In this document: positions 1 through 64,000 of the stretch, in pieces | How the letters are laid out: each line of letters begins with the position of its first letter | Numbering within the stretch: the stretch's first letter is position 1 | NCBI RefSeq assembly: GCF_034424315.1 | Contig: NZ_CP139972.1 | Span: 434,001-498,000, forward strand | Length of the DNA stretch: 64,000 nt | Reading direction: 5' to 3' | Source: Chitinophaga sancti | GTDB taxonomy: Bacteria; Bacteroidota; Bacteroidia; Chitinophagales; Chitinophagaceae | Translations under genes and position numbers: made by a program | The notes under the pieces: generated by a model | Seen by the model: the letters and a program-made list of their open reading frames with translations, nothing else | What the model was told of the DNA's origin: nothing | Databases searched by the model: none

Positions 1-974
1 GGGATGCTATAGAGGGGATTTATACTTTAGGCAATAATATCAGGGTTGGTATTTTGGAAAACGGGAAGGATCATTATGAAGCAATTGTATTAAAGAAAAC
101 GAATTTACTGGAGCTGGGGCATATCCTGCTAACGCTGGATAGAATAGGTGAAAATGCGTATTCCTGTTTTTATAATATGGGCTTGTTAGGTTTTAATTTT
201 AACCAGGTTTATACTGATCAGATTCACCTGGTGGATGGGAACTTGCCCCAGTTGGGCTATTTTAAAGCAGGTAGTGCTGCTGTTACTAACCAGTGGGAGT
301 TTAAGATCCTGGATAGCAGTACCTGTTATCTCGCCATCCGGTCTTTCCTGGGAGAGCTGCAGCCACAGCTGGATTCATTGTACAAGGCCGTGATACCCGA
401 GATACAAAAAAGAAAATACCTGGTACTGGATGTGCGGGATAATGGAGGCGGCGCCGAGCGGAATTATTTTGATTTACTGCAATTGATGTATACAAAGCCA
501 CTGGAATTGGACCAGCTGTCCGTTTGGGTCAGTCCTGACAATATCAAGGCATTAGAGACGCAGCAGACACCTGATACAAGGCTGATTGCGGCAATGAAGA
601 AGGTGCCTTTATACACCTTTCTATCGCTCAATAAAGGTAAGCAGGAAACCTGGACAATGCAGGCTTCAGATTATCCTGAAAAGGTGGCGCTGATATATAA
701 CCACGGTACCGCGAGTGCAGCGGAAGGCCTGATTGTGTATGCTTTGCAAAGTAGTAAGGTAGTGACGATGGGGGCGCATTCCGGGGGATATATGGGATAT
801 GGAGATGTAACGACGGTGGACATTCCCTGCGGGAAGTTTGTGTTGCGGACCACGACTACGAAATGGAAGAATAAGTCAAAATATGAATTTATTGGAATAC
901 CGCCGATGGTTGTACTAGAGGAGGGAACGGATTGGGTGAAGAAGGCAGGAGAAGTGCTTTCCCGAAAGCACTAG
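1..974 (+). CDS. S41-family (C-terminal processing peptidase-like) protein, 5' end outside window
   Basis: The reading frame is open from the first bases, so the N-terminus lies upstream; the TTG at 54 is an internal codon, not a credible start. The visible part has the S41 (tail-specific/tricorn-like) peptidase core. A strand ends in DVRDNGGG near nt 430-450, the loop before the active site. The block HGTASAAEG near nt 700-725 carries the candidate nucleophile Ser (nt 714). A glycine-rich SGGYMGYGD stretch follows. The catalytic Lys of classical CtpA enzymes, usually in a GxKTxG motif after the serine, is not obvious: the corresponding region reads MGAHSGG, so it may use another base or be degenerate. 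Such Bacteroidota proteins are usually secreted or periplasmic, but the signal peptide is not visible here. The stop lies 8 bp from the stop of the convergent gene at 983. Family assignment is firm; substrate unknown. Confidence 0.85.
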   Translation, partial: DAIEGIYTLGNNIRVGILENGKDHYEAIVLKKTNLLELGHILLTLDRIGENAYSCFYNMGLLGFNFNQVYTDQIHLVDGNLPQLGYFKAGSAAVTNQWEFKILDSSTCYLAIRSFLGELQPQLDSLYKAVIPEIQKRKYLVLDVRDNGGGAERNYFDLLQLMYTKPLELDQLSVWVSPDNIKALETQQTPDTRLIAAMKKVPLYTFLSLNKGKQETWTMQASDYPEKVALIYNHGTASAAEGLIVYALQSSKVVTMGAHSGGYMGYGDVTTVDIPCGKFVLRTTTTKWKNKSKYEFIGIPPMVVLEEGTDWVKKAGEVLSRKH

Positions 975-982
975 CACCTTCA

Positions 983-1471
983 TCAGCGGAGCCATCTATC
1001 CATATGCGGATAAGGTGTTTGCCCGCGTGTAGCGGAGGTCATACCGAGACTATCCAGCATCAGCATGCCTACGTATTCATTCTTGTCACAGCTATCCATA
1101 ATGTCAATACTGCCGCCTCTATAGCCTTCTTTGTGAAAAACAAATGCGGGGTCGATATCCAGGTGGATACAGGCTGCATAAGACCAGGCGATTGCCATTA
1201 CTTCTTCTGCTTCTCTGTCTTTTCTTTTGATGAGGGCGGTAGCACTGAGACCTGCACGGTCTTTGGAGGGTACAACAGCGATGTGCCCGGCTTCGTGAAG
1301 GAGATCTCCCGGGTATTGGAGCATGTTGGTGTCGATGACGATATTGCCGTTTTCTATCTGCAGGCCCGGCAGGAAGCTGGAGTCGTCAAGGGCTCTGAAA
1401 GAGGTGTTGATTCCGATGTCGTTAAGAAAGGCGATGCATTTGTTGAAGTCGTTTTGCTCGTTTTTTATCAT
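983..1471 (-). CDS. Zincin-like protein with HEAGH motif, function unknown
   Basis: A protein of about 160 residues containing DLLHEAGH, the HExxH-type zinc-binding helix of gluzincin/metzincin-like peptidases, about 60 residues from the start. Further on are acidic residues and a helix with EAEEVMAIAWSYA that could supply the third metal ligand (a downstream Glu in gluzincins); this is inference. No signal peptide is visible, so it is probably cytoplasmic. The frame extends to an ATG at 1528, but I chose the ATG at 1471. The extra 19 residues look non-conserved, and an imperfect -7 element (TACCTTAG) sits 7 nt before 1471. Tail-to-tail with the S41 gene, with an 8-bp gap. I do not recognise a named family; a peptidase role is plausible but unproven. 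Confidence 0.65.
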   Translation of the reverse strand: MIKNEQNDFNKCIAFLNDIGINTSFRALDDSSFLPGLQIENGNIVIDTNMLQYPGDLLHEAGHIAVVPSKDRAGLSATALIKRKDREAEEVMAIAWSYAACIHLDIDPAFVFHKEGYRGGSIDIMDSCDKNEYVGMLMLDSLGMTSATRGQTPYPHMDRWLR

Positions 1472-1537
1472 ATGATTACTAAGGTACGAAACAATGTTGG
1501 AAGGGGCGTACTTATTATCAGGGCGCATTTACTTGCA

Positions 1538-1573
1538 AAGCGGATGTCTCATGCAGGCAGGAGACATCCGCTT
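1538..1573 (-). terminator. Hairpin terminator downstream of the MBL gene
   Basis: A perfect 13-bp inverted repeat (arms 1538-1550 and 1561-1573, core GCGGATGTCTC) with a 10-nt loop. It lies immediately 3' of the MBL-fold gene (stop at 1577) and upstream of the zincin-like gene. The following T-run is weak on both strands, so termination strength is uncertain. Confidence 0.6.
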
Positions 1574-1576
1574 CTT

Positions 1577-2545
1577 TTATGCAGGAAATGCATACGTTTC
1601 TGCCACCCATTCAAACTCATTTCCATTTGTACGCACATGACCTAAACCCGGCCATGGTAAATGATACCCGATCGCTTTTGTCCTGGAATCAGCCAGCGCT
1701 TTCATCACCCTTCTCCTTGTTTTCGTTGCTAATTCAATATCTGTATCTCCATTAAATCCCCATTCGGGATGCGGGAATAATAACACATCAGAGTGGACCA
1801 GATCTGCGATATGTACCAACTGGTCACTGCCGGAATAGATATGTGTGACACAATGCCCGGGAGTATGACCTGGAGCCAGTTCCATCCGGATACATCCCAG
1901 TATTTCAGCTTTGTCTTCGAATAAGTGTAGTTGTGACTGTAATAATTTGAATGTTTGCTGCGTAATGGCAGTGAATTTGGCCAGCAGGTCCTTATCCTGG
2001 AATTTGGATTTTGAAAAGTCCTGTTTTGCAGCCATCCAGAACGCATGTTCTATCCTGGAGAGATGAATAGTAGCGGCCGGGAATACGGATTTCTCTGCTT
2101 TCACTAAGCCTCCTATATGATCCGGGTGCGCATGAGAAATGATGATGTGCGTGATATTTTCAGGTTTGATACCAGCATCTTCCATTGATTGTAACAGCCA
2201 TCCGGAAGAAGGACCGAAACCGCTACCGGTGCCGGTATCGATCAATATGAAGTCATTTTCTTTTTTAACCAGGAGGATATTCATCCCAAGATCTACTGCA
2301 TCTGTGGAACGGAAACTTTTTTGCAACAGTTCTTTTTCTGCTTTTTCAGTACCATTAGGGAAATTCGGTTGCACGGGGCTGAGGTTAATATGTCCGTCTG
2401 CCAGCACCATCAATTCCAGTTCTCCGAGTTTGAATTGATGATAAGGTCTTTTTGAGTACGAGGGAAATGCAGCAAGTTTTCTGAAAGGAATAACCGCTGC
2501 GGCTCCCAGTAGGGCCAGGCTTTTTAAGATTGTTCTGCGATCCAT
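1577..2545 (-). CDS. MBL-fold metallo-hydrolase, exported (Tat-like signal)
   Basis: A metallo-beta-lactamase fold hydrolase of about 322 residues. The zinc-binding HAHPDH motif is near residues 138-143. It is followed by PGHTPGH (third histidine site), an ADLVH aspartate site, and a C-terminal GYHLPWPGLGH histidine, giving the full dinuclear metal set of the MBL superfamily. The N-terminus MDRRTILKSLALLG has consecutive arginines before a hydrophobic stretch, resembling a twin-arginine export signal, so a periplasmic enzyme is likely. The longest frame begins at a TTG at 2563, but that codon overlaps a perfect -7 promoter element (2561-2568). The ATG at 2545, 15 nt downstream, is therefore the better start. 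Related exported MBL proteins include quorum-quenching lactonases and other hydrolases; the substrate cannot be read from sequence. Confidence 0.88.
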   Translation of the reverse strand: MDRRTILKSLALLGAAAVIPFRKLAAFPSYSKRPYHQFKLGELELMVLADGHINLSPVQPNFPNGTEKAEKELLQKSFRSTDAVDLGMNILLVKKENDFILIDTGTGSGFGPSSGWLLQSMEDAGIKPENITHIIISHAHPDHIGGLVKAEKSVFPAATIHLSRIEHAFWMAAKQDFSKSKFQDKDLLAKFTAITQQTFKLLQSQLHLFEDKAEILGCIRMELAPGHTPGHCVTHIYSGSDQLVHIADLVHSDVLLFPHPEWGFNGDTDIELATKTRRRVMKALADSRTKAIGYHLPWPGLGHVRTNGNEFEWVAETYAFPA

Positions 2546-2560
2546 ATGCTTTATTTGGTT

Positions 2561-2568
2561 CAAAAGTA
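2561..2568 (-). promoter_or_regulatory. -7 promoter element for the MBL gene
   Basis: On the minus strand this reads TACTTTTG, a perfect match to the Bacteroidota TAnnTTTG element, 15 nt before the ATG at 2545. It decides the start of the MBL gene. I see no convincing -33 TTG. Confidence 0.55.
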
Positions 2569-2583
2569 CCGGTAAGCTAACTT

Positions 2584-3117
2584 TTACCAGACGAATGATA
2601 ACACATAATCATTATCCGTCTTTGCGGCTGCTATAAATTCTTTCAGATCTGCAAACTCCCTGGCCAGGTGTTTCCTGGTAAATGCCCTGTCCGGGGCGCC
2701 TTCTTCAATCCACACATTATACGGGTACACGCCGTTTTCATTTAATTCCTTTGCGTCGTAGAGTTGCTTGAATTGTTCTACGGAGATATTGCTGAGGAAG
2801 GCGTGCATATCAGCTACATCTTCTTTATCATTGTAATAAATGGCGGTGCTTTCCAGATCCAGGTCTTCAGACAGCGTTTCCTTGCTGTCTAAGTCAATCT
2901 CTTTGCTGATATAAGTCTCAGGGTAAAAGATCTGCTCCAGTAAAGAAACGGTTGCTTCATCCTGTTCTTTAGATAAGATAAATTTAAGTCCTTCGAAAGT
3001 TTGCGGAAAGACCAGGTTCTCTTTAGAAATGTTCAGTATCTCGGTTTCGGCTGGGTTGGCTTTCATCGCTTCGAAGTCCTCCTGGGAAACCCGGTACAAT
3101 GTTATGCTCTGACTCAT
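2584..3117 (-). CDS. DUF1877 (YfbM-like) family protein
   Basis: A 177-residue soluble, acidic protein matching the layout of the DUF1877/YfbM family. It has an N-terminal YRVSQEDFEAM strand-helix, a GLKFILS segment, and a C-terminal half with VEQFKQLYD, NGVYPYNVWIEE and a final DYVLSFVW strand. Family length is usually about 160-180 residues, so it is complete. No signal peptide or membrane segment; cytoplasmic. The molecular role of the family is not established. The ATG at 3117 has a perfect -7 element (TAGTTTTG) 18 nt upstream, so it probably has its own promoter rather than depending on rluF. Gap to the MBL gene is about 20 bp beyond that gene's promoter. Confidence 0.78.
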   Translation of the reverse strand: MSQSITLYRVSQEDFEAMKANPAETEILNISKENLVFPQTFEGLKFILSKEQDEATVSLLEQIFYPETYISKEIDLDSKETLSEDLDLESTAIYYNDKEDVADMHAFLSNISVEQFKQLYDAKELNENGVYPYNVWIEEGAPDRAFTRKHLAREFADLKEFIAAAKTDNDYVLSFVW

Positions 3118-3135
3118 GAATTAAAATTTGGCTGG

Positions 3136-3179
3136 CAAAACTACGTAAAAAATGTTGATAGCTAATTGATTACGTAGTT
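3136..3179 (-). promoter_or_regulatory. Promoter overlapping a 10-bp inverted repeat
   Basis: The -7 element TAGTTTTG (minus strand, 3136-3143) is followed upstream by a perfect inverted repeat, AACTACGTAA (3139-3148) and TTACGTAGTT (3170-3179), separated by 21 nt. The arms overlap the promoter of the DUF1877 gene and lie just after the rluF stop. It could act as an operator, an rluF terminator, or both. Confidence 0.45.
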
Positions 3180-3183
3180 GTGT

Positions 3184-4413
3184 TTATCTTTTTCTGCCCC
3201 TGTTACTGCCTGATTTTCCCGGCCCGGATGGTTTGTTAGCGCGGGAGGGTGCGGCGTTACGGGATTTATCACCCTTGTGAGCTGGCCCGGAATGGTCGTT
3301 TTTACCCGGTTTAGACGCTTTTCCGGGGCGTGCCGAGACCTTATCGTTCCTGGTTGGATTCCCGGTTGTTTTAGGCCTGCCTGAGGCGTTTTCCTTTTTA
3401 CCAGCAGGGGAGGGTTTGCCAGTAGTACCCGGTCTTCCGGCGCTATTGTCTTTTTTGCCTGCAGCGGAGGTTCTTTCTCCAGCACCAGGTCTTCCGCTGG
3501 TATTGTCTTTTTTCCCCGTAACGGAAGTTCTTTTCCCGGGTTTATCTCCTTTTTTATCACTCCACCACGCATTTCCGGATGATTTCTTCTTTTCCCGGAA
3601 TTTCTCAGCCGGCTTTTCTTTCACGATGCTTTCTTCCTCCTCATCCTGCAATGCTGGCTTCACCACTTTTGCTCTTTTCCCTGCCACTTTGCCTTCTGCA
3701 CTGGAATCAGCAATACTTTCCTTAATCGCCGCCAGTTCTGTTTCTGTCAGATGCCTCCATTTACCTGAAGCCAGTTTATCCAGCTTTACATTCATGATGC
3801 GCACACGCTGCAGGCCCGTAACCGTATAGCCCAGGTACTCACACATTCTCCTGATCTGCCTGTTCAATCCCTGTGTCAGCGTAATCCTGAAGGATTGACG
3901 CCCCACCATCTGCACCTTGCAGGGCAGGGTAACGGTGTCTAATATGGGAACCCCCTGTGACATTTTCTGTAAAAAGGCTGTGTCAATAGCTTTGTCCACC
4001 CTTACCACATACTCTTTCTCGTGGTTATTTGCCGCCCGCAGGATCTTATTGATGATATCGCCATCATTGGTCAAAAAGATCAGGCCCTCAGAATCCTTGT
4101 CTAAGCGCCCAATAGGGAAAATCCGCTTTGGATAGTTGACAAAACTGATGATATTATCTTTGACATGTAATTCTGTTGTCGTCGTAATGCCCGGCGGCTT
4201 GTTAAGCGCCAGGTATACCAATTTATCTTTTTTGGCAGCGGTGATCAGGCTACCATCCACTTCAACGGTGTCTCCCGGCTTGTAGCGGTTACCCAAAACT
4301 GCCGGCCGGTCATTTAATAATACCCGGCCCTGGGTGATGAGATTGTCTGCCTCCCGACGGGAACAATACCCGGTATCACTGATAAATTTGTTTAAACTGA
4401 TTGATTGGTCCAA
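3184..4413 (-). CDS. rluF: 23S rRNA pseudouridine synthase, RluF-like, with long basic tail
   Basis: An RsuA/RluB/RluF-type pseudouridine synthase. An N-terminal S4 RNA-binding domain (SLNKFISDTGYCSRREADNL) leads into the catalytic domain. That domain has the signature GRLDKDSEGLIFLTNDG, where the Asp is the catalytic residue, followed by ANNHEKEYVV and the GLNRQIRRMCEYLGY motif. The wording around the catalytic loop is close to E. coli RluF, which modifies 23S rRNA U2604. After the catalytic domain comes a tail of roughly 160 residues rich in Lys, Gly, Pro, Arg and Ser, with imperfect repeats of the pattern GKKxNxxGRPxxxG; E. coli RluF lacks it. The frame reaches an ATG at 4479, but the family normally begins just before the S4 domain. 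I chose the TTG at 4413; a near-consensus -7 element (GACTTTTG, 4448-4455) would exclude the ATG. Confidence 0.88.
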   Translation of the reverse strand: MDQSISLNKFISDTGYCSRREADNLITQGRVLLNDRPAVLGNRYKPGDTVEVDGSLITAAKKDKLVYLALNKPPGITTTTELHVKDNIISFVNYPKRIFPIGRLDKDSEGLIFLTNDGDIINKILRAANNHEKEYVVRVDKAIDTAFLQKMSQGVPILDTVTLPCKVQMVGRQSFRITLTQGLNRQIRRMCEYLGYTVTGLQRVRIMNVKLDKLASGKWRHLTETELAAIKESIADSSAEGKVAGKRAKVVKPALQDEEEESIVKEKPAEKFREKKKSSGNAWWSDKKGDKPGKRTSVTGKKDNTSGRPGAGERTSAAGKKDNSAGRPGTTGKPSPAGKKENASGRPKTTGNPTRNDKVSARPGKASKPGKNDHSGPAHKGDKSRNAAPSRANKPSGPGKSGSNRGRKR

Positions 4414-4480
4414 TGTAGTAATTTGCGTTTTAAGTGGATTCCGGATGCAAAAGTCGGAAATTGAGAGGAAAAAAGACACC

Positions 4481-5611
4481 TTAGCCTCTTATTCCAAATA
4501 AAAACCTGCTTAACCTGAATTTTTTGACCAATAAATAGAAGGGAATGGAGAGTAAAACCGTCAGGCTGACGATTAATATAAATTGCAGAATGCCGTTTTT
4601 CACCAACGCTATGATGTAATATCCCCCGACCACGATGATCGTTTGATGCATGATATAAACCGGCAATACACTTCTGTTAAATTCGGGGAGTAATTTGCTG
4701 CTGAAATTGAACCTGCGGGAATACAAATTTACAAAGTACAGCGGCCAGCTAAAGGCCGATATGCCCAGCAAAACAGCTACAATACTATGATTCACCGTAT
4801 AGGCCGGATGAAAAGCGGCTTCTTTTAAGGAGGGCACCAATAAACAGCCGATCAGTAATATTGAGCTAAGGATCCCCGCTACTAAGAGGCGGAGGCCGTT
4901 TTTGTGCAATACCGGCAGGGCCTGCGCATGTTCCTTTATAAACACGTAACCATACACGAATAGGAGCGCGTAGGTGATGAAATCTGCCACACTGGTATAC
5001 TCCGGGAAAATGGGTTTTAACAGCATAAATGTGAGCATGACAGGTAATGCAAATAACATAAGCAGCGAAGGTCGTTGTGTGAGAACATGGATTGTCCGTG
5101 ATGCATTCATATGTTTTAATAATGGGTACAATACTATCGTCATGATATATAATGAAGGCAGGTACCACAGGTGAATGCCCAGTTCCAGCAACCATTGAAA
5201 GAGATCAAATCTATAAGGCCGGGTTGCGATGAACCGGGGGTAATGTGCCATGAAATCCCAAAACAACAGATCCGGTTGCTTCTGGAGTTTCTGGTAATAA
5301 TACTGGCAGGGAATAATAAAGATGATCCCGAACAGGAAGGGGATGATCAGGCGCTGGAAGCGGTCCTTTAGAAACTGCTGTTGGCGGGATTTAAGCGCCA
5401 GGAAGGTACCGACGCCGGATACAAAGAAGATCAGGTACAATCGCCAGGTATGAAAGAAAACCGTCAGAATATCTGCCAGGACTGTTTTGTAAGGGCTTTT
5501 GATCAGCCAGTGAAAATGATTAAAGGGTTGCCAGGAGTGAAAAAGGATTAACAGGGCGAAGGCTGAGATCCTGAGCCAGTCTAAATAATGGATTCTCTCT
5601 TTTGGGTGCAT
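4481..5611 (-). CDS. Acyltransferase 3 family integral membrane protein
   Basis: A 376-residue membrane protein with about ten hydrophobic segments. It starts with YLDWLRISAFALLILFHS, the typical first helix of acyltransferase-3 (OafA/OpgC-like) enzymes, with an Arg in helix 1 and a His at the end of the segment. It continues with FFVSGVGTFLAL and the cytoplasmic RFQRLIIPFLFG motif seen across the family. These enzymes transfer O-acyl groups to extracytoplasmic sugars or glycans; the acceptor cannot be predicted. A second late histidine is in VYIMHQTIIV. The gene ends 2 bp from the longest rluF frame, so the two may be co-transcribed, although rluF appears to have its own promoter inside the gap. 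Divergent from the SDR gene at 5768. Confidence 0.85.
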   Translation of the reverse strand: MHPKERIHYLDWLRISAFALLILFHSWQPFNHFHWLIKSPYKTVLADILTVFFHTWRLYLIFFVSGVGTFLALKSRQQQFLKDRFQRLIIPFLFGIIFIIPCQYYYQKLQKQPDLLFWDFMAHYPRFIATRPYRFDLFQWLLELGIHLWYLPSLYIMTIVLYPLLKHMNASRTIHVLTQRPSLLMLFALPVMLTFMLLKPIFPEYTSVADFITYALLFVYGYVFIKEHAQALPVLHKNGLRLLVAGILSSILLIGCLLVPSLKEAAFHPAYTVNHSIVAVLLGISAFSWPLYFVNLYSRRFNFSSKLLPEFNRSVLPVYIMHQTIIVVGGYYIIALVKNGILQFILIVSLTVLLSIPFYLLVKKFRLSRFLFGIRG

Positions 5612-5767
5612 AGGTGGATGTTTGCATTAAATTTAAGGATTGCCCGCTAATCCTGTGAGTTTTACTCAGTGCAATACCCAAATCTTCCCTTTTGGACACA
5701 AGTTTAATACTTTGGGCTACATCCGTTTCCTGCCAGCACACGAATTTTGCTTTATCAATAAAATAAT

Positions 5768-6541
5768 ATGAAATTAGAGCATAGCACTATCCTGATTACA
5801 GGAGGCACCAGCGGAATCGGCCTGGAGTTTGTAAGGCAATTAAGCAAACAGGGCCTGGCAAAGATTATCATTACAGGCAGGGATCCCCGTAAACTGGAAC
5901 AGGCGAAGCAGCAGTTTCCCGATATTCATACCATACAAAATGATGTGAGTGATCCGAAGGATATTGAACGGTTGTACAAAGAGGTGACTACACAATTTCC
6001 AGCCCTGAACCTTATTATCAACAATGCCGGCATCATGCGGAATATTAACTTGCAGGATGAAGGGATGGACCTGGAAAACATCACCCGGGAGATAGATACG
6101 AATCTCTCAGGAAGCATCAGGATGGTACATCAGTTCCTGCCACATTTAAGAAAGCAGGCTGCTGCAGCGATCGTAAACGTTTCGTCCGGCCTGGCATTTG
6201 TGCCATTCCCACTGTCACCTGTTTACAGTGCAACGAAGGCGGGGATTCATGCGTATACGCAGGTGCTGCGTTTGCAATTAAAGAACACCGCTGTGAAGGT
6301 ATTTGAACTCGCACCGCCAGCTACTGATACGCCGCTGATGAAAAACTTTGGTGATGAGAAGCTGGAGAAGGCTGTGCCCACGATGCCTGTAGATAAAATG
6401 GTACGTGCGGCCATCCAGGGCATCCTGAAAGATCAAATGGAGATCTTGCCGGGCATGGCCAAAGCATTGAAGTTAATGGGAAGAGTTGCTCCCGGGTTTT
6501 TCCTGAACTTTATGAACAATACAATAGAAAAAGCAAGATAG
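5768..6541 (+). CDS. Short-chain dehydrogenase/reductase (SDR), DltE-like
   Basis: A 257-residue classical SDR. The N-terminal Rossmann motif is TGGTSGIGLEF, the NNAGIM motif stabilises the central sheet, and the catalytic tetrad includes a Ser in VSSGLAF and YSATKAG (Tyr and Lys). Length and motifs are those of DltE/YbbO-type oxidoreductases using NAD(P)H; the substrate is unknown. No signal peptide; cytoplasmic. The next gene starts 2 nt after its stop, so it is almost certainly co-transcribed with the AraC-type regulator, suggesting the reductase belongs to that regulator's response. It is divergent from the acyltransferase gene across about 156 bp, in which I see no perfect promoter match. 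Confidence 0.92.
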   Translation: MKLEHSTILITGGTSGIGLEFVRQLSKQGLAKIIITGRDPRKLEQAKQQFPDIHTIQNDVSDPKDIERLYKEVTTQFPALNLIINNAGIMRNINLQDEGMDLENITREIDTNLSGSIRMVHQFLPHLRKQAAAAIVNVSSGLAFVPFPLSPVYSATKAGIHAYTQVLRLQLKNTAVKVFELAPPATDTPLMKNFGDEKLEKAVPTMPVDKMVRAAIQGILKDQMEILPGMAKALKLMGRVAPGFFLNFMNNTIEKAR

Positions 6542-6542
6542 T

Positions 6543-7433
6543 ATGCCGAACGGAACACCGCTCAGCGTGAAATCAATCACGCAATTGCACCGGGTGCTGG
6601 ATTTACCTGCACCGAAGCATCCTTTGATCTCTGTGGTAGATTATGCAAAGATCGAAGCGCCGGCAGGCGTGGCTGCTGTTTTTGATCTGTATTCTATTTC
6701 CTTGAAGAAGGGCGTGAATAAATTAATTTATGGACAACAGCAGTATGATTTTGATGAGGGCGTTTTGTATTTCTTAGCACCAAACCAGGTGCTGAGTGTG
6801 GAAGACGATGCGGCACCTGATCGTTCTGGCTGGATTTTGTTTGTGCATCCTGATTTTTTATGGAATACGCCCCTGGCGAAAAAAATAAAGCAATACGAGT
6901 TTTTTAATTATTCTGTTAATGAAGCATTGTTTCTTTCTGAAAGCGAAGAAGCAATGCTGAATGGCATTGTACAGTATATCCAGCAGGAGTACCATGCGAA
7001 TATTGATAAATTTAGCCAGGATGTGGTGATTGCACAACTGGATTTGCTGCTGACTTATGCACGGCGATTTTATGAGCGGCAGTTTATTACAAGGAAAATT
7101 ACGAATCATAAGGTGCTGGAACGCCTGGAGGCATTGCTGAATGATTATTTCGAGCAGGAGAAGGGGCTCCCTGCTGTGCAGTATGTGGCAGCGCAGTTGA
7201 ATATCTCAGTGAAGTATTTAAGTAGTTTGGTTAAGCAGCTTACGGGCCAGACTACGCAGCAGCACATTCAGAATAAACTTATAGAGAAGGCGAAGGAGAA
7301 ATTGTCTACAACTGATTTATCTGTGAGTGAGATCGCTTTTTATCTGGGGTTTGAACATTCACAGTCGTTTAATAAATTGTTTAAGAAGAAGACGAATTTG
7401 TCGCCGCTGGAGTTTAGGAAGCTGTTCAATTAA
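6543..7433 (+). CDS. AraC-family transcriptional regulator
   Basis: A 296-residue regulator. The first about 170 residues form a cupin-like sensor domain (FDEGVLYFLAPNQVL, WILFVHPDF). The last about 100 residues are the double helix-turn-helix DNA-binding domain of the AraC family, with VQYVAAQLNISVKYLSSLVKQ as first HTH region and DLSVSEIAFYLGFEHSQSFNKLFKK as second, ending in the family tail LSPLEFRK. The ATG follows the SDR stop by one base, so the two genes form an operon. Such regulators commonly control their neighbouring oxidoreductase in response to a small ligand; that is inference. A strong bidirectional terminator follows at 7518-7565. Confidence 0.92.
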   Translation: MPNGTPLSVKSITQLHRVLDLPAPKHPLISVVDYAKIEAPAGVAAVFDLYSISLKKGVNKLIYGQQQYDFDEGVLYFLAPNQVLSVEDDAAPDRSGWILFVHPDFLWNTPLAKKIKQYEFFNYSVNEALFLSESEEAMLNGIVQYIQQEYHANIDKFSQDVVIAQLDLLLTYARRFYERQFITRKITNHKVLERLEALLNDYFEQEKGLPAVQYVAAQLNISVKYLSSLVKQLTGQTTQQHIQNKLIEKAKEKLSTTDLSVSEIAFYLGFEHSQSFNKLFKKKTNLSPLEFRKLFN

Positions 7434-7517
7434 TGAGGAATCTCCCCGAACAGGTCTGCTCTCTGCGCATTTGCTTTGTCAGTTGGTCATCGTAAAAAAT
7501 GATAGCATTAGGTGGTG

Positions 7518-7565
7518 TCAAAAATCAGCGGAAATGCATTATGTTTATCTTCCGCTGATTTTTGA
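7518..7565. terminator. Bidirectional terminator between convergent genes
   Basis: A perfect 16-bp inverted repeat (TCAAAAATCAGCGGAA at 7518-7533 and its complement at 7550-7565) with a 16-nt loop, flanked by A- and T-runs on both sides. It lies between the AraC gene (+, ends 7433) and the SMP-30 gene (-, ends 7576), so it can stop transcription from both. Confidence 0.88.
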
Positions 7566-7575
7566 TATAAGCTCT

Positions 7576-8472
7576 TTATTCTACTCCCTTTACATTCATC
7601 TGCAAAGTATACACTGCCTCAGATGCGGTTATAAACAAGGTCTTCCTGTCCTTTCCGCCAAAGCAAATATTCCCTGTCCAGTTAGGCGATACGTAAATAT
7701 TCCCTATCCGCTTTCCCGTTTTATCAAACACTGTCACACCGTTACCAGTGATATATAAATTACCATCACTGTCCAATGTCATCCCATCTGAACCCATCGG
7801 TGCAAACTCTACCCGATCTTTCAATGAACCGTCCGGATGAATAGCATAGCGATATGTTTTACCCGCTCCAATATCAGCCACATACAGGTACTTGCCATCC
7901 GGTGTGCCCACTATCCCATTCGGCTTTACCACCTGATCTTCTACTATCACCGGCACACTGCTTCCTTTGGATAAATAATACACCTTTTGCCCGGGTATAT
8001 CCGGTTGCTTCCGCTCCCAGTAATCGCGCTGATAATAAGGATCCGTAAAGTAAATGCCACCCCTCGCATCAATCCACAGGTCATTCGGCCCATTCAGGTG
8101 TTTTCCCTCATACAGCCCCAGTAACACGGTTACTTTTTTATTCGGATTGATTGACCATAGCTCGTTTTTTTCATCCGCACAGGCTATAAGATTACCTTGT
8201 TTATCGAAATAGAGTCCATTGGACCTGCCGGTCTTATCCATGAATAAACTAAGTTTACCATTTGTATCGTATCGCCATATTTTATCATTAGGCTGATCAG
8301 TAAAATAGATATCGCCTTTCTTATTTACGGCAGGCCCTTCAGAGAATGAAAATGTAGCTGGCAACTTTACCAGCTGCGCACCGGGTGCCACCACACTGAG
8401 TGGCGGAGATTGCTGTGCAGATGCTGATACGCAGTTGAAAGCAAGTGCAAGGAAAACGTGGATCCTCTTCAT
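7576..8472 (-). CDS. SMP-30/gluconolactonase-like beta-propeller protein, exported
   Basis: A 298-residue protein with a cleavable-looking signal peptide (MKRIHVFLALAFNCVSASAQ) and a six-bladed beta-propeller of the SMP-30/gluconolactonase/LRE family. Visible blade motifs are FSEGPAVNKKGDIYFTDQPND, HLNGPNDLWIDARGGIYFTDPYY, VVKPNGIVGTPDGKYLYVADIG and GSDGMTLDSDGNLYITG. The Glu, Asn and Asp in these motifs are the usual divalent-metal and active-site ligands. Gluconolactonases hydrolyse aldonolactones in the periplasm; the exact substrate is not predictable. Length matches the family, so it is intact. It is divergent from the DUF2200 gene (41 bp between starts) and convergent with the AraC gene. 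Confidence 0.9.
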   Translation of the reverse strand: MKRIHVFLALAFNCVSASAQQSPPLSVVAPGAQLVKLPATFSFSEGPAVNKKGDIYFTDQPNDKIWRYDTNGKLSLFMDKTGRSNGLYFDKQGNLIACADEKNELWSINPNKKVTVLLGLYEGKHLNGPNDLWIDARGGIYFTDPYYQRDYWERKQPDIPGQKVYYLSKGSSVPVIVEDQVVKPNGIVGTPDGKYLYVADIGAGKTYRYAIHPDGSLKDRVEFAPMGSDGMTLDSDGNLYITGNGVTVFDKTGKRIGNIYVSPNWTGNICFGGKDRKTLFITASEAVYTLQMNVKGVE

Positions 8473-8477
8473 TTGGA

Positions 8478-8485
8478 TATTTTTG
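8478..8485 (+). promoter_or_regulatory. -7 promoter element for the DUF2200 gene
   Basis: TATTTTTG is a perfect TAnnTTTG match, 28 nt upstream of the ATG at 8514. It sits directly beside the start of the divergent SMP-30 gene. No clear -33 TTG. Confidence 0.5.
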
Positions 8486-8513
8486 GAACATTAGAATTTA
8501 TTAACTTTATTTC

Positions 8514-8885
8514 ATGGAGCCTACACAAGCACACAATGAAAAAATCGCAAAACTGACGTTTGCTGCAGTCTATCCTGCTTATCTCACAAAAGTAGAGAAA
8601 AAAGGGCGTACTAAAGAAGAACTGGATCAGGTAATCACCTGGCTCACCGGCTTTGATCCTCAACAACAACAAAACCTCATAAAAGAAAAAGTCACCTTCG
8701 AAACCTTTTTTCAGCGGGCAACACTCCATCCCAATGCCAGCCTCATTACCGGTATGATCTGTGGATACCGCGTAGAGGAAATAGACAATCCATTAACTCG
8801 ACAGGTCCGGTATTTAGATAAGTTAGTAGATGAGCTGGCAAAAGGAAAGAAGATGGGAAAGATCTTACGCACTAATGCATCCTGA
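8514..8885 (+). CDS. DUF2200 family protein
   Basis: A 123-residue soluble protein matching DUF2200. It begins HNEKIAKLTFAAVYPAYLTKVEKKGRTKEELDQVI, continues with an ITWLTGFD segment and TFETFFQRATLHPNASLITGMICGYRVEEI, and ends in a helix with LVDELAKGKKMGKIL. Family length is about 110-125 residues, so this is complete. The function is not established; the small basic fold and restriction to single-domain proteins give no catalytic hint. Its last 14 bp overlap the 3' end of the convergent hydrolase gene (8872), with no room for a terminator, so antisense effects between the two mRNAs are possible. Confidence 0.85.
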   Translation: MEPTQAHNEKIAKLTFAAVYPAYLTKVEKKGRTKEELDQVITWLTGFDPQQQQNLIKEKVTFETFFQRATLHPNASLITGMICGYRVEEIDNPLTRQVRYLDKLVDELAKGKKMGKILRTNAS

Positions 8886-10260
8886 ATTTAATCCATTGAC
8901 TAATATCTTCCAGCACCTGTGGTGAAAAGGTTTGTTCAATCCCTGCATACTCTGAAGGGCTCCCCGTTTTACATTCCTGGAACAGGTGATTCAATTCCTT
9001 GTATTCCTTCACCGTTACATCTTTATTCCCTTTCAAGGCCTTCCTGATATAAGCCAGGTTCTCCTTTGGCGGCACCTGTAAATCCTTTTCTCCATTCAAT
9101 GCCAGTACAGGACAATGCACTTTCTGCAACGATGTGACCGGGTCATATTGCAGCAGGAACTTCAGCCATGGCCATGGCGTCATACATTCCTTTACCCGGG
9201 CTGCTACATACTGTTCTGTAGTGGTGCCTGCGGGTACTTCAGCCGGATGATCTGCTGCGTATTTATTAAAATAGGTAATCAGGTTATTTTTAATAATCGT
9301 GTCATTCTGATTGTTGACAATGATGTCAAACACACCTTTATTGATCGCCGTGGTTTTGGCAATTGTACTATCCGGTGCACCTTCTGCCCGTGCAATCAGT
9401 TCAGTTTGCAGTAACAGTAATTTATCACCCCTGATTCCAGTGCCAGCCAGCATGACAATAAACGCTACGTCTTTATTTTTTGCTGCTACGATGGGCGCAA
9501 TCAAGCCTCCTTCGCTATGGCCAATCAGTCCAATTTGTTTAATCTCCTTCCGTGTTTTCAGGTAAGCCACCGCACTCTCTACATCACTGGCAAAATCCAG
9601 GGTGGTAGCAGTTTTGAATGAACCCTCGGATTTTGCGAAACCACGGTCATCATATCTCAGTACTGCAATTCCCTGACGGGTCAGGTAGTCTGAAATAATG
9701 AGGAATGGCTTATGCCCCAGCAGTTCTTCATTCCTGTTCTGTGGTCCGCTACCTGTGATCAGTATGACAGCAGGATAGGTACCGTTTTGCTGTGGTAATG
9801 ATAAGGTACCAGCCAGCTTGATATGTGCGGAAGGATTCTCAAAACTAACTTCCTCAGTATAGTAGGGCAGGGGCAATACGGGTTCCTGCGGGTGTTTCAG
9901 ACGCTCGACAACACCTCTGTGAAAGGTTAATGGAAATGAACGCCCACTCTGTGTAAACGTGCCCGTTATACTATCGGTTTTATATTCACCGGTATAAGAT
10001 GCACCTATTCCCTTGCTTGTAAAACTTACAGCAGGTTCATGATAAATAAACTCACTGATCGGAATGTTGGCTGCACCCTGGTCAGGACTTGCCAGGTTTA
10101 CATTAAAACCCGTATCAGTTTTCTCTATATTCAGGGCGATATGCAATTGGAGCGGGCCTCCAATTTTAAGCAGTCCATTCCAGCTACCGGTAATGCTTTG
10201 GGCGAATCCGCTACCGGTCAGCAGCAGGGTTGTAATAGTTGTTATAATAGTCTTTTTCAT
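8872..10260 (-). CDS. Exported alpha/beta hydrolase with N-terminal beta domain
   Basis: A 462-residue protein with a signal peptide (MKKTIITTITTLLLTGSGFAQ). An N-terminal beta-rich domain of about 120 residues (GSWNGLLKI, SITGTFTQSGRSFPLTF) is common in Bacteroidota hydrolases. The alpha/beta hydrolase domain has the oxyanion loop ILITGSGPQ, the YDDRGFAKS motif and the nucleophile elbow GHSEGG. The catalytic Asp is probably in ALNGEKDLQVP and the His in ELNHLFQ. Likely a periplasmic esterase or peptidase-like hydrolase of unknown substrate. Its ATG overlaps the stop of the upstream HAAS gene by ATGA, so it is translationally coupled as the third gene of the PadR-HAAS operon. Its 3' end overlaps the DUF2200 gene. 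Confidence 0.9.
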   Translation of the reverse strand: MKKTIITTITTLLLTGSGFAQSITGSWNGLLKIGGPLQLHIALNIEKTDTGFNVNLASPDQGAANIPISEFIYHEPAVSFTSKGIGASYTGEYKTDSITGTFTQSGRSFPLTFHRGVVERLKHPQEPVLPLPYYTEEVSFENPSAHIKLAGTLSLPQQNGTYPAVILITGSGPQNRNEELLGHKPFLIISDYLTRQGIAVLRYDDRGFAKSEGSFKTATTLDFASDVESAVAYLKTRKEIKQIGLIGHSEGGLIAPIVAAKNKDVAFIVMLAGTGIRGDKLLLLQTELIARAEGAPDSTIAKTTAINKGVFDIIVNNQNDTIIKNNLITYFNKYAADHPAEVPAGTTTEQYVAARVKECMTPWPWLKFLLQYDPVTSLQKVHCPVLALNGEKDLQVPPKENLAYIRKALKGNKDVTVKEYKELNHLFQECKTGSPSEYAGIEQTFSPQVLEDISQWIKFRMH

Positions 10261-10835
10261 GGCTTTTTCTTTCTTATTGCTTTTAATATGGTGATGATAA
10301 GGAAGTATAAAAGGATACTTAAAATAATCACTAAGGGGATAAAGAAATTACCTGCTATTTCATGAATGCCTGCAGGGTTATTGTGAACAATTCCGAAAAA
10401 GAAAGTATATGGACCCACCCAAAGACCGGTTTTAGCAGGCATGATCAGTTTCATCACAATCAATACCGGGAATGTCACCAGCATCACAGTCATAATGGCA
10501 AGCAATACATACGCCACTCCGTTTCTAAGGTTTAGAAACAATGCCTGGAACAGGTGCTTGATATTATAGGTCTTGATGGCCTGATCTATTTTCTTACTGG
10601 CCACTACTTCTTTGAGCGTTATCTCTGGATCACCTAACCTGTCTAGTATATTCAACAGGCCTGTCATCTCATCCCCGTGATGATCATTTATAAACTCATA
10701 GATATAGCTGTTGATCTCCATCAGGCATTCCTCCTGGTCTTGTTCAGAAAGGATCTTTACCACCCGCTTACAACGCGCTATATAGTTATTGTACACCCGC
10801 TGGCTGGCAGGGTCTTTAAATTCAATTGCTTTCAT
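10257..10835 (-). CDS. HAAS/DUF1700-like membrane protein
   Basis: A 192-residue protein with an N-terminal cytoplasmic helical domain of about 85 residues (ILSEQDQEECLMEINSYI, LNILDRLGDPEITLKE). This matches the HAAS/DUF1700 domain that pairs with PadR regulators. It is followed by three or four hydrophobic segments (VAYVLLAIMTVMLVTFPVLIV; FFFGIVHN; FIPLVIILSILLYFLIITIL). It lies 6 bp after the PadR stop, and its own stop overlaps the start of the hydrolase (ATGA). In known PadR-HAAS pairs the membrane protein is thought to sense the envelope or regulate the PadR-controlled cargo. Here the cargo would be the hydrolase; that is inference from family context. Confidence 0.8.
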   Translation of the reverse strand: MKAIEFKDPASQRVYNNYIARCKRVVKILSEQDQEECLMEINSYIYEFINDHHGDEMTGLLNILDRLGDPEITLKEVVASKKIDQAIKTYNIKHLFQALFLNLRNGVAYVLLAIMTVMLVTFPVLIVMKLIMPAKTGLWVGPYTFFFGIVHNNPAGIHEIAGNFFIPLVIILSILLYFLIITILKAIRKKKP

Positions 10836-10841
10836 GCAAAT

Positions 10842-11159
10842 TTATTTTGTCAGGTTTTCATCTATAGATTTCTTCATCTCCGCCAGGTTCGCCCTGCCAT
10901 GATCCGATATGTAATAGTACTTGCGGGGGATCCCCGTCGGCTGTTCTATCCATTTCGAAACCAGTAATTCCTCTTTTTGTAAACGGGTTAAAAGAGGATA
11001 CATGGTACTTTCGGTGACCTCCGTGTTGAAATCATCTTTCAGATGTTGTATTAATTCGTAACCATACCGTTCCTGGCCCTCGAGCGCCCTGAGAACGAAG
11101 TATGGCAACAAGCCTTTTTTCAATTGGGTTTCCCAATTTTTTAAGAATTCGTTTTTCAC
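10842..11159 (-). CDS. PadR-family transcriptional regulator
   Basis: A 105-residue winged-helix repressor of the PadR family. ALEGQERYGYELIQHL forms the first helices, TESTMYPLLTRLQKEELL the recognition helix and wing, and PRKYYYISDHGR the wing strand. It is a short subfamily-1 type with a brief C-terminal helix. The start is GTG at 11159: a perfect -7 element lies only 5 nt upstream (11165-11172), so the mRNA is predicted to be leaderless and no upstream start is possible. It heads the operon with the HAAS membrane protein and the exported hydrolase. PadR proteins usually repress their own promoter, and a palindrome at 11194-11206 is a candidate operator. Confidence 0.92.
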   Translation of the reverse strand: MKNEFLKNWETQLKKGLLPYFVLRALEGQERYGYELIQHLKDDFNTEVTESTMYPLLTRLQKEELLVSKWIEQPTGIPRKYYYISDHGRANLAEMKKSIDENLTK

Positions 11160-11164
11160 AGGAG

Positions 11165-11206
11165 CAAATATATAGCATTAGGATGTACTATGCAATACGA
11201 TGTATT
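11165..11206 (-). promoter_or_regulatory. PadR operon promoter with palindromic operator candidate
   Basis: On the minus strand, TTG (11193-11195), a 20-nt spacer and TATATTTG (11165-11172) make a complete Bacteroidota promoter. The palindrome AATAC-GAT-GTATT (11194-11206) overlaps the -33 element, a position suited to autorepression by PadR. The -7 element ends 5 nt before the GTG start, predicting a leaderless mRNA. Confidence 0.7.
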
Positions 11207-11363
11207 ATTAAATTTCACAAATGACTGGTTATCAATAATAAATATTTTTCGCCTTTCGACTAAGTAGAACTACCTGGTTATGTAATTAAGTTCTTTCCCG
11301 CTTGGCACTTCTTAAAACTTTACCTTTTTTTGTGATATCAAATCTCCTTCCACTAAATCAAAA

Positions 11364-12197
11364 ATGGAAATAATGCTACCACCAAATCCGGGGAGTACAC
11401 CTGTTGGAACTGTACTTATGTATGCCGGCGCCACAAGCGGGTCCAGTATTTTAAACCGCCATGCTGCAGGCTGGATTATCTGCGATGGATCTACCTATCC
11501 CTTTACCCAATTTCCTGACCTGTACAAAGTAATTGGCCATACTTATGGCGGAAATGAAGAGGTGTTTGCTGTTCCTTCTTACCAGGGCTTGTTTCTTCGC
11601 GGTATAGATGCAATGGCTGGCCCTGGCAAAGAAGCGGGTCAACCCACAGCGCCAGGGGCCGATCTTCCCCTCAGTGGTAACACCGGCGGTAGTGCAAGCC
11701 CCCTGCAAATGGACGATTTCGCTGCTCACATGCATGCTTATGGTTATTATAATAAGTATAGGGAAAGCATTCACAGCCTGTCTCACAAAAGCCTGAGCGG
11801 TTCGCAGCAAAACGAATTTAATTCCCCTGTTGACAATGAAACAAGGCCGGTGCATCAGCGTGTAAACTACATCATTAAAGCGGTGGCTTCGCCGGGTGCA
11901 GTGCCTGTAGGTGCTGTTGTGCCTTATTCGGGGGATATTAAAAATGAAGGAAACTTCCGGGCGGCCGGCTGGTTGCCATGTATAGGCACTAACCTGAAAA
12001 TAAGGGATTACACCAACTTGTTCCAGGCTATTTCCAATTTCTATGGCGCGGAAGATGAGCATTCTTTTCGCCTTCCGGATTTCCGCGGACAATTCATTCG
12101 TGGCGTGCAGGGAGAAGTGCCTTCCTCTGACAACTCCAATGCCCTGAACGAGACAAGACCCAATAATATCAATGTCAATTACCTGATCAAATGCTGA
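11364..12197 (+). CDS. Phage tail-collar domain protein (MdpB-like), two collar domains
   Basis: A 277-residue protein with two phage tail-collar domains. The first (about residues 10-90) has GWIICDGSTYPFTQFPDLYKVIG and LFLRGID. The second (about 175-265) has GWLPCIG, YTNLFQAISNFYG and FRLPDFRGQFIRGV. This arrangement, with a glycine-rich stretch between, is seen in microcystin-dependent-protein (MdpB)-like and phage-tail-fibre-like proteins found outside prophages in Bacteroidota. No signal peptide and no other tail genes are present nearby, so it is not part of a complete phage or contractile injection system. A near-consensus promoter (TTG at 11302, TACCTTTT at 11321) lies upstream. Role unknown: possibly a receptor-binding or trimeric adhesin tip. 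Confidence 0.82.
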   Translation: MEIMLPPNPGSTPVGTVLMYAGATSGSSILNRHAAGWIICDGSTYPFTQFPDLYKVIGHTYGGNEEVFAVPSYQGLFLRGIDAMAGPGKEAGQPTAPGADLPLSGNTGGSASPLQMDDFAAHMHAYGYYNKYRESIHSLSHKSLSGSQQNEFNSPVDNETRPVHQRVNYIIKAVASPGAVPVGAVVPYSGDIKNEGNFRAAGWLPCIGTNLKIRDYTNLFQAISNFYGAEDEHSFRLPDFRGQFIRGVQGEVPSSDNSNALNETRPNNINVNYLIKC

Positions 12198-12219
12198 ATT
12201 CCCTCAAAAAAGGCAATCC

Positions 12220-12495
12220 GTGTCTAAGTTATTTCCAATCGGAAAGTCACTTCCATATAGCGGCGGTGATAGCCAGCAGCAAAAAGAGCATGGAACCGTA
12301 TCTAATCCATCGGATGCTAATCAGGGTACTGCTACAACCAGTACGCCTATTGGTAATATTGTGCTCAGTTTTAACTTTGATACTGGTCAGGCACCGGTAG
12401 CTTATACAATTGAAAAGAAGCCATTTATCGAATCCGGGATGGTATTGAAGACGCGATCAACGGTTGTAAGAAAGAGCTGCATAATTGATCTTTGA
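12220..12495 (+). CDS. Small hypothetical protein after the collar gene
   Basis: A 91-residue frame starting 22 bp after the collar protein. The N-terminal half is rich in Ser, Gly, Thr and Gln (SGGDSQQQKEHG, ATTSTPIG). The middle (IGNIVLSFNFDTGQAPVAYTIEKKPF) looks like beta structure, and the end is basic. No signal peptide, membrane segment or recognised domain. It may be a small partner of the collar protein, or the remnant of a longer gene since the end looks abrupt. A competing frame (12191-12400), whose start overlaps the collar stop, looks less protein-like. I cannot assign a function. Confidence 0.4.
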   Translation: MSKLFPIGKSLPYSGGDSQQQKEHGTVSNPSDANQGTATTSTPIGNIVLSFNFDTGQAPVAYTIEKKPFIESGMVLKTRSTVVRKSCIIDL

Positions 12496-12524
12496 CAAGA
12501 AATTGAATCCTTGGCCTGTACGGG

Positions 12525-12554
12525 TTTGAAACGCGCGCTCTTTTTAGTATTTTG
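12525..12554 (+). promoter_or_regulatory. Promoter of the HAD phosphatase gene
   Basis: TTTG at 12525-12528, a 19-nt spacer, and TATTTTG at 12548-12554 (one base shorter than TAnnTTTG). It lies 15 nt before the ATG at 12570 and shows that the TTG at 12552 is promoter, not start codon. Confidence 0.5.
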
Positions 12555-12569
12555 TGCGTTCAAGAGCTA

Positions 12570-13274
12570 ATGATTATGATAAATAAAGTCAAAGTAATTG
12601 CGTTTGATGCGGATGATACTTTATGGATCTGTGAGCCATATTTCCAGGAACTAAACGCGCAGTTCTTACATATGATGGCCGATTTTATTCCCCCGCAATT
12701 AGCTGCCCGGGAATTGCATCAAACCGTTGGCGAAAACATGGCTTTGTATGGATATGGAATCAAGCCCTATTCGTTGTCAATGATTGAAACGGTCATACGA
12801 ATAACCGGGGAAGAGCGCTCCGGTAAATACGTGAAGAAGGTGATTGAACTGGCACAGGAAATGCTGGCCAAGCCGATAGAATTGCTGGAGGATGTAGAAC
12901 TGGTACTGCAGTCTTTACGAACTGATTATCGTATTGCTATTGCTACAAAAGGAGACCTGCTGGATCAGGAAAGGAAATTGAAAAACTCAGGGCTTGAACA
13001 TCTGTTTCATCACATTGAAATAATGAGTGAGAAGCATGAGGATGATTATAGCAGGATGATCAAAAGACTAGGTATAGCGCCGGATGAATTCCTGATGCTG
13101 GGCAATTCACTGAAGTCGGATATTATTCCTGTACTTTCATTAGGAGCGCATGCAATACATATTCCTTATTATGTAACATGGGAGTTTGAACGGGTAGAGG
13201 AAGATGTGATCCATCCCAATTTGAAAACACTAACTTCGATCAAAGAAGTATTACCAATGTTAAAAAGGAATTGA
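12570..13274 (+). CDS. HAD-superfamily hydrolase (phosphatase-like)
   Basis: A haloacid-dehalogenase-fold hydrolase of about 234 residues. Motif I is AFDADDTLW (nucleophile and acid/base Asp). A helical cap follows, then motif II IATKGD, a motif III Lys around EKHEDDY, and motif IV GNSLKSDI. All catalytic residues are present, so it should be an active cytoplasmic phosphatase of the phosphoglycolate-phosphatase-like group; the substrate is unknown. I chose ATG 12570 over an upstream TTG because of the promoter. The stop codon lies inside a strong terminator stem. A truncated, degenerate paralogue is present at 19266-19652, about 6 kb away. Confidence 0.9.
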   Translation: MIMINKVKVIAFDADDTLWICEPYFQELNAQFLHMMADFIPPQLAARELHQTVGENMALYGYGIKPYSLSMIETVIRITGEERSGKYVKKVIELAQEMLAKPIELLEDVELVLQSLRTDYRIAIATKGDLLDQERKLKNSGLEHLFHHIEIMSEKHEDDYSRMIKRLGIAPDEFLMLGNSLKSDIIPVLSLGAHAIHIPYYVTWEFERVEEDVIHPNLKTLTSIKEVLPMLKRN

Positions 13275-13296
13275 GCCATCGCTCAATTCCTTTTTT
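13262..13296 (+). terminator. Intrinsic terminator overlapping the HAD stop codon
   Basis: A perfect 15-bp stem (AAAAAGGAATTGAGC at 13262-13276, complement at 13281-13295) with a 4-nt CATC loop and a T-run. The HAD stop codon is within the 5' arm. Confidence 0.9.
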
Positions 13297-13520
13297 GTTT
13301 TCTTTATTTGCTGGCTGTAGCGTTACAGGGCGCATTATATTCAGGAAAATCTGTGTAACCATATCGGCCGGCGTTGCTAACGCCTTGCCTAATTCACCAT
13401 TGATCAGCTTACCCATTGCACCTTTGTCCTGTGCTGATCGTAAGTACCCAGCTGTTCTGCCACAGCAAGACAATCGCACACCAGTTTCTTATTGTCAGCA
13501 GCAGAGAGTTCTCGGCTTAT
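13297..13520 (-). pseudogene. Possible frameshifted gene remnant
   Basis: Between the HAD terminator and the secreted protein there is no intact gene. On the minus strand two adjacent frames together give a plausible protein fragment. One contains LSAADNKKLVCDCLAVAEQLGTY; after a frame change near 13420 the other continues GKLINGELGKALATPADMVTQIFLNIMRPV. The joined text reads like a helical C-terminal part of some protein, but I do not recognise the family, and there is no start codon upstream. It is a weak call from reading frames only. Confidence 0.22.
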
Positions 13521-13584
13521 TACTTCTTTTCTTTACCAGGATATACGGGGTGTCGATATTTCATCGGCATCGCTGGTAGTATTC

Positions 13585-14079
13585 CTATTGTACAAATGTA
13601 TTTACAGGAGTATAGAGGGGAGAGTAGCCATAATAGTTGCTTCTGCTTACACTGATGCTACCGGAAATGGAGAATGTTCTGTCATTGCTGATGTACATAA
13701 CACCGATCTGTGCTGCCGGATTGATACCAAAATTGGTATTGTTGCCGCGTAGGGGGCCATAGCTTTTGCCGGTTGCAGGCTGGGCAAGAAAGATGCTGTT
13801 GGAGTGAAAAAGAGTGGGGGTAGCAGAAACATTTCCAAAGGCAAAGAGGTTATTCGTGAGCTGACGGTTTAGCTGCAGGGCCAAAGGTGCGGACAAAAAG
13901 CTGCCGCCTCCTCCTTTAAATGCCACAAAACCGGTGGAAATTCCGCTGTATTTGGTTACAAACCATTTGTTAGAGCGATGGGTCGTGTCATTTGCGTGAT
14001 TGAACAGGGAAGGCCCCTGTTGCGCTTTCGTTGCAAGGGCAAACACTAAGATCGCGATAAAAAGGCTGGTTCGTTTCAT
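13585..14079 (-). CDS. Small secreted or outer-membrane beta protein, unknown function
   Basis: A 164-residue protein with a clear signal peptide (MKRTSLFIAILVFALATKAQ). The mature part is rich in Gly, Ser, Asn and aromatic residues in alternating patterns (GISTGFVAFKGGGGSFLSAPLALQLNRQL; TFSISGSISVSRSNYYGYSP), as in small outer-membrane or cell-surface beta proteins. The last strand-like segment is followed by a short Tyr/Pro-rich tail. No lipobox cysteine, no metal motif, no recognised domain. It is isolated between a remnant region and the divergent small gene at 14230; no clear promoter match upstream. Confidence 0.7.
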   Translation of the reverse strand: MKRTSLFIAILVFALATKAQQGPSLFNHANDTTHRSNKWFVTKYSGISTGFVAFKGGGGSFLSAPLALQLNRQLTNNLFAFGNVSATPTLFHSNSIFLAQPATGKSYGPLRGNNTNFGINPAAQIGVMYISNDRTFSISGSISVSRSNYYGYSPLYTPVNTFVQ

Positions 14080-14217
14080 ACTATGAAGGTAACTATCCTT
14101 TTTATAATAAAATCATAAAAAAGGGATGAATCATAGGTAAAATGAGGTTCCTGGGAATCGCTTGAAAAAATTTGCGCTATCAGGAACCGAATAAAAAGTA
14201 GGGCCGGGGCAATTATA

Positions 14218-14225
14218 TACATTTG
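14218..14225 (+). promoter_or_regulatory. -7 element 4 nt before a start codon (leaderless mRNA predicted)
   Basis: TACATTTG is a perfect TAnnTTTG match ending only 4 nt before the ATG at 14230, so transcription should start at or within a base or two of the start codon. No good -33 TTG is visible. Confidence 0.55.
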
Positions 14226-14229
14226 CAGT

Positions 14230-14454
14230 ATGGAAGATTATGTAATTATCGTGAATCGTATTGAAGACCTGCAGTTAACGCAGGACAAAGATGAACTGGT
14301 ACGGATCCTGGACAGGGCCAGGCGGACCATTGTAGGTGGTATGGATGTGATCCTAGTGAGGCAGAACAGGAACGGGCAGCAGGAGAAGTTTCAGACTATT
14401 TCCAATGAACAGGATTTTGAGGATTACCGGAAACAGGTGTTGCGGTTTTTGTGA
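14230..14454 (+). CDS. Small conserved-looking cytoplasmic protein, unknown function
   Basis: A 74-residue protein with strand-helix-strand-helix character. It starts MEDYVIIVNRIEDLQL, then a charged helix (TQDKDELVRILDRARRT), a strand (GGMDVILVRQN) and a last helix (EQDFEDYRKQVLRFL). No signal peptide or known motif. The start is fixed by a perfect -7 element 4 nt upstream, since the next Met is 37 codons in. Codon use and the promoter support a real gene. I do not recognise the family. Confidence 0.65.
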   Translation: MEDYVIIVNRIEDLQLTQDKDELVRILDRARRTIVGGMDVILVRQNRNGQQEKFQTISNEQDFEDYRKQVLRFL

Positions 14455-14543
14455 AAAAACATTCCGAATGCGGAATTAACTACTTCTTAATCCACAGTAT
14501 ACTATTTGGAAAATCTTTGCGTGCAAGATCATTGTTAGGTATC

Positions 14544-15241
14544 AAAAAGTGGGCAAAGTTTCTTATAAGTGAGCAACTTGCTGTAGCCGGATTTCACATT
14601 ATTATAGTCTAAATGAAATCGCATTACATTTAATCTAAAAACCATGATCAGACACGCAGCTATAGAAGACCTGCCAGCTATTAGAAAGTGGGCAAAGTTC
14701 CTTGTAAGTGAGCAACCTGCTGTTGCCGGATTTCACATTATTATAGTCTAAATGAAATCGCATTACATTTAATCTAAAAACCATGATCAGACACGCAGCT
14801 ATAGAAGACTTGCCAGCTATTAAAAAATGGGCAAAGCTCCTTATAAGTGAGCAACCTGCTGTTGCCGGATTTCACATTATTATAGTCTAAAAGAAATCGC
14901 ATTACATTTAATCTAAAAACCATGATCAGACACGCAGTTATAGAAGACCTGCCAGCTATTAAAAAATGGGCAAAGCTCCTTATAAGTGAGCAACCTGCTG
15001 TTGCCGGATTTCACATTATTATAGTCTAAAAGAAATCGCATTACATTTAATCTAAAAACCATGATCAGACACGCAGCTATAGAAGACTTGCCAGCTATTA
15101 AAAAGTGGGCAAAGCTCCTTATAAGTGAGCAACCTGCTGTTGCCGGATTTCACATTATTATAGTCTAAAAGAAATCGCATTACATTTAATCTAAAAACCA
15201 TGATCAGACACGCAGTTATAGAAGACTTGCCAGCTATTAAA
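14544..15241 (+). repeat. Five tandem 139-bp units carrying the GNAT start region
   Basis: Five consecutive units with an exact 139-bp period and only a few substitutions. The start codon of each recurs at 14644, 14783, 14922, 15061 and 15200. Each unit holds about 100 bp of upstream sequence and the first 13-14 codons of the GNAT gene; the last ATG is the true gene start. The four upstream copies each encode a 35-codon mini-ORF (starting MIRHAAIEDLPAI) that ends at a TAA. The junction sequences share a short A-run, suggesting duplication by slippage at microhomology. Because 139 is not a multiple of three, units are out of frame with each other. Confidence 0.95.
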
Positions 15242-15724
15242 GACATTTGGAATTATTATATCCTGAATACGACCTACAATTATGACTACGAGCCAAAATC
15301 ACTGGAATTCTTAGAAGAATGGTTTCATAAGAAGGCAACACTGAACCTGCCGGTCTTCGTTGTGGAAGAAGAAGGAAGGCTGGTAGGATACGGTGCTTAT
15401 AGCCAGTTCCGGGAGCGCAATGCATATGCGCATTCTGCGGAGCATGGACTTTATTTTCATCCGGATTTTCATGGCAAAGGCCTGGGAAGGGAATTATTAA
15501 ATACACTCCTGGCAGACGGGAAAGAGAGAGGTTTTCACACTTTTATAGCAGTCATTGACTCCTCTAATGAAGGCAGTGTAATCTTTCATGAAAAGATGGG
15601 TTTTGAAAAAATAGGGCAGATAAAAGAAGTGGGTCGTAAGAATGGACAATGGTTAAATCTTGTCTTATTACAAAAGATAATTACCGGGTCGTTTATTATT
15701 CCCAATGAAGCAATTATTCACTAA
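15200..15724 (+). CDS. GNAT N-acetyltransferase, phosphinothricin/methionine-sulfone type
   Basis: A 174-residue GNAT acetyltransferase. It starts IRHAVIEDLPAIKDIWNYYI, includes VFVVEEEGRLVGYGAYSQFR, and has the acetyl-CoA motif YFHPDFHGKGLGREL (motif A, Q/RxxGxG/A type) and the motif B segment NEGSVIFHEKMGFEKIGQIKEVG. The YN-rich N-terminus and the motif order match the Pat/Bar/YwnH-type enzymes that acetylate phosphinothricin, methionine sulfone or sulfoximine. Exact substrate is not certain. The start is the last of five tandemly repeated start regions, so four decoy starts precede it. It is followed by the TonB receptor with its own promoter. Confidence 0.88.
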   Translation: MIRHAVIEDLPAIKDIWNYYILNTTYNYDYEPKSLEFLEEWFHKKATLNLPVFVVEEEGRLVGYGAYSQFRERNAYAHSAEHGLYFHPDFHGKGLGRELLNTLLADGKERGFHTFIAVIDSSNEGSVIFHEKMGFEKIGQIKEVGRKNGQWLNLVLLQKIITGSFIIPNEAIIH

Positions 15725-15736
15725 TTTTTTTTACTG

Positions 15737-15744
15737 TACCTTTG
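15737..15744 (+). promoter_or_regulatory. -7 promoter element for the TonB receptor gene
   Basis: TACCTTTG, a perfect TAnnTTTG match, 25 nt before the ATG at 15770. The short leader leaves no room for a cobalamin riboswitch despite the BtuB-like product. Confidence 0.55.
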
Positions 15745-15769
15745 CCGGCCAATCAGTAAACCATACCTA

Positions 15770-17689
15770 ATGTTTCCAAAACTAGCATTACCTATGGCCG
15801 CCAGCATCTTGTATGCACTGACGCTGCCGGCACAGGATAAAATAAATGAATTAGACGCTGTAACCGTTACTGCCACTGTAAATCCGGTAGTCAGCTCAAA
15901 AACCGGCCGCAACTTATTCGTAATAAAAGGAGAGGACATTGCCAAAATGCCTGTCCACTCAATAGATGAGGTACTTCGCTTTATACCAGGTGTAGAAGTA
16001 CAGTCCAAAGGCCCTATGGGCGCAGGTAGCGACATCGTGATCCGTGGTGGCACCTTCCAGCAGGTATTAGTGATCCTGGACGGTATGCGTGTAAACGATC
16101 CCAATACCGGCCACTTCAGTAGCTATATTCCCATCAATCCTGCAGAAATCGATCATATCGAAGTGCTGAAAGGCGCATCCTCCGCCATCTACGGCTCTGA
16201 TGCTGTAGGTGGTGTGATCCACATCATCACAAAGACATTTGCAACTAACAAGCATAGCGTACCCACCAGTCAGTTCACCGCAGGTGCTACCGGTGGAGCA
16301 TATGGTTTATTTAACGCGAATGCAAATGCTTATTATACCACAAATAAACTGGCGGTTAATATCGGTGGCCAGACGAATAATGCCGACGGTCAGCCACAAC
16401 GTGGTATTGATGGCTATTTCCATCTGCACACGATCTCCGGCTCTGCCAGCTATCAGCTGAGTGATAACTGGAAACTCTCTTACCGCCTGAGTTATGACGA
16501 TAGAAAGTTTGCCGCGCAGAACTTTTATACCACCTATGCCAGTGATACTGCCAGCGAAAAATTGTCTACCTGGTGGCAGCAACTGAACCTGCAATATCGT
16601 AAGAACAAAAATGCATTCAGTCTGATGGCGGGTTATAAAAACATGAATGACCACTACGTATACAATCCTGTTTCCATTGCAAATGATAACCGTAGTAAGT
16701 TATACCAGTCACTCGCAATTTACGAGCATACATTCAACGAAAATATCAGCTTTGTAGCAGGTGGTCAGTTCCAGCAAAAGAGCATCGTCTCCAATGACAG
16801 GGGCAACCATACCGTAAACCAGGCAGCTGGTTTTACTTCCATGACCGCAACGATCTGGAATGCTCTGACACTGAGTCCAGCATTACGTTTGGACTGGGAT
16901 GAGCGCAGTGGTGCTGAACTGGTACCTCAGCTGAATGCCAGCTATAAAGCAGGTCAGTTCCAGATTCGTGGTAGTGCAGGTAAAACCATCCGTAATGCGG
17001 ACTTCACCGAGCGCTATAACAACAATAACAAGACCCTCGTTACAAGTGGTAAGATTGGTAATCCTGACCTGAAAGCAGAGCGCTCTTTTAGCTATGAAGC
17101 AGGTGCAGATTACTTTGGTAAATACATCCGTGTATCCACTACCTTATTCCAGCGCAGGTACAATGACCTGATCGACTGGACTACCACCTCATATGATAAC
17201 ATGCCTTACAAGCATAACCTGTCTCCAACAGGTACCTATTCCCTGGCATCCAATATTTCTAAAATGGTAACCAGCGGGGTAGAAGGAGATCTCCAGTTTA
17301 CGAAAACTTACAAGGAGAAACATACAGTGAGTGCTACTGCCGGTGTTACCTGGTTGTACTCTGATATCCAGGAAGGGCAGCAATCCTTTTACATTGCCTC
17401 ACATGCACGTTTTCTGCTGAATGGTATGTTGTCTTACCGCAACCAGTTATTCGGCGTGAGTGTAAATGGACTGTATAAAGTGAGAGACCCGCAGGCTGTA
17501 AAAGGTATCAATGGTGCGGTGACGAAGGAGTATTTTGTAGCGAGTGTGAAAGCTGATGTATTCGTGATAAAGAATAAACTGAGCTTGTCAGTAGAAGCGG
17601 ACAATGTATTCAATAAGAATTATGCAGATCTTACAGGCGCACAGATGCCAGGAAGATGGTTGATGGGTGGCGCAAGGATTACATTATAG
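15770..17689 (+). CDS. TonB-dependent outer-membrane receptor (BtuB-like)
   Basis: A 639-residue receptor with a signal-like N-terminus (MFPKLALPMAASILYALTLPA). A TonB-box-like region (INELDAVTVTATVNP) leads into the plug domain, with SIDEVLRFIPGVEVQSKG, DIVIRGGTFQQVLVILDGMRVNDP and IEVLKGASSAIYGSDAVGGVIHIITK. About 480 residues of alternating beta-barrel sequence end in the expected C-terminal strand (MPGRWLMGGARITL). Size and plug wording match BtuB/CirA-type receptors rather than the larger SusC type, and no SusD partner is adjacent. Substrate (cobalamin, siderophore or other chelate) is not decidable. Own promoter at 15737. Confidence 0.93.
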   Translation: MFPKLALPMAASILYALTLPAQDKINELDAVTVTATVNPVVSSKTGRNLFVIKGEDIAKMPVHSIDEVLRFIPGVEVQSKGPMGAGSDIVIRGGTFQQVLVILDGMRVNDPNTGHFSSYIPINPAEIDHIEVLKGASSAIYGSDAVGGVIHIITKTFATNKHSVPTSQFTAGATGGAYGLFNANANAYYTTNKLAVNIGGQTNNADGQPQRGIDGYFHLHTISGSASYQLSDNWKLSYRLSYDDRKFAAQNFYTTYASDTASEKLSTWWQQLNLQYRKNKNAFSLMAGYKNMNDHYVYNPVSIANDNRSKLYQSLAIYEHTFNENISFVAGGQFQQKSIVSNDRGNHTVNQAAGFTSMTATIWNALTLSPALRLDWDERSGAELVPQLNASYKAGQFQIRGSAGKTIRNADFTERYNNNNKTLVTSGKIGNPDLKAERSFSYEAGADYFGKYIRVSTTLFQRRYNDLIDWTTTSYDNMPYKHNLSPTGTYSLASNISKMVTSGVEGDLQFTKTYKEKHTVSATAGVTWLYSDIQEGQQSFYIASHARFLLNGMLSYRNQLFGVSVNGLYKVRDPQAVKGINGAVTKEYFVASVKADVFVIKNKLSLSVEADNVFNKNYADLTGAQMPGRWLMGGARITL

Positions 17690-17820
17690 GAAAAGCATCG
17701 CCTTAATGGAAAGTATCACTTTTAAAGGAAGGTTTCACTTTTAAAGGAAAGCATAACCTTAAACAGAGTGCATTACCTTTAAAGGAAAGTATCACTTTAA
17801 ACAGAAAGCATCACCCATTA
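17690..17820 (+). repeat. Seven degenerate tandem units of 18-20 bp
   Basis: Directly after the TonB receptor stop are seven imperfect head-to-tail units of 18-20 bp, approximating GGAAAGTATCACTTTTAAA; variants include GGAAGGTTTCACTTTTAAA, CAGAGTGCATTACCTTTAAA and CAGAAAGCATCACCCATTAA. No coding potential and no spacer pattern as in CRISPR. It lies in the 3' UTR of the receptor and the intergenic space to the convergent MFS gene. Confidence 0.8.
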
Positions 17821-17855
17821 AGCCCCCCCTTACAACAAAGCCTCTCCTTATAAAA

Positions 17856-17968
17856 CAAGGGCTTGTATCAACAGTAACTTCATGGCATTGCGCATTGCAT
17901 TAGCAATCCCGCTCTCCGCCAGTCATCCGGATTAGATCCTGGAAATGTTACCCTTGATACGAGCCCTT
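17856..17968. repeat. Long-range inverted repeat across the end of the MFS gene
   Basis: AAGGGCTTGTATCA (17856-17869) and TGATACGAGCCCTT (17955-17968) are complementary over 14 bp with one wobble, separated by 85 nt. The right arm is inside the last codons of the MFS gene. It may serve as a terminator for the convergent genes, but there is no clean T-run. Confidence 0.45.
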
Positions 17969-19278
17969 TTTCTATACAATAACCTCGCAATTGAAAACCC
18001 TGCGACGATACACAGCAACCACAATGGCCGGCTGTCCAGCGCTGCTGACCCATGCGACATAAATATCGAAATCAGCGGCAAGCCTATACCACCTCCCACA
18101 AAGTAAGCCGTATTAATCAAACTGGCAGCAATCCCCAAATGTTCTGAAGGCACATGCTCCATGGCAATAACGGTATAGCCGGTATAACAAAGCGTCATCC
18201 CTATACCAGCTATCCATGCACCACCTGCCAGCAGAAAAGCCAAACTATGTATCTGCACGGCGAGTACCAATGACAATGCACCTGCGAGCATCGCTACCGC
18301 CCCACCCATGGCTATCTTTTTAGGCGAGAACCTTTTTGATAATGCAGGCAATCCAAACCTCCCTAACAACATAGAGATGATATTAAAAGGCATCATCAAA
18401 AAACCTGACTGCGCCGCAGTAAAACCAAAGTTTTGCTGCACAAGAAAACTCATTAAAAACAAGTACCCGGTGAACAGGACGCCCAATAAAAAGAATAACA
18501 GCGTACCCTTTCGCAGTGATGATAATAGCAGTACCCTGAGATCTAATAATGGATCCCCCTGTGTGTTGAGCCGGTAATATAAAAACCAGGCAGATACCGA
18601 TAAAACTATTATTGAAATAATCAGGTAATTCCCTTCTGTGATCTTAGACAAACAGAGCATGCCCAGCACCAATGCAATCGCAGCAGGAAGATCCGGTAAT
18701 TTGGCCGCCGTTTTTACATCTTTTTCCAGGTAGATATAAGCAATCACCAGGATCACCAATAATATCGGTACATTGATGAGGAACACCCATGGCCATCCCC
18801 AGTAATTCGCGATAATTCCACCTACAGACACGCCACCCGCAGAACCCGTGGCGGCAAAGGAACCAAAGATCCCCATCGCCTTTCCGCGTTCATGTGGTTC
18901 AGAAAAGTAGTAATTGACAATTGAAAATGCGGCAGGCATTAACAAGGCAGCACCCAGGCCCTGCAATGCCCTGAATAAAATTAGATGATGGAGGGTATGC
19001 GTCAAACCCGCACCCAGAGAGGTCAGCAGGAAGATGGTACATCCTGCCATGAAGATGGTTTTCCTGCCCAGGTAGTCAGATAATTTTCCTCCTAAGATTA
19101 AAAAACTACCATAGATCAGGATATAAATACTTTGAATTTTGTACCCGGAATCGTTCGTCAATCCCAGGTCAGCTTCAATTTTCGGCAATGCCAGGTTTAC
19201 AATCGCGATGTCGAGGGCTTCTACAAATATGCCCATAGAGGCGATGGCTAAAACAAGATGCTTATTCAGTGATCGCAT
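17932..19278 (-). CDS. MFS transporter, DHA2 (EmrB/QacA-like) drug efflux
   Basis: A 448-residue major-facilitator permease with 12-14 hydrophobic segments. TM1 carries FVEALDIAIVNLALPKIEADL, typical of DHA2 exporters. The cytoplasmic loop 2-3 has GGKLSDYLGRKTIFMAG (motif A), followed by LFRALQGLGAALLMPAAFSIV (motif B) and GSAGGVSVGGIIANYWGWPWVFLINVP (motif C, antiporter signature). Likely a proton-driven exporter of drugs or metabolites in the inner membrane. The ATG at 19278 lies within the end of a degenerate HAD gene (13-bp overlap), so it may be transcribed from that gene's old promoter region. Convergent with the TonB receptor. Confidence 0.92.
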   Translation of the reverse strand: MRSLNKHLVLAIASMGIFVEALDIAIVNLALPKIEADLGLTNDSGYKIQSIYILIYGSFLILGGKLSDYLGRKTIFMAGCTIFLLTSLGAGLTHTLHHLILFRALQGLGAALLMPAAFSIVNYYFSEPHERGKAMGIFGSFAATGSAGGVSVGGIIANYWGWPWVFLINVPILLVILVIAYIYLEKDVKTAAKLPDLPAAIALVLGMLCLSKITEGNYLIISIIVLSVSAWFLYYRLNTQGDPLLDLRVLLLSSLRKGTLLFFLLGVLFTGYLFLMSFLVQQNFGFTAAQSGFLMMPFNIISMLLGRFGLPALSKRFSPKKIAMGGAVAMLAGALSLVLAVQIHSLAFLLAGGAWIAGIGMTLCYTGYTVIAMEHVPSEHLGIAASLINTAYFVGGGIGLPLISIFMSHGSAALDSRPLWLLCIVAGFSIARLLYRKRARIKGNISRI

Positions 19279-19652
19279 ATGGTATCGGAAGTAATTTGGC
19301 TAATAAAAGTTTCCACCCCTCCCTGTATGATCACTGGTTTATTCAACACATCCCGGCTTTTACCAGGGTAGGCGGTGGGAACCGTGTTTGCTGTGATTCG
19401 CAGCGCGGTTTCCGGCATCGGTAAGGTAAGGGCCTTTACTCCATGTCCATACCGCAACATATGGGCTATTTCGGTCTTAAAAAGCTCTTTGGCGCTAAGG
19501 TACGCTGGCCGGAAATTTTCAGGCATAGTGGTAAACTGTTTTTCTGCCCCGGGGAACCCGGTTTCATTTACCCATAGATTATCATCCGCATCCCATGCGA
19601 AGACATTAATATGATGATGCATAAATTCTTTAATTTTTGGCGATGATGGCAA
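19266..19652 (-). pseudogene. Truncated, degenerate HAD hydrolase paralogue
   Basis: A 128-residue frame that aligns along its length with the first half of the intact HAD protein at 12570-13274. Matching blocks are INVFAWDADDNLW versus VKVIAFDADDTLW, YGHGVKALTLPMPETALRIT versus YGYGIKPYSLSMIETVIRIT, and LNKPVIIQGGVETFISQ versus LAKPIELLEDVELVLQS. The motif I Thr is replaced by Asn. Motifs II, III and IV (the rest of the catalytic core) are absent because the frame stops just inside the MFS gene start. It cannot be an active phosphatase. Best read as a decaying duplicate cut off by the MFS gene; a retained truncated regulator is less likely. Confidence 0.7.
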
Positions 19653-19662
19653 AACTATTATC

Positions 19663-19693
19663 TATTTTTGTTCGAAACCAGGACATTTGTCCT
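19663..19693 (+). promoter_or_regulatory. Promoter and palindromic operator candidate of a Crp/Fnr gene
   Basis: TTTG (19636-19639), a 23-nt spacer and a perfect -7 element TATTTTTG (19663-19670) lie 34 nt before the ATG at 19705. A perfect palindrome AGGACA-TT-TGTCCT (19680-19693) follows at the expected transcription start, a fit for autoregulation. Confidence 0.55.
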
Positions 19694-19704
19694 ACCTAGT
19701 TAAT

Positions 19705-20307
19705 ATGCTTAGAACAAATCCATATTTCTTGTCATTTGCCAATAGCCTGGAAAGTCAGCCCGTAAAATGCTTTAACGCGGGAGAGCGCTTGATGGTTCAG
19801 GATAAAAATGCCAGGGAGATCATGATTTTGAAGAGTGGGGTGACAAAATGTTATCGCTCGGAGGAGAATGGGAAGGAATTGATCTTTGAGTTCCTGGGGA
19901 AGGGGGAGATCCTGGGAGATCTGGAAACGATCCTGCGCAGGGTATGCCTGTGTAGTGTGGAGGCGATTACGCCGGTAGAGGCCTATGTGTTTTCACTGGC
20001 GGATTTTGATGGGTTGATCGATTCGGATAAGACTTTTCACAGGAAATTGCTGGAAGAACTGGCACTTCGTATTTATCAGACATCTACGAGGGCGTCCTAC
20101 CAGCAAAATTATCCTGTTGAGTATTCCCTGATAAAGTTTTTGATGATACAAAAAGAGCAGCAGTTGTCATTCAGCAAGCAGGACATTGCTGATTACCTGG
20201 CAATCACTGTACGGAGTTTGAACAGAACTGTCAAGCAATTGCGGGAAGGGGCGGTGAATCCTGAACTGGCGGAAGGAGAGCTGAAACAATTGCTGAGTGA
20301 TTTATAG
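19705..20307 (+). CDS. Crp/Fnr-family transcriptional regulator
   Basis: A regulator of about 200 residues. The N-terminal cyclic-nucleotide-binding-like beta barrel includes FNAGERLMVQDKNAREIMILKSGVTKCYR, FEFLGKGEILGDLE and AITPVEAYVFSLADFDGL. A long dimerisation helix and a C-terminal winged HTH (LSFSKQDIADYLAITVRSLNRTVKQLRE) follow. No Fe-S cysteine cluster of the FNR type is visible, so a small-molecule or redox ligand is more likely. I chose ATG 19705 over the TTG at 19687 because the latter lies in the palindrome just after the promoter. Its stop is 1 bp from the stop of the convergent VOC gene. Divergent from the HAD remnant and MFS exporter, which it may regulate (inference). Confidence 0.88.
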   Translation: MLRTNPYFLSFANSLESQPVKCFNAGERLMVQDKNAREIMILKSGVTKCYRSEENGKELIFEFLGKGEILGDLETILRRVCLCSVEAITPVEAYVFSLADFDGLIDSDKTFHRKLLEELALRIYQTSTRASYQQNYPVEYSLIKFLMIQKEQQLSFSKQDIADYLAITVRSLNRTVKQLREGAVNPELAEGELKQLLSDL

Positions 20308-20308
20308 A

Positions 20309-20719
20309 TCACTGCTCCGCATGCAAGCCCACCTTATTCCCTTCTGAATCTATAATAATCCCGATAAACCCTGCCGGAATCAGCGTTTTAGGCACTACCA
20401 CTTTCCCGCCTGCCGGCCCCACCTTATCCAACACCTTTTGCAGATCCGGACTGGCATTAATATACACAACTGTGCCATTCCCCGAAGGCTGATTCCTGTC
20501 CGATTTAGACAATACTCCTGTTACCCTGCCCGATGTCGCCTGCACCACTTCCGGGTTATACGGGAAAAACAGCGCCTCAACTCCACCATCGTTCCGCTTC
20601 ACCAGCTCAATGTCCAGGATCGTTTCATAAAACGCTTTCGCCCTTTCAATATCCGACACGGGAATTTCAAACCAGGTAACTACATTCGTCTGTGCATCAA
20701 TTTTTTTCAGTAAGGACAT
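20309..20719 (-). CDS. VOC/glyoxalase-family protein
   Basis: A 136-residue vicinal-oxygen-chelate fold protein: TWFEIPVSDIERAKAFYETIL starts the first beta-alpha-beta unit, GVEALFFPYNP follows, and the second unit holds GTVVYINASPDLQKVLDKV and FIGIIIDSEGNKVGLHAEQ. This is the PhnB/YdcJ-like single-domain VOC type; metal ligands cannot be assigned with confidence (His is nearly absent), so it may bind rather than catalyse. It lies 63 bp after the Crp/Fnr gene at 20783 on the same strand and is probably in the same operon as that regulator and the alpha/beta hydrolase. Confidence 0.85.
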   Translation of the reverse strand: MSLLKKIDAQTNVVTWFEIPVSDIERAKAFYETILDIELVKRNDGGVEALFFPYNPEVVQATSGRVTGVLSKSDRNQPSGNGTVVYINASPDLQKVLDKVGPAGGKVVVPKTLIPAGFIGIIIDSEGNKVGLHAEQ

Positions 20720-20782
20720 AATGATTCGTTTTTTGTTACTGCAAAATTGTACAATAACAAAAAGCAGACCCTGTGACGATCG

Positions 20783-21352
20783 TCACATAATTCTTCTTTT
20801 CCGGATCCGGCTCAGCGTTTCTCTTGCCACGCCCAGAAAGGAAGCCAGCTGGGAAAGCGGTACCCGCTGAATCATAGCAGGGTGATGTGTTTCCAGGTAT
20901 TGCAGGCGATCCTGTGCGGAGTACAGTTTAAAGAGTGTAGAAAATTCTTCCTGTTTGCTGGCAAACAATCTCACACAATTTCGCCCAAGATGCTCAATTT
21001 CTATATATTGCTGTGCAATGCTGAAAAGCCTGCTTTTATCAAAAATAACCACGCATAGCGGTTCACAGGCAATGAGATTGTAAGCAGATACCTGCCCGCT
21101 ACCAAAGCTGCTGATATTGGTGGCAATATCATTTTCAAAGAAAAACCCTGTATTCTTTACAATGCCATCCAGGTTATAGTAACTTTTACAATACCCACTT
21201 TCAATGTAAAATAGTGATTGACAAACCTGCCCTTCTTTTAGTAATAATTCATTTTTTGCAAAGGTTTTTGCTGTCAGTGCGGGTTGCAGGGCTGTCCAGC
21301 TTTCGTCAGAGAAATCAGTCAGGGAACGGATATAGGTTAGAAGACGGTTCAT
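20783..21352 (-). CDS. Crp/Fnr-family transcriptional regulator
   Basis: A regulator of about 189 residues. It has a cNMP-binding-like barrel (KNELLLKEGQVCQSLFYIESGYCKSYY; VVIFDKSRLFSIAQ) and a C-terminal winged HTH (VPLSQLASFLGVARETLSRIRKRR). The ATG at 21352 overlaps the hydrolase stop as ATGA, giving translational coupling; the longer frame from 21373 would overlap the hydrolase further and lacks support. The class resembles Bacteroidota Crp proteins that control neighbouring small operons. Operon order is hydrolase, Crp/Fnr, VOC protein. Confidence 0.88.
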   Translation of the reverse strand: MNRLLTYIRSLTDFSDESWTALQPALTAKTFAKNELLLKEGQVCQSLFYIESGYCKSYYNLDGIVKNTGFFFENDIATNISSFGSGQVSAYNLIACEPLCVVIFDKSRLFSIAQQYIEIEHLGRNCVRLFASKQEEFSTLFKLYSAQDRLQYLETHHPAMIQRVPLSQLASFLGVARETLSRIRKRRIM

Positions 21353-22008
21353 TTTATTTTCTTTTTCACCCACTCTTTTGTCGCGGCACTGAGCACAGGT
21401 ATCATATCCTTATTCTTCCCGGCCTTAAAGGAATGATCTGCTCCTTCCAGTTTCACAAGACTGGCTTTTTTTAATGATTGGCAAACGGATTCAATCATAT
21501 CCCAGTTAGCCAGCGTATCTTTGGTACCCTGAAGGAAGAGCATGGGTACCTTTACATCCTGTAAATGTGCCGCCCTGTCTATGGAAGGTTTGCCTGCAGC
21601 ATGCAAAGGGAAACCATAAAAGATTAAACCTGTGACGTCTTTCCTATGATTGGCAGAGAGATATTGAGAAGACATACGTCCGCCAAAACTTTTGCCGGCT
21701 ACAAAGAGGGGGAGGGCCGGGTACAATTCCCTGGCCTGATCGATGGCCGCGGCAATGGCCTGCCAGGCAACAGCGGGAGAGTCAGGACGCTTCTTTTGTT
21801 GTTCTGTAAACGGGAAATTAAATCTTAACGTCGCAATCCCTGCACCTGCCAGCGCGGTAGCCAATGCTTCCATAAAAGTATGCTGCATATTAGCGCCTGC
21901 ACCATGTGCTAATGTCAGGATACATATAGGCTTTTCCGGGAGCATGCATATTGCGGAAACAGCCCCGGGAGCCGCTGATACGGGCAGCGATAGATTTTTA
22001 ATCTCCAT
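21349..22008 (-). CDS. Alpha/beta hydrolase, dienelactone-hydrolase/KANL3-like
   Basis: A 219-residue cytoplasmic alpha/beta hydrolase with LTLAHGAGANMQH (oxyanion region), the nucleophile elbow GKSFGGRM, FLQGTKDTLA (catalytic Asp) and LEGADHSFK (catalytic His). The pattern matches the KANL3/Tex30-like family of small hydrolases. Substrate unknown. It is the first gene of an operon with the Crp/Fnr regulator (ATGA overlap) and the VOC protein. A perfect -7 element lies 22 nt upstream at 22031-22038. Confidence 0.88.
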   Translation of the reverse strand: MEIKNLSLPVSAAPGAVSAICMLPEKPICILTLAHGAGANMQHTFMEALATALAGAGIATLRFNFPFTEQQKKRPDSPAVAWQAIAAAIDQARELYPALPLFVAGKSFGGRMSSQYLSANHRKDVTGLIFYGFPLHAAGKPSIDRAAHLQDVKVPMLFLQGTKDTLANWDMIESVCQSLKKASLVKLEGADHSFKAGKNKDMIPVLSAATKEWVKKKIK

Positions 22009-22030
22009 AAATCACGATTGAAACAGTGTT

Positions 22031-22038
22031 CAAAGATA
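22031..22038 (-). promoter_or_regulatory. -7 promoter element of the hydrolase-Crp-VOC operon
   Basis: Minus-strand TATCTTTG, a perfect TAnnTTTG match 22 nt before the ATG at 22008. The divergent gene at 22059 has a one-mismatch element (TACATTTA, 22048-22055) just 3 nt before its ATG. Confidence 0.5.
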
Positions 22039-22058
22039 ATAAATAGCTACATTTACTT

Positions 22059-22775
22059 ATGGTTGTTAACATTCAGGAAGTAAACGATCCCCGTGTAAGG
22101 GAAAAAATTATTGAGCATGACGAACTAGGAGGTGTCTTAGGGATCTTTGTGTATTCAATATCAGCCAATTATGAGGGGAAAATGCCTGCTGAATACGAGG
22201 CTCATATGATGGTTGCCCGTCAAACGATGGCAAAGATCATTTATAATTGGAATCTGCACATCAACAAGGTAGCACCCAAAGGGCAACGCGAAAATATCCC
22301 TAACCTGCCCGTACTCAATTACAAAATGCTGGACGAAAGTGGTACTAAAATAGACCTCGAAACATTCCTGGGGCCCTGTTTTGATGTGGACAAAATGAAA
22401 CCCATCGTTCGTGGAGAGCTGGGGAATGATACCATGAATTCCTACTTTTATTACGATGGGGAAGAAACCCCCGCCGACGTTCTATACATGCATACCCGGC
22501 CCGATGATGGGGTACATGGGGCATTTATCTATGCCCTGATCGAGCCACCCTATTCCATGAAGTTCGAACAAAGCATCCTAAAGAAAGGAGCATATGTACT
22601 TGACTTTATCAACTTTTTCTTTGACGATCTGCACCAGCTGGAAATCTACACCTGGAGCACAGATTGCTCTAATTTCTTTGACTCGGGCAAGGAATGGTGG
22701 GGCACCTATTTCTGGACAGTTTACAACCCGGTAAAGAACCGTTATATAGGTATTGTAGGGTCCTCGACGGACTAA
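22059..22775 (+). CDS. Hypothetical protein, 238 residues, no recognised domain
   Basis: A soluble acidic protein with mixed alpha/beta character. An N-terminal helix-rich part (YEAHMMVARQTMAKIIYNWNLHINKVAP) is followed by a beta-rich half ending in SNFFDSGKEWWGTYFWTVYNP. The Trp/Tyr-rich C-terminus (EWWGTYFWTV) is reminiscent of immunity or SUKH-like proteins, which often end in aromatic strands, but I cannot place it in a family. No signal peptide. A weak promoter lies immediately before the ATG. Followed by a tiny frame and, 1.1 kb on, by a SUKH-like gene. Confidence 0.65.
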   Translation: MVVNIQEVNDPRVREKIIEHDELGGVLGIFVYSISANYEGKMPAEYEAHMMVARQTMAKIIYNWNLHINKVAPKGQRENIPNLPVLNYKMLDESGTKIDLETFLGPCFDVDKMKPIVRGELGNDTMNSYFYYDGEETPADVLYMHTRPDDGVHGAFIYALIEPPYSMKFEQSILKKGAYVLDFINFFFDDLHQLEIYTWSTDCSNFFDSGKEWWGTYFWTVYNPVKNRYIGIVGSSTD

Positions 22776-22780
22776 AACGT

Positions 22781-23002
22781 ATGTACATAACAGGTACATG
22801 TCGCTGGCGAATCCAGGTGCAATCATTGAGGAACGATCAACACCTGGATCCATTGAATCAATGCCTGTTTAGTATGCTGCATTCGAGTTATCTCAACTGG
22901 CAACCCGATGCAAATATCAGAAAGGAAAGACTGGCTAAGCTGAAAGCGGAAGCCAGTAGCTATCCTGTCTATATCAGTGCAGTCATCAACCGGTTAAAAT
23001 AA
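22781..23002 (+). CDS. Possible small protein, 73 residues
   Basis: A short frame starting at ATG 22781, 5 bp after the preceding stop, giving a basic, Arg/Lys-rich product (CRWRIQVQSLRNDQHLDPLN; IRKERLAKLKAEASSYPVY). The last 9 bp overlap the convergent MBL gene. No domain is recognised. Placement right behind 22059-22775 suggests a two-gene unit, but it could be chance. Confidence 0.35.
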   Translation: MYITGTCRWRIQVQSLRNDQHLDPLNQCLFSMLHSSYLNWQPDANIRKERLAKLKAEASSYPVYISAVINRLK

Positions 23003-23872
23003 TGCAGACAACGGCTTCGTTGACAATATATCAAAAACCGTCTGACCCGGTAGCACCCGGTATACAGGAATCTTAATATCGTATTGCCGGCATAATGCTA
23101 CGATACTACTATCAATCTGTTCATTTGAATACCTGGAAGAAAAATGCCCCAATATCAGGGTTTCTATATTGGTCTGCTTAACACCGATCAATACATCTTC
23201 CAGCCTGCTGTGCTTATTCCTGTGAGACTGACTCTCTACTTCATCACCCAGGAATGTCGCCTCATGGATCAGTACTTTCGCATTGTTCCAGTATTCAAAA
23301 TTCTCCGCGGGCGTATCCCCTGTGTAGCATAACAGGACCGTCTCTACTAAGATATGTGTCGCTTCCCTGCCTAAGTGATCAATCACCTTTTTAATCTCCA
23401 GTGGCGGGAGCGACAGATATGCTGCCTTTAGTTTGTACCTCACCTGCACTACTTTGAATCCAAAGCTTTTGATTACCTGCGCAGGTGCAGGCACATGATT
23501 GTTGCGCAGGGCTTCTACATACACATCCTTCTTAATCCAGACACGCTCCCTGTCTGCCAGCGGATGCCATACCGTGCCAACTACATGCGGATCAAATTTC
23601 ACAGAGAAATCCCTGAGGGCAGGAAAGGATTTGCTGTCTTTCGGATAATGGATAATAGGAAAACCCTCCCTGGCATTCAGCTGGTTAACCTGCAATAACC
23701 CGGTGATGTGGTCTCTGTCAGGATGAGAAATAAATATGTTTTCAATCTTCCTGCTCTTTTGTAACATGGCAGACATCATCCCGTCTCCACAGTCAAACAG
23801 TAAACCTAATTCTTCAATAAAATACCAGGTAGAAAATAAAGCAGTTGAATATCCGGAAATTGTCAGGGTCAT
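22994..23872 (-). CDS. MBL-fold protein, ribonuclease Z-like
   Basis: An MBL-fold protein of about 292 residues. The metal motif is FISHPDRDHITGL, an HxDxDH variant in which the second His of the canonical HxHxDH is Asp, as in some ComEC-type proteins. The late part follows the RNase Z/ElaC layout with LLCYTGDTP, VLIHEATFLGDEVE and the HSRLEDVLIG/LILGHFSSRY segments. It may process RNA or another phosphodiester; tRNA 3' processing by the housekeeping RNase Z is not implied. I chose ATG 23872 (MTLTISGYSTALFSTWYFIEE), since the family starts just before the first strands and the longer frame overlaps the divergent gene at 23915. Confidence 0.82.
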   Translation of the reverse strand: MTLTISGYSTALFSTWYFIEELGLLFDCGDGMMSAMLQKSRKIENIFISHPDRDHITGLLQVNQLNAREGFPIIHYPKDSKSFPALRDFSVKFDPHVVGTVWHPLADRERVWIKKDVYVEALRNNHVPAPAQVIKSFGFKVVQVRYKLKAAYLSLPPLEIKKVIDHLGREATHILVETVLLCYTGDTPAENFEYWNNAKVLIHEATFLGDEVESQSHRNKHSRLEDVLIGVKQTNIETLILGHFSSRYSNEQIDSSIVALCRQYDIKIPVYRVLPGQTVFDILSTKPLSALF

Positions 23873-23914
23873 AATGCCTAAAATTAGGATATTAGCAACA
23901 ATAAAAGGAAATCC

Positions 23915-24580
23915 ATGATAACATATTTCGATAAGATCAGGCATTTATACGGCATTGCTGCAGCTGAAAGGATTGGTTTTGAGGCAGGAGAATTCAATCA
24001 TCCCTTACCGGAGGTGTTGATGGCCTACTACCTCAGTTTAGGCAAACAGGAGGCGATTAATTATACGCATAACAGGCTTTTACTACCCAGTGAGATCGAC
24101 TTTTCGCAGGATGATTACCTGGTGTTCTATGAAGAAAACCAGGGTGTGGTGTATTGGGGCATTAAAAAGGCTGATCTTGCTTTGCCGAATCCTCCTGTAT
24201 ACGGGAATTATTCAGGTGATGAAATGCAGCCTGACTGGCATCAGGAATGTGCGACTACAGATGGATTTTTGTTATTGATGGCCGTATATAACGGCGTACT
24301 TGGCGGACTGACATTCAACGCCAATTCGCTGGAACCAGTGCCTCCGGAAACCGTTGCTTATGTACAGGAAACCTATGAGGAACTAAAAGAAATCTCTCAT
24401 GCCAACCAAAGAGTCTATACGCGTGATTTCGAAGAAATGGTAAGTTTGTCTTTCGATAAAGAAGGTCATTGCACCGGGGCATTTATTGGTACCAATGACG
24501 CGGACCGCTTTGATGAAATGCTTGACAACCTGGAAATAGAATGGAATTATATTTCCCTGGAGGATGAAGACGAAGAATAG
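23915..24580 (+). CDS. SUKH-like (SMI1/KNR4) domain protein
   Basis: A 221-residue acidic protein. The first about 110 residues follow the SUKH/SMI1-KNR4 pattern: GFEAGEFNHPLPEVLMAYYLSLG, then DYLVFYEENQGVVYWGI and NPPVYGNYSG, ending in a helical TDGFLLLMAV. SUKH proteins are known as immunity proteins of polymorphic toxins and in other regulatory roles. Here no toxin gene is adjacent, so an orphan immunity-like role is inferred. The C-terminal half (FEEMVSLSFDKEGHCTGAFIG) is a beta-rich extension ending in a run of Asp/Glu. Own start region shared with the divergent MBL gene (42 bp between the starts). Confidence 0.7.
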   Translation: MITYFDKIRHLYGIAAAERIGFEAGEFNHPLPEVLMAYYLSLGKQEAINYTHNRLLLPSEIDFSQDDYLVFYEENQGVVYWGIKKADLALPNPPVYGNYSGDEMQPDWHQECATTDGFLLLMAVYNGVLGGLTFNANSLEPVPPETVAYVQETYEELKEISHANQRVYTRDFEEMVSLSFDKEGHCTGAFIGTNDADRFDEMLDNLEIEWNYISLEDEDEE

Positions 24581-24675
24581 TGAATCTATTCACCGGAACT
24601 CATTCCCTGGATAGGTATTTGTAATAGATACATGAGTTCACATAAAATCAGTAAATTAGGATATATATTCTGCCT

Positions 24676-24885
24676 ATGTATTTATTTGATGTCATCCTGA
24701 TCCTTGCAATAATTTTCCCCTTTGTAGCGGCCTATTTTATATCGCGTTCCATTTATCGCAAAGTCCGTGCAGCAGGGAAAAAAGGCCCTGTTCTCTACCG
24801 GGTTATTTCATTTGTAATCAGTTACCTGGTGATTTTCGCCGTATTTGTATACCTGGTCTTAATGAATTTACGGCTGGAGCGATAA
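24676..24885 (+). CDS. Small two-helix membrane protein
   Basis: A 69-residue protein with two hydrophobic segments (DVILILAIIFPFVAAYFIS; VISFVISYLVIFAVFVYLVL) linked by a basic loop (RSIYRKVRAAGKKGP), a positive-inside pattern suggesting an inner-membrane hairpin with a cytoplasmic loop. No family recognised. Its 3' end overlaps the end of the convergent DUF2306 gene by 64 bp, which could couple their expression by antisense. Confidence 0.65.
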   Translation: MYLFDVILILAIIFPFVAAYFISRSIYRKVRAAGKKGPVLYRVISFVISYLVIFAVFVYLVLMNLRLER

Positions 24886-25490
24886 ATCCACCATTCAGCA
24901 AAGAGTAAATTGGGAACAAATCCCATCCATGCATCTATCATGTACAATGTGAGCGGATCAGGATGGAAGGTTTGGAGTAATATTACCTTCCAGGTTCGCA
25001 GTGTTATGGCCGAAAAGGTCAGCGCATAACTGCGGATCATGTATCTTTTATGCGCAGCAATATCTCCTTTTTTAACCTTCACCAGGGCCTTGTAAGTAAA
25101 GTAAAACCACAGGCAATCCAGCAGGATAAAAGCTAGTTTAGAAGGCCATAATCCATTGGCATACGCACCCATGATCAGCCCCACCGGGAAGTTGATGATC
25201 AAAATATCAATCACGTAGATTTTCCCTATTAATTTATGTGCCCTGCGATAGTGGTGCAGAAAATGTGCTGAGAACTGTGTGAATCCTGCTGCCAGTGCCA
25301 GGATACTGGAAAAAACATGGATGTAAAAAGCCGTTTTCCATATAGGAATATGGAGGTACTCCTGTTTAAATTCCAGGAAATGAATATTCGTCTGGAAGCT
25401 GGAGTAATCAATGATCATGCGCAGCATCAGGAAGGTGCCCACAGAAAGTACCAGGTAGGCAATAAATGATTGCACAATGCGAACGATCAT
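24822..25490 (-). CDS. DUF2306-family integral membrane protein
   Basis: A 222-residue membrane protein with about seven hydrophobic segments. It contains the conserved histidines and motifs of the DUF2306 family: HVFSSILALAAGFTQF, HHYRRAHKLIGKIYV and AAHKRYMIRSYALTFSAITLR. Function unknown; the paired His residues suggest metal or heme binding (inference). The upstream element TATATTTA, one base off consensus, ends 4 nt before the ATG. The C-terminal 64 bp overlap the small membrane protein on the opposite strand. Confidence 0.85.
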   Translation of the reverse strand: MIVRIVQSFIAYLVLSVGTFLMLRMIIDYSSFQTNIHFLEFKQEYLHIPIWKTAFYIHVFSSILALAAGFTQFSAHFLHHYRRAHKLIGKIYVIDILIINFPVGLIMGAYANGLWPSKLAFILLDCLWFYFTYKALVKVKKGDIAAHKRYMIRSYALTFSAITLRTWKVILLQTFHPDPLTLYMIDAWMGFVPNLLFAEWWIYRSSRKFIKTRYTNTAKITR

Positions 25491-26028
25491 GGATTAAATA
25501 TACATCCAATTTTCTTTACAGGTTATATAATTCATACCCCCCGTTCCAGGTAGAACCCCAACAACCCGGCAAAAGGCATCGCCGGCTTTTCAGTCATCCC
25601 TCTCATTAAAAGTAACAGACCATTCGTCCGGGAACTTGCTTTACCGGCACATGCCATGCCCATTCCCCTAAATGGGCGAAACCGGGGTTGACAAAAAAAT
25701 AAAATGAAGGCGCTGAGAATTGTGTAAAAACCATTTCGTCTCTGGGAGGGGTACCCTTTTAATCAGCTTCATGACCTGGAAGGTAGGAGTACAAAACTGG
25801 TCAAAAAGTAGGGTATCCGGGTAATAACGGGCAGATAACCCGTAGATAAGCCGCCTCTTTTAAGATGCGGGTCATAGGCGGCTTATAGGCGGGATATCTG
25901 CGGGATATCTGCGGGATATCTCTCTTTTTTACCAGTCTTTGGACTGGCCCCGATATAGGTTTACATGTGGGCTAATTACTCCTCTTATCAGCCTATTGGA
26001 TTTACCCGGCTCTTAGCTCCTGGGGTAA
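25491..26028. other. Gene-poor stretch with hairpin and 11-bp triplicate
   Basis: No credible gene. Between 25846 and 25886 is a 10-bp perfect hairpin (ATAAGCCGCC / GGCGGCTTAT, 21-nt loop). It is followed at once by three exact tandem copies of GCGGGATATCT (25889-25921) and a T-run. The rest shows no promoter or RNA signature that I can support. Confidence 0.5.
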
Positions 26029-26277
26029 TTAATCCTTTACCGGTAGATAGTTTTTCACCAGTTTAAAGCTGTTATCATTGGAATCCACCTCATAAAAGAA
26101 AAGGGAATCGTGTTCCATCATCACCCTGTTTTCCAGGTCCTCATCTGGTACAGGGGCTCCCCTGGTAGGAATAAGAAGTAATGCAAACAAGGTCTTCCAG
26201 TTATCACTTTTGGAGGTATAGGTGCTCCTATCATAGGTATTTCCATTCATTAGTGCCTGGAAGCATCCGCTCATCAT
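26029..26277 (-). CDS. Small hypothetical protein
   Basis: An 82-residue frame with a short hydrophobic middle (LFALLLIPTRG) and an acidic, Asp/Glu-rich C-terminus (DEDLENRVMMEHDSLFFYEVDSNDN). No signal peptide or lipobox; no recognised family. Divergent from the DUF4450 gene with 45 bp between start codons. It may be a degraded or partial gene; there is no close promoter match. Confidence 0.4.
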   Translation of the reverse strand: MMSGCFQALMNGNTYDRSTYTSKSDNWKTLFALLLIPTRGAPVPDEDLENRVMMEHDSLFFYEVDSNDNSFKLVKNYLPVKD

Positions 26278-26322
26278 AGGGATTAATGAATGCTAAAAAT
26301 ATTTACTTTATATTGTATTGTT

Positions 26323-29300
26323 ATGAAAAATTGTACCCTTTGTTTGTTCCTGTTGTTCCACACATTTGCAGGAATTGCCCAGAAAGCCGACTTAATCGAG
26401 CAAACATCCTATAACGACGATAAAAGGGGAACAGCCAGAACCTTGCAATATCATCCGGAAGGAAAGGAATTCGTTTGTATAAACGGTAAAAACCGGTATA
26501 CAAGGGCATTATATGGCGGGCCTACCGCTTTCAGGCTGGAGACGGGTGACCGACCCGTATTTGCAGCCTATATAGACAAAAACAGCCAGCATATCAGTTT
26601 TTGGGTAACTATGCCGGGAAAGGGGAGAAAAGCCCTGGATTCCACCTCTTTTTGTGAAGCACGGTACCTGGCGGGCAAACGCAGCTACTTACTCAGGGAT
26701 TCATCCTGGGGGAATGGGGAATTGCGCATCAGTGTACTGGCATTTTATGACAGGGAAGGAGCTGTATGGAAAATTGATTATAGTAACATGCCGGCAGGAA
26801 GCATCGTTTCTGCAGGGATGACAAAGATCCGTGCACAAAAACTTTTTCGTTCCGGAGATATGGGTGCCGATCCGCCGGGGGTATTTGAAGCACCTGATAA
26901 GCCGGTATATACAAATATTTGTCAGCTGGAAAAGAGTGCCTGTATTGTTTTCAGTGACTTAAAATTAAGTGTTGTCAATACATCCGCACTCTTTGATACC
27001 ACAGAAAAAGAAAGAGCACAACTCGCTGATCGTATGCAGCTTACAACACCTGATCCCTTTATTAATCCCATTGCCGGCGCATTGGTAACTGCGGCAGATG
27101 GTATCTGGGATGGCAAAAGCTGGTTGCACGGCGCTATTGGCTGGCGGATGCCGCTCACGGGTTGGCGGGCTGCCTATGCCGGCGATTTCCTGGGCATGCA
27201 TGATCGTGCCAGGATTCACTTTGATGGATATGCTGCCAGCCAGGTGACGAATGTACCCAATACCATTCCGCACCCTGCACAGGATACTGCGCTCGACCTG
27301 GCCCGTGCTGTCAAAAAATGGGGTACACCCATGTATAGTAATGGCTACATTGCCCGTAATCCGGATCGCCCCGATCAGATGCATCATTACGATATGAACC
27401 TAGTGTACATCGATGCGTTGCTCTGGCATTTACAATGGACCGGTGATCTTGCTTACGCAAAGAAAATCTGGCCTGTGCTCAGCAGGCACCTGGCCTGGGA
27501 GAAACTGAATTTTGATCCCGACAATGATGGTTTATACGATGCCTATGCCTGCATCTGGGCCAGCGATGGCATGTATTACAATTCCGGTGCCGTTACCTAT
27601 TCTTCTGCTTATAATTGCCGGGCGAATAAACTGGCAGCCCTCATTGCAGAAAAGATAGGAGAGGATCCACTGCCTTACCGGGCAGAAGCCACTAAAATAC
27701 TAAGTGCCATCCAGGCACGTTTATGGCTGCCCGAAAAAGGGCACTGGGCGGAATACCAGGATTATATGGGGCTGAAACGGGTACACGGAAGTGCGGGTGT
27801 GTACACAATTTATCATGCCATTGACAGTGATGTACCTGGTGCTGTACAGGCCTTTCAGGCCACCCGTTACCTCGATACACAGATCCCTCATATCCCTGTA
27901 AAGGGAATTGGTCTGAAAGATGAGGGCTATGCCACGATTGCTACCAGTAACTGGATGCCCTATACCTGGAGTACGAACAATGTGGCTTTTGCGGAGGTAA
28001 TGCATACTGCACTGGCCTATTTCGAGGCCGGCAGAAATGAAGCTGGTTTCCAACTGTTCAAAAGTGCCATATTGGATGGTATGTACCTGGGTGATAGCCC
28101 GGGGAATTTTGGCCAGATCTCCTTTTACGATGCCGCCAGGGGAGAGTGTTACCGCGATTTCGGCGATGCTATCGGGGTGGCTGCCCGTTTGCTGGTCCAG
28201 GGATTGTTTGGCATCCGCCCGGATGCATTGAATAAGCGGATCATTATCAGGCCTGGTTTCCCTGCGTCCTGGCCATATGCCTCCTTAAAAACCCCTGATC
28301 TGTCTTTTGATTATAAGAATGATACCTACCATATTGTTACTCATTTTCCGGCTATTGAATTGCAGATCCCTGCAAAGAAAGATCATATTAAAAAGATCAC
28401 TGTAAATGGTAAGGCGGCCCCTTGGCAAATGTCTGCTGCCGTGGCGGGCACCCCGCTTATTTCAATCAATATTCCTGCCGGTACCTGTGATGTGAGGATC
28501 GAATGGGCAGGAAAGGACATTGTCATTCCACCACTGACCGGTGAGCAAACTACCTTCAAAACAATCAGGCAGGGGGAGATGACATGGCTGGCAGCACAGG
28601 GTGTCAATACACCATCACCCGATATGACGGCTTATACTGCTTTCTCCCGGCTACAACCTGGATTATGTGAGCAGGTCAACATAGATACCCAGTTGAACGC
28701 AGCCCTGAAAGATATTTTTCAAAACGAATATCGCTCTCCCCGTTCACCCTATACCACCTTGCAGATTCCCCTGCATGGAATAGGAGAGTGGACACATCCT
28801 AAAACAACAGCAGCAATTGCAGCAGATATAAAATACGATTTCCCGGTTCCTTTCCGCATTTCCCACAAAGAGAAAAACGTTGTATTTACATCGCTTTGGG
28901 ATAATTACCCAGACAGTGTACAGCTGGCCATAAATGGCAAAGCAAACCATGCCTATCTTTTATTGGCAGGCAGCACGAATTCCATGCAAAGCCGTATTGA
29001 GAATGGCCGGGTCACTATTGTATATAAGGATGGTTCCCGGCAGCTCACAGCGCTGGTCAACCCGGAAACCTGGTGCCCGGTGGAACAGGATTATTTTACA
29101 GATAGCCTCGCTTTTAAAATGAATCAGCCAAAGCCCTGGCGCCTTCATTTCAAAACGGGTTTAGTGAGTCAGGACCTGGGCCGCGACCTGAAAATTAAGG
29201 GTGTATATGGCCGTGAAATTGATGGAGGAGCGGGGATGCTGCTGGATATTAAATTGGACCCGGAAAAAGAATTGAGTACCCTCACCCTTCAGGCATTGTC

Positions 29301-29352
29301 CAACGATGTGGTAGTTGGTTTAATGGCGCTTACTTTGCAACGCAGCAGGTAA
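26323..29352 (+). CDS. Secreted DUF4450 glycosidase-like protein
   Basis: A protein of about 1,009 residues with signal peptide MKNCTLCLFLLFHTFAGIAQ, placing the start at ATG 26323 rather than 26290. The N-terminal beta domain (about 30-240) is followed by an (alpha/alpha)6 toroid resembling GH78-type six-hairpin glycosidases. The toroid includes WDGKSWLHGAIGWRMPLTGW, DRPDQMHHYDMNLVYIDALLWHLQWTG, DNDGLYDAYACIWASDGMYY and NWMPYTWSTNNVAFAEVMHTAL. C-terminal beta domains make up the last about 300 residues. This matches Bacteroidota DUF4450 proteins, which are associated with polysaccharide degradation and probably act as glycosidases; substrate not established. No SusCD pair is nearby. No T9SS C-terminal domain, so it is probably periplasmic. 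Confidence 0.85.
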   Translation: MKNCTLCLFLLFHTFAGIAQKADLIEQTSYNDDKRGTARTLQYHPEGKEFVCINGKNRYTRALYGGPTAFRLETGDRPVFAAYIDKNSQHISFWVTMPGKGRKALDSTSFCEARYLAGKRSYLLRDSSWGNGELRISVLAFYDREGAVWKIDYSNMPAGSIVSAGMTKIRAQKLFRSGDMGADPPGVFEAPDKPVYTNICQLEKSACIVFSDLKLSVVNTSALFDTTEKERAQLADRMQLTTPDPFINPIAGALVTAADGIWDGKSWLHGAIGWRMPLTGWRAAYAGDFLGMHDRARIHFDGYAASQVTNVPNTIPHPAQDTALDLARAVKKWGTPMYSNGYIARNPDRPDQMHHYDMNLVYIDALLWHLQWTGDLAYAKKIWPVLSRHLAWEKLNFDPDNDGLYDAYACIWASDGMYYNSGAVTYSSAYNCRANKLAALIAEKIGEDPLPYRAEATKILSAIQARLWLPEKGHWAEYQDYMGLKRVHGSAGVYTIYHAIDSDVPGAVQAFQATRYLDTQIPHIPVKGIGLKDEGYATIATSNWMPYTWSTNNVAFAEVMHTALAYFEAGRNEAGFQLFKSAILDGMYLGDSPGNFGQISFYDAARGECYRDFGDAIGVAARLLVQGLFGIRPDALNKRIIIRPGFPASWPYASLKTPDLSFDYKNDTYHIVTHFPAIELQIPAKKDHIKKITVNGKAAPWQMSAAVAGTPLISINIPAGTCDVRIEWAGKDIVIPPLTGEQTTFKTIRQGEMTWLAAQGVNTPSPDMTAYTAFSRLQPGLCEQVNIDTQLNAALKDIFQNEYRSPRSPYTTLQIPLHGIGEWTHPKTTAAIAADIKYDFPVPFRISHKEKNVVFTSLWDNYPDSVQLAINGKANHAYLLLAGSTNSMQSRIENGRVTIVYKDGSRQLTALVNPETWCPVEQDYFTDSLAFKMNQPKPWRLHFKTGLVSQDLGRDLKIKGVYGREIDGGAGMLLDIKLDPEKELSTLTLQALSNDVVVGLMALTLQRSR

Positions 29353-29396
29353 GGTAACTCACAATATCGTACAATTGATAATATACTACCACAATA

Positions 29397-29426
29397 GGGG
29401 CTTTTTTTACCTCAAAAAGCCCTTTT
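29397..29426 (+). terminator. Terminator of the DUF4450 gene
   Basis: GGGCTTTTT (29398-29406) pairs with AAAAAGCCC (29414-29422), with a T-run before and after; about 45 bp after the stop at 29352. Confidence 0.75.
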
Positions 29427-29471
29427 AACCTACTCCCAAACGCAAATATTATAAAAATTATTGCATTCTAA

Positions 29472-29506
29472 AAAAGCTTTATAAGTTATTGACTTATAAG
29501 GCTTTT
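29472..29506. other. 15-bp hairpin between the terminator and the giant gene
   Basis: Arms at 29472-29486 (starting AAAAGC) and 29492-29506 (ending GCTTTT) pair over 15 bp with one wobble and a 5-nt loop. It could be a second terminator or an element of the giant gene's upstream region. The 29353-29799 gap holds only this, the terminator, a -7 element and a small upstream reading frame. Confidence 0.5.
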
Positions 29507-29628
29507 GCTGCTCTCCTCGTGTCGTCCTGACTTTTGTTATCAATTTGTTAAAAACTCGTATTTGTTTGATTGCCAGTTGTCAAGGAGTTTTATCAATTAT
29601 AATATATTAAAATATATCAAACTTATTT

Positions 29629-29636
29629 TATATTTG
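29629..29636 (+). promoter_or_regulatory. -7 element of the giant surface protein gene
   Basis: TATATTTG, a perfect TAnnTTTG match, about 163 nt before the ATG at 29800, giving a leader of about 155 nt. No clear -33 TTG. The long leader contrasts with the near-leaderless genes elsewhere. Confidence 0.55.
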
Positions 29637-29664
29637 CTCGTTCGTATATAATTATCATTGGCCT

Positions 29665-29757
29665 ATGAAACACATTTACAAACACCGGCTTGCCATCAAT
29701 AGGATGGACTTTCGCCCTCAAAATTATGAAAATGCTAAACGGGTGACAACAGCCTGA
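29665..29757 (+). CDS. Possible 30-codon upstream ORF in the giant gene's leader
   Basis: Begins ATG at 29665 and ends TGA at 29755-29757, coding for a basic 30-residue peptide starting MKHIYKHRLAINRMDF. It lies wholly in the predicted leader of the giant gene and ends 42 nt before its ATG, where it could modulate translation. It may be coincidental. Confidence 0.3.
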   Translation: MKHIYKHRLAINRMDFRPQNYENAKRVTTA

Positions 29758-29799
29758 AACTGAAGACACTCTGATAGTAATTTTTCAAAAAGTACGAAG

Positions 29800-32700
29800 A
29801 TGAAGAAGATTCTAATCCTATTATGCGGCTGTTTGTTGCTATTTACTGGTATTGCGAGGTCTCAAACCTGGTATGTAAACATGCCCGATACGGTTTGTAT
29901 GTCTACCAATACAGGCTCTGGTGACCAGGTTAAGTTCACCAGTATGAACGCCCAGCTGGCAAGCGGCAAAAATTCAAAGACCACCTGGACCGTTAAGACT
30001 CCGAACAACTCAGAGTCTGATTATAACGTCCTATATACGCAGAACCCATCGGGGGCTACTAAGACAGACAAGCTGAAACTAACGGATCTGCTCACCCTGC
30101 AGTTCCTGACACCGGGTAAATATGTATTTACCCTGACTGTAAGTTATAAGCCTGGTAGTACTGCCACAACAATTACCACCAAGGATAGTCTTTATGTGGT
30201 AGACTGTACGATGTCCACCTGTAGTGGTGGTGATGCACAAATGCCCGGGTTTACTGAGAACTTTGGTACCCTGCCAAGCAATGCCACCCGTATGGCCTAT
30301 TCCCCAAGCTCTGCCATTACTTATCTATATTCTGCATCCGGTGACCCGGCAGATAATTATTATGCGATCTCTAATTCAACCCACCTGAAAGGTGACTGGA
30401 TCACGACCAACGACCATACAGGTACTACCCGTGGTGGTATGCTGGTGTGTAACTCCGGTTTTACAAAATCTACCTTCTTCCAGAAGCAGGTAGATGGACT
30501 TTGTCGTGGTTCAGTATATAATTTTAGTGCCTGGTTTATAAATACGGATAGTTCGCAGGTAATGACGCAAACCTGTGCTTCGGGCTTTATCTATGCCGGG
30601 GTAACTTTCCAGATTCTGAATGCGGCCAATACGAGTCAGGTATTAGCCAGCTTCAAGACCAATGACGTTTCGCCCAACTTTGACAAAGCCACCTGGCAGA
30701 AGTTCGGGGGCTCGTTCACCGTGCCATCTGGTGTGAGTAGTGTAATTGTACGAATTGTCAACAACCATCCTGGAGGCTGTGGTAACGATATTGCGGTGGA
30801 TGATATCCAGTTCTCTTATTGTAGCCCCATCATCCAGGCCGGAATTCTTGGTTCTGCCAGTACCCTGAAAGAGGTTTTGTGCGAGGGCGTTGCTACGACC
30901 CTCGTTTCTTCATATACACCAAAAGCTTATTTTACGAGTCCTGCTTACCAGTGGGAAATGTCTGATGACCAGGGTATAACCTGGTTTAATGTTCCTTATG
31001 GTACTGCCAATAAAGATACCCTCGTCATTAAATCAGGTGAACTGAAAGGTACCAAAGATGTATCTTATGATTACCTGTTCCGTGTCAGGATCTTTGAGGC
31101 CGGAAGCTCTGCGGCTACCTGTGCTGCCCCTTCATCAGCGGTCAAGATCACAATCCTGCCGATGCCTGTCCTGAACCTTACCAAGGCGCAGGTCTGTGTG
31201 GGTGATGAGGTGCTGCTACATGCGTCAGGAGGTTATGATAGATATAGCTGGAACGATTTGGATTCTTCTATCAATACACAAGACAGGTCTATAAAGGTTA
31301 TTAGTGATACAACCATCAAAGTATATGGTTACCTTACTTATAGTGTGGAAAATAAAACCTGTAGGGATTCGAACCAGGCTTTTATCGGTAAGAATGATAA
31401 GCCAGTTGTGGAACTTGCAGCTTCTGATACAGCCATTTGTTTGGGTAACAGGGTGACACTGAGTATTGCGGATGGGCTGGCGCCTACTGCTGCTAATGGT
31501 ATTCATATAAAATGGTATAGGGGTTCGAGTGTTGCTACCGGTACATATTACCCGGATGGTGATGACCAGACAACTGTTGTTTTAAATACAGAAACATTGG
31601 CTGACAGCACCTGGATTGTTGTTGTCACGAATAGTACGTGTACGGTTACTTCAAAACCTCTTACTGTACACCTCACGGAAATACCGGTACCAGATCCGGG
31701 CACACACGTCACTCATTGTGCGGAAAATCCGACTGATGCAGATGGGTATTTCACCATGACGCGTCCTACCATTCCCAATACTAATTCATATTGGACAGTC
31801 ATTGATGTTTCCGGTCCAGGTCTGTCAGGTGATCCTGCCAGTATCAATTTTGGTGATTACGTTCGTTTCGTAACCTCCAATAAAAGGGCTGATGCCACCA
31901 TTAACCTAACTACGCCAGGCATTACCGCTATTCTTCAATATAGATTGCAGGCTGCGGGAAATGCCAATTGTTTGGGTTATGCTTATGATACCCTCACACT
32001 GATTACCGGCGCAACCACAGCTAACGCTGGTCCTGACAGTACCCTCTGTGGCACATCCAACACGTTCGTGATGCAGGCAAATGAGCCGAATGTAGACCTG
32101 ACGGATGATTTCGCAGAGAGTGGCGCCTGGACAATTGTAGGCGGACCTAATGCTGATGTAACCATCGCTGACACAACCGCTTATAATACGACCGTTAAAA
32201 TAAGCAACGGTAAGTACCAGGATGTGACCCTGCGCTGGACCATTAGGAATGTATCAGGTTGCGGAACTAATTATGATGATGTAGTATTACATTATACTGC
32301 ACCGCCAACCATGGTGCTGAAACCAGATACAGTTTGTAACACACTGGGTTATTTCGAAATGGATACTGTTTCTACTACAGGTAATCCTACTTATTATAGT
32401 GTAACCAGTGCGGTACCTGGATTCTCTGCAATACCTGAAACGCAGATCACCTCATGGCCGATCACCGTTCCTATTCCTACAGGTTTAACAAATGCTCAAT
32501 ATACCTTTACTGTCAACTTCAGAAGCGATAATGGGGGTTGTGCCGGATCTGCTACAATCAAAGTAAATGTTGAAACGCCTCCAACTGCGCCAACCGGTGT
32601 AACAGTAGGTTCTCCAAACATTTGTACCAGCGGTACGACTACACTGACTGTTGTCGGTGGTACACTGGGTAAGAATGCAGATGGTACCAATGCTGGTAAA

Positions 32701-35700
32701 TATGTATGGTATGCAGGTGGTTGCGGTACAGGTACTGCAATCGGTACGGGTGCAACTATCACTGTTCCTGTAACTGCAACGACTACTTATTATGTAAGAG
32801 TAGAAAGCAATGGTCAGTGTGGTGTTACTGCCTGTGCAAGTGGTACGGTTACTGTTTATACAGCTCCGGCTACTTCCAATGCAGGTCCTGCACAAACGCA
32901 TTGTAACGACTCCCTCTTTATAATGGCGGCTAATGCTGCTACCGTAGGTGCAGGTAAATGGACAGTGACCAGTGGTACTGCCACCATTCCAACTACTGAC
33001 TCTGCACTTGCTACTGCTAAAATATTTGTACTGGCAGGAAAGACAGCAACGCTGACCTGGACAATTACCAACGGCGCTTGTACTACTTCTTCTACCGTTG
33101 TACTGACTAACTATATGAAACCGGTACCAGCAGATGCGGGTCCGGCTTACATTGAACAGTGTGCGAATCCTTCATTTACAATGAATGCTGTTGCCGCTTC
33201 CCCGGCTACCGCAAGCGGTTCATGGTCAAAATTTGCCGGAAGTAAAGCGAACTTCACAGGTGCAACCAATATTCCAAATGCCCCTGTGACTTTGACAGTT
33301 GGTGATACAGCAACATTGATCTGGACAGTGACTAACGGTACCTGTTCTTCTTCCGATTACATTACTTTATATAATTACGCAACACCGACCGCTGCAAATG
33401 CCGGTCCGGATCTTAGTCAGTGTAACAACGATAAGTTCACCATGACATCCAATACACCAACTATTGGTGTAGGAAAATGGTCAGTGAAGAGTGGTACTGC
33501 AACTTTTGCAAGTACTGATAGTACTAAGACCAATGCCGTGATCACCGTACCTGTGGGTACGACGGTTGTAATGACCTGGACCGTTAAAAACGGCACCTGT
33601 TCATCCGCAGATGATGTTGTATTAATTAACTACCAGCAACCAGGTACAGCGAATGCAGGCCCTGATTCACTGGTACAGTGTAATAATCCTGTGTTCACCA
33701 TGTCAGCGACCAGCCCTACTCCAGCAACAGCAGTAGGCAAATGGTCACTGTTTACAGGTAGCAAGGCTAGTTATACTTTAGCTGATTCCAGCAAGACAAA
33801 TATCGTATTCAACCTGGCAGCAGGTGATTCTGCAACAGCCATCTGGACAGTGACGAACGGTGTCTGCTCCAGTACTGATTACATCATTCTGAAAAATTAC
33901 AAGGCACCAACTGCCGCCAATGCAGGACCACAGATCAGCCAGTGTGCGAATCCAAGCTTTACGATGGCTGCGAATGCAGCAAGTGTAGGTATCGGCACCT
34001 GGACCCTGTCTAACACAAGGTCAACTATCACCGGTAATGTGAATCTCCCGAATACGACCATCAATGTACCAACAGGTGATAGCGTGATCGCTACCTGGAC
34101 GATCGTAAACGGTGCATGTTCTACATCTTCCACGGTGAAACTGGTGAACTATGCAACCCCAACGAAGGCAGTTGCCGGTCCGGCCATCCACCAGTGTGCG
34201 AATGGTTCCTTTACGATGGCCGCGAATACGCCTGTTGTAGGTACGGGTACCTGGACCAAGCCAGCCGGATCAACCGCAGTCTTCTCAGGGAGTGCTAATT
34301 CATCAACGATGGGAGTTACCCTGCCTGCAGGTGACAGCAGTAAATTATACTGGACGATCACCAATGGTGTATGTTCTTCTGTCGATTCAGTATGGATTGT
34401 AAACAACCTTGCTCCTGCAGCAGCAGATGCGGGTCCTGATACCATTAAACATTGTAACAGTGCTCCATTCGTAATGACAGCGAACGCACCATCTGTAGCG
34501 GGTGCTACCGGATGGTGGAGTGTGGTATCTCCTGTTTCCTATACTATTTCAGGTGCCCAGCTGAATAACCCAACTGCAACATTTAATGTAACAGCGGGTC
34601 AGACAGTGGTACTGAAATGGAACATCTCTAATATTGGTTGTTCATCTTCAGACAATATAGTACTGATCAACTATGTACAGCCGACCGCTACTTCTGCGGG
34701 TTCTAACCAGACACATTGTAACGATAGCATCTTTACCGTTACGGGTTCAGCACCAATGGCAGGAGCTAGTGGAACCTGGTATATCCGAAGCAACAATGCC
34801 AGCTTCGTAGGTATACCATCAGGTAATACAGCAACCGTAAAAGTACCAGCTGGCCAGACAGCAACATTACGCTGGGTAATCACCAACGGTGTCTGCGCAG
34901 ACTCCAGCACAGTTACGCTGCTGAACAACATGCAACCGGTAGCAGCAGATGCTGGTCCGGCTTACATTGAGCAGTGTGCGAATCCTTCATTTACAATGAA
35001 TGCAGTTGCAGCTTCCCCTGCTACTGCAAGCGGTTCCTGGTCAAAATTTGCGGGAAGTAAGGCCAACTTCACAGGTGCAACCAATATTCCAAATGCCCCT
35101 GTGACTTTGACAGTTGGTGATTCTGCAACTTTGATCTGGACAGTAACTAACGGTACCTGTTCTTCTTCCGATTACATTACTTTATATAATTACGCAACAC
35201 CAACTGCTGCAAATGCGGGTCCGGATCTTAGTCAGTGTAACAACGATAAGTTTACCATGACATCCAATACACCAACTATTGGTGTAGGAAAATGGTCAGT
35301 GAAGAGTGGTACTGCAACTTTTGCAAGTACTGATAGTACTAAGACCAATGCCGTGATCACTGTACCTGTGGGTACGACGGTTGTAATGACCTGGACCGTT
35401 AAAAACGGCACCTGTTCATCCGCAGATGATGTTGTATTAACTAACTACCAGCAACCAGGTACAGCGAATGCCGGCCCTGATTCACTGGTACAGTGTAATA
35501 ACCCTGTGTTCACCATGTCCGCGACCAGTCCTACTCCGGCAACAGCCGTAGGCAAATGGTCACTGTTCACAGGTAGCAAGGCTAGTTATACTTTAGCTGA
35601 TTCCAGCAAGACAAATATTGTATTCAACCTGGCAGCAGGTGATACGGCAACAGCCATCTGGACAGTAACGAACGGTGTCTGCTCCAGTACTGATTACATC

Positions 35701-38700
35701 ATCCTGAAAAATTACAAGGCACCAACTGCCGCGAATGCAGGACCACAGATCAGCCAGTGTGCAAATCCAAGCTTTACGATGGCTGCAAATGCAGCAAGTG
35801 TAGGTATCGGCACCTGGACCCTGTCTAACACAAGGTCAACCATCACCGGTAATGTGAATCTGCCGAATACGACCATCAATGTACCAACAGGTGATAGCGT
35901 GATCGCTACCTGGACGATCGTAAACGGTGCATGTTCTACATCTTCTACGGTGAAACTGGTGAACTATGCAACCCCAACGAAGGCAGTTGCCGGTCCGGCC
36001 ATCCACCAGTGTGCGAATGGTTCCTTTACGATGGCCGCGAATACGCCTGTTGTAGGTACGGGTACCTGGACCAAGCCAGCCGGATCAACCGCAGTCTTCT
36101 CAGGGAGTGCTAATTCATCAACGATGGGAGTTACCCTGCCTGCAGGTGACAGCAGTAAATTATACTGGACGATCACCAATGGTGTATGTTCTTCTGTCGA
36201 TTCAGTATGGATTGTAAACAACCTTGCTCCTGCAGCAGCAGATGCGGGTCCTGATACCATTAAACATTGTAACAGTGCTCCATTCGTAATGACAGCGAAC
36301 GCACCATCTGTAGCGGGTGCTACCGGATGGTGGAGTGTTGTTTCCCCTGCTGCTTATACTATTTCAGGTGCCCAGCTGAATAACCCAACTGCAACATTTA
36401 ATGTAACAGCGGGTCAGACAGTGGTACTGAAATGGAACATCTCTAATATTGGTTGTTCATCTTCAGACAATATTGTACTGATCAACTACGTACAGCCGAC
36501 CGCTACTTCTGCGGGTTCTAACCAGACACATTGTAACGATAGCATCTTTACCGTTACGGGTTCAGCACCAATGGCAGGGGCCAGTGGAACCTGGTATATC
36601 CGAAGCAACAATGCCAGCTTCGTAGGTACCCCATCAGGTAATACAGCAACAGTAAAAGTACCAGCGGGCCAGACGGCAACATTACGCTGGGTAATCACCA
36701 ACGGTGTCTGCGCAGACTCCAGCACGGTAACGCTGCTGAACAACATGCAACCGGTAGCAGCAGATGCTGGTCCGGCTTACATTGAGCAGTGTGCGAATCC
36801 TTCATTTACAATGAATGCAGTTGCAGCTTCCCCTGCTACCGCAAGCGGTTCCTGGTCAAAATTTGCGGGAAGTAAGGCCAACTTCACAGGTGCAACCAAT
36901 ATTCCAAATGCCCCTGTGACTTTGACAGTTGGTGATTCTGCAACTTTGATCTGGACAGTAACTAACGGTACCTGTTCTTCTTCCGATTACATTACTTTAT
37001 ATAATTACGCAACACCAACTGCTGCAAATGCGGGTCCGGATCTTAGTCAGTGTAACAACGATAAGTTTACCATGACATCCAATACACCAACTATTGGTGT
37101 AGGAAAATGGTCAGTGAAGAGTGGTACTGCAACTTTTGCAAGTACTGATAGTACTAAGACAAATGCAGTGATCACCGTACCTGTGGGTACGACGGTTGTA
37201 ATGACCTGGACCGTTAAAAACGGCACCTGTTCATCCGCAGATGATGTTGTATTAACTAACTACCAGCAACCAGGTACAGCGAATGCCGGCCCTGATTCAC
37301 TGGTACAGTGTAATAACCCTGTGTTCACCATGTCAGCGACCAGCCCTACTCCGGCAACAGCCGTAGGCAAATGGTCACTGTTCACAGGTAGCAAGGCTAG
37401 TTATACTTTAGCTGATTCCAGCAAGACAAATATTGTATTCAACCTGGCAGCAGGTGATACGGCAACAGCCATCTGGACAGTAACGAACGGTGTCTGCTCC
37501 AGTACTGATTACATCATCCTGAAAAATTACAAGGCACCAACTGCCGCGAATGCAGGACCACAGATCAGCCAGTGTGCAAATCCAAGCTTTACGATGGCTG
37601 CAAATGCAGCAAGTGTAGGTATCGGCACCTGGACCCTGTCTAACACAAGGTCAACCATCACCGGTAATGTGAATCTGCCGAATACGACCATCAATGTACC
37701 AACAGGTGATAGCGTGATCGCTACCTGGACGATCGTAAACGGTGCATGTTCTACATCTTCTACGGTGAAACTGGTGAACTATGCAACCCCAACGAAGGCA
37801 GTTGCCGGTCCGGCCATCCACCAGTGTGCGAATGGTTCCTTTACGATGGCCGCGAATACGCCTGTTGTAGGTACGGGTACCTGGACCAAGCCAGCCGGAT
37901 CAACCGCAGTCTTCTCAGGGAGTGCTAATTCATCAACGATGGGAGTTACCCTGCCTGCAGGTGACAGCAGTAAATTATACTGGACGATCACCAATGGTGT
38001 ATGTTCTTCTGTGGATTCCGTATGGATTGTCAATAACCTTGCTCCTGCAGCAGCAGATGCGGGTCCTGATACTATTAAACATTGTAACAGTGCTCCATTC
38101 GTAATGACAGCGAACGCTCCTTCAGTAGCGGGTGCTACCGGATGGTGGAGTGTGGTATCTCCTGTTTCCTATACTATTTCAGGTGCCCAGCTGAATAACC
38201 CAACTGCAACATTTAATGTAACAGCGGGTCAGACAGTGGTACTGAAATGGAACATCTCTAATATTGGTTGTTCATCTTCAGACAATATAGTACTGATCAA
38301 CTATGTACAGCCGACCGCTACTTCTGCGGGTTCTAACCAGACACATTGTAACGATAGCATCTTTACCGTTACGGGTTCAGCACCAATGGCAGGAGCTAGT
38401 GGAACCTGGTATATCCGAAGCAACAATGCCAGCTTCGTAGGTATACCATCAGGTAATACAGCAACCGTAAAAGTACCAGCTGGCCAGACAGCAACATTAC
38501 GCTGGGTAATCACCAACGGTGTCTGCGCAGACTCCAGCACAGTTACGCTGCTGAACAACATGCAACCGGTAGCAGCAGATGCTGGTCCGGCTTACATTGA
38601 GCAGTGTGCGAATCCTTCATTTACAATGAATGCAGTTGCAGCTTCCCCTGCTACTGCAAGCGGTTCCTGGTCAAAATTTGCGGGAAGTAAGGCCAACTTC

Positions 38701-41700
38701 ACAGGTGCAACCAATATTCCAAATGCCCCTGTGACTTTGACAGTTGGTGATTCTGCAACTTTGATCTGGACAGTAACTAACGGTACCTGTTCTTCTTCCG
38801 ATTACATTACTTTATATAATTACGCAACACCAACTGCTGCAAATGCGGGTCCGGATCTTAGTCAGTGTAACAACGATAAGTTTACCATGACATCCAATAC
38901 ACCAACTATTGGTGTAGGAAAATGGTCAGTGAAGAGTGGTACTGCAACTTTTGCAAGTACTGATAGTACTAAGACCAATGCCGTGATCACTGTACCTGTG
39001 GGTACGACGGTTGTAATGACCTGGACCGTTAAAAACGGCACCTGTTCATCCGCAGATGATGTTGTATTAACTAACTACCAGCAACCAGGTACAGCGAATG
39101 CCGGCCCTGATTCACTGGTACAGTGTAATAACCCTGTGTTCACCATGTCCGCGACCAGTCCTACTCCGGCAACAGCCGTAGGCAAATGGTCACTGTTCAC
39201 AGGTAGCAAGGCTAGTTATACTTTAGCTGATTCCAGCAAGACAAATATTGTATTCAACCTGGCAGCAGGTGATTCTGCAACTGCCATCTGGACAGTAACG
39301 AACGGAGTCTGCTCCAGTACTGATTACATCATCCTGAAAAATTACCAGGCACCAACTGCCGCGAATGCAGGACCACAGATCAGCCAGTGTGCAAATCCAA
39401 GCTTTACGATGGCTGCGAATGCAGCAAGTGTAGGTATCGGCGCCTGGACCCTGTCTAACACAAGGTCAACTATCACCGGTAATGTGAATCTCCCGAATAC
39501 GACCATCAATGTACCAACAGGTGATAGCGTGATCGCTACCTGGACGATCGTAAACGGTGCATGTTCAACATCTTCTACGGTGAAACTGGTGAACTATGCA
39601 ACCCCAACGAAGGCAGTTGCCGGTCCGGCCATCCACCAGTGTGCGAATGGTTCCTTTACGATGGCCGCGAATACAGCTGTTGTAGGTACGGGTACCTGGA
39701 CCAAGCCAGCCGGATCAACCGCAGTCTTCTCAGGGAGCGCTAATTCATCAACGATGGGAGTTACCCTGCCTGCAGGTGACAGCAGTAAATTATACTGGAC
39801 GATCACCAATGGTGTATGTTCTTCTGTGGATTCCGTATGGATTGTCAATAACCTTGCTCCTGCAGCAGCAGATGCGGGTCCTGATACTATTAAACATTGT
39901 AACAGTGCTCCATTCGTAATGACAGCGAACGCTCCTTCAGTAGCGGGTGCTACCGGATGGTGGAGTGTGGTATCTCCTGTTTCCTATACTATTTCAGGTG
40001 CCCAGCTGAATAACCCAACTGCAACATTTAATGTAACAGCGGGTCAGACAGTGGTACTGAAATGGAACATCTCTAATATTGGTTGTTCATCTTCAGACAA
40101 TATAGTACTGATCAACTATGTACAGCCGACCGCTACTTCTGCGGGTTCTAACCAGACACATTGTAACGATAGCATCTTTACCGTTACGGGTTCAGCACCA
40201 ATGGCAGGAGCTAGTGGAACCTGGTATATCCGAAGCAACAATGCCAGCTTCGTAGGTATACCATCAGGTAATACAGCAACCGTAAAAGTACCAGCTGGCC
40301 AGACAGCAACATTACGCTGGGTAATCACCAACGGTGTCTGCGCAGACTCCAGCACAGTTACGCTGCTGAACAACATGCAACCGGTAGCAGCAGATGCTGG
40401 TCCGGCTTACATTGAGCAGTGTGCGAATCCTTCATTTACAATGAATGCAGTTGCAGCTTCCCCTGCTACTGCAAGCGGTTCCTGGTCAAAATTTGCGGGA
40501 AGTAAGGCCAACTTCACAGGTGCAACCAATATTCCAAATGCCCCTGTGACTTTGACAGTTGGTGATTCTGCAACTTTGATCTGGACAGTAACTAACGGTA
40601 CCTGTTCTTCTTCCGATTACATTACTTTATATAATTACGCAACACCAACTGCTGCAAATGCGGGTCCGGATCTTAGTCAGTGTAACAACGATAAGTTTAC
40701 CATGACATCCAATACACCAACTATTGGTGTAGGAAAATGGTCAGTGAAGAGTGGTACTGCAACTTTTGCAAGTACTGATAGTACTAAGACAAATGCAGTG
40801 ATCACCGTACCTGTGGGTACGACGGTTGTAATGACCTGGACCGTTAAAAACGGCACCTGTTCATCCGCAGATGATGTTGTATTAACTAACTACCAGCAAC
40901 CAGGTACAGCGAATGCCGGCCCTGATTCACTGGTACAGTGTAATAACCCTGTGTTCACCATGTCAGCGACCAGCCCTACTCCGGCAACAGCCGTAGGCAA
41001 ATGGTCACTGTTTACAGGTAGCAAGGCTAGTTATACTTTAGCTGATTCCAGCAAGACAAATATTGTATTCAACCTGGCAGCAGGTGATACGGCAACAGCC
41101 ATCTGGACAGTGACGAACGGTGTCTGCTCCAGCACAGATTACATCATTCTAAAAAATTACAAGGCACCAACTGCCGCCAATGCAGGACCACAGATCAGCC
41201 AGTGTGCGAATCCAAGCTTTACGATGGCTGCAAATGCAGCAAGTGTAGGTATCGGCACCTGGACACTGTCAACAACCAGGTCAACCATCACCGGTAATGT
41301 GAATCTCCCGAATACGACCATCAATGTACCAGCGGGAGATAGTGTGATTGCTACCTGGACGATCGTAAACGGTGCATGTTCAACATCTTCTACGGTGAAA
41401 CTGGTGAACTATGCAACGCCAACGAAGGCAGTTGCCGGTCCGGCCATCCACCAGTGTGCAAATGGTTCCTTTACGATGGCAGCGAATACACCTGTTGTGG
41501 GTACCGGTACCTGGACCAAGCCTGCCGGATCAACCGCATTCTTCTCCGGCAGTGATCATTCATCAGCGATGGGAGTTACCCTGCCTGCAGGTGATAGCAG
41601 TAAACTATACTGGACGATCACCAATGGTGTATGTTCTTCTGTGGATTCCGTATGGATTGTCAATAATCTTGCTCCGGCAGCAGCAGATGCAGGCCCTGAT

Positions 41701-44700
41701 ACCATTAAGCATTGTAACAGTGCTCCATTCGTAATGACAGCGAACGCACCATCTGTAGCTGGTGCTACCGGATGGTGGAGTGTTGTTTCCCCTGCTGCTT
41801 ATACCATTTCAGGTGCACAGCTGAATAACCCAACTGCTACATTTAATGTAACAGCGGGTCAGACAGTGGTATTGAAATGGAACATCTCTAATATTGGTTG
41901 TTCATCTTCAGACAATATAGTACTGATCAACTACGTACAGCCGACGGCTACCTCTGCGGGTTCTAACCAGACACATTGTAACGATAGCATCTTTACCGTT
42001 ACGGGTTCAGCACCAATGGCAGGAGCCAGTGGAACCTGGTATATCCGAAGCAACAATGCCAGCTTCGTAGGTATACCATCAGGTAATACAGCAACCGTAA
42101 AAGTACCAGCGGGCCAGACGGCAACATTACGCTGGGTAATCACCAACGGTGTCTGCGCAGACTCCAGCACAGTAACGCTGCTGAACAACATGCAACCGGT
42201 AGCAGCAGATGCTGGTCCGGCTTACATTGAGCAGTGTGCGAATCCTTCATTTACAATGAATGCAGTTGCCGCCTCTCCGGCTACCGCAAGCGGTTCATGG
42301 TCAACCTTCGCGGGAAGTAAAGCTGCTATCACTGGTGGCGGTACTACTCCAAATGCTACCGTAACAATGGCAGCAGGCGATACCGCAACATTGATCTGGA
42401 CAGTAACTAACGGTACCTGTTCTTCTTCCGATTACATTATTTTATATAATTACGCAACACCGACTGCTGCAAATGCAGGACCGGATCTTAGCCAGTGTAA
42501 CAATCCTAAGTTCACGGTGGCATCCAATACACCAACTATTGGTGTAGGAAAATGGTCAGTGAAGAGTGGTACGGCAACATTTGCAAGTACAGATAGTTCC
42601 TTGACCAATGCAGTGATCACCGTACCTGTGGGAACGACCGCAGTAATGACCTGGACCGTTAAAAACGGCACCTGTTCTTCTGCAGATGATGTTGTATTAA
42701 CTAACTACCAGCAACCAGGTACAGCGAATGCAGGCCCTGATTCACTGGTACAGTGTAATAATCCTGTGTTCACCATGTCAGCGACCAGCCCTACTCCAGC
42801 AACAGCAGTAGGCAAATGGTCACTGTTCACAGGTAGCAAGGCTAGTTATACTTTAGCTGATTCCAGCAAGACAAATATTGTATTCAACCTGGCAGCAGGT
42901 GATTCCGCAACAGCCATCTGGACAGTGACGAACGGTGTCTGCTCCAGTACTGATTACATCATTCTGAAAAATTACCAGGCACCAACTGCCGCCAATGCAG
43001 GACCACAGATCAGCCAGTGTGCGAATCCAAGCTTTACGATGGCTGCAAATGCAGCAAGTGTAGGTATCGGCACCTGGACCCTGTCTAACACAAGGTCAAC
43101 TATCACCGGTAATGTGAATCTGCCGAATACGACTATCAATGTACCAGCAGGTGATAGCGTGATCGCTACCTGGACGATCGTAAACGGTGCATGTTCTACA
43201 TCGTCTACGGTGAAACTGGTGAACTATGCAACCCCAACGAAGGCAGTTGCCGGTCCGGCCATCCACCAGTGTGCGAATGGTTCCTTTACGATGGCCGCGA
43301 ATACAGCTGTTGTAGGTACGGGTACCTGGACCAAGCCAGCCGGATCAACCGCAGTCTTCTCAGGGAGTGCTAATTCATCAACGATGGGAGTTACCCTGCC
43401 TGCAGGTGACAGCAGTAAATTATACTGGACGATCACCAATGGGGTATGTTCTTCTGTCGATTCAGTATGGATTGTAAACAACCTTGCTCCAGCAGCAGCA
43501 GATGCGGGTCCTGATACTATTAAGCATTGTAACGACGATGTCTTCGCAATGACAGCAAATGCTCCTTCAGTAGCTGGTGCTACCGGTTACTGGACGGCAG
43601 TATCTCCTGCTTCCTATACCATTACCAGTGCCCAGCTGAATGATCCAAATGCAACATTTAATGTAACAGCGGGTCAGACAGTGGAACTGAAATGGAATAT
43701 TTCAAATATCGGTTGTTCATCTTCAGACAATATAGTGCTGGTCAACTACGAACAGCCAACTGCAGTAACTGCGGGTCTTGATCAAACCAAGTGTGCGGGT
43801 TCTGCCTTCGTACTGGATGGTTCTGTACCAAATGTTACCGGTGCGATCGGTACCTGGTATGTCCGCAACGGTATTGCGACTATCAATACCGGCGAAGAGC
43901 ATAACACTAACGCACATATTACCCTGCCAAACGATGCTTCTGCTGAATTACATTGGGTAGTAACAAATGGTACATGCGCTGACTCAGCAGCTGTAATCCT
44001 GACCAACTACCTCACACCGGTGAAAGCTGATGCAGGTGTAGATTCCATCAAGCATTGTGCGGATAGCGTATTCGTTATGAACGCGAATGCGCCTGATGTA
44101 ACAGGTGCTGTTGGTGTATGGACATTCCTGAATCCTACTACCATTCCGCTGCCAGCTGATTCAAATAATCCGAATATTACCTTCATTATCCCTGCAGGTG
44201 ATAGCGTGATCGCTGTATGGTCCATCGGCAACGGTACATGTTCTACCAGCGACCAGATCAAACTGGTGAACTATATGGCACCGACTGCAGCAGCTGTACC
44301 AGCTGATATGCAACAGTGTATGACTACCACATTCCCTGTCACAGCGAATGCGCCTGACGTACCTGGTGCAATTGGTTACTGGTCAGTAGTGAAAGGTAAT
44401 GCTACCTTCCCGACCACGGACTCCAGCAAGAACAGCACTACTTTCACTGTTCCAAATGGTGACAGTGCATATGTAACCTGGACCCTGACCAATGGTCTCT
44501 GTAGCAGTTCTGCAACTATTAAACTGTACAACTATCAGCAGCCGGCACCGGCAGAAGCAGGTGCAGACTCACTGGTACAGTGTAATAATCCTGTGTTCAA
44601 CATGGCAGCGACCGCGCCAAACCTTGCTACCGCAGTAGGTAAATGGTCTCTGTATCCGGGTAGTAAAGCAAACTTCAGCCCTGCTGACTCTAACAATATT

Positions 44701-47700
44701 AATGCAGTTATTAACCTCACTCCAGGTGATACCGCAACAGCAATATGGACGGTAACAAATGGTGTCTGCACTACTTCCGATAAGATTATGCTGAAGAACT
44801 ACCAGGCACCAGCACCGGCTGACGCGGGTCCTGATTCTATCAAGCATTGTAGTAATCCGGTATTCACAATGAGTGCTACTGCTCCAAGCCTGGCTACTGC
44901 GACTGGTAAGTGGACATTATCTAACCCGAAGGCAATAATGGCTGCTGCTGATACCAACAAGATCAATGCGGTGATCAACGTACCTGCGGGCGACAGCGTA
45001 ATAGCTACATGGACTGTAACAAACGGTGTATGTGCTACATCAGATGTGATCAAACTGGTGAACTACCAGCAACCAACAGCAGCAGCTGCAGGTAGCGATA
45101 CCCACCAGTGTGCAGTGAAGGACTTCGTGATGACAGCTAATACACCTGATGTACCGGGTGCCGTTGGAACCTGGACTTTACCAGCCGGTTCTACTGCTAC
45201 CATGCCAATAACTGACATTCATTTACCTAATATTAAAATTACCGTACCGGAAGGTGACAGCGTAATAGCTACCTGGACCATCACCAATGGTGTATGTACA
45301 TCCAGCAGCACGGTGAAACTGGTAAATGATAAGATGCCAACGCCGGCGAATGCGGGTACAGCCCAGACACATTGTGCTGACTCTGCCTTCGTGATGACTG
45401 CTAATGCAGCATCCATCGGTACAGGTACCTGGTCATTCTACACTGGTTCCAAAGCAAGCATTGCTCCGGCAGATAAAAACACGCCAACTGCAACCATCTA
45501 TGTTCCGGCGGGAGATACAGCCACTGCTATCTGGACGATTACCAATAACTCCTGTGCTACCAGCAGTACTGTCTTCCTGAAGAATGACATGATGCCTGAA
45601 ACCGCTAATGCAGGTGCTAACCAGGTTCATTGTAATGACTCTGCGTTTATCATGAATGCAACAGCAGGCCTGCTCCCTGGTTCTAAGGGCACATGGACTG
45701 TCCTGAGCGGTATCGCATATATCAATAGCTTAGATCTGAATAATCCAACTGCCAAGGTATTAGTATATGTAAATACTTCCGCTACCCTACAGTGGACCCT
45801 GAGCAATGGTACATGTACCGGTACTCCGGCTACTGTAACACTGACTAACCTCGGACCAGTAGTGGGTAACACCATCTCTGCTGATCAGACAGTATGTGCT
45901 GCCGAAACACCAGCCATGCTGAAAGGAACGACTACCCTGAGTGGTGGTAATGGTACCTTCAGCTACCAGTGGCAGATGAGCACTACAAATGCAACAAGCG
46001 GATTCACTAACGTTACAACAGGTACCGGTGGCACCGCTGCCAGCTACACACCAGCTACACTGAGCGCTGATACCGTATGGTTCAGAAGAATTGTAAGCTC
46101 AGGCGCTTGTAGCACTACCATGAGCAACGTGGTGAAGATCAGAAGAGTCACTACATCTCCGGTGGTTGTATCTGTACCATCCGCAATCACTACTGATTGT
46201 ATCCTTGGTAAAGACTATACTACCATGTTCGGTACACCGGTATTCAGCCATGCGCCATTTACAAGCGAAGCGCTGACGGTTACCTACACTGATAATACAA
46301 CAACGCCGGATGCGTGTCATACACTCATCAGCCGTACATGGACAGCCGTTGACCGTTGTGGTCTCACAACGACTGCACAGCAGACCATCACCGTGGTTGA
46401 TACCAAGGCACCGGTGTTCACTGGCACAGCACCTGCTGATGTGACTGTAGAATGTGATAAGGTGCCTGTTGCTGTCAACCTGTCTGCAAACGATGCATGT
46501 ATGGGTGTGCTGACGATAGCGCCAATCGAAACAAGAATTGATATAGCCGGTCAGTGTTCCAGCAACTACTACCTGGTCCGTAAATGGGTGGCTGTAGATA
46601 ATTGTGGTAACGCCAGCGATACGCTGAAACAGACCATTACCGTCAGAGACCTCACCGGTCCTGTATTCACCGGTACTGCGCCTGCAAACATGACGGTAGA
46701 TTGTGATAAGGTACCAGCTGCGGCTCCACTGACCGCTACTGACAACTGTACACCTGGTGTCATCACCGTAACACCGGTAGATACAAGACAATCTATCTCC
46801 GGTGCTAAGTGTAACAATACTTACCAGCTCACCCGTACATGGACAGCTACCGATAATTGCGGTAACTCAACCATCCTGAGACAGGTGATCACCGTACAGG
46901 ATACGACCAGGCCAGCGTTCTCAATGACCTTAGTTGCTGATACAACTGTGAACTGTGATGCAGTACCTGATATCCCGACTATCACAGCTAAAGACAACTG
47001 TTCTGCAAGTGTGAATGTAAAAGTATCCCAGACGAAGGTGTTCCTGAGCACTACCTGCTCTAACAACTATCGCCTGACCCGTACATGGACCGCTGCTGAT
47101 GATTGTGGTAACACCGCAACTATGAAGCAGGTGATCACTGTACAGGATACGACCAGGCCAAAATTCAGAACGGCACCTCCTGCTGATACTACCGTAAGTT
47201 GTAGCGCTGTACCAACACCGCCTACCAACATATCAGCTACTGATAACTGTAGTGCTACCAGCAATGTGAAGGTGACCTACTCCCAGACGCGTCAGGCGAT
47301 CGCCGGGTCTTGCGCAGGCAATTACCAGCTGATCAGGGTTTGGACAGCGAAAGACGAGTGTGGTAATACAAATATTGTTCGTCAGGTAATCACAGTGGCA
47401 GACACCACCAAACCAGTGATCGATCCGGCTCCGGCTGCTGTCACTGTAAGTTGTGGAGGTACGATACCAGCTGCTGCTACCCTGTACGCAACTGACAACT
47501 GTGATGGCAACTTCCCTAAGAAAGCGACCATGACTACCGATCCATATACTGTGGATGCTTGTAACGGTTACACCATCACCAGAAGATGGAATGTAACAGA
47601 TGCATGTGGTAATGCCGCTATCGAAAGAGTACAGGTGATTACAGTAACAGCATGTCCGAAACCACAACTGGAAGCGAACCTGCCTGTTAACTGTTCTGAC

Positions 47701-49254
47701 AATACGAAGTTCTCTATCCAGTTGCTGACCAAAGTAAGCAAACCAACATTTACACTGCAGAGCGTATATCCTGCAGGTGCCATAACCACACCGAAGGTGC
47801 AGACCAGCAATGTGTTTGACCTGCCAGGTGTAACCCAGGCTACCTTCATCGTAACTGATGGCGTAACCGGTTGTGTATCTGACCCGGTAACGTATACCCT
47901 GCAGTTTGTACAGAAACCAACTGTGAACCTGGGTGCTGATGTAGCTATCTGTGAGGGCGGTACCGTAACCCTGGATGCAGGTGCGGCCAATGCAAGCGCA
48001 GGCTACGCCATCAAGTGGAGCACAGGTGCAACTACCCAACAGATCACTGTATCTGCTTCCGGCACATACACTGTCACGGTCACTAATAATGGTTGTTCCG
48101 CAACCGGCTCTGTGAAAGTAACGGTGAACAAACCGCCGGTGGTTACACTGAAAGATGCAACTATCTGTGCCGGCGAAACAGTGAAACTGAACGCTTATGT
48201 ACAGGGCGCATCTTACGTATGGAGTACAGGTGATACCGGACCATCTATCGAAGTAAGTACCGCAGGTACCTATAGTGTAGATGTATCACTGAATGGTTGT
48301 ACCGTAACAGCTCAGGCAAACATCACCGTGTCTGCACCGCCAAACATAACCGTCACACCTGATCCATCAGTTTGTCCTGGTCAAACAGCAATGCTGCAGG
48401 TTGAACCGGATGGTGGTAGTGTGAAATGGAGTGATGGCTCACTGACTAATTCAATCGTTGTATCTAAACCTGGAGACTACTGGGTAACTGTAACGAAGAA
48501 TGGTTGTGTGGTGACCGATACCCTGCACGTGACCAACAAGGCAAATCTCAACATTAACCTTGGACCAGATAAGGATATCTGTATCGGAGGCCTGGTAGTA
48601 CTGGATGCAACCAATCCTGATGCGATCTCTTACCTCTGGAACGATGGTACAACAGATCCGGTTAGAGAAGTAAGCACACCAGGTACTTATTCAGTAACTG
48701 TTCTTGACAGGAATTGTAACCTGACATCTACCGCCAGCGTAAAAGTAACGGTAGCTGGTATCGGGAATATTTCCCTGGGCAATGATACTACGATCTGTAT
48801 CGGTCAGACCCTGACCCTGAACGTAGATGCCGGTACCGGTAACAGCGTAAGATGGCAGGATGGTACAACTACTTCTAAATATGTAGTAACACAGACCGGT
48901 TATTATAAGGTAACTGTTTATAATGATTGTGGTTCTGTTACAGATGATATCACAGTAACTTACAAGCAATGTGAAGCGAAGCCAGACTTCCCGAATGCGT
49001 TCACGCCGAACGGTGATGGTCATAACGATACGTTTAAACCACACGTAAACGGTCCGATGTACGATTACGATCTGCGCGTCTACAACCGTTGGGGCCAGGT
49101 AGTGTTCCTGAGCAGAGATCTCACCAAAGGATGGGATGGTCGATTCCAGGGCACGTTGGTAGATGTAGGTACATATGTGTATCTGTTGAGCTATAAAAAT
49201 ACGGCTGCTGGTGAAACGAGGATTGTGAAGGGTGAAGTGTCCGTAATCAGGTAA
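29800..49254 (+). CDS. Giant T9SS-exported surface protein with nested Ig-like repeats, 6,484 residues
   Basis: One uninterrupted 19.5-kb frame. Signal peptide MKKILILLCGCLLLFTGIARSQ. Residues about 30-350 hold a beta-sandwich domain with VNNHPGGCGNDIAVDDIQF, as in carbohydrate-binding or choice-of-anchor domains. Several Ig/PKD-like domains follow. Residues 1108-4739 contain six copies of a 605-residue higher-order unit, each built of seven Ig-like modules of about 86 residues. A module begins AGP-x-QC and has one Cys near each end, so an internal disulfide is likely. Residues 4740-5354 are a diverged seventh set, about 5461-5954 are HYR-like modules (WTAxDxCGN...ITVxDTTxP), and about 5955-6394 are PKD-like modules. 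The end is a T9SS type B sorting domain starting FPNAFTPNGDGHND, typical of gliding-motility-associated adhesins. Likely displayed on the outer membrane as a long, stiff adhesin; ligand unknown. Confidence 0.96.
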   Translation: MKKILILLCGCLLLFTGIARSQTWYVNMPDTVCMSTNTGSGDQVKFTSMNAQLASGKNSKTTWTVKTPNNSESDYNVLYTQNPSGATKTDKLKLTDLLTLQFLTPGKYVFTLTVSYKPGSTATTITTKDSLYVVDCTMSTCSGGDAQMPGFTENFGTLPSNATRMAYSPSSAITYLYSASGDPADNYYAISNSTHLKGDWITTNDHTGTTRGGMLVCNSGFTKSTFFQKQVDGLCRGSVYNFSAWFINTDSSQVMTQTCASGFIYAGVTFQILNAANTSQVLASFKTNDVSPNFDKATWQKFGGSFTVPSGVSSVIVRIVNNHPGGCGNDIAVDDIQFSYCSPIIQAGILGSASTLKEVLCEGVATTLVSSYTPKAYFTSPAYQWEMSDDQGITWFNVPYGTANKDTLVIKSGELKGTKDVSYDYLFRVRIFEAGSSAATCAAPSSAVKITILPMPVLNLTKAQVCVGDEVLLHASGGYDRYSWNDLDSSINTQDRSIKVISDTTIKVYGYLTYSVENKTCRDSNQAFIGKNDKPVVELAASDTAICLGNRVTLSIADGLAPTAANGIHIKWYRGSSVATGTYYPDGDDQTTVVLNTETLADSTWIVVVTNSTCTVTSKPLTVHLTEIPVPDPGTHVTHCAENPTDADGYFTMTRPTIPNTNSYWTVIDVSGPGLSGDPASINFGDYVRFVTSNKRADATINLTTPGITAILQYRLQAAGNANCLGYAYDTLTLITGATTANAGPDSTLCGTSNTFVMQANEPNVDLTDDFAESGAWTIVGGPNADVTIADTTAYNTTVKISNGKYQDVTLRWTIRNVSGCGTNYDDVVLHYTAPPTMVLKPDTVCNTLGYFEMDTVSTTGNPTYYSVTSAVPGFSAIPETQITSWPITVPIPTGLTNAQYTFTVNFRSDNGGCAGSATIKVNVETPPTAPTGVTVGSPNICTSGTTTLTVVGGTLGKNADGTNAGKYVWYAGGCGTGTAIGTGATITVPVTATTTYYVRVESNGQCGVTACASGTVTVYTAPATSNAGPAQTHCNDSLFIMAANAATVGAGKWTVTSGTATIPTTDSALATAKIFVLAGKTATLTWTITNGACTTSSTVVLTNYMKPVPADAGPAYIEQCANPSFTMNAVAASPATASGSWSKFAGSKANFTGATNIPNAPVTLTVGDTATLIWTVTNGTCSSSDYITLYNYATPTAANAGPDLSQCNNDKFTMTSNTPTIGVGKWSVKSGTATFASTDSTKTNAVITVPVGTTVVMTWTVKNGTCSSADDVVLINYQQPGTANAGPDSLVQCNNPVFTMSATSPTPATAVGKWSLFTGSKASYTLADSSKTNIVFNLAAGDSATAIWTVTNGVCSSTDYIILKNYKAPTAANAGPQISQCANPSFTMAANAASVGIGTWTLSNTRSTITGNVNLPNTTINVPTGDSVIATWTIVNGACSTSSTVKLVNYATPTKAVAGPAIHQCANGSFTMAANTPVVGTGTWTKPAGSTAVFSGSANSSTMGVTLPAGDSSKLYWTITNGVCSSVDSVWIVNNLAPAAADAGPDTIKHCNSAPFVMTANAPSVAGATGWWSVVSPVSYTISGAQLNNPTATFNVTAGQTVVLKWNISNIGCSSSDNIVLINYVQPTATSAGSNQTHCNDSIFTVTGSAPMAGASGTWYIRSNNASFVGIPSGNTATVKVPAGQTATLRWVITNGVCADSSTVTLLNNMQPVAADAGPAYIEQCANPSFTMNAVAASPATASGSWSKFAGSKANFTGATNIPNAPVTLTVGDSATLIWTVTNGTCSSSDYITLYNYATPTAANAGPDLSQCNNDKFTMTSNTPTIGVGKWSVKSGTATFASTDSTKTNAVITVPVGTTVVMTWTVKNGTCSSADDVVLTNYQQPGTANAGPDSLVQCNNPVFTMSATSPTPATAVGKWSLFTGSKASYTLADSSKTNIVFNLAAGDTATAIWTVTNGVCSSTDYIILKNYKAPTAANAGPQISQCANPSFTMAANAASVGIGTWTLSNTRSTITGNVNLPNTTINVPTGDSVIATWTIVNGACSTSSTVKLVNYATPTKAVAGPAIHQCANGSFTMAANTPVVGTGTWTKPAGSTAVFSGSANSSTMGVTLPAGDSSKLYWTITNGVCSSVDSVWIVNNLAPAAADAGPDTIKHCNSAPFVMTANAPSVAGATGWWSVVSPAAYTISGAQLNNPTATFNVTAGQTVVLKWNISNIGCSSSDNIVLINYVQPTATSAGSNQTHCNDSIFTVTGSAPMAGASGTWYIRSNNASFVGTPSGNTATVKVPAGQTATLRWVITNGVCADSSTVTLLNNMQPVAADAGPAYIEQCANPSFTMNAVAASPATASGSWSKFAGSKANFTGATNIPNAPVTLTVGDSATLIWTVTNGTCSSSDYITLYNYATPTAANAGPDLSQCNNDKFTMTSNTPTIGVGKWSVKSGTATFASTDSTKTNAVITVPVGTTVVMTWTVKNGTCSSADDVVLTNYQQPGTANAGPDSLVQCNNPVFTMSATSPTPATAVGKWSLFTGSKASYTLADSSKTNIVFNLAAGDTATAIWTVTNGVCSSTDYIILKNYKAPTAANAGPQISQCANPSFTMAANAASVGIGTWTLSNTRSTITGNVNLPNTTINVPTGDSVIATWTIVNGACSTSSTVKLVNYATPTKAVAGPAIHQCANGSFTMAANTPVVGTGTWTKPAGSTAVFSGSANSSTMGVTLPAGDSSKLYWTITNGVCSSVDSVWIVNNLAPAAADAGPDTIKHCNSAPFVMTANAPSVAGATGWWSVVSPVSYTISGAQLNNPTATFNVTAGQTVVLKWNISNIGCSSSDNIVLINYVQPTATSAGSNQTHCNDSIFTVTGSAPMAGASGTWYIRSNNASFVGIPSGNTATVKVPAGQTATLRWVITNGVCADSSTVTLLNNMQPVAADAGPAYIEQCANPSFTMNAVAASPATASGSWSKFAGSKANFTGATNIPNAPVTLTVGDSATLIWTVTNGTCSSSDYITLYNYATPTAANAGPDLSQCNNDKFTMTSNTPTIGVGKWSVKSGTATFASTDSTKTNAVITVPVGTTVVMTWTVKNGTCSSADDVVLTNYQQPGTANAGPDSLVQCNNPVFTMSATSPTPATAVGKWSLFTGSKASYTLADSSKTNIVFNLAAGDSATAIWTVTNGVCSSTDYIILKNYQAPTAANAGPQISQCANPSFTMAANAASVGIGAWTLSNTRSTITGNVNLPNTTINVPTGDSVIATWTIVNGACSTSSTVKLVNYATPTKAVAGPAIHQCANGSFTMAANTAVVGTGTWTKPAGSTAVFSGSANSSTMGVTLPAGDSSKLYWTITNGVCSSVDSVWIVNNLAPAAADAGPDTIKHCNSAPFVMTANAPSVAGATGWWSVVSPVSYTISGAQLNNPTATFNVTAGQTVVLKWNISNIGCSSSDNIVLINYVQPTATSAGSNQTHCNDSIFTVTGSAPMAGASGTWYIRSNNASFVGIPSGNTATVKVPAGQTATLRWVITNGVCADSSTVTLLNNMQPVAADAGPAYIEQCANPSFTMNAVAASPATASGSWSKFAGSKANFTGATNIPNAPVTLTVGDSATLIWTVTNGTCSSSDYITLYNYATPTAANAGPDLSQCNNDKFTMTSNTPTIGVGKWSVKSGTATFASTDSTKTNAVITVPVGTTVVMTWTVKNGTCSSADDVVLTNYQQPGTANAGPDSLVQCNNPVFTMSATSPTPATAVGKWSLFTGSKASYTLADSSKTNIVFNLAAGDTATAIWTVTNGVCSSTDYIILKNYKAPTAANAGPQISQCANPSFTMAANAASVGIGTWTLSTTRSTITGNVNLPNTTINVPAGDSVIATWTIVNGACSTSSTVKLVNYATPTKAVAGPAIHQCANGSFTMAANTPVVGTGTWTKPAGSTAFFSGSDHSSAMGVTLPAGDSSKLYWTITNGVCSSVDSVWIVNNLAPAAADAGPDTIKHCNSAPFVMTANAPSVAGATGWWSVVSPAAYTISGAQLNNPTATFNVTAGQTVVLKWNISNIGCSSSDNIVLINYVQPTATSAGSNQTHCNDSIFTVTGSAPMAGASGTWYIRSNNASFVGIPSGNTATVKVPAGQTATLRWVITNGVCADSSTVTLLNNMQPVAADAGPAYIEQCANPSFTMNAVAASPATASGSWSTFAGSKAAITGGGTTPNATVTMAAGDTATLIWTVTNGTCSSSDYIILYNYATPTAANAGPDLSQCNNPKFTVASNTPTIGVGKWSVKSGTATFASTDSSLTNAVITVPVGTTAVMTWTVKNGTCSSADDVVLTNYQQPGTANAGPDSLVQCNNPVFTMSATSPTPATAVGKWSLFTGSKASYTLADSSKTNIVFNLAAGDSATAIWTVTNGVCSSTDYIILKNYQAPTAANAGPQISQCANPSFTMAANAASVGIGTWTLSNTRSTITGNVNLPNTTINVPAGDSVIATWTIVNGACSTSSTVKLVNYATPTKAVAGPAIHQCANGSFTMAANTAVVGTGTWTKPAGSTAVFSGSANSSTMGVTLPAGDSSKLYWTITNGVCSSVDSVWIVNNLAPAAADAGPDTIKHCNDDVFAMTANAPSVAGATGYWTAVSPASYTITSAQLNDPNATFNVTAGQTVELKWNISNIGCSSSDNIVLVNYEQPTAVTAGLDQTKCAGSAFVLDGSVPNVTGAIGTWYVRNGIATINTGEEHNTNAHITLPNDASAELHWVVTNGTCADSAAVILTNYLTPVKADAGVDSIKHCADSVFVMNANAPDVTGAVGVWTFLNPTTIPLPADSNNPNITFIIPAGDSVIAVWSIGNGTCSTSDQIKLVNYMAPTAAAVPADMQQCMTTTFPVTANAPDVPGAIGYWSVVKGNATFPTTDSSKNSTTFTVPNGDSAYVTWTLTNGLCSSSATIKLYNYQQPAPAEAGADSLVQCNNPVFNMAATAPNLATAVGKWSLYPGSKANFSPADSNNINAVINLTPGDTATAIWTVTNGVCTTSDKIMLKNYQAPAPADAGPDSIKHCSNPVFTMSATAPSLATATGKWTLSNPKAIMAAADTNKINAVINVPAGDSVIATWTVTNGVCATSDVIKLVNYQQPTAAAAGSDTHQCAVKDFVMTANTPDVPGAVGTWTLPAGSTATMPITDIHLPNIKITVPEGDSVIATWTITNGVCTSSSTVKLVNDKMPTPANAGTAQTHCADSAFVMTANAASIGTGTWSFYTGSKASIAPADKNTPTATIYVPAGDTATAIWTITNNSCATSSTVFLKNDMMPETANAGANQVHCNDSAFIMNATAGLLPGSKGTWTVLSGIAYINSLDLNNPTAKVLVYVNTSATLQWTLSNGTCTGTPATVTLTNLGPVVGNTISADQTVCAAETPAMLKGTTTLSGGNGTFSYQWQMSTTNATSGFTNVTTGTGGTAASYTPATLSADTVWFRRIVSSGACSTTMSNVVKIRRVTTSPVVVSVPSAITTDCILGKDYTTMFGTPVFSHAPFTSEALTVTYTDNTTTPDACHTLISRTWTAVDRCGLTTTAQQTITVVDTKAPVFTGTAPADVTVECDKVPVAVNLSANDACMGVLTIAPIETRIDIAGQCSSNYYLVRKWVAVDNCGNASDTLKQTITVRDLTGPVFTGTAPANMTVDCDKVPAAAPLTATDNCTPGVITVTPVDTRQSISGAKCNNTYQLTRTWTATDNCGNSTILRQVITVQDTTRPAFSMTLVADTTVNCDAVPDIPTITAKDNCSASVNVKVSQTKVFLSTTCSNNYRLTRTWTAADDCGNTATMKQVITVQDTTRPKFRTAPPADTTVSCSAVPTPPTNISATDNCSATSNVKVTYSQTRQAIAGSCAGNYQLIRVWTAKDECGNTNIVRQVITVADTTKPVIDPAPAAVTVSCGGTIPAAATLYATDNCDGNFPKKATMTTDPYTVDACNGYTITRRWNVTDACGNAAIERVQVITVTACPKPQLEANLPVNCSDNTKFSIQLLTKVSKPTFTLQSVYPAGAITTPKVQTSNVFDLPGVTQATFIVTDGVTGCVSDPVTYTLQFVQKPTVNLGADVAICEGGTVTLDAGAANASAGYAIKWSTGATTQQITVSASGTYTVTVTNNGCSATGSVKVTVNKPPVVTLKDATICAGETVKLNAYVQGASYVWSTGDTGPSIEVSTAGTYSVDVSLNGCTVTAQANITVSAPPNITVTPDPSVCPGQTAMLQVEPDGGSVKWSDGSLTNSIVVSKPGDYWVTVTKNGCVVTDTLHVTNKANLNINLGPDKDICIGGLVVLDATNPDAISYLWNDGTTDPVREVSTPGTYSVTVLDRNCNLTSTASVKVTVAGIGNISLGNDTTICIGQTLTLNVDAGTGNSVRWQDGTTTSKYVVTQTGYYKVTVYNDCGSVTDDITVTYKQCEAKPDFPNAFTPNGDGHNDTFKPHVNGPMYDYDLRVYNRWGQVVFLSRDLTKGWDGRFQGTLVDVGTYVYLLSYKNTAAGETRIVKGEVSVIR
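33121..44016 (+). repeat. Six tandem 1,815-bp units within the giant gene
   Basis: Units start at 33121, 34936, 36751, 38566, 40381 and 42196, each with PVxADAGPAYIEQC. The first five are exactly 1,815 bp; the last is 1,821 bp. Inside each are seven modules beginning AYIEQC, DLSQC, DSLVQC, QISQC, AIHQC, DTIKHC and NQTHC. Units 1-4 are nearly identical at the DNA level including silent sites; unit 5 and the start and end of unit 6 carry most changes. Small variants (PVSYTI or PAAYTI; GIPSGN or GTPSGN) are distributed as a mosaic, pointing to recombination or gene conversion. Confidence 0.97.
44017..45860 (+). repeat. Diverged seventh set of seven Ig-like modules
   Basis: Seven more modules of the same type (DSIKHC, DMQQC, DSLVQC, DSIKHC, DTHQC, AQTHC, NQVHC) in almost the same overall length as one unit but with many substitutions. 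It looks like an older, no longer homogenised copy of the 605-residue unit. Confidence 0.75.
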
Positions 49255-49280
49255 AGAGAAGTGTAAAGTAGAAATAGGCT

Positions 49281-49323
49281 GAAGGCGTCCCGGAGTACCC
49301 ACCGGGGCGTCTTCCCTTTTTAA
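49281..49323 (+). terminator. First terminator after the giant gene
   Basis: A 13-bp stem with two wobbles, GAAGGCGTCCCGG (49281-49293) and CCGGGGCGTCTTC (49302-49314), followed by CCCTTTTT. Confidence 0.75.
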
Positions 49324-49352
49324 GGGTGTTGCAGGTTTTGTCAACTCCTTTG

Positions 49353-49390
49353 CCGCGGTTGATGGCTTCGTCATCAACCGCGGTTTTTTT
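49353..49390 (+). terminator. Second, strong intrinsic terminator
   Basis: Perfect 12-bp stem CCGCGGTTGATG (49353-49364) with complement at 49372-49383, 7-nt loop, then seven T. The tandem arrangement seals off transcription of the 19-kb gene just before the promoter of the next gene. Confidence 0.9.
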
Positions 49391-49392
49391 AT

Positions 49393-49400
49393 TACATTTG
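49393..49400 (+). promoter_or_regulatory. -7 element 5 nt before a start codon (leaderless mRNA predicted)
   Basis: TACATTTG, a perfect TAnnTTTG match that starts 2 nt after the terminator's T-run and ends 5 nt before the ATG at 49406. Any -33 element would fall in the terminator stem. Confidence 0.6.
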
Positions 49401-49405
49401 TTTAA

Positions 49406-49912
49406 ATGAGCAGGATGCTATGGAATGAAAGATATACGAAAGGACTACCTTCGCTGGATATTCCGGATCCTTATTTCCTGGCCATGTATGAGCAGTTTCC
49501 CGCTGCCGGCAGGGCACTGGATCTGGCAGCTGGTACAGGCAGGCATACCTTGTACCTGGCCGAAAGAGGCTGGGAGGTCAGGGCCGTAGATTTTTCAGAA
49601 GTGGCCATGGCGCAGTTAAGCACCGCAGCCCGGGGGCTGAAAGTGCAAACCCTCTGCACCGATCTGGCTGAGTTTGTTATACCCATAGAACACTTTGACC
49701 TCATTATACTGTATTATTATTTCGACTTTTCTGTATTCCCTGCTATTATCGAAGCCCTCAAACCAGGTGGAATATTGATTTTGAAGTTAGCCATTGAACA
49801 TGCCGGCAATGACCAGGTGTTGCCCCTGTTAAAAGGACTGCAGCAACTGAACTACCAGCAACGGCCGGTAAAGCATAGGGGAGTAGCAGAAGGTCTTTTT
49901 AGAAAACTGTAA
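49406..49912 (+). CDS. Class I SAM-dependent methyltransferase, TehB-like
   Basis: A 168-residue methyltransferase. MLWNERYTKGLPS opens as in tellurite/thiopurine-type enzymes. ALDLAAGTGRHTLYLAERGWEVRAVDFSE gives SAM-binding motif I and the acidic end of strand 2, and FDLIILYYYFDFSVFPAI and LKPGGILILKL give the remaining core motifs. Family members are usually 180-200 residues; this one is slightly short at the C-terminus. Substrate unknown. The start is fixed by a -7 element 5 nt upstream. The GNAT gene begins 1 nt after its stop, so the two form an operon. Confidence 0.88.
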   Translation: MSRMLWNERYTKGLPSLDIPDPYFLAMYEQFPAAGRALDLAAGTGRHTLYLAERGWEVRAVDFSEVAMAQLSTAARGLKVQTLCTDLAEFVIPIEHFDLIILYYYFDFSVFPAIIEALKPGGILILKLAIEHAGNDQVLPLLKGLQQLNYQQRPVKHRGVAEGLFRKL

Positions 49913-49913
49913 T

Positions 49914-50471
49914 ATGAACCCATTACCCACAGAATTTCCCGTGCTCCACACCGGGCGCTTAACCCTGAATGCCATTACCCCTGTAAATCTGCCTGATTTA
50001 TACAGGGAGTTCAGCAATCCCTCGGTTACCCGTTATTACAACCTGTTGCCTTTTACCAACCAGGAAAAGGCCGCCGAACTGCTCAGTTATTTTACGAAGC
50101 GTTTCGAAGAAAAAGAAGGGATCCGCTGGGGCATCTTTTTGAAAAAGGACAATTCCTTTATTGGTACCATTGGGATCAATTCCTTTAATCCGGGCGACCG
50201 TTGTAACATTGGTTTTGACCTGTTGCCCAATTACTGGAATAAAGGCTATATGTCCGAGGCACTGGAGATCATTTCACTGTATATTTTTGCCAGCCTGGAA
50301 GTAAACCGTATAGAAGCGGAAGTGATACCGGAGAATGAGGGCTCCTGCAGGGTGCTGGAGAAGACGGGGTTTGTAAAGGAGGGCCTGCTGCGGGATTGGA
50401 TGTATTTTAACGAGAAGTATCAGGATATGTATATGTATGCTTTGTTGAAGCGGGATTTTAATAAAGTGTAA
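49914..50471 (+). CDS. GNAT N-acetyltransferase, RimJ/RimL type
   Basis: A 185-residue GNAT protein of the RimJ/RimL group: LHTGRLTLNAITPVNLPDLY, IRWGIFLKKDNSFIGTIGIN, then GFDLLPNYWNKGYMSEALEII (acetyl-CoA motif region), NRIEAEVIPENEGSCRVLEKTGF and the tail GLLRDWMYFNEKYQDMYMYAL. These enzymes acetylate N-terminal or side-chain amines; the RimJ role on ribosomal protein S5 cannot be assumed. It follows the methyltransferase in the same operon, and its stop codon abuts a long inverted repeat (50474-50574). Confidence 0.9.
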   Translation: MNPLPTEFPVLHTGRLTLNAITPVNLPDLYREFSNPSVTRYYNLLPFTNQEKAAELLSYFTKRFEEKEGIRWGIFLKKDNSFIGTIGINSFNPGDRCNIGFDLLPNYWNKGYMSEALEIISLYIFASLEVNRIEAEVIPENEGSCRVLEKTGFVKEGLLRDWMYFNEKYQDMYMYALLKRDFNKV

Positions 50472-50473
50472 GC

Positions 50474-50574
50474 AAAGAGGTTGTATTAAAAGTAATGAAG
50501 GCATGAATCAAAAAAATTCGCTCCGCCCGGAATCCGGATTTAATCCGGAACATTACTTTTAATACAACCTCTTT
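50474..50574. repeat. Perfect 24-bp inverted repeat, likely bidirectional terminator
   Basis: Arms at 50474-50497 and 50551-50574 are exact reverse complements over 24 bp, separated by 53 nt that hold a smaller palindrome (AATCCGGATT). It lies between the GNAT gene and the convergent glucanase gene. The size and clear ends also resemble a miniature inverted-repeat element. Confidence 0.8.
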
Positions 50575-50580
50575 CAGGTA

Positions 50581-52776
50581 TTATTGTTTCAGGATCTTCA
50601 CAGTTTTCTGCGTTCCGTCTTTACGGTCAATCCTGATAATGTAAACACCCGTTGTCAGTGATGATACATTGATGTTTGTACCAGGATTGGTGGTCTGCAA
50701 GATGGCATGGCCGCTAAGATCGTATACGGTCAGGGTTCTCACCTTATCATTATTACGGATATACAGCTGATTGCTCACCGGGTTTGGTGACAGCGTTACA
50801 GTGGTATGTGTATCTTCTGTAATAACGTTGCTTGTTGCAACTGCAGCAATCTTTGCACCTGAAGTGCTGGTAATAGTCAGGTAGTTCAGGTTAAAATTGC
50901 CGGTAGCAGTAGCAATACCAAGGCTATAAGTACCTGCAGGCAAAGATACGGTGTGGGATACATTGCCCCATACCTGCCATCCACCTGTATTTGGAATGGT
51001 AACAGTACCCAGCTGTGTAGCACCTGCATCTTTTTCCAGGCGCAGTGTATTGCCGGAAGAGGTACTTGCCACACGATAATCCACTACATAAGAACCGGTA
51101 GCTGGAATGGTTACTTCATAAGACATCCAGTCACCTGCGTCGATATAGCCTACATTCAGTCCGCCACCAGCATCAGTAGTAGTTTCGGTCTGCACGCCTG
51201 ACATGTAATTGTAGTTCTCTGCTTCTATCTTGATAGAAGTAGTAGAACCGGTAGTGGTTTCCACTTTTAAAGAAGAAGTAGAATCATTGAAGATGTTGTT
51301 TACCAGGCAGGAGTTATCAGCAGTCACGACAACAGATCTGCCGCTGAAATTGTCATCCTTGTACAGGGTTACTTTGTAACCGGAACCTACTTTCAGGGAA
51401 GAAATGTCATCGTTCAGTATACCCAATGCATTCAATTGTGCCAGGGTATAATTGCCTGTGTTCAGACCCACTGCAGTACCGGTGTAGTTACAATCTTTGT
51501 AAACAGTCACCGGGCTGCTGGAACTTAAGCCGGCAAAGCCACCGATGGTGATGGTAGCACGGGTGGGGGAAGGTGCATTGATGGTAGAAGACTGGTTGAA
51601 TACATCGTCGTAGCAGAAACCATAGCTCCGGCTGTTGAGCGTGATATCGCTGCGGTGCCAGAATTTGGAGTACCAGTTGTAAGGAGTGGTCTGGTAGTAA
51701 GCAGATGGTGTAGAGAAGTCCTGTGTTACACCGGTCGCCTTGTTCAGGTCGATTACGTGGCGGTTGATAGCCGCGCAGATCTGTGCCTGTACAACTTTAT
51801 CCCACTGACCGCCGCTGGCCATTACACCGCTGCCTTCCATTACTTCGATCTGGGAAGGTTTGGCTGCAATGGTACCTACAGCGCCATCGGAACTCCTGGT
51901 AAAGGTGAATGCACCTCCAGATACTTTACCGCTCCAGGTACCTGCATCACCTGCATTGAAGACCAGGTTACCGCTGGTGTACTTAGACCAGATTGCATCT
52001 ACATAGCTGGCAAAGTAGTTGGCCTGTGCGCCGCCGGTTTGGAAAGCAGTGGTTTTGGAAGGAAAGTGGATAATGGTGTTGGCTGCATCATAACAGGCTG
52101 CGAACTCAGTAGGTGCAGTTGCCTGCCACTGGCTGAGGATGTAGCTGTGAGATACGGTTTCTCCCACTTTTTGATAGAAGCTGCTGTTGCCCCATACTTC
52201 CAGGCCCATTGGGTACTGGTAAGCATCTACCCGCGTAGTGTTTACCCAGAGACCATTGGAAGCATTTGTCAGCTCAATGTTCTCATAACGGATGCCCTGG
52301 TTGGGATCGGTTGGGTTTGCGAGGTTGGGTGCTGCGTAACCACTTGGGGCGCCGGAAGCGCCGAAGAAATAGAGGAACAGCTGCGAGTTGAAGGAGATAA
52401 GGATACGACAACCCGCGATGCCGGGAATGTTGATCACCTTGTTTGGAATTTCACTCAGCTTTGCGAAGCAGGCGGCGTATTTGCCATTGCCTCCGGGGCC
52501 GTAGTTGCCATTAATGACAGGTCCTGATACTGTATTATAGGATGGACTCATAAGATTGACAGCCCCTGATTTAGGGTCAATCCATACGTGGTTGCCATTA
52601 ATAATACCAATTACAGCAACATAGACGTTAGCATCAGTGTAAGCTGAATTGTTGTTCAGTGAGAAGGGAACCGTGGTTTGGGCGTGTACTGCGTTTCCAA
52701 TAGACATGGAAAGGCCGAGCAGTACGACCAGGCGGGTACAAAAGACCCTGAGGGAAAAGAAAGGTCTGATTTTCAT
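50581..52776 (-). CDS. Secreted GH64 beta-1,3-glucanase with crystallin, CBM6 and T9SS domains
   Basis: A 731-residue modular enzyme. The signal peptide region includes LVVLLGLSMSIGNAVHAQ. Residues about 35-400 match a GH64 thaumatin-like beta-1,3-glucanase: TVPFSLNNNSAYTDANVYVAVIG, WIDPKSGAVNLM and HFPSKTTAFQTGGAQANYF, ending at YGFCYDDVFNQSSTI. GH64 enzymes release laminari-oligosaccharides from beta-1,3-glucans such as curdlan and fungal walls. Next come a beta/gamma-crystallin-like domain (VTVYKDCNYTG; VTLYKDDNFSGRSVVV; NDDISSLKVG) and a CBM6-like module (IKIEAENYNYM; VGYIDAGDWMSYEVTIP). The C-terminus is a T9SS type A sorting domain (VTLSPNPVSNQLYI; LTTGVYIIRI). Strongly suggests a T9SS-secreted wall-lytic enzyme; a perfect -7 element lies 35 nt upstream. 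Confidence 0.93.
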   Translation of the reverse strand: MKIRPFFSLRVFCTRLVVLLGLSMSIGNAVHAQTTVPFSLNNNSAYTDANVYVAVIGIINGNHVWIDPKSGAVNLMSPSYNTVSGPVINGNYGPGGNGKYAACFAKLSEIPNKVINIPGIAGCRILISFNSQLFLYFFGASGAPSGYAAPNLANPTDPNQGIRYENIELTNASNGLWVNTTRVDAYQYPMGLEVWGNSSFYQKVGETVSHSYILSQWQATAPTEFAACYDAANTIIHFPSKTTAFQTGGAQANYFASYVDAIWSKYTSGNLVFNAGDAGTWSGKVSGGAFTFTRSSDGAVGTIAAKPSQIEVMEGSGVMASGGQWDKVVQAQICAAINRHVIDLNKATGVTQDFSTPSAYYQTTPYNWYSKFWHRSDITLNSRSYGFCYDDVFNQSSTINAPSPTRATITIGGFAGLSSSSPVTVYKDCNYTGTAVGLNTGNYTLAQLNALGILNDDISSLKVGSGYKVTLYKDDNFSGRSVVVTADNSCLVNNIFNDSTSSLKVETTTGSTTSIKIEAENYNYMSGVQTETTTDAGGGLNVGYIDAGDWMSYEVTIPATGSYVVDYRVASTSSGNTLRLEKDAGATQLGTVTIPNTGGWQVWGNVSHTVSLPAGTYSLGIATATGNFNLNYLTITSTSGAKIAAVATSNVITEDTHTTVTLSPNPVSNQLYIRNNDKVRTLTVYDLSGHAILQTTNPGTNINVSSLTTGVYIIRIDRKDGTQKTVKILKQ

Positions 52777-52811
52777 AGAGATTATGGATATTGAAATTTA
52801 AAGAACTGCTA

Positions 52812-52819
52812 CAAAGGTA
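52812..52819 (-). promoter_or_regulatory. -7 promoter element of the GH64 glucanase gene
   Basis: Minus-strand TACCTTTG, a perfect TAnnTTTG match 35 nt before the ATG at 52776. No -33 TTG is evident. Confidence 0.5.
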
Positions 52820-52985
52820 GTTTTTATTCTGAAAAAGTAAATACTGCTTATTTTTGGTTGTGTGTCACATAGAATGTGCTGTTTCCCGGCAGTAGACTTC
52901 GGTAAGTTTTGGTGAATCCGGTAACGCCGGCGGGCAGCATCATTAAATGATAGGCCATTTTATTTTAACTGGTAAAAGTCATGGG

Positions 52986-53573
52986 ATGGACCGGGAAGCC
53001 GTTATGAATACATTTTTTACAGCACTGAATACTTACCATGCTTTAGAGGACGAAACCCGGCGGGCATTTGAGAAACTGGTGCGGATAAGGGAAATTCCTG
53101 CGGGTACAAAATACCTGTCTGCAGACGAGGTACCCGTGTTTGTTTCATACATCTATAGCGGGCTTTTTTCTTATTATTTCCAGTATGAAAATGGAGATAC
53201 GGTGATTAAGAAATTCTTCCCGGAAAATACCTTTATGGCATCTACATCGGCACTGATCCAGCATGATAAAAGCCGGTATGCGATAGATGCGCTGGAGGAT
53301 AGTATTGTAGTGGAATATTCTTTTACAGAGTTTAAGCATCTTTTGCAGAAGCACCATGATTTAGCCCTGTTCTGGATCAATTACCTGGGCAGGCATTGGG
53401 TGGTAGAAAAGGAGCACCTGGAGATAACGCATAAGTACCTGTCGGCAAAGGAGCGTTACCAGGATTTTTTAGTGGCTTCACCTACGCTGGCCGGGCGCTT
53501 ACAATTACAGCAAATTGCTGCTTTCCTGGGGATCACGCCGACGCAGTTGAGCCGTATAAGAAAATCCATGTAG
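52986..53573 (+). CDS. Crp/Fnr-family transcriptional regulator
   Basis: A regulator of about 195 residues with the cNMP-binding-like barrel (VFVSYIYSGLFSYYFQYENGDTVIKKFFPENTFM; IVVEYSFTEFKHLL) and a C-terminal winged HTH (LQLQQIAAFLGITPTQLSRIRKS). The frame begins at 52947; ATG 52986 or 53004 is more likely because the family begins near TALNTYHALEDETRR. Third Crp/Fnr gene in the window. It is 55 bp upstream of the transporter-esterase fusion and a plausible regulator of it (inference), and divergent from the glucanase gene. Confidence 0.85.
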   Translation: MDREAVMNTFFTALNTYHALEDETRRAFEKLVRIREIPAGTKYLSADEVPVFVSYIYSGLFSYYFQYENGDTVIKKFFPENTFMASTSALIQHDKSRYAIDALEDSIVVEYSFTEFKHLLQKHHDLALFWINYLGRHWVVEKEHLEITHKYLSAKERYQDFLVASPTLAGRLQLQQIAAFLGITPTQLSRIRKSM

Positions 53574-53628
53574 ATGGAACTCAACATATGTAAAGCAATG
53601 GGATAAAATTAGCATCGACATTTGGGTT

Positions 53629-55281
53629 ATGAAAAAATTGAAAGGAATTAGTTTCATCATTATTGGGGCGGCGAGTTATGGTATTCTTGCCACGTTTGTG
53701 AAAGTAGCGGGGCAGGAGGGGTTTAGTACGGCTTCCGTTACACTTTCACAGTATATAGCAGGATTTTTAGTATTAGCATTACTGGATCTTAAAAAGAAAC
53801 CTGTAGCAACGGGGAGTGGGAGTGATAAGTATAAACTATTGCTGGGTGGTACCTGTCTGGGTTTGACGAGTACATTTTATTACCTGGCAGTGCAGTATTT
53901 GCCGGTATCGGTTTGTATTATATTGCTGATGCAAACGATCTGGATGGGGATACTGGTAGACTGTATGCGGGAGAAGAAGAGGCCGGAGCCCGGGCAGTTA
54001 TTGGCCATCGTGGTCGTGTTGGGAGGCACGTTTCTGGCTACCGGGTTTACGGGTGGGGGAAGCTGGAGTTTTGTCGGGGTGTGCTGGGGACTGTTGGCAG
54101 CAATGAGTTATACGGGGTCGATGTATGCTGCGAATCATATAGCGACAGACAGGCCTTTATTTTACCGGTCTAAATTGTTGGTGCTGGGTGGTATGCTGGC
54201 GATACTGGTATTCTGGAATGTGCGTATAGCAGAGGGTTTTAGGCCGGAAGTATTATGGCGATATGGATTGATATTGTCTTTATTTGGAACGATCCTGCCA
54301 CCGATCTTTTTCAACAAGGGATTTCCTTTGGTGGGGATGAGCCTGGGTAGTGTGTTGGCGGCGATAGAGATCCCGGTATCTATTGGTACGGCGCATATAG
54401 TATTGAGGGAGCAGGTATCTTCTTTGCAGATAGTGGGATGTGGGCTGGTGATAATGGGGATGATCATACCGAATATCCGTTTGAAGAAAGTATGGCTGGC
54501 GGCGGTGTTATTATTTGCTGTTGTACCGGTGAAGGCGGCGGCGATTGATACGCTGAAGGTGTATTCGGCGGCAATGCATAAAGAGATAACAACGCTCGTG
54601 GTACGGCCGGCAAAGCAGCAGGTGCCTTCGGTGTATGTATTGCATGGGTATAGCGGACATCCTTTCCGCACCTTGCAACTGGATATTCCTTCCCTGCCGG
54701 CAATGGCTGATCTGTACAATATGGCGTTTATATTGCCGGATGGGCAGTATGATAAGTGGTATCTGAATAGTTCTTTGGTGCCGGATGTGCAGTATGAGAC
54801 ATTCCTGGGGAAAGAGTTGCCGGAATATATAGATCAGCATTATGCTTTTGTGAAGAACAGGTTTGGCCGGGCGATCATGGGATGGAGTATGGGTGGTTAT
54901 GGTGCCTTGCATGTGGGGATGATGTATGCAGGAACCTTTGGTGCGATTGGGAGTATGTGCGGGGCGGTGAGTATCGTGCCGGAGGTATATAATTTTGGCA
55001 TGAGTAAATTGATTGGAACAGATACGGCGGTGTGGAAGCGGTATGATGTGTTGTCGAATGCAAGGCAGCTGGCATTTTCACAGCAGGAGTTGATAATGAC
55101 GTGTGGGATCAGTGATCCGTTTTTGGTGTATAACAGGGCATTGGATGCGAAACTGAATGAATTGAAGATTCATCATACTTATATAGAGCAGGAGGGAGGG
55201 CATAATTTTCAGTATTGGTCGGCTGCGGCGGAGTACGAGGTGTTGTTCTTTCACAGGTATTTTGAGGGGTATAGGAAATAA
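53629..55281 (+). CDS. DMT (EamA) permease fused to a periplasmic esterase
   Basis: A 550-residue frame joining two proteins. Residues 1-284 are an EamA-type drug/metabolite transporter with about ten hydrophobic helices in two halves (FIIIGAASYGILATFVKV; GTCLGLTSTFYYLAVQYLPV; and the second half ending GLVIMGMIIPNIR). Residues from 285 are a secreted esterase-D/tributyrin-type alpha/beta hydrolase. It has a signal peptide-like segment (LKKVWLAAVLLFAVVPVKA), then VYVLHGYSGH, nucleophile elbow MGWSMGGYGAL (Ser about 423), Asp in CGISDPFL (about 494) and His in GGHNFQYW (about 525). The TTG at 54481 (codon 285) is a natural start for a stand-alone esterase with a perfect signal peptide. No stop separates the two parts, so either a fusion or a full-length plus internally initiated product is possible. 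Terminator at 55320. Confidence 0.85.
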   Translation: MKKLKGISFIIIGAASYGILATFVKVAGQEGFSTASVTLSQYIAGFLVLALLDLKKKPVATGSGSDKYKLLLGGTCLGLTSTFYYLAVQYLPVSVCIILLMQTIWMGILVDCMREKKRPEPGQLLAIVVVLGGTFLATGFTGGGSWSFVGVCWGLLAAMSYTGSMYAANHIATDRPLFYRSKLLVLGGMLAILVFWNVRIAEGFRPEVLWRYGLILSLFGTILPPIFFNKGFPLVGMSLGSVLAAIEIPVSIGTAHIVLREQVSSLQIVGCGLVIMGMIIPNIRLKKVWLAAVLLFAVVPVKAAAIDTLKVYSAAMHKEITTLVVRPAKQQVPSVYVLHGYSGHPFRTLQLDIPSLPAMADLYNMAFILPDGQYDKWYLNSSLVPDVQYETFLGKELPEYIDQHYAFVKNRFGRAIMGWSMGGYGALHVGMMYAGTFGAIGSMCGAVSIVPEVYNFGMSKLIGTDTAVWKRYDVLSNARQLAFSQQELIMTCGISDPFLVYNRALDAKLNELKIHHTYIEQEGGHNFQYWSAAAEYEVLFFHRYFEGYRK

Positions 55282-55319
55282 GGGTTATTAGTTGAACAAA
55301 TTCGACAAGTTAATTACTG

Positions 55320-55361
55320 AAAACGGGCACTTTCATTTTTGAATGGAAGTACCCGTTTTTC
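55320..55361 (+). terminator. Terminator after the permease-esterase gene
   Basis: An 18-bp stem with one mismatch and one wobble, AAAACGGGCACTTTCATT (55320-55337) and AATGGAAGTACCCGTTTT (55341-55358), short loop and T-run. A near-consensus -7 element (TATGTTTA) follows. Confidence 0.8.
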
Positions 55362-55374
55362 GTATGTTTATGTC

Positions 55375-55992
55375 ATGAAAAATATTTTGTTAGTTATACC
55401 TGCAATATTGTGCTGGCAGTTCGTACGCGGCCAGCATTTAAACAAGAAGATAATTGTTTATAAGATAGAAAAAGGTTGCCACAGGTTAGTCATTCCTGAT
55501 AGTACATTAAGCTGCGGTGCAGATGCACTCGCGTTTTCTCTTGAAATAGGAAATGGGAAATTTCATTCCGGATATGATATTTATTGGCCGGCTCCCCTGA
55601 TAGATGGTCGGTATTCATTGGCAGTCACAGAGAAGCAATTATATTTCCGGTCTCATCACGACAATCCCAATCCCGACTGTTTATTTTGGCTTACCAATAT
55701 TTCGCCAGCTGAATATAGGCTGATCTGTAAAAAAATAAAGGCAAGCAAAGGTATATTTGGCAAGCCTTTTAATTCAATAGAGCTTGCTACAGGTCTAAGC
55801 TACAAACATCCAGATCCGGGAGATGAATATGTGACACTGAAATCCCTGATTAACCTGTTCAATGAAGCGCTGCCCGCTGATGAGCAGATCGCATTTCCTG
55901 ACAGGGAAGCTTATGATAGTATAAAAGCTGTCCGGATTATCATTAATACGGATGAACTGTATGATTCGGAAGAGGTCAGTACACTGCCTTAA
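55375..55992 (+). CDS. Secreted hypothetical protein
   Basis: A protein of about 205 residues with signal peptide MKNILLVIPAILCWQFVRG; the longer frame from 55339 adds an unconvincing N-terminus in the terminator stem. The mature part is mixed alpha/beta with paired cysteines (KGCHRLVIP; LSCGADALAF; NPDCLFWL; LICKKIKASKG). The end is acidic (NTDELYDSEEVSTLP). No recognised domain. Its last 17 bp overlap the convergent AlkB-like gene. Confidence 0.65.
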   Translation: MKNILLVIPAILCWQFVRGQHLNKKIIVYKIEKGCHRLVIPDSTLSCGADALAFSLEIGNGKFHSGYDIYWPAPLIDGRYSLAVTEKQLYFRSHHDNPNPDCLFWLTNISPAEYRLICKKIKASKGIFGKPFNSIELATGLSYKHPDPGDEYVTLKSLINLFNEALPADEQIAFPDREAYDSIKAVRIIINTDELYDSEEVSTLP

Positions 55993-56590
55993 CAGTATCT
56001 GAAATCCTGAAAGTTAGGTTAATCCTGGCGCCGATTTTCCGGCTGGTTTTGGGAACGTGGTGTTCGTAATGGTCCTGCATACTTTCACCCATCAGCAGGA
56101 AGCTGCCGTGGGTAAGTGGTATATCCAGTGGAAGGATATCTTTCCTGGTTTTATGCCTGACTTTGAATAACCTGGTTTCTCCGAAGGTGACCGAGGCAAT
56201 GGGGTGATGTCTCCCATCTGCTGGTAGAGTATCGCTGTGCCAGGCCACAGAATCATTTCCATCCCTGTAATAGTTCAATAGCACTCTGTTGAAATGAAGC
56301 CCGCAGGCTACCTCAACCTTCGTTTTAATGTCCAGTAGTTCCCCGGTCCATTCAAGTCCATTATCGCCTCCGTAATAGGCAATAAGACGTGGATCTGGCA
56401 GTACTTTGTCATACATCTTTCGGTTGTGCTGTTTCCAGGGGGTATTTTCTTTCAGCAATTGGTAATACCTGTCCGATTCTTTCCTGGAGAAAAACTGCTC
56501 CCGGAGTTCGAGGTTCGTATCGGGCAGCTCATAGTTAACATACCTTATTTTCCCTTCGTCAAACAGCTCATTGTCGTCAAATAATAGCAT
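55976..56590 (-). CDS. AlkB-like 2-oxoglutarate/Fe(II) dioxygenase
   Basis: An AlkB-family dioxygenase of about 204 residues. VLLNYYRDGNDSVAWHSDTLP gives the Fe ligands His and Asp, VTFGETRLFKVRHK the core strands, and HGSFLLMGESMQDHYEHHVPKT the distal His. ARINLTFR holds the Arg residues that bind 2-oxoglutarate and substrate. Size and motif order match bacterial AlkB2-like proteins that repair alkylated bases in DNA or RNA; a demethylase role is likely but not proven. The longest frame begins at 56695, but a perfect -7 element (56597-56604) sits 6 nt before ATG 56590, so that is the start and the mRNA is predicted to be leaderless. Confidence 0.9.
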   Translation of the reverse strand: MLLFDDNELFDEGKIRYVNYELPDTNLELREQFFSRKESDRYYQLLKENTPWKQHNRKMYDKVLPDPRLIAYYGGDNGLEWTGELLDIKTKVEVACGLHFNRVLLNYYRDGNDSVAWHSDTLPADGRHHPIASVTFGETRLFKVRHKTRKDILPLDIPLTHGSFLLMGESMQDHYEHHVPKTSRKIGARINLTFRISDTVKAVY

Positions 56591-56596
56591 AGTATA

Positions 56597-56604
56597 CAAA
56601 AATA
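56597..56604 (-). promoter_or_regulatory. -7 element 6 nt before the AlkB-like start (leaderless mRNA predicted)
   Basis: Minus-strand TATTTTTG, a perfect TAnnTTTG match ending 6 nt before ATG 56590. It excludes the upstream frame start at 56695. Confidence 0.6.
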
Positions 56605-56776
56605 CTAAAAATATTAGCAAACTGTTGTTTCCCTTGTATTTAGGACACCTATCGTAAGGGAAATAAATTCTTGAGTAGTGTTTAATGAAAATCAATATGT
56701 TTTAACATCCTTTACAGGTAAGAATATTCATAAATTGTTTATTTTAAATTATTTTTAATATAACTTGAAAATGTAA

Positions 56777-56784
56777 TACTTTTG
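56777..56784 (+). promoter_or_regulatory. -7 element of the second giant surface protein gene
   Basis: TACTTTTG, a perfect TAnnTTTG match about 205 nt before ATG 56989. The long leader contains a 9-codon frame (56823-56852). A second perfect element, TAGCTTTG, lies at 56858-56865, so two start sites are possible. Confidence 0.5.
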
Positions 56785-56988
56785 CCGCGGGTAGGTCCAG
56801 TTTATAATTGATTTCCGCAACTATGATGGATACTCAGGTCAAATTCCTTTGACAAATTAGCTTTGGATGTAATTACAAAGTTTGGTGCTCCTGATGCCCC
56901 CTGTTTCCCTCTGGATACGTGACAATTGGTTGTACCCTGTGCCTGACTCTTTATCGCTTGTTCGTAACGGGCGCCTATCTCTATCTTT

Positions 56989-59900
56989 ATGAGGAATATA
57001 TTTCTATTAAGCTTCGGCTTATTGCTTTGTTCGTTGATAACGTTTGGTCAGATGCCTACCAGCCCATGCAGCCCCAGCGGAGGAAAAAAGGCAGACATTT
57101 TGGGAGTGGAAGCTAAATACAGGGCACCTGGAGGTGCTGCACCTGTGTTTACAATACCGGCAGGTACTTCTTCGATCAATGTGTATGTTTCTTCTGAAAC
57201 TGGTATTGCTACAGGTAGCGATAACCCGCAGGGTGATGAGGACTTTATTAATATCAGTGCTGTGATCGATATTTCGGCCGCAACATCATCGGGCTATGTG
57301 AATGTGGCAAAGAATACGAATGTTGATGGTTCGGGTACGAATGTGTATGGTTGGCAGAAGGTTGCCCTCGGTAGTTTTATCCCTGCGGCCAGTAAGGTCG
57401 GCGACGCATTGCCGGCAGACCTGAACAACGTGAAATTTGTGATATCCGGTAGCACCCTGACCATTACAGAAAGCATTACAACGACGCATTCTTCCTACTA
57501 TGTAGAGTATTGTTCTCCTTATAACAATTCACTGACCCCACTCGATCCCCAGGTAAAAGCATTATTACACGGTACCGGTACAACCTATACAGATCTGGTC
57601 ATCCCCATTCCAGCAGGTGCCAATATCATCAGTATTCAGGGTAAGGGTACGAACTCCAGTAGTGCGGATTTAAATACTGCTTCCGGTACAGAAGAAGGTT
57701 ATTCCAATATGCGCTTTACCATTGACCTGGATGCAGGATTGACGGATGGCGTTATAACATTGGCGAATGGTGGTACTACGGACAGGAGATCTACTTATGT
57801 GATCAATAATCTGTCCAGCGCATCGACCATGAGTTTTCTTTCATCAGCAGCGATTACGGGCGATTATTCCACTAAACTCGGTACAGTCGGTGCAGTGGGT
57901 GTGTACAATCCGCAGATGTATATTTCAGGTACTAATCTGGTCATCAAACGGGATGTAAACTATGCGAGGGATTTCGACGATGCGTATGTAGTAGAGTTCT
58001 ATAAGAGAGTAGGGCAGGGGATGAGTGCAGAGTTTTTCAATTCTGATTTTGCATACATCGCGAAAGGGCAGAGTTCCTCCAGTGGTGTGTCTAAGACATT
58101 CAATATTCCTTTGGGTACCACTTCCATGTACCTGAATGAAACAGGTAATGCGGTAAATACTGACCGGGAGAGTAATGAAAACTCACTGGCAGCATATGCT
58201 TATATCGATTTGGCCACTAGTACGGCAACGGGGTATTTTTACCAGCAGGTGGGTTTGGAAAATGCGACGAGGAGGGATGATAACTTTGCTTTCAAGAGTT
58301 TGCCCCTCACAGGTACGAGTGCACGCAACCATGCGAACACCGTCGGTTTCAAAGGGAGTTATGGGTATGATATGTCCTTTACACTGTCTGCCGATAAGAC
58401 AACGCTGACGGTCACCAATAAAACAGGTCTTGCGAATCCGGATTACCAGATCCTGTTATCCATGGATTATTATGGTGCGAGGCCGGACATTGCTTTTAAC
58501 GCGGCAGATATTTCATTTACAAAAGGGGCATCCTGTAATTTGGTGACGGCAAATGTGGAGGTGTGTAACCCGGGTGCAGGCAATGCCAGTGCGGGAATGC
58601 CGATATCCATCTATCATGGGGATCCGACATCGGATCCTGCAGCGATTTTATTATATACGGGTACTTTTAACCAGGCGATCCTGCAGGGAGAGTGTAAAAC
58701 GTTTTCCTATAACATGGACCTGAGTGCGTTTGATAACCTGGATTTCGATGTGACGATGATTATCAATGACAATGGTAGTTTTGTGAGTGGTGGGGTTGGA
58801 CATGCAGTGGGAACACCGTTTATCTTATCTTCTCTGGCGAATCAGAATACAGGTTATAAGGAGTGTTACTTCGACAATAACCTGATCACGAAGACGATGA
58901 ACGTGAATAATTGTCCGAAGGCTAATTTGGATGCGGACAATAGTTCAGGCGCAACAGGCAAGTATAACTACCTGAATTATTTCAATGCAGGAAGTGGGGG
59001 GGCCAAGATTGTGGATATGGATCTGGGTATAGTAGATGTTGATGGAGATAATATGGCGAAGGCGGTGATTACGCTGACGAATGTGCTGGATGCGGGGAAT
59101 GAAGGTTTGTTCATCAATGGTGTTTTGCCAGCTGGTATAACGGCTACGGGCAATGGTACAGCTACGATTACACTCACAGGAGCAGCGTCTCAGGCGGGTT
59201 ACATTGCCGCCCTGAAACTGATAGAATACAGGAATGCAAAGAGTGCGCCGGCAACAGCGAATCGTATCATTACGACGACACTGAATGATGGTACGGAAAC
59301 GGGGCCGGCTTCAACGACTACGATTGTGATCACGACAGATCCGCGGATCAATGTAACAGGTAGTGGAACCTTGATCAATGATAATAGTGTTACGGTAAGT
59401 ACGGTGGATGGATCTGATTTTGGTACGGTGACGACGGGTACGGTGGTACATTCATTTGTGATTAATAACGTGGGCACGGGAGTGATTAACCTGACGGGCA
59501 CGCCGCTGGTGGCTATTAGCGGGGATCCTGGATTTACGGTGAGTGCACAGCCATCTGCCTCTTCTGTAACAGCGGGTGGTAATACTACCTTTACAGTCAC
59601 CTTCAATACAGCATCACATGCAGTAGGTACGTATGCGGCAGTGGTGCGCATTTTAAATAATGATGCAGATGCAGACAGAGCGGATTATAGTTTTACGGTG
59701 ATGGCGACCGTGAATAATTTGCCAGTCGTGTCAAATAGCACGGTCACTGGCGTGGAAGATAATACGCTGGCATTTGCGACTACGGATTTTACCGCGCAAT
59801 ATGCTGATGCGGATGGAACGGCATTGAATAAGGTTCGTATAGTTACTTTGCCATTGAATGGTAGTTTCCGTTTGAACGGGGTGGTGATCACAGCGGGGCA

Positions 59901-62900
59901 GGAGATCCTGGCATCTCAGCTGGCGAATATTACTTTTATTCCGACGGCGAACTGGAATGGTACGACTAGTTTTGACTGGCGGGCATCAGATGGCACGTCT
60001 TATTCCACAGCGGCGGCGAAGATGACGATTGTGATCACAGCGGTGAATGATGCGCCTGTGATTGGTGTGCCAACGAGTATAGCAGTGACGGAAGATGTTC
60101 CGGCTTCTTTAAAAGATATTTCGTTTTCAGATGTGGATGCGGGTACTGGCAATGTAATGGTAACGTTTTCTGTGCCGGATGGGTATGTGAGTGCGGCATC
60201 CGGATCTGGTGTAACGGTGAGTGGTACGGGCAGTGCATTGGTGCTGAATGGAACGATAACTGACATCAATGCATTTTTGGTAGCTAATAAGGTTACTTAT
60301 AATTCATCTCAGAATCCGCCGGCAACGGTTACATTGACGGTGAATATAAATGATAATGGGAATACGGGTAGTGGTGGTGCGAAGCAGGATACGAAGACGG
60401 TGGTGTTAGGTATAACGGCGGTAAATGATGCACCGGTGGCGGTGGATGATGCGTATACGGTGGTGGAGGATACGCCGTTTGGCGCGAATGTGTTGACAAA
60501 TGATACGGATGTGGAGGGGAATACGCTGTCAGCTACGGTGCTTGTTGCTCCTGTACATGGTACCATTGTATTGAATTCCAACGGCAGCTTTACTTATACT
60601 CCGGCGCTGAACTATAATGGCCTGGATAGTATGAAGTATAAGGTGTGTGATAATGGAGTGCCTTCTATGTGTGATACGGGAACTGTTATCTTTACAGTTA
60701 CTCCGGTGAATGATGCACCTGTAGCAGTAGATGATGCGGTAACAGTAGTAGAGGATACGCCAACTAGCTTTGAAGTAAGAACAAATGATACTGATGTAGA
60801 AGGCGATGCGCTGACTGCGACTGTGATTGCTGGTCCTGTCAATGGAACAGTTGTTCCGAACCCGGATGGTAGCTACACTTATACACCTGCATTAAATTAC
60901 AATGGCCTGGATAGTCTGAAGTACCAGGTATGTGATAATGGCACACCGAGCAAGTGTGATACTGGCACAGTGATCTTCACAGTTACTCCTGTAAATGATG
61001 CGGCGGTAGCAGTAGATGATGCAGTAACTGTGGTAGAGGATACTCCAACTAGCTTTGATGTAAGAACGAATGATACCGATGTAGAAGGTGATGCACTGAC
61101 TGCAACTGTGATCACGGGTCCGGTACATGGCACAGTATCTCAGAACCCAGACGGTAGCTACACTTATACACCTGCATTAAATTACAATGGCCTTGACAGT
61201 CTGAAGTATCAGGTATGTGATAATGGCACCCCAAGCAAGTGTGATACAGGCACTGTGATCTTCACAGTTACTCCTGTAAACGATGCGCCGGTAGCAGTAG
61301 ATGATGCGGTAACAGTAGTAGAGGATACTCCAACTAGCTTTGAAGTAAGAACGAATGATACTGATGTAGAAGGCGATGCGCTGACTGCGACTGTGATTGC
61401 TGGTCCGGCACATGGTACCGTATCTCAGAACCCAGACGGTAGCTACACTTATACACCTGCATTAAATTACAATGGCCTTGACAGTCTGAAGTATCGTGTA
61501 TGTGATAATGGCACCCCAAGCAAGTGTGATACAGGCACTGTCATCTTCACAGTCACTCCTGTGAATGATGCGCCAGTAGCAGTAGATGATGCGGTAACAG
61601 TAGTAGAGGATACTTCAACTAGCTTTGAAGTAAGAACAAATGATACCGATGTTGAGGGCGATGCACTGATTGCAACTGTGATTGCTGGTCCTGTAAATGG
61701 AACAGTTGCTCCGAACCCGGATGGAAGCTTTAAGTATACCCCAAATGCTAACTATAATGGCTTGGATAGCCTGAAGTACCAGGTATGTGACAATGGCACC
61801 CCAAGCAAGTGTGATACGGGTACTGTCATCTTCACAGTCACTCCTGTGAATGATGCCCCAGTAGCAGTAGATGATGCGGTAACAATAACAGAGGATACTC
61901 CAGCTAGCTTTGAAGTAAGAACGAATGATACCGATGTTGAGGGCGATGCACTGATTGCAACTGTGATTGCTGGTCCTGTAAATGGAACAGTTGTTCCGAA
62001 CCCGGATGGAAGCTTCACTTATACACCTGCATTAAATTACAATGGCCTTGACAGTCTGAAGTATCAGTTATGTGATAATGGTACCCCAAGCAAGTGTGAT
62101 ACTGGCACTGTGATCTTTACAGTTACTCCTGTAAACGATGCGCCGGTAGCAGTAGATGATGCAGTAACCGTGGTAGAGGATACTCCAACAGACTTTGATG
62201 TAAGAGCAAATGATACCGATGTTGAGGGTGATGCACTGATTGCAACTGTGATTGCTGGTCCAGCACATGGTACAGTATCTCAGAAACCAGACGGTAGCTA
62301 CACTTATACACCTGCATTAAATTACAATGGCCTTGACAGTCTGAAGTATCAGTTATGTGATAATGGCACCCCAAGCAAGTGTGATACAGGCACTGTGATC
62401 TTCACAGTTACTCCTGTAAATGATGCGCCGGTAGCAGTAGATGATGCGGTAACAGTAGTAGAGGATACTCCAACTAGCTTTGAAGTAAGAACGAATGATA
62501 CTGATGTAGAAGGCAATGCGCTGACTGCGACTGTGATTGCTGGTCCTGTAAATGGTATCGTGTCTCCGAACCCGGATGGAAGCTTCACTTATACACCTGC
62601 ATTAAATTACAATGGCCTGGATAGCCTGAAGTACCAGGTATGTGACAATGGTACCCCGAGCAAGTGTAATACAGGCACTGTGATCTTCACAGTTACTCCT
62701 GTGAATGATGCACCTGTAGCAGTAGAAGATGCGGTAACAGTAGTAGAGGATACTCCAACTAGCTTTGAAGTAAGAACGAATGATACCGATGTAGAAGGCG
62801 ATGCGCTGACTGCGGCTGTGATTGCTGGTCCTGTCAATGGAACAGTTGTTCCGAACCCGGATGGAAGCTTTAAATATACGCCTAATGCTAACTACAATGG

Positions 62901-64000
62901 TTTAGATAGCCTGAAGTACCAGTTATGTGATAATGGTACCCCAAGCAAGTGTGATACTGGCACTGTGATCTTTACAGTTACTCCTGTAAACGATGCGCCG
63001 GTAGCAGTAGATGATGCAGTAACCGTGGTAGAGGATACTCCAACAGACTTTGATGTAAGAGCAAATGATACCGATGTTGAGGGTGATGCACTGATTGCAA
63101 CTGTGATTGCTGGTCCAGCACATGGTACAGTATCTCAGAAACCAGACGGTAGCTACACTTATACACCTGCATTAAATTACAATGGCCTTGACAGTCTGAA
63201 GTATCAGTTATGTGATAATGGCACCCCAAGCAAGTGTGATACAGGCACTGTGATCTTCACAGTTACTCCTGTAAATGATGCGCCGGTAGCAGTAGATGAT
63301 GCGGTAACAGTAGTAGAGGATACTCCAACTAGCTTTGAAGTAAGAACGAATGATACTGATGTAGAAGGCAATGCGCTGACTGCGACTGTGATTGCTGGTC
63401 CTGTAAATGGAACAGCTGTTCCGAACCCGGATGGAAGCTTCACTTATACACCTGCATTAAATTACAATGGCCTGGATAGCCTGAAGTACCAGGTATGTGA
63501 CAATGGTACCCCGAGCAAGTGTAATACAGGCACTGTGATCTTCACAGTTACTCCTGTGAATGATGCCCCAGTAGCAGTAGATGATGCGGTAACAATAACA
63601 GAGGATACTCCAACTAGCTTTGAAGTAAGAACGAATGATACCGATGTAGAAGGCGATGCGCTGACTGCGGCTGTGATTGCTGGTCCGGCACATGGTACCG
63701 TATCTCAGAAACCAGACGGTAGCTACACTTATACACCTGCATTAAATTACAATGGCCTTGACAGTCTGAAGTACCAGGTATGTGATAATGGCTCCCCAAG
63801 CAAGTGTGATACTGGCACTGTGATCTTTACAGTTATTCCTGTAAATGATGCACCAGTAGCAGTAGATGATGCAGTAACAGTGGTAGAGGATACTCCAACT
63901 AGCTTTGAAGTAAGAGCCAATGATACCGATGTAGAGGGTGATGCACTGACTGCAACTGTGATTGCTGGTCCGGCACATGGTACCGTATCTCAGAAACCAG
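56989..64000 (+). CDS. Second giant surface protein with tandem-95 cadherin-like repeats, 3' end outside window
   Basis: An open frame from ATG 56989 to the window end (at least 2,337 codons) with no stop. Signal peptide [21 protein letters not shown]. Residues about 55-510 hold three related modules of about 130 residues ([36 protein letters not shown]) that I do not recognise. Next come a CARDB-like domain and a choice-of-anchor D-type domain ([24 protein letters not shown]). Two cadherin-like domains follow ([22 protein letters not shown]). From about residue 1,144 there are thirteen 95-residue tandem-95 repeats ([19 protein letters not shown], then [12 protein letters not shown] and [22 protein letters not shown]). 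The acidic NDTDVEGD motif suggests Ca2+-stabilised rods. A T9SS C-terminus is expected beyond the window but not seen. Likely a long adhesin. Confidence 0.93.
60418..64000 (+). repeat. Array of at least 13 tandem 285-bp (95-residue) repeats
   Basis: Units start every 285 bp: 60418, 60703, 60988, 61273, 61558, 61843, 62128, 62413, 62698, 62983, 63268, 63553 and 63838 (cut by the window end). The first unit is the most divergent. A higher-order duplication of three units (855 bp) makes 62065-62555 read as identical, by eye, to 62920-63410, including a shared Asp-to-Asn change (VEGNALTA). Confidence 0.96.

Follow-up and report, generated by a model that had tools for sequence, protein, structure and literature searches.

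The window analysed here is a stretch of 64,000 nucleotides from Chitinophaga sancti (genome positions 434001-498000), whose genome consists of one contig of 8.42 Mb. A single open reading frame within it, here called gene A, encodes a giant protein of 6,484 residues, in agreement with the first-pass annotation of this DNA (Table 1). An N-terminal region of 1,021 residues is followed by an array of 50 modules in tandem (from aa 1022 to about aa 5351). Beyond this array lie other domains, with four stretches of HYR_4C, and then a type-B sorting domain of the type IX secretion system (T9SS). From this sorting domain a surface protein is predicted, as the first-pass annotation also had it. The N-terminal region contains a jelly-roll domain, the model of which has low confidence over part of the domain. 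A related N-terminal region was found in 21 named loci, which belong to Chitinophaga (16), '[Flexibacter] sp. ATCC 35208' (4) and uncultured Flavihumibacter (1), the nearest being from C. silvisoli.

A beta-1,3-glucanase gene (GH64, with CBM6 and a Por secretion tail; 50581-52776, reverse strand) is separated from gene A by two small genes. A second giant open reading frame of about 7,041 residues occupies 56989-64000 and continues to genome position 512114; it carries tandem-95/cadherin-like repeats of 285 bp (12 copies within the window), and the beginning of a PorP/SprF gene overlaps its stop, giving a SprB-SprF-like pair. In addition, a 139-bp tandem repeat (five copies with 96% matches, 14540-15241) overlaps the start of a 174-aa open reading frame upstream of a TonB-dependent receptor gene, and imperfect repeats of 19/38 bp (17692-17815) lie between this receptor gene and an MFS transporter gene.

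Table 1. Features of gene A, in window positions.
Feature	Position	Strand	Remarks
Gene A, giant T9SS type-B protein, 6,484 aa	29800..49254	+	Single ORF; C-terminal CHU_C / TIGR04131
Signal-peptide-like N-terminus	29800..29868	+	Translation judged by eye
CBM4/CBM16-like jelly-roll domain, aa 147-341, candidate binding tip	30238..30822	+	
Ig_7 domain (CHU_C-associated)	32581..32856	+	Pfam PF19081, E 5.3e-8
Module g0, single-copy head module	32863..33117	+	
Unit 1, modules a-g	33118..34932	+	
Unit 2, modules a-g	34933..36747	+	
Unit 3, modules a-g	36748..38562	+	Modelled, pLDDT 92.3
Unit 4, modules a-g	38563..40377	+	
Unit 5, modules a-g	40378..42192	+	Own differences numerous in d and e
Unit 6, a-f only	42193..43752	+	Edge copy; a, b, f partly diverged
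Module g6, marker module closing the array	43753..44013	+	176 bits against 87 for the gene's next best module
Tail, seven diverged modules t1-t7	44014..45852	+	
Best of four HYR_4C stretches, aa 5874-5949	47419..47646	+	PF23237, E 9.5e-26
T9SS type-B sorting domain	48985..49251	+	TIGR04131 E 3.8e-16; CHU_C E 1.1e-17

Anatomy of the module array

Gene A matches itself most strongly at a lag of 1,815 bp (followed by 3,630, 5,445, 7,260 and 9,075), which is the period of 605 residues given by the first-pass annotation. The seven module types in fixed order were recovered as well. Written out, the array reads g0, a-b-c-d-e-f, (g-a-b-c-d-e-f) x5, g6, t1-t7, such that the core consists of six a-f hexads linked by five g modules. 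Some details have to be adjusted. The first-pass annotation had placed six 605-residue units of 86-residue modules at 33121-44016. Units 1-5 and modules a-f of unit 6 indeed align free of gaps at the 1,815-bp period, but the seventh module of unit 6 is g6, a different module that is only 46% identical to g. The borders lie at 33118 + 1,815k (g6 ending at 44013), individual modules measure 84-89 residues (with a mean of 86.4 inside a unit), and the array extends beyond the six units to g0 before and t1-t7 after them.

The seven types share 34-55% identity. Adjacent modules are 42% identical on average (62% at most), and for 41 of the 50 modules the best partner is more than 80% identical and located at a multiple of seven. 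Searches of the core modules with Pfam and NCBIfam gave only matches below the curated cut-offs. In the units of two relatives NAD_kinase_C, DUF1344 and other unrelated families did exceed the cut-off, though on summed score and without any single stretch passing, which we attribute to the repetition; these families were rejected. The model of unit 3 and the matches found by fold search point to beta-sandwich modules, supporting the Ig-like fold assigned in the first-pass annotation.

We also considered the tail t1-t7 as an ancient heptad. Identities are raised for c-t3 (69%), d-t4 (56%) and e-t5 (51%), but t4 is equally near to c (57%), t5 is nearer to d (56%), and in the five one-heptad genes a lag other than 7 is best; the idea was rejected.

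Divergence and mosaicism between units

The first-pass annotation had proposed aligning the units for synonymous and nonsynonymous divergence and checking for recombination. Any two of units 1-5 are separated by 19-89 bases and 3-13 residues (pS 0.033-0.167, pN 0.0022-0.0099, pN/pS 0.04-0.09), and 91 of the 114 polymorphic columns are in codons without amino-acid change. Consequently, the statement that the copies agree at silent sites does not hold, and a very recent amplification is unsupported, given that silent divergence between units 1-5 reaches 17% whereas the protein is nearly constant. The array has thus existed long enough for silent changes to accumulate, while being held at the protein level. 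Unit 6 is more divergent than units 1-5, most of all in its last module and also in a, b and the latter half of f.

Among units 1-5 the four-gamete test is failed by 382 of 666 informative pairs of sites, and incompatibility is rarer between neighbouring sites than after permutation (0.253 against 0.575, P=0.0005). Shared runs are longer than by permutation in 9 of the 10 unit pairs (P 0.002 or less), the exception being pair 1-5 (P=0.62). Judged from these patterns, units 1-5 are best explained as a mosaic such as conversion or crossing-over produces, in line with the preference for conversion over stepwise duplication in the first-pass annotation. Alleles confined to a single unit number 26, 6, 0, 6 and 39 in units 1 to 5, respectively. 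At these 77 sites gene A of relatives agrees with that unit in 27 cases and with the other four in 43 (7 undecided), so that the outgroup does not cleanly separate old alleles from new ones. An import of the unit 5 alleles from paralogue B was found unsupported: B agrees with unit 5 at 13 of the 39 sites and with the other units at 14.

Within the gene, units 1-5 are mutually 95-99% identical at the DNA level, against 67-73% when compared to the gene A units of the relatives G048, G053 and G052. This difference shows concerted evolution of the gene A units, homogenised in register.

Paralogues, relatives and whole-heptad steps

Gene A has six hexads here, five in G045 (with a broken reading frame) and four in G053. 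In G045 the frames of both gene A and gene A2 (L063 and L067) are broken in a single-contig genome, by either sequencing errors or decay.

Module g6 served as marker for counting the modules before and after it. Out of 38 module runs listed (all with at least 8 modules), 17 were scored; as the genes are related, the counts are not independent trials. The number of modules before g6 is 7, 14, 21, 28 or 42 in 14 of the 17 genes (the exceptions having 16, 17 and 13), and the number after it is 7 in 14 genes and 14 in 3. In one gene, G075_x, the marker is less distinct (88 bits against 76). The runs left unscored comprise eight that are broken or run into the end of a contig (three pieces of G045_A, G045_A2, G052_A, G052_A2, G048_A and G016_x), two in which stretches of N interrupt or end the array (G054_x with 5 modules before and 7 after, G052_B with 7 and 7), eight without a clear g6 (six G066/G032 rows and the distant genes of G010 and G065) and three short paralogues, in which the best g6-like module is preceded by 5, 5 and 4 modules, off a multiple of seven. 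By a cruder count, 17 of 27 genes (again related, with G052_B among the 17) have a total equal to 1 modulo 7; this count was made without genes that are broken or truncated, without the C paralogues and G054_x, and without six distant genes (29 modules in G010, 32 in G065, few or scattered modules in the rest).

A closer view is offered by G052 and G053, of which the N-terminal regions share 99.8% DNA identity over 2,928 bp. Units 1 and 2 of G052 are both closest to unit 1 of G053 (96.7 and 95.6%), unit 3 is closest to unit 2 (97.0%) and the compared part of unit 4 to unit 3 (98.2%). This is the pattern expected from one extra heptad in G052 relative to G053, though suggestive only, G052 being a draft.

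Other repeat schemes occur in the same genus. Five-module repeats are seen in G075, G066 and G032 (with lag 5 tied with other lags in two G066 genes) and single-module repeats in G070, G010 and G065, where neighbouring modules of the latter two average 87-88% identity. In a clade of eight genomes (G001, G015, G016, G017, G021, G035, G037 and G068) neighbours average 64-75%, and G015_x has 9 alike pairs at lag 1 against 6 at lag 7. All three off-register genes have alike neighbours (66-72% on average), whereas in the clade with unlike neighbours 7 of 7 scored genes are on register. The length steps therefore seem to correspond to the lag that shows DNA similarity. Two more distant giants of the genus, L099 (G005) and L101 (G073), have self-match periods of 403 and 361 residues. 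Judging by such periods, super-repeats may be common in this giant-protein family.

Blocks also seem to pass between paralogues. Paralogue B has one hexad without g in G053 (typed) and in G045 and G048 (from the count and marker position), and two hexads linked by one g here. This g is about 92% identical to the g of gene A at the DNA level (249/270 bases), against about 71% (257/360) for the DNA preceding it. Likewise, gene A2 has a single-heptad form in G053, but in G045 it is 97% identical to A over 10.7 kb. Finally, the g modules of G053_A and G045_A2, two genes that are near-copies, are block mosaics of g0 and g6 (P=0.0001 each), a pattern undetected in G000_A (P=0.36), G000_B (P=0.58) and G048_A (P=0.23). 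The mosaic in these relatives suggests that the first block doubling arose by crossing-over between g6 and g0.

It might be argued that the period of seven is kept by selection, for instance for a structural turn or a partner lattice, with recombination merely supplying the copies. Titin, with super-repeats matching the thick filament, offers an analogy, and the module counts before and after the marker, being multiples of seven, fit; such counts are found also in the clade with 64-75% identity, which could recombine off register (G016 being cut short and unscored), and the low pN/pS between units 1-5 points the same way. However, the genus also holds five-module and single-module lineages, and the 3 of 17 scored genes that are off register all have similar neighbours, so that we consider this explanation unlikely. 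In the mechanism that we favour, unequal crossing-over would add or remove seven-module blocks of 1.8 kb and gene conversion would homogenise them. Because only modules seven apart are alike, recombination would take place only in register, such that length changes in steps of seven modules and neighbouring modules remain dissimilar.

Function and comparison with known repeat proteins

The gene A product is probably located on the cell surface: it would be exported by the T9SS and held at the outer membrane by the C-terminal sorting domain, displaying the CBM4-like jelly-roll domain at a far position on its stalk of 50 beta-sandwich modules. Adhesion at a distance, be it to glycans, to other cells or to surfaces, is the most likely function. 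Overall, we regard it as rather likely that gene A encodes a giant surface rod for adhesion at a distance, with a heptad super-repeat stalk that recombines in register. With a module length of 3.5-4 nm, each heptad would add roughly 25-30 nm, by which the reach of the protein may change.

The genome contains two SprA and 15 PorP/SprF genes. For type-B proteins anchoring by PorP-like partners has been proposed (PMC9143113), but none of the 15 PorP/SprF genes adjoins gene A; the nearest lies 29 kb downstream, overlapping the end of the second giant gene. A T6SS TssC gene is present (PF17541, Bacteroidota type), while a search with PF05943 gave no match.

The closest match of known structure is GhpA, the grappling-hook protein of Aureispira sp. 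CCB-QB1 (PDB 9flp, 9fly and others). Modules of its base and shaft are homologous to the tandem modules of gene A, the C-terminal ends are homologous (E 7.9e-28), and GhpA is likewise a T9SS substrate of similar length (5,898 residues). Its hooks are described as heptamers (PMC11205867). Gene A might be a working relative of GhpA, an oligomeric hook catching other cells in a genome that has T9SS and T6SS TssC genes. The first 1,000 residues argue against this, with no sequence match to GhpA over aa 21-1020, although a relation of the head and hook region by fold may exist (among the fold matches listed GhpA is represented by its base only, at rank 47). Moreover, many giant T9SS proteins contain relatives of the tail modules (79 of 861 scored candidates). 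We judge a hook improbable.

Equally improbable is a gliding-motility adhesin like SprB of Flavobacterium johnsoniae. SprB is also a giant surface protein with a type-B sorting domain (PMC9143113), and relatives of gene A bear the public name 'gliding motility-associated C-terminal domain', but that name stems from the sorting domain only. Furthermore, the SprB repeat PF13573 is absent among the Pfam matches of gene A at E 0.01, and an adjacent partner like SprF is not found. An assembly artefact in the unit number is very improbable given the one-contig genome, the polymorphic columns (an argument qualified by unit 3, which has no allele of its own) and the 4 and 5 units in two other single-contig genomes, even though draft contigs of several relatives stop inside the gene or array.

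Periscope proteins (PMC8201768, PMC9704523) resemble the giant rod proposed here in their near-identical tandem DNA repeats and stalk with an N-terminal binding domain, for which gene A has a candidate equivalent. As described there, they repeat single domains with alike neighbours and gene A, exported by the T9SS, repeats a block of seven domains. Near-identity is found between its 605-residue units but not between adjacent domains. Repeat number in Periscope proteins varies between strains; for gene A, variation in unit number is seen among paralogues and relatives of other species. The closest analogy in form is the titin A-band (PMC10665226), which has tandem beta-sandwich domains in multi-domain super-repeats, with the central C-zone copies most alike and the edges diverged. 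Titin is eukaryotic and not homologous as a gene, and in gene A unit number varies among relatives and copies are homogenised within the gene. Repeats of several domains have a precedent in an adhesin with a different fold, BadA of Bartonella henselae (PMC8859334): its stalk is reshuffled by recombination with participation of pseudogene relatives, domain number varies between strains, and long reads revealed repeated four-domain motifs in one strain. It is a trimeric autotransporter with coiled-coil and neck domains (18-34 stalk domains) instead of beta-sandwich modules, and a genus-wide fixed step is not part of its description in PMC8859334. The 'super-repeat' of PMC3257693 refers to mucin and was discarded as a precedent. 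We found no literature on Chitinophaga combining tandem repeats, gliding and adhesin. BAP of Acinetobacter is, to our knowledge, not a T9SS protein. It is giant and built of several types of Ig-like modules of 80-110 residues, like gene A, though a heptad super-repeat is not part of its description in PMC4647330.

The analysis links a module type without Pfam model, common in giant T9SS proteins, to a solved structure. Its wider meaning concerns neighbouring domains. Near-identical neighbours in Periscope proteins pose a misfolding problem, since in large proteins the identity between adjacent domains usually stays under 50% (PMC8201768); the same argument is made for BAP with a limit of 40% (PMC4647330). 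Variation of repeat number in surface proteins conflicts with this tendency, and a heptad super-repeat would satisfy both needs. We tentatively suggest, as a possibility short of an even chance, that a domain super-repeat allows length variation by homologous recombination while nearest neighbours remain too unlike to misfold together. It is not a necessity, given the highly similar neighbours in G010 and G065. The series of repeat schemes in Chitinophaga nonetheless renders the idea testable: if true, one genus supplies the controls, with seven-, five- and single-module arrays of related modules, each of which would lengthen or shorten by the step that shows DNA similarity.
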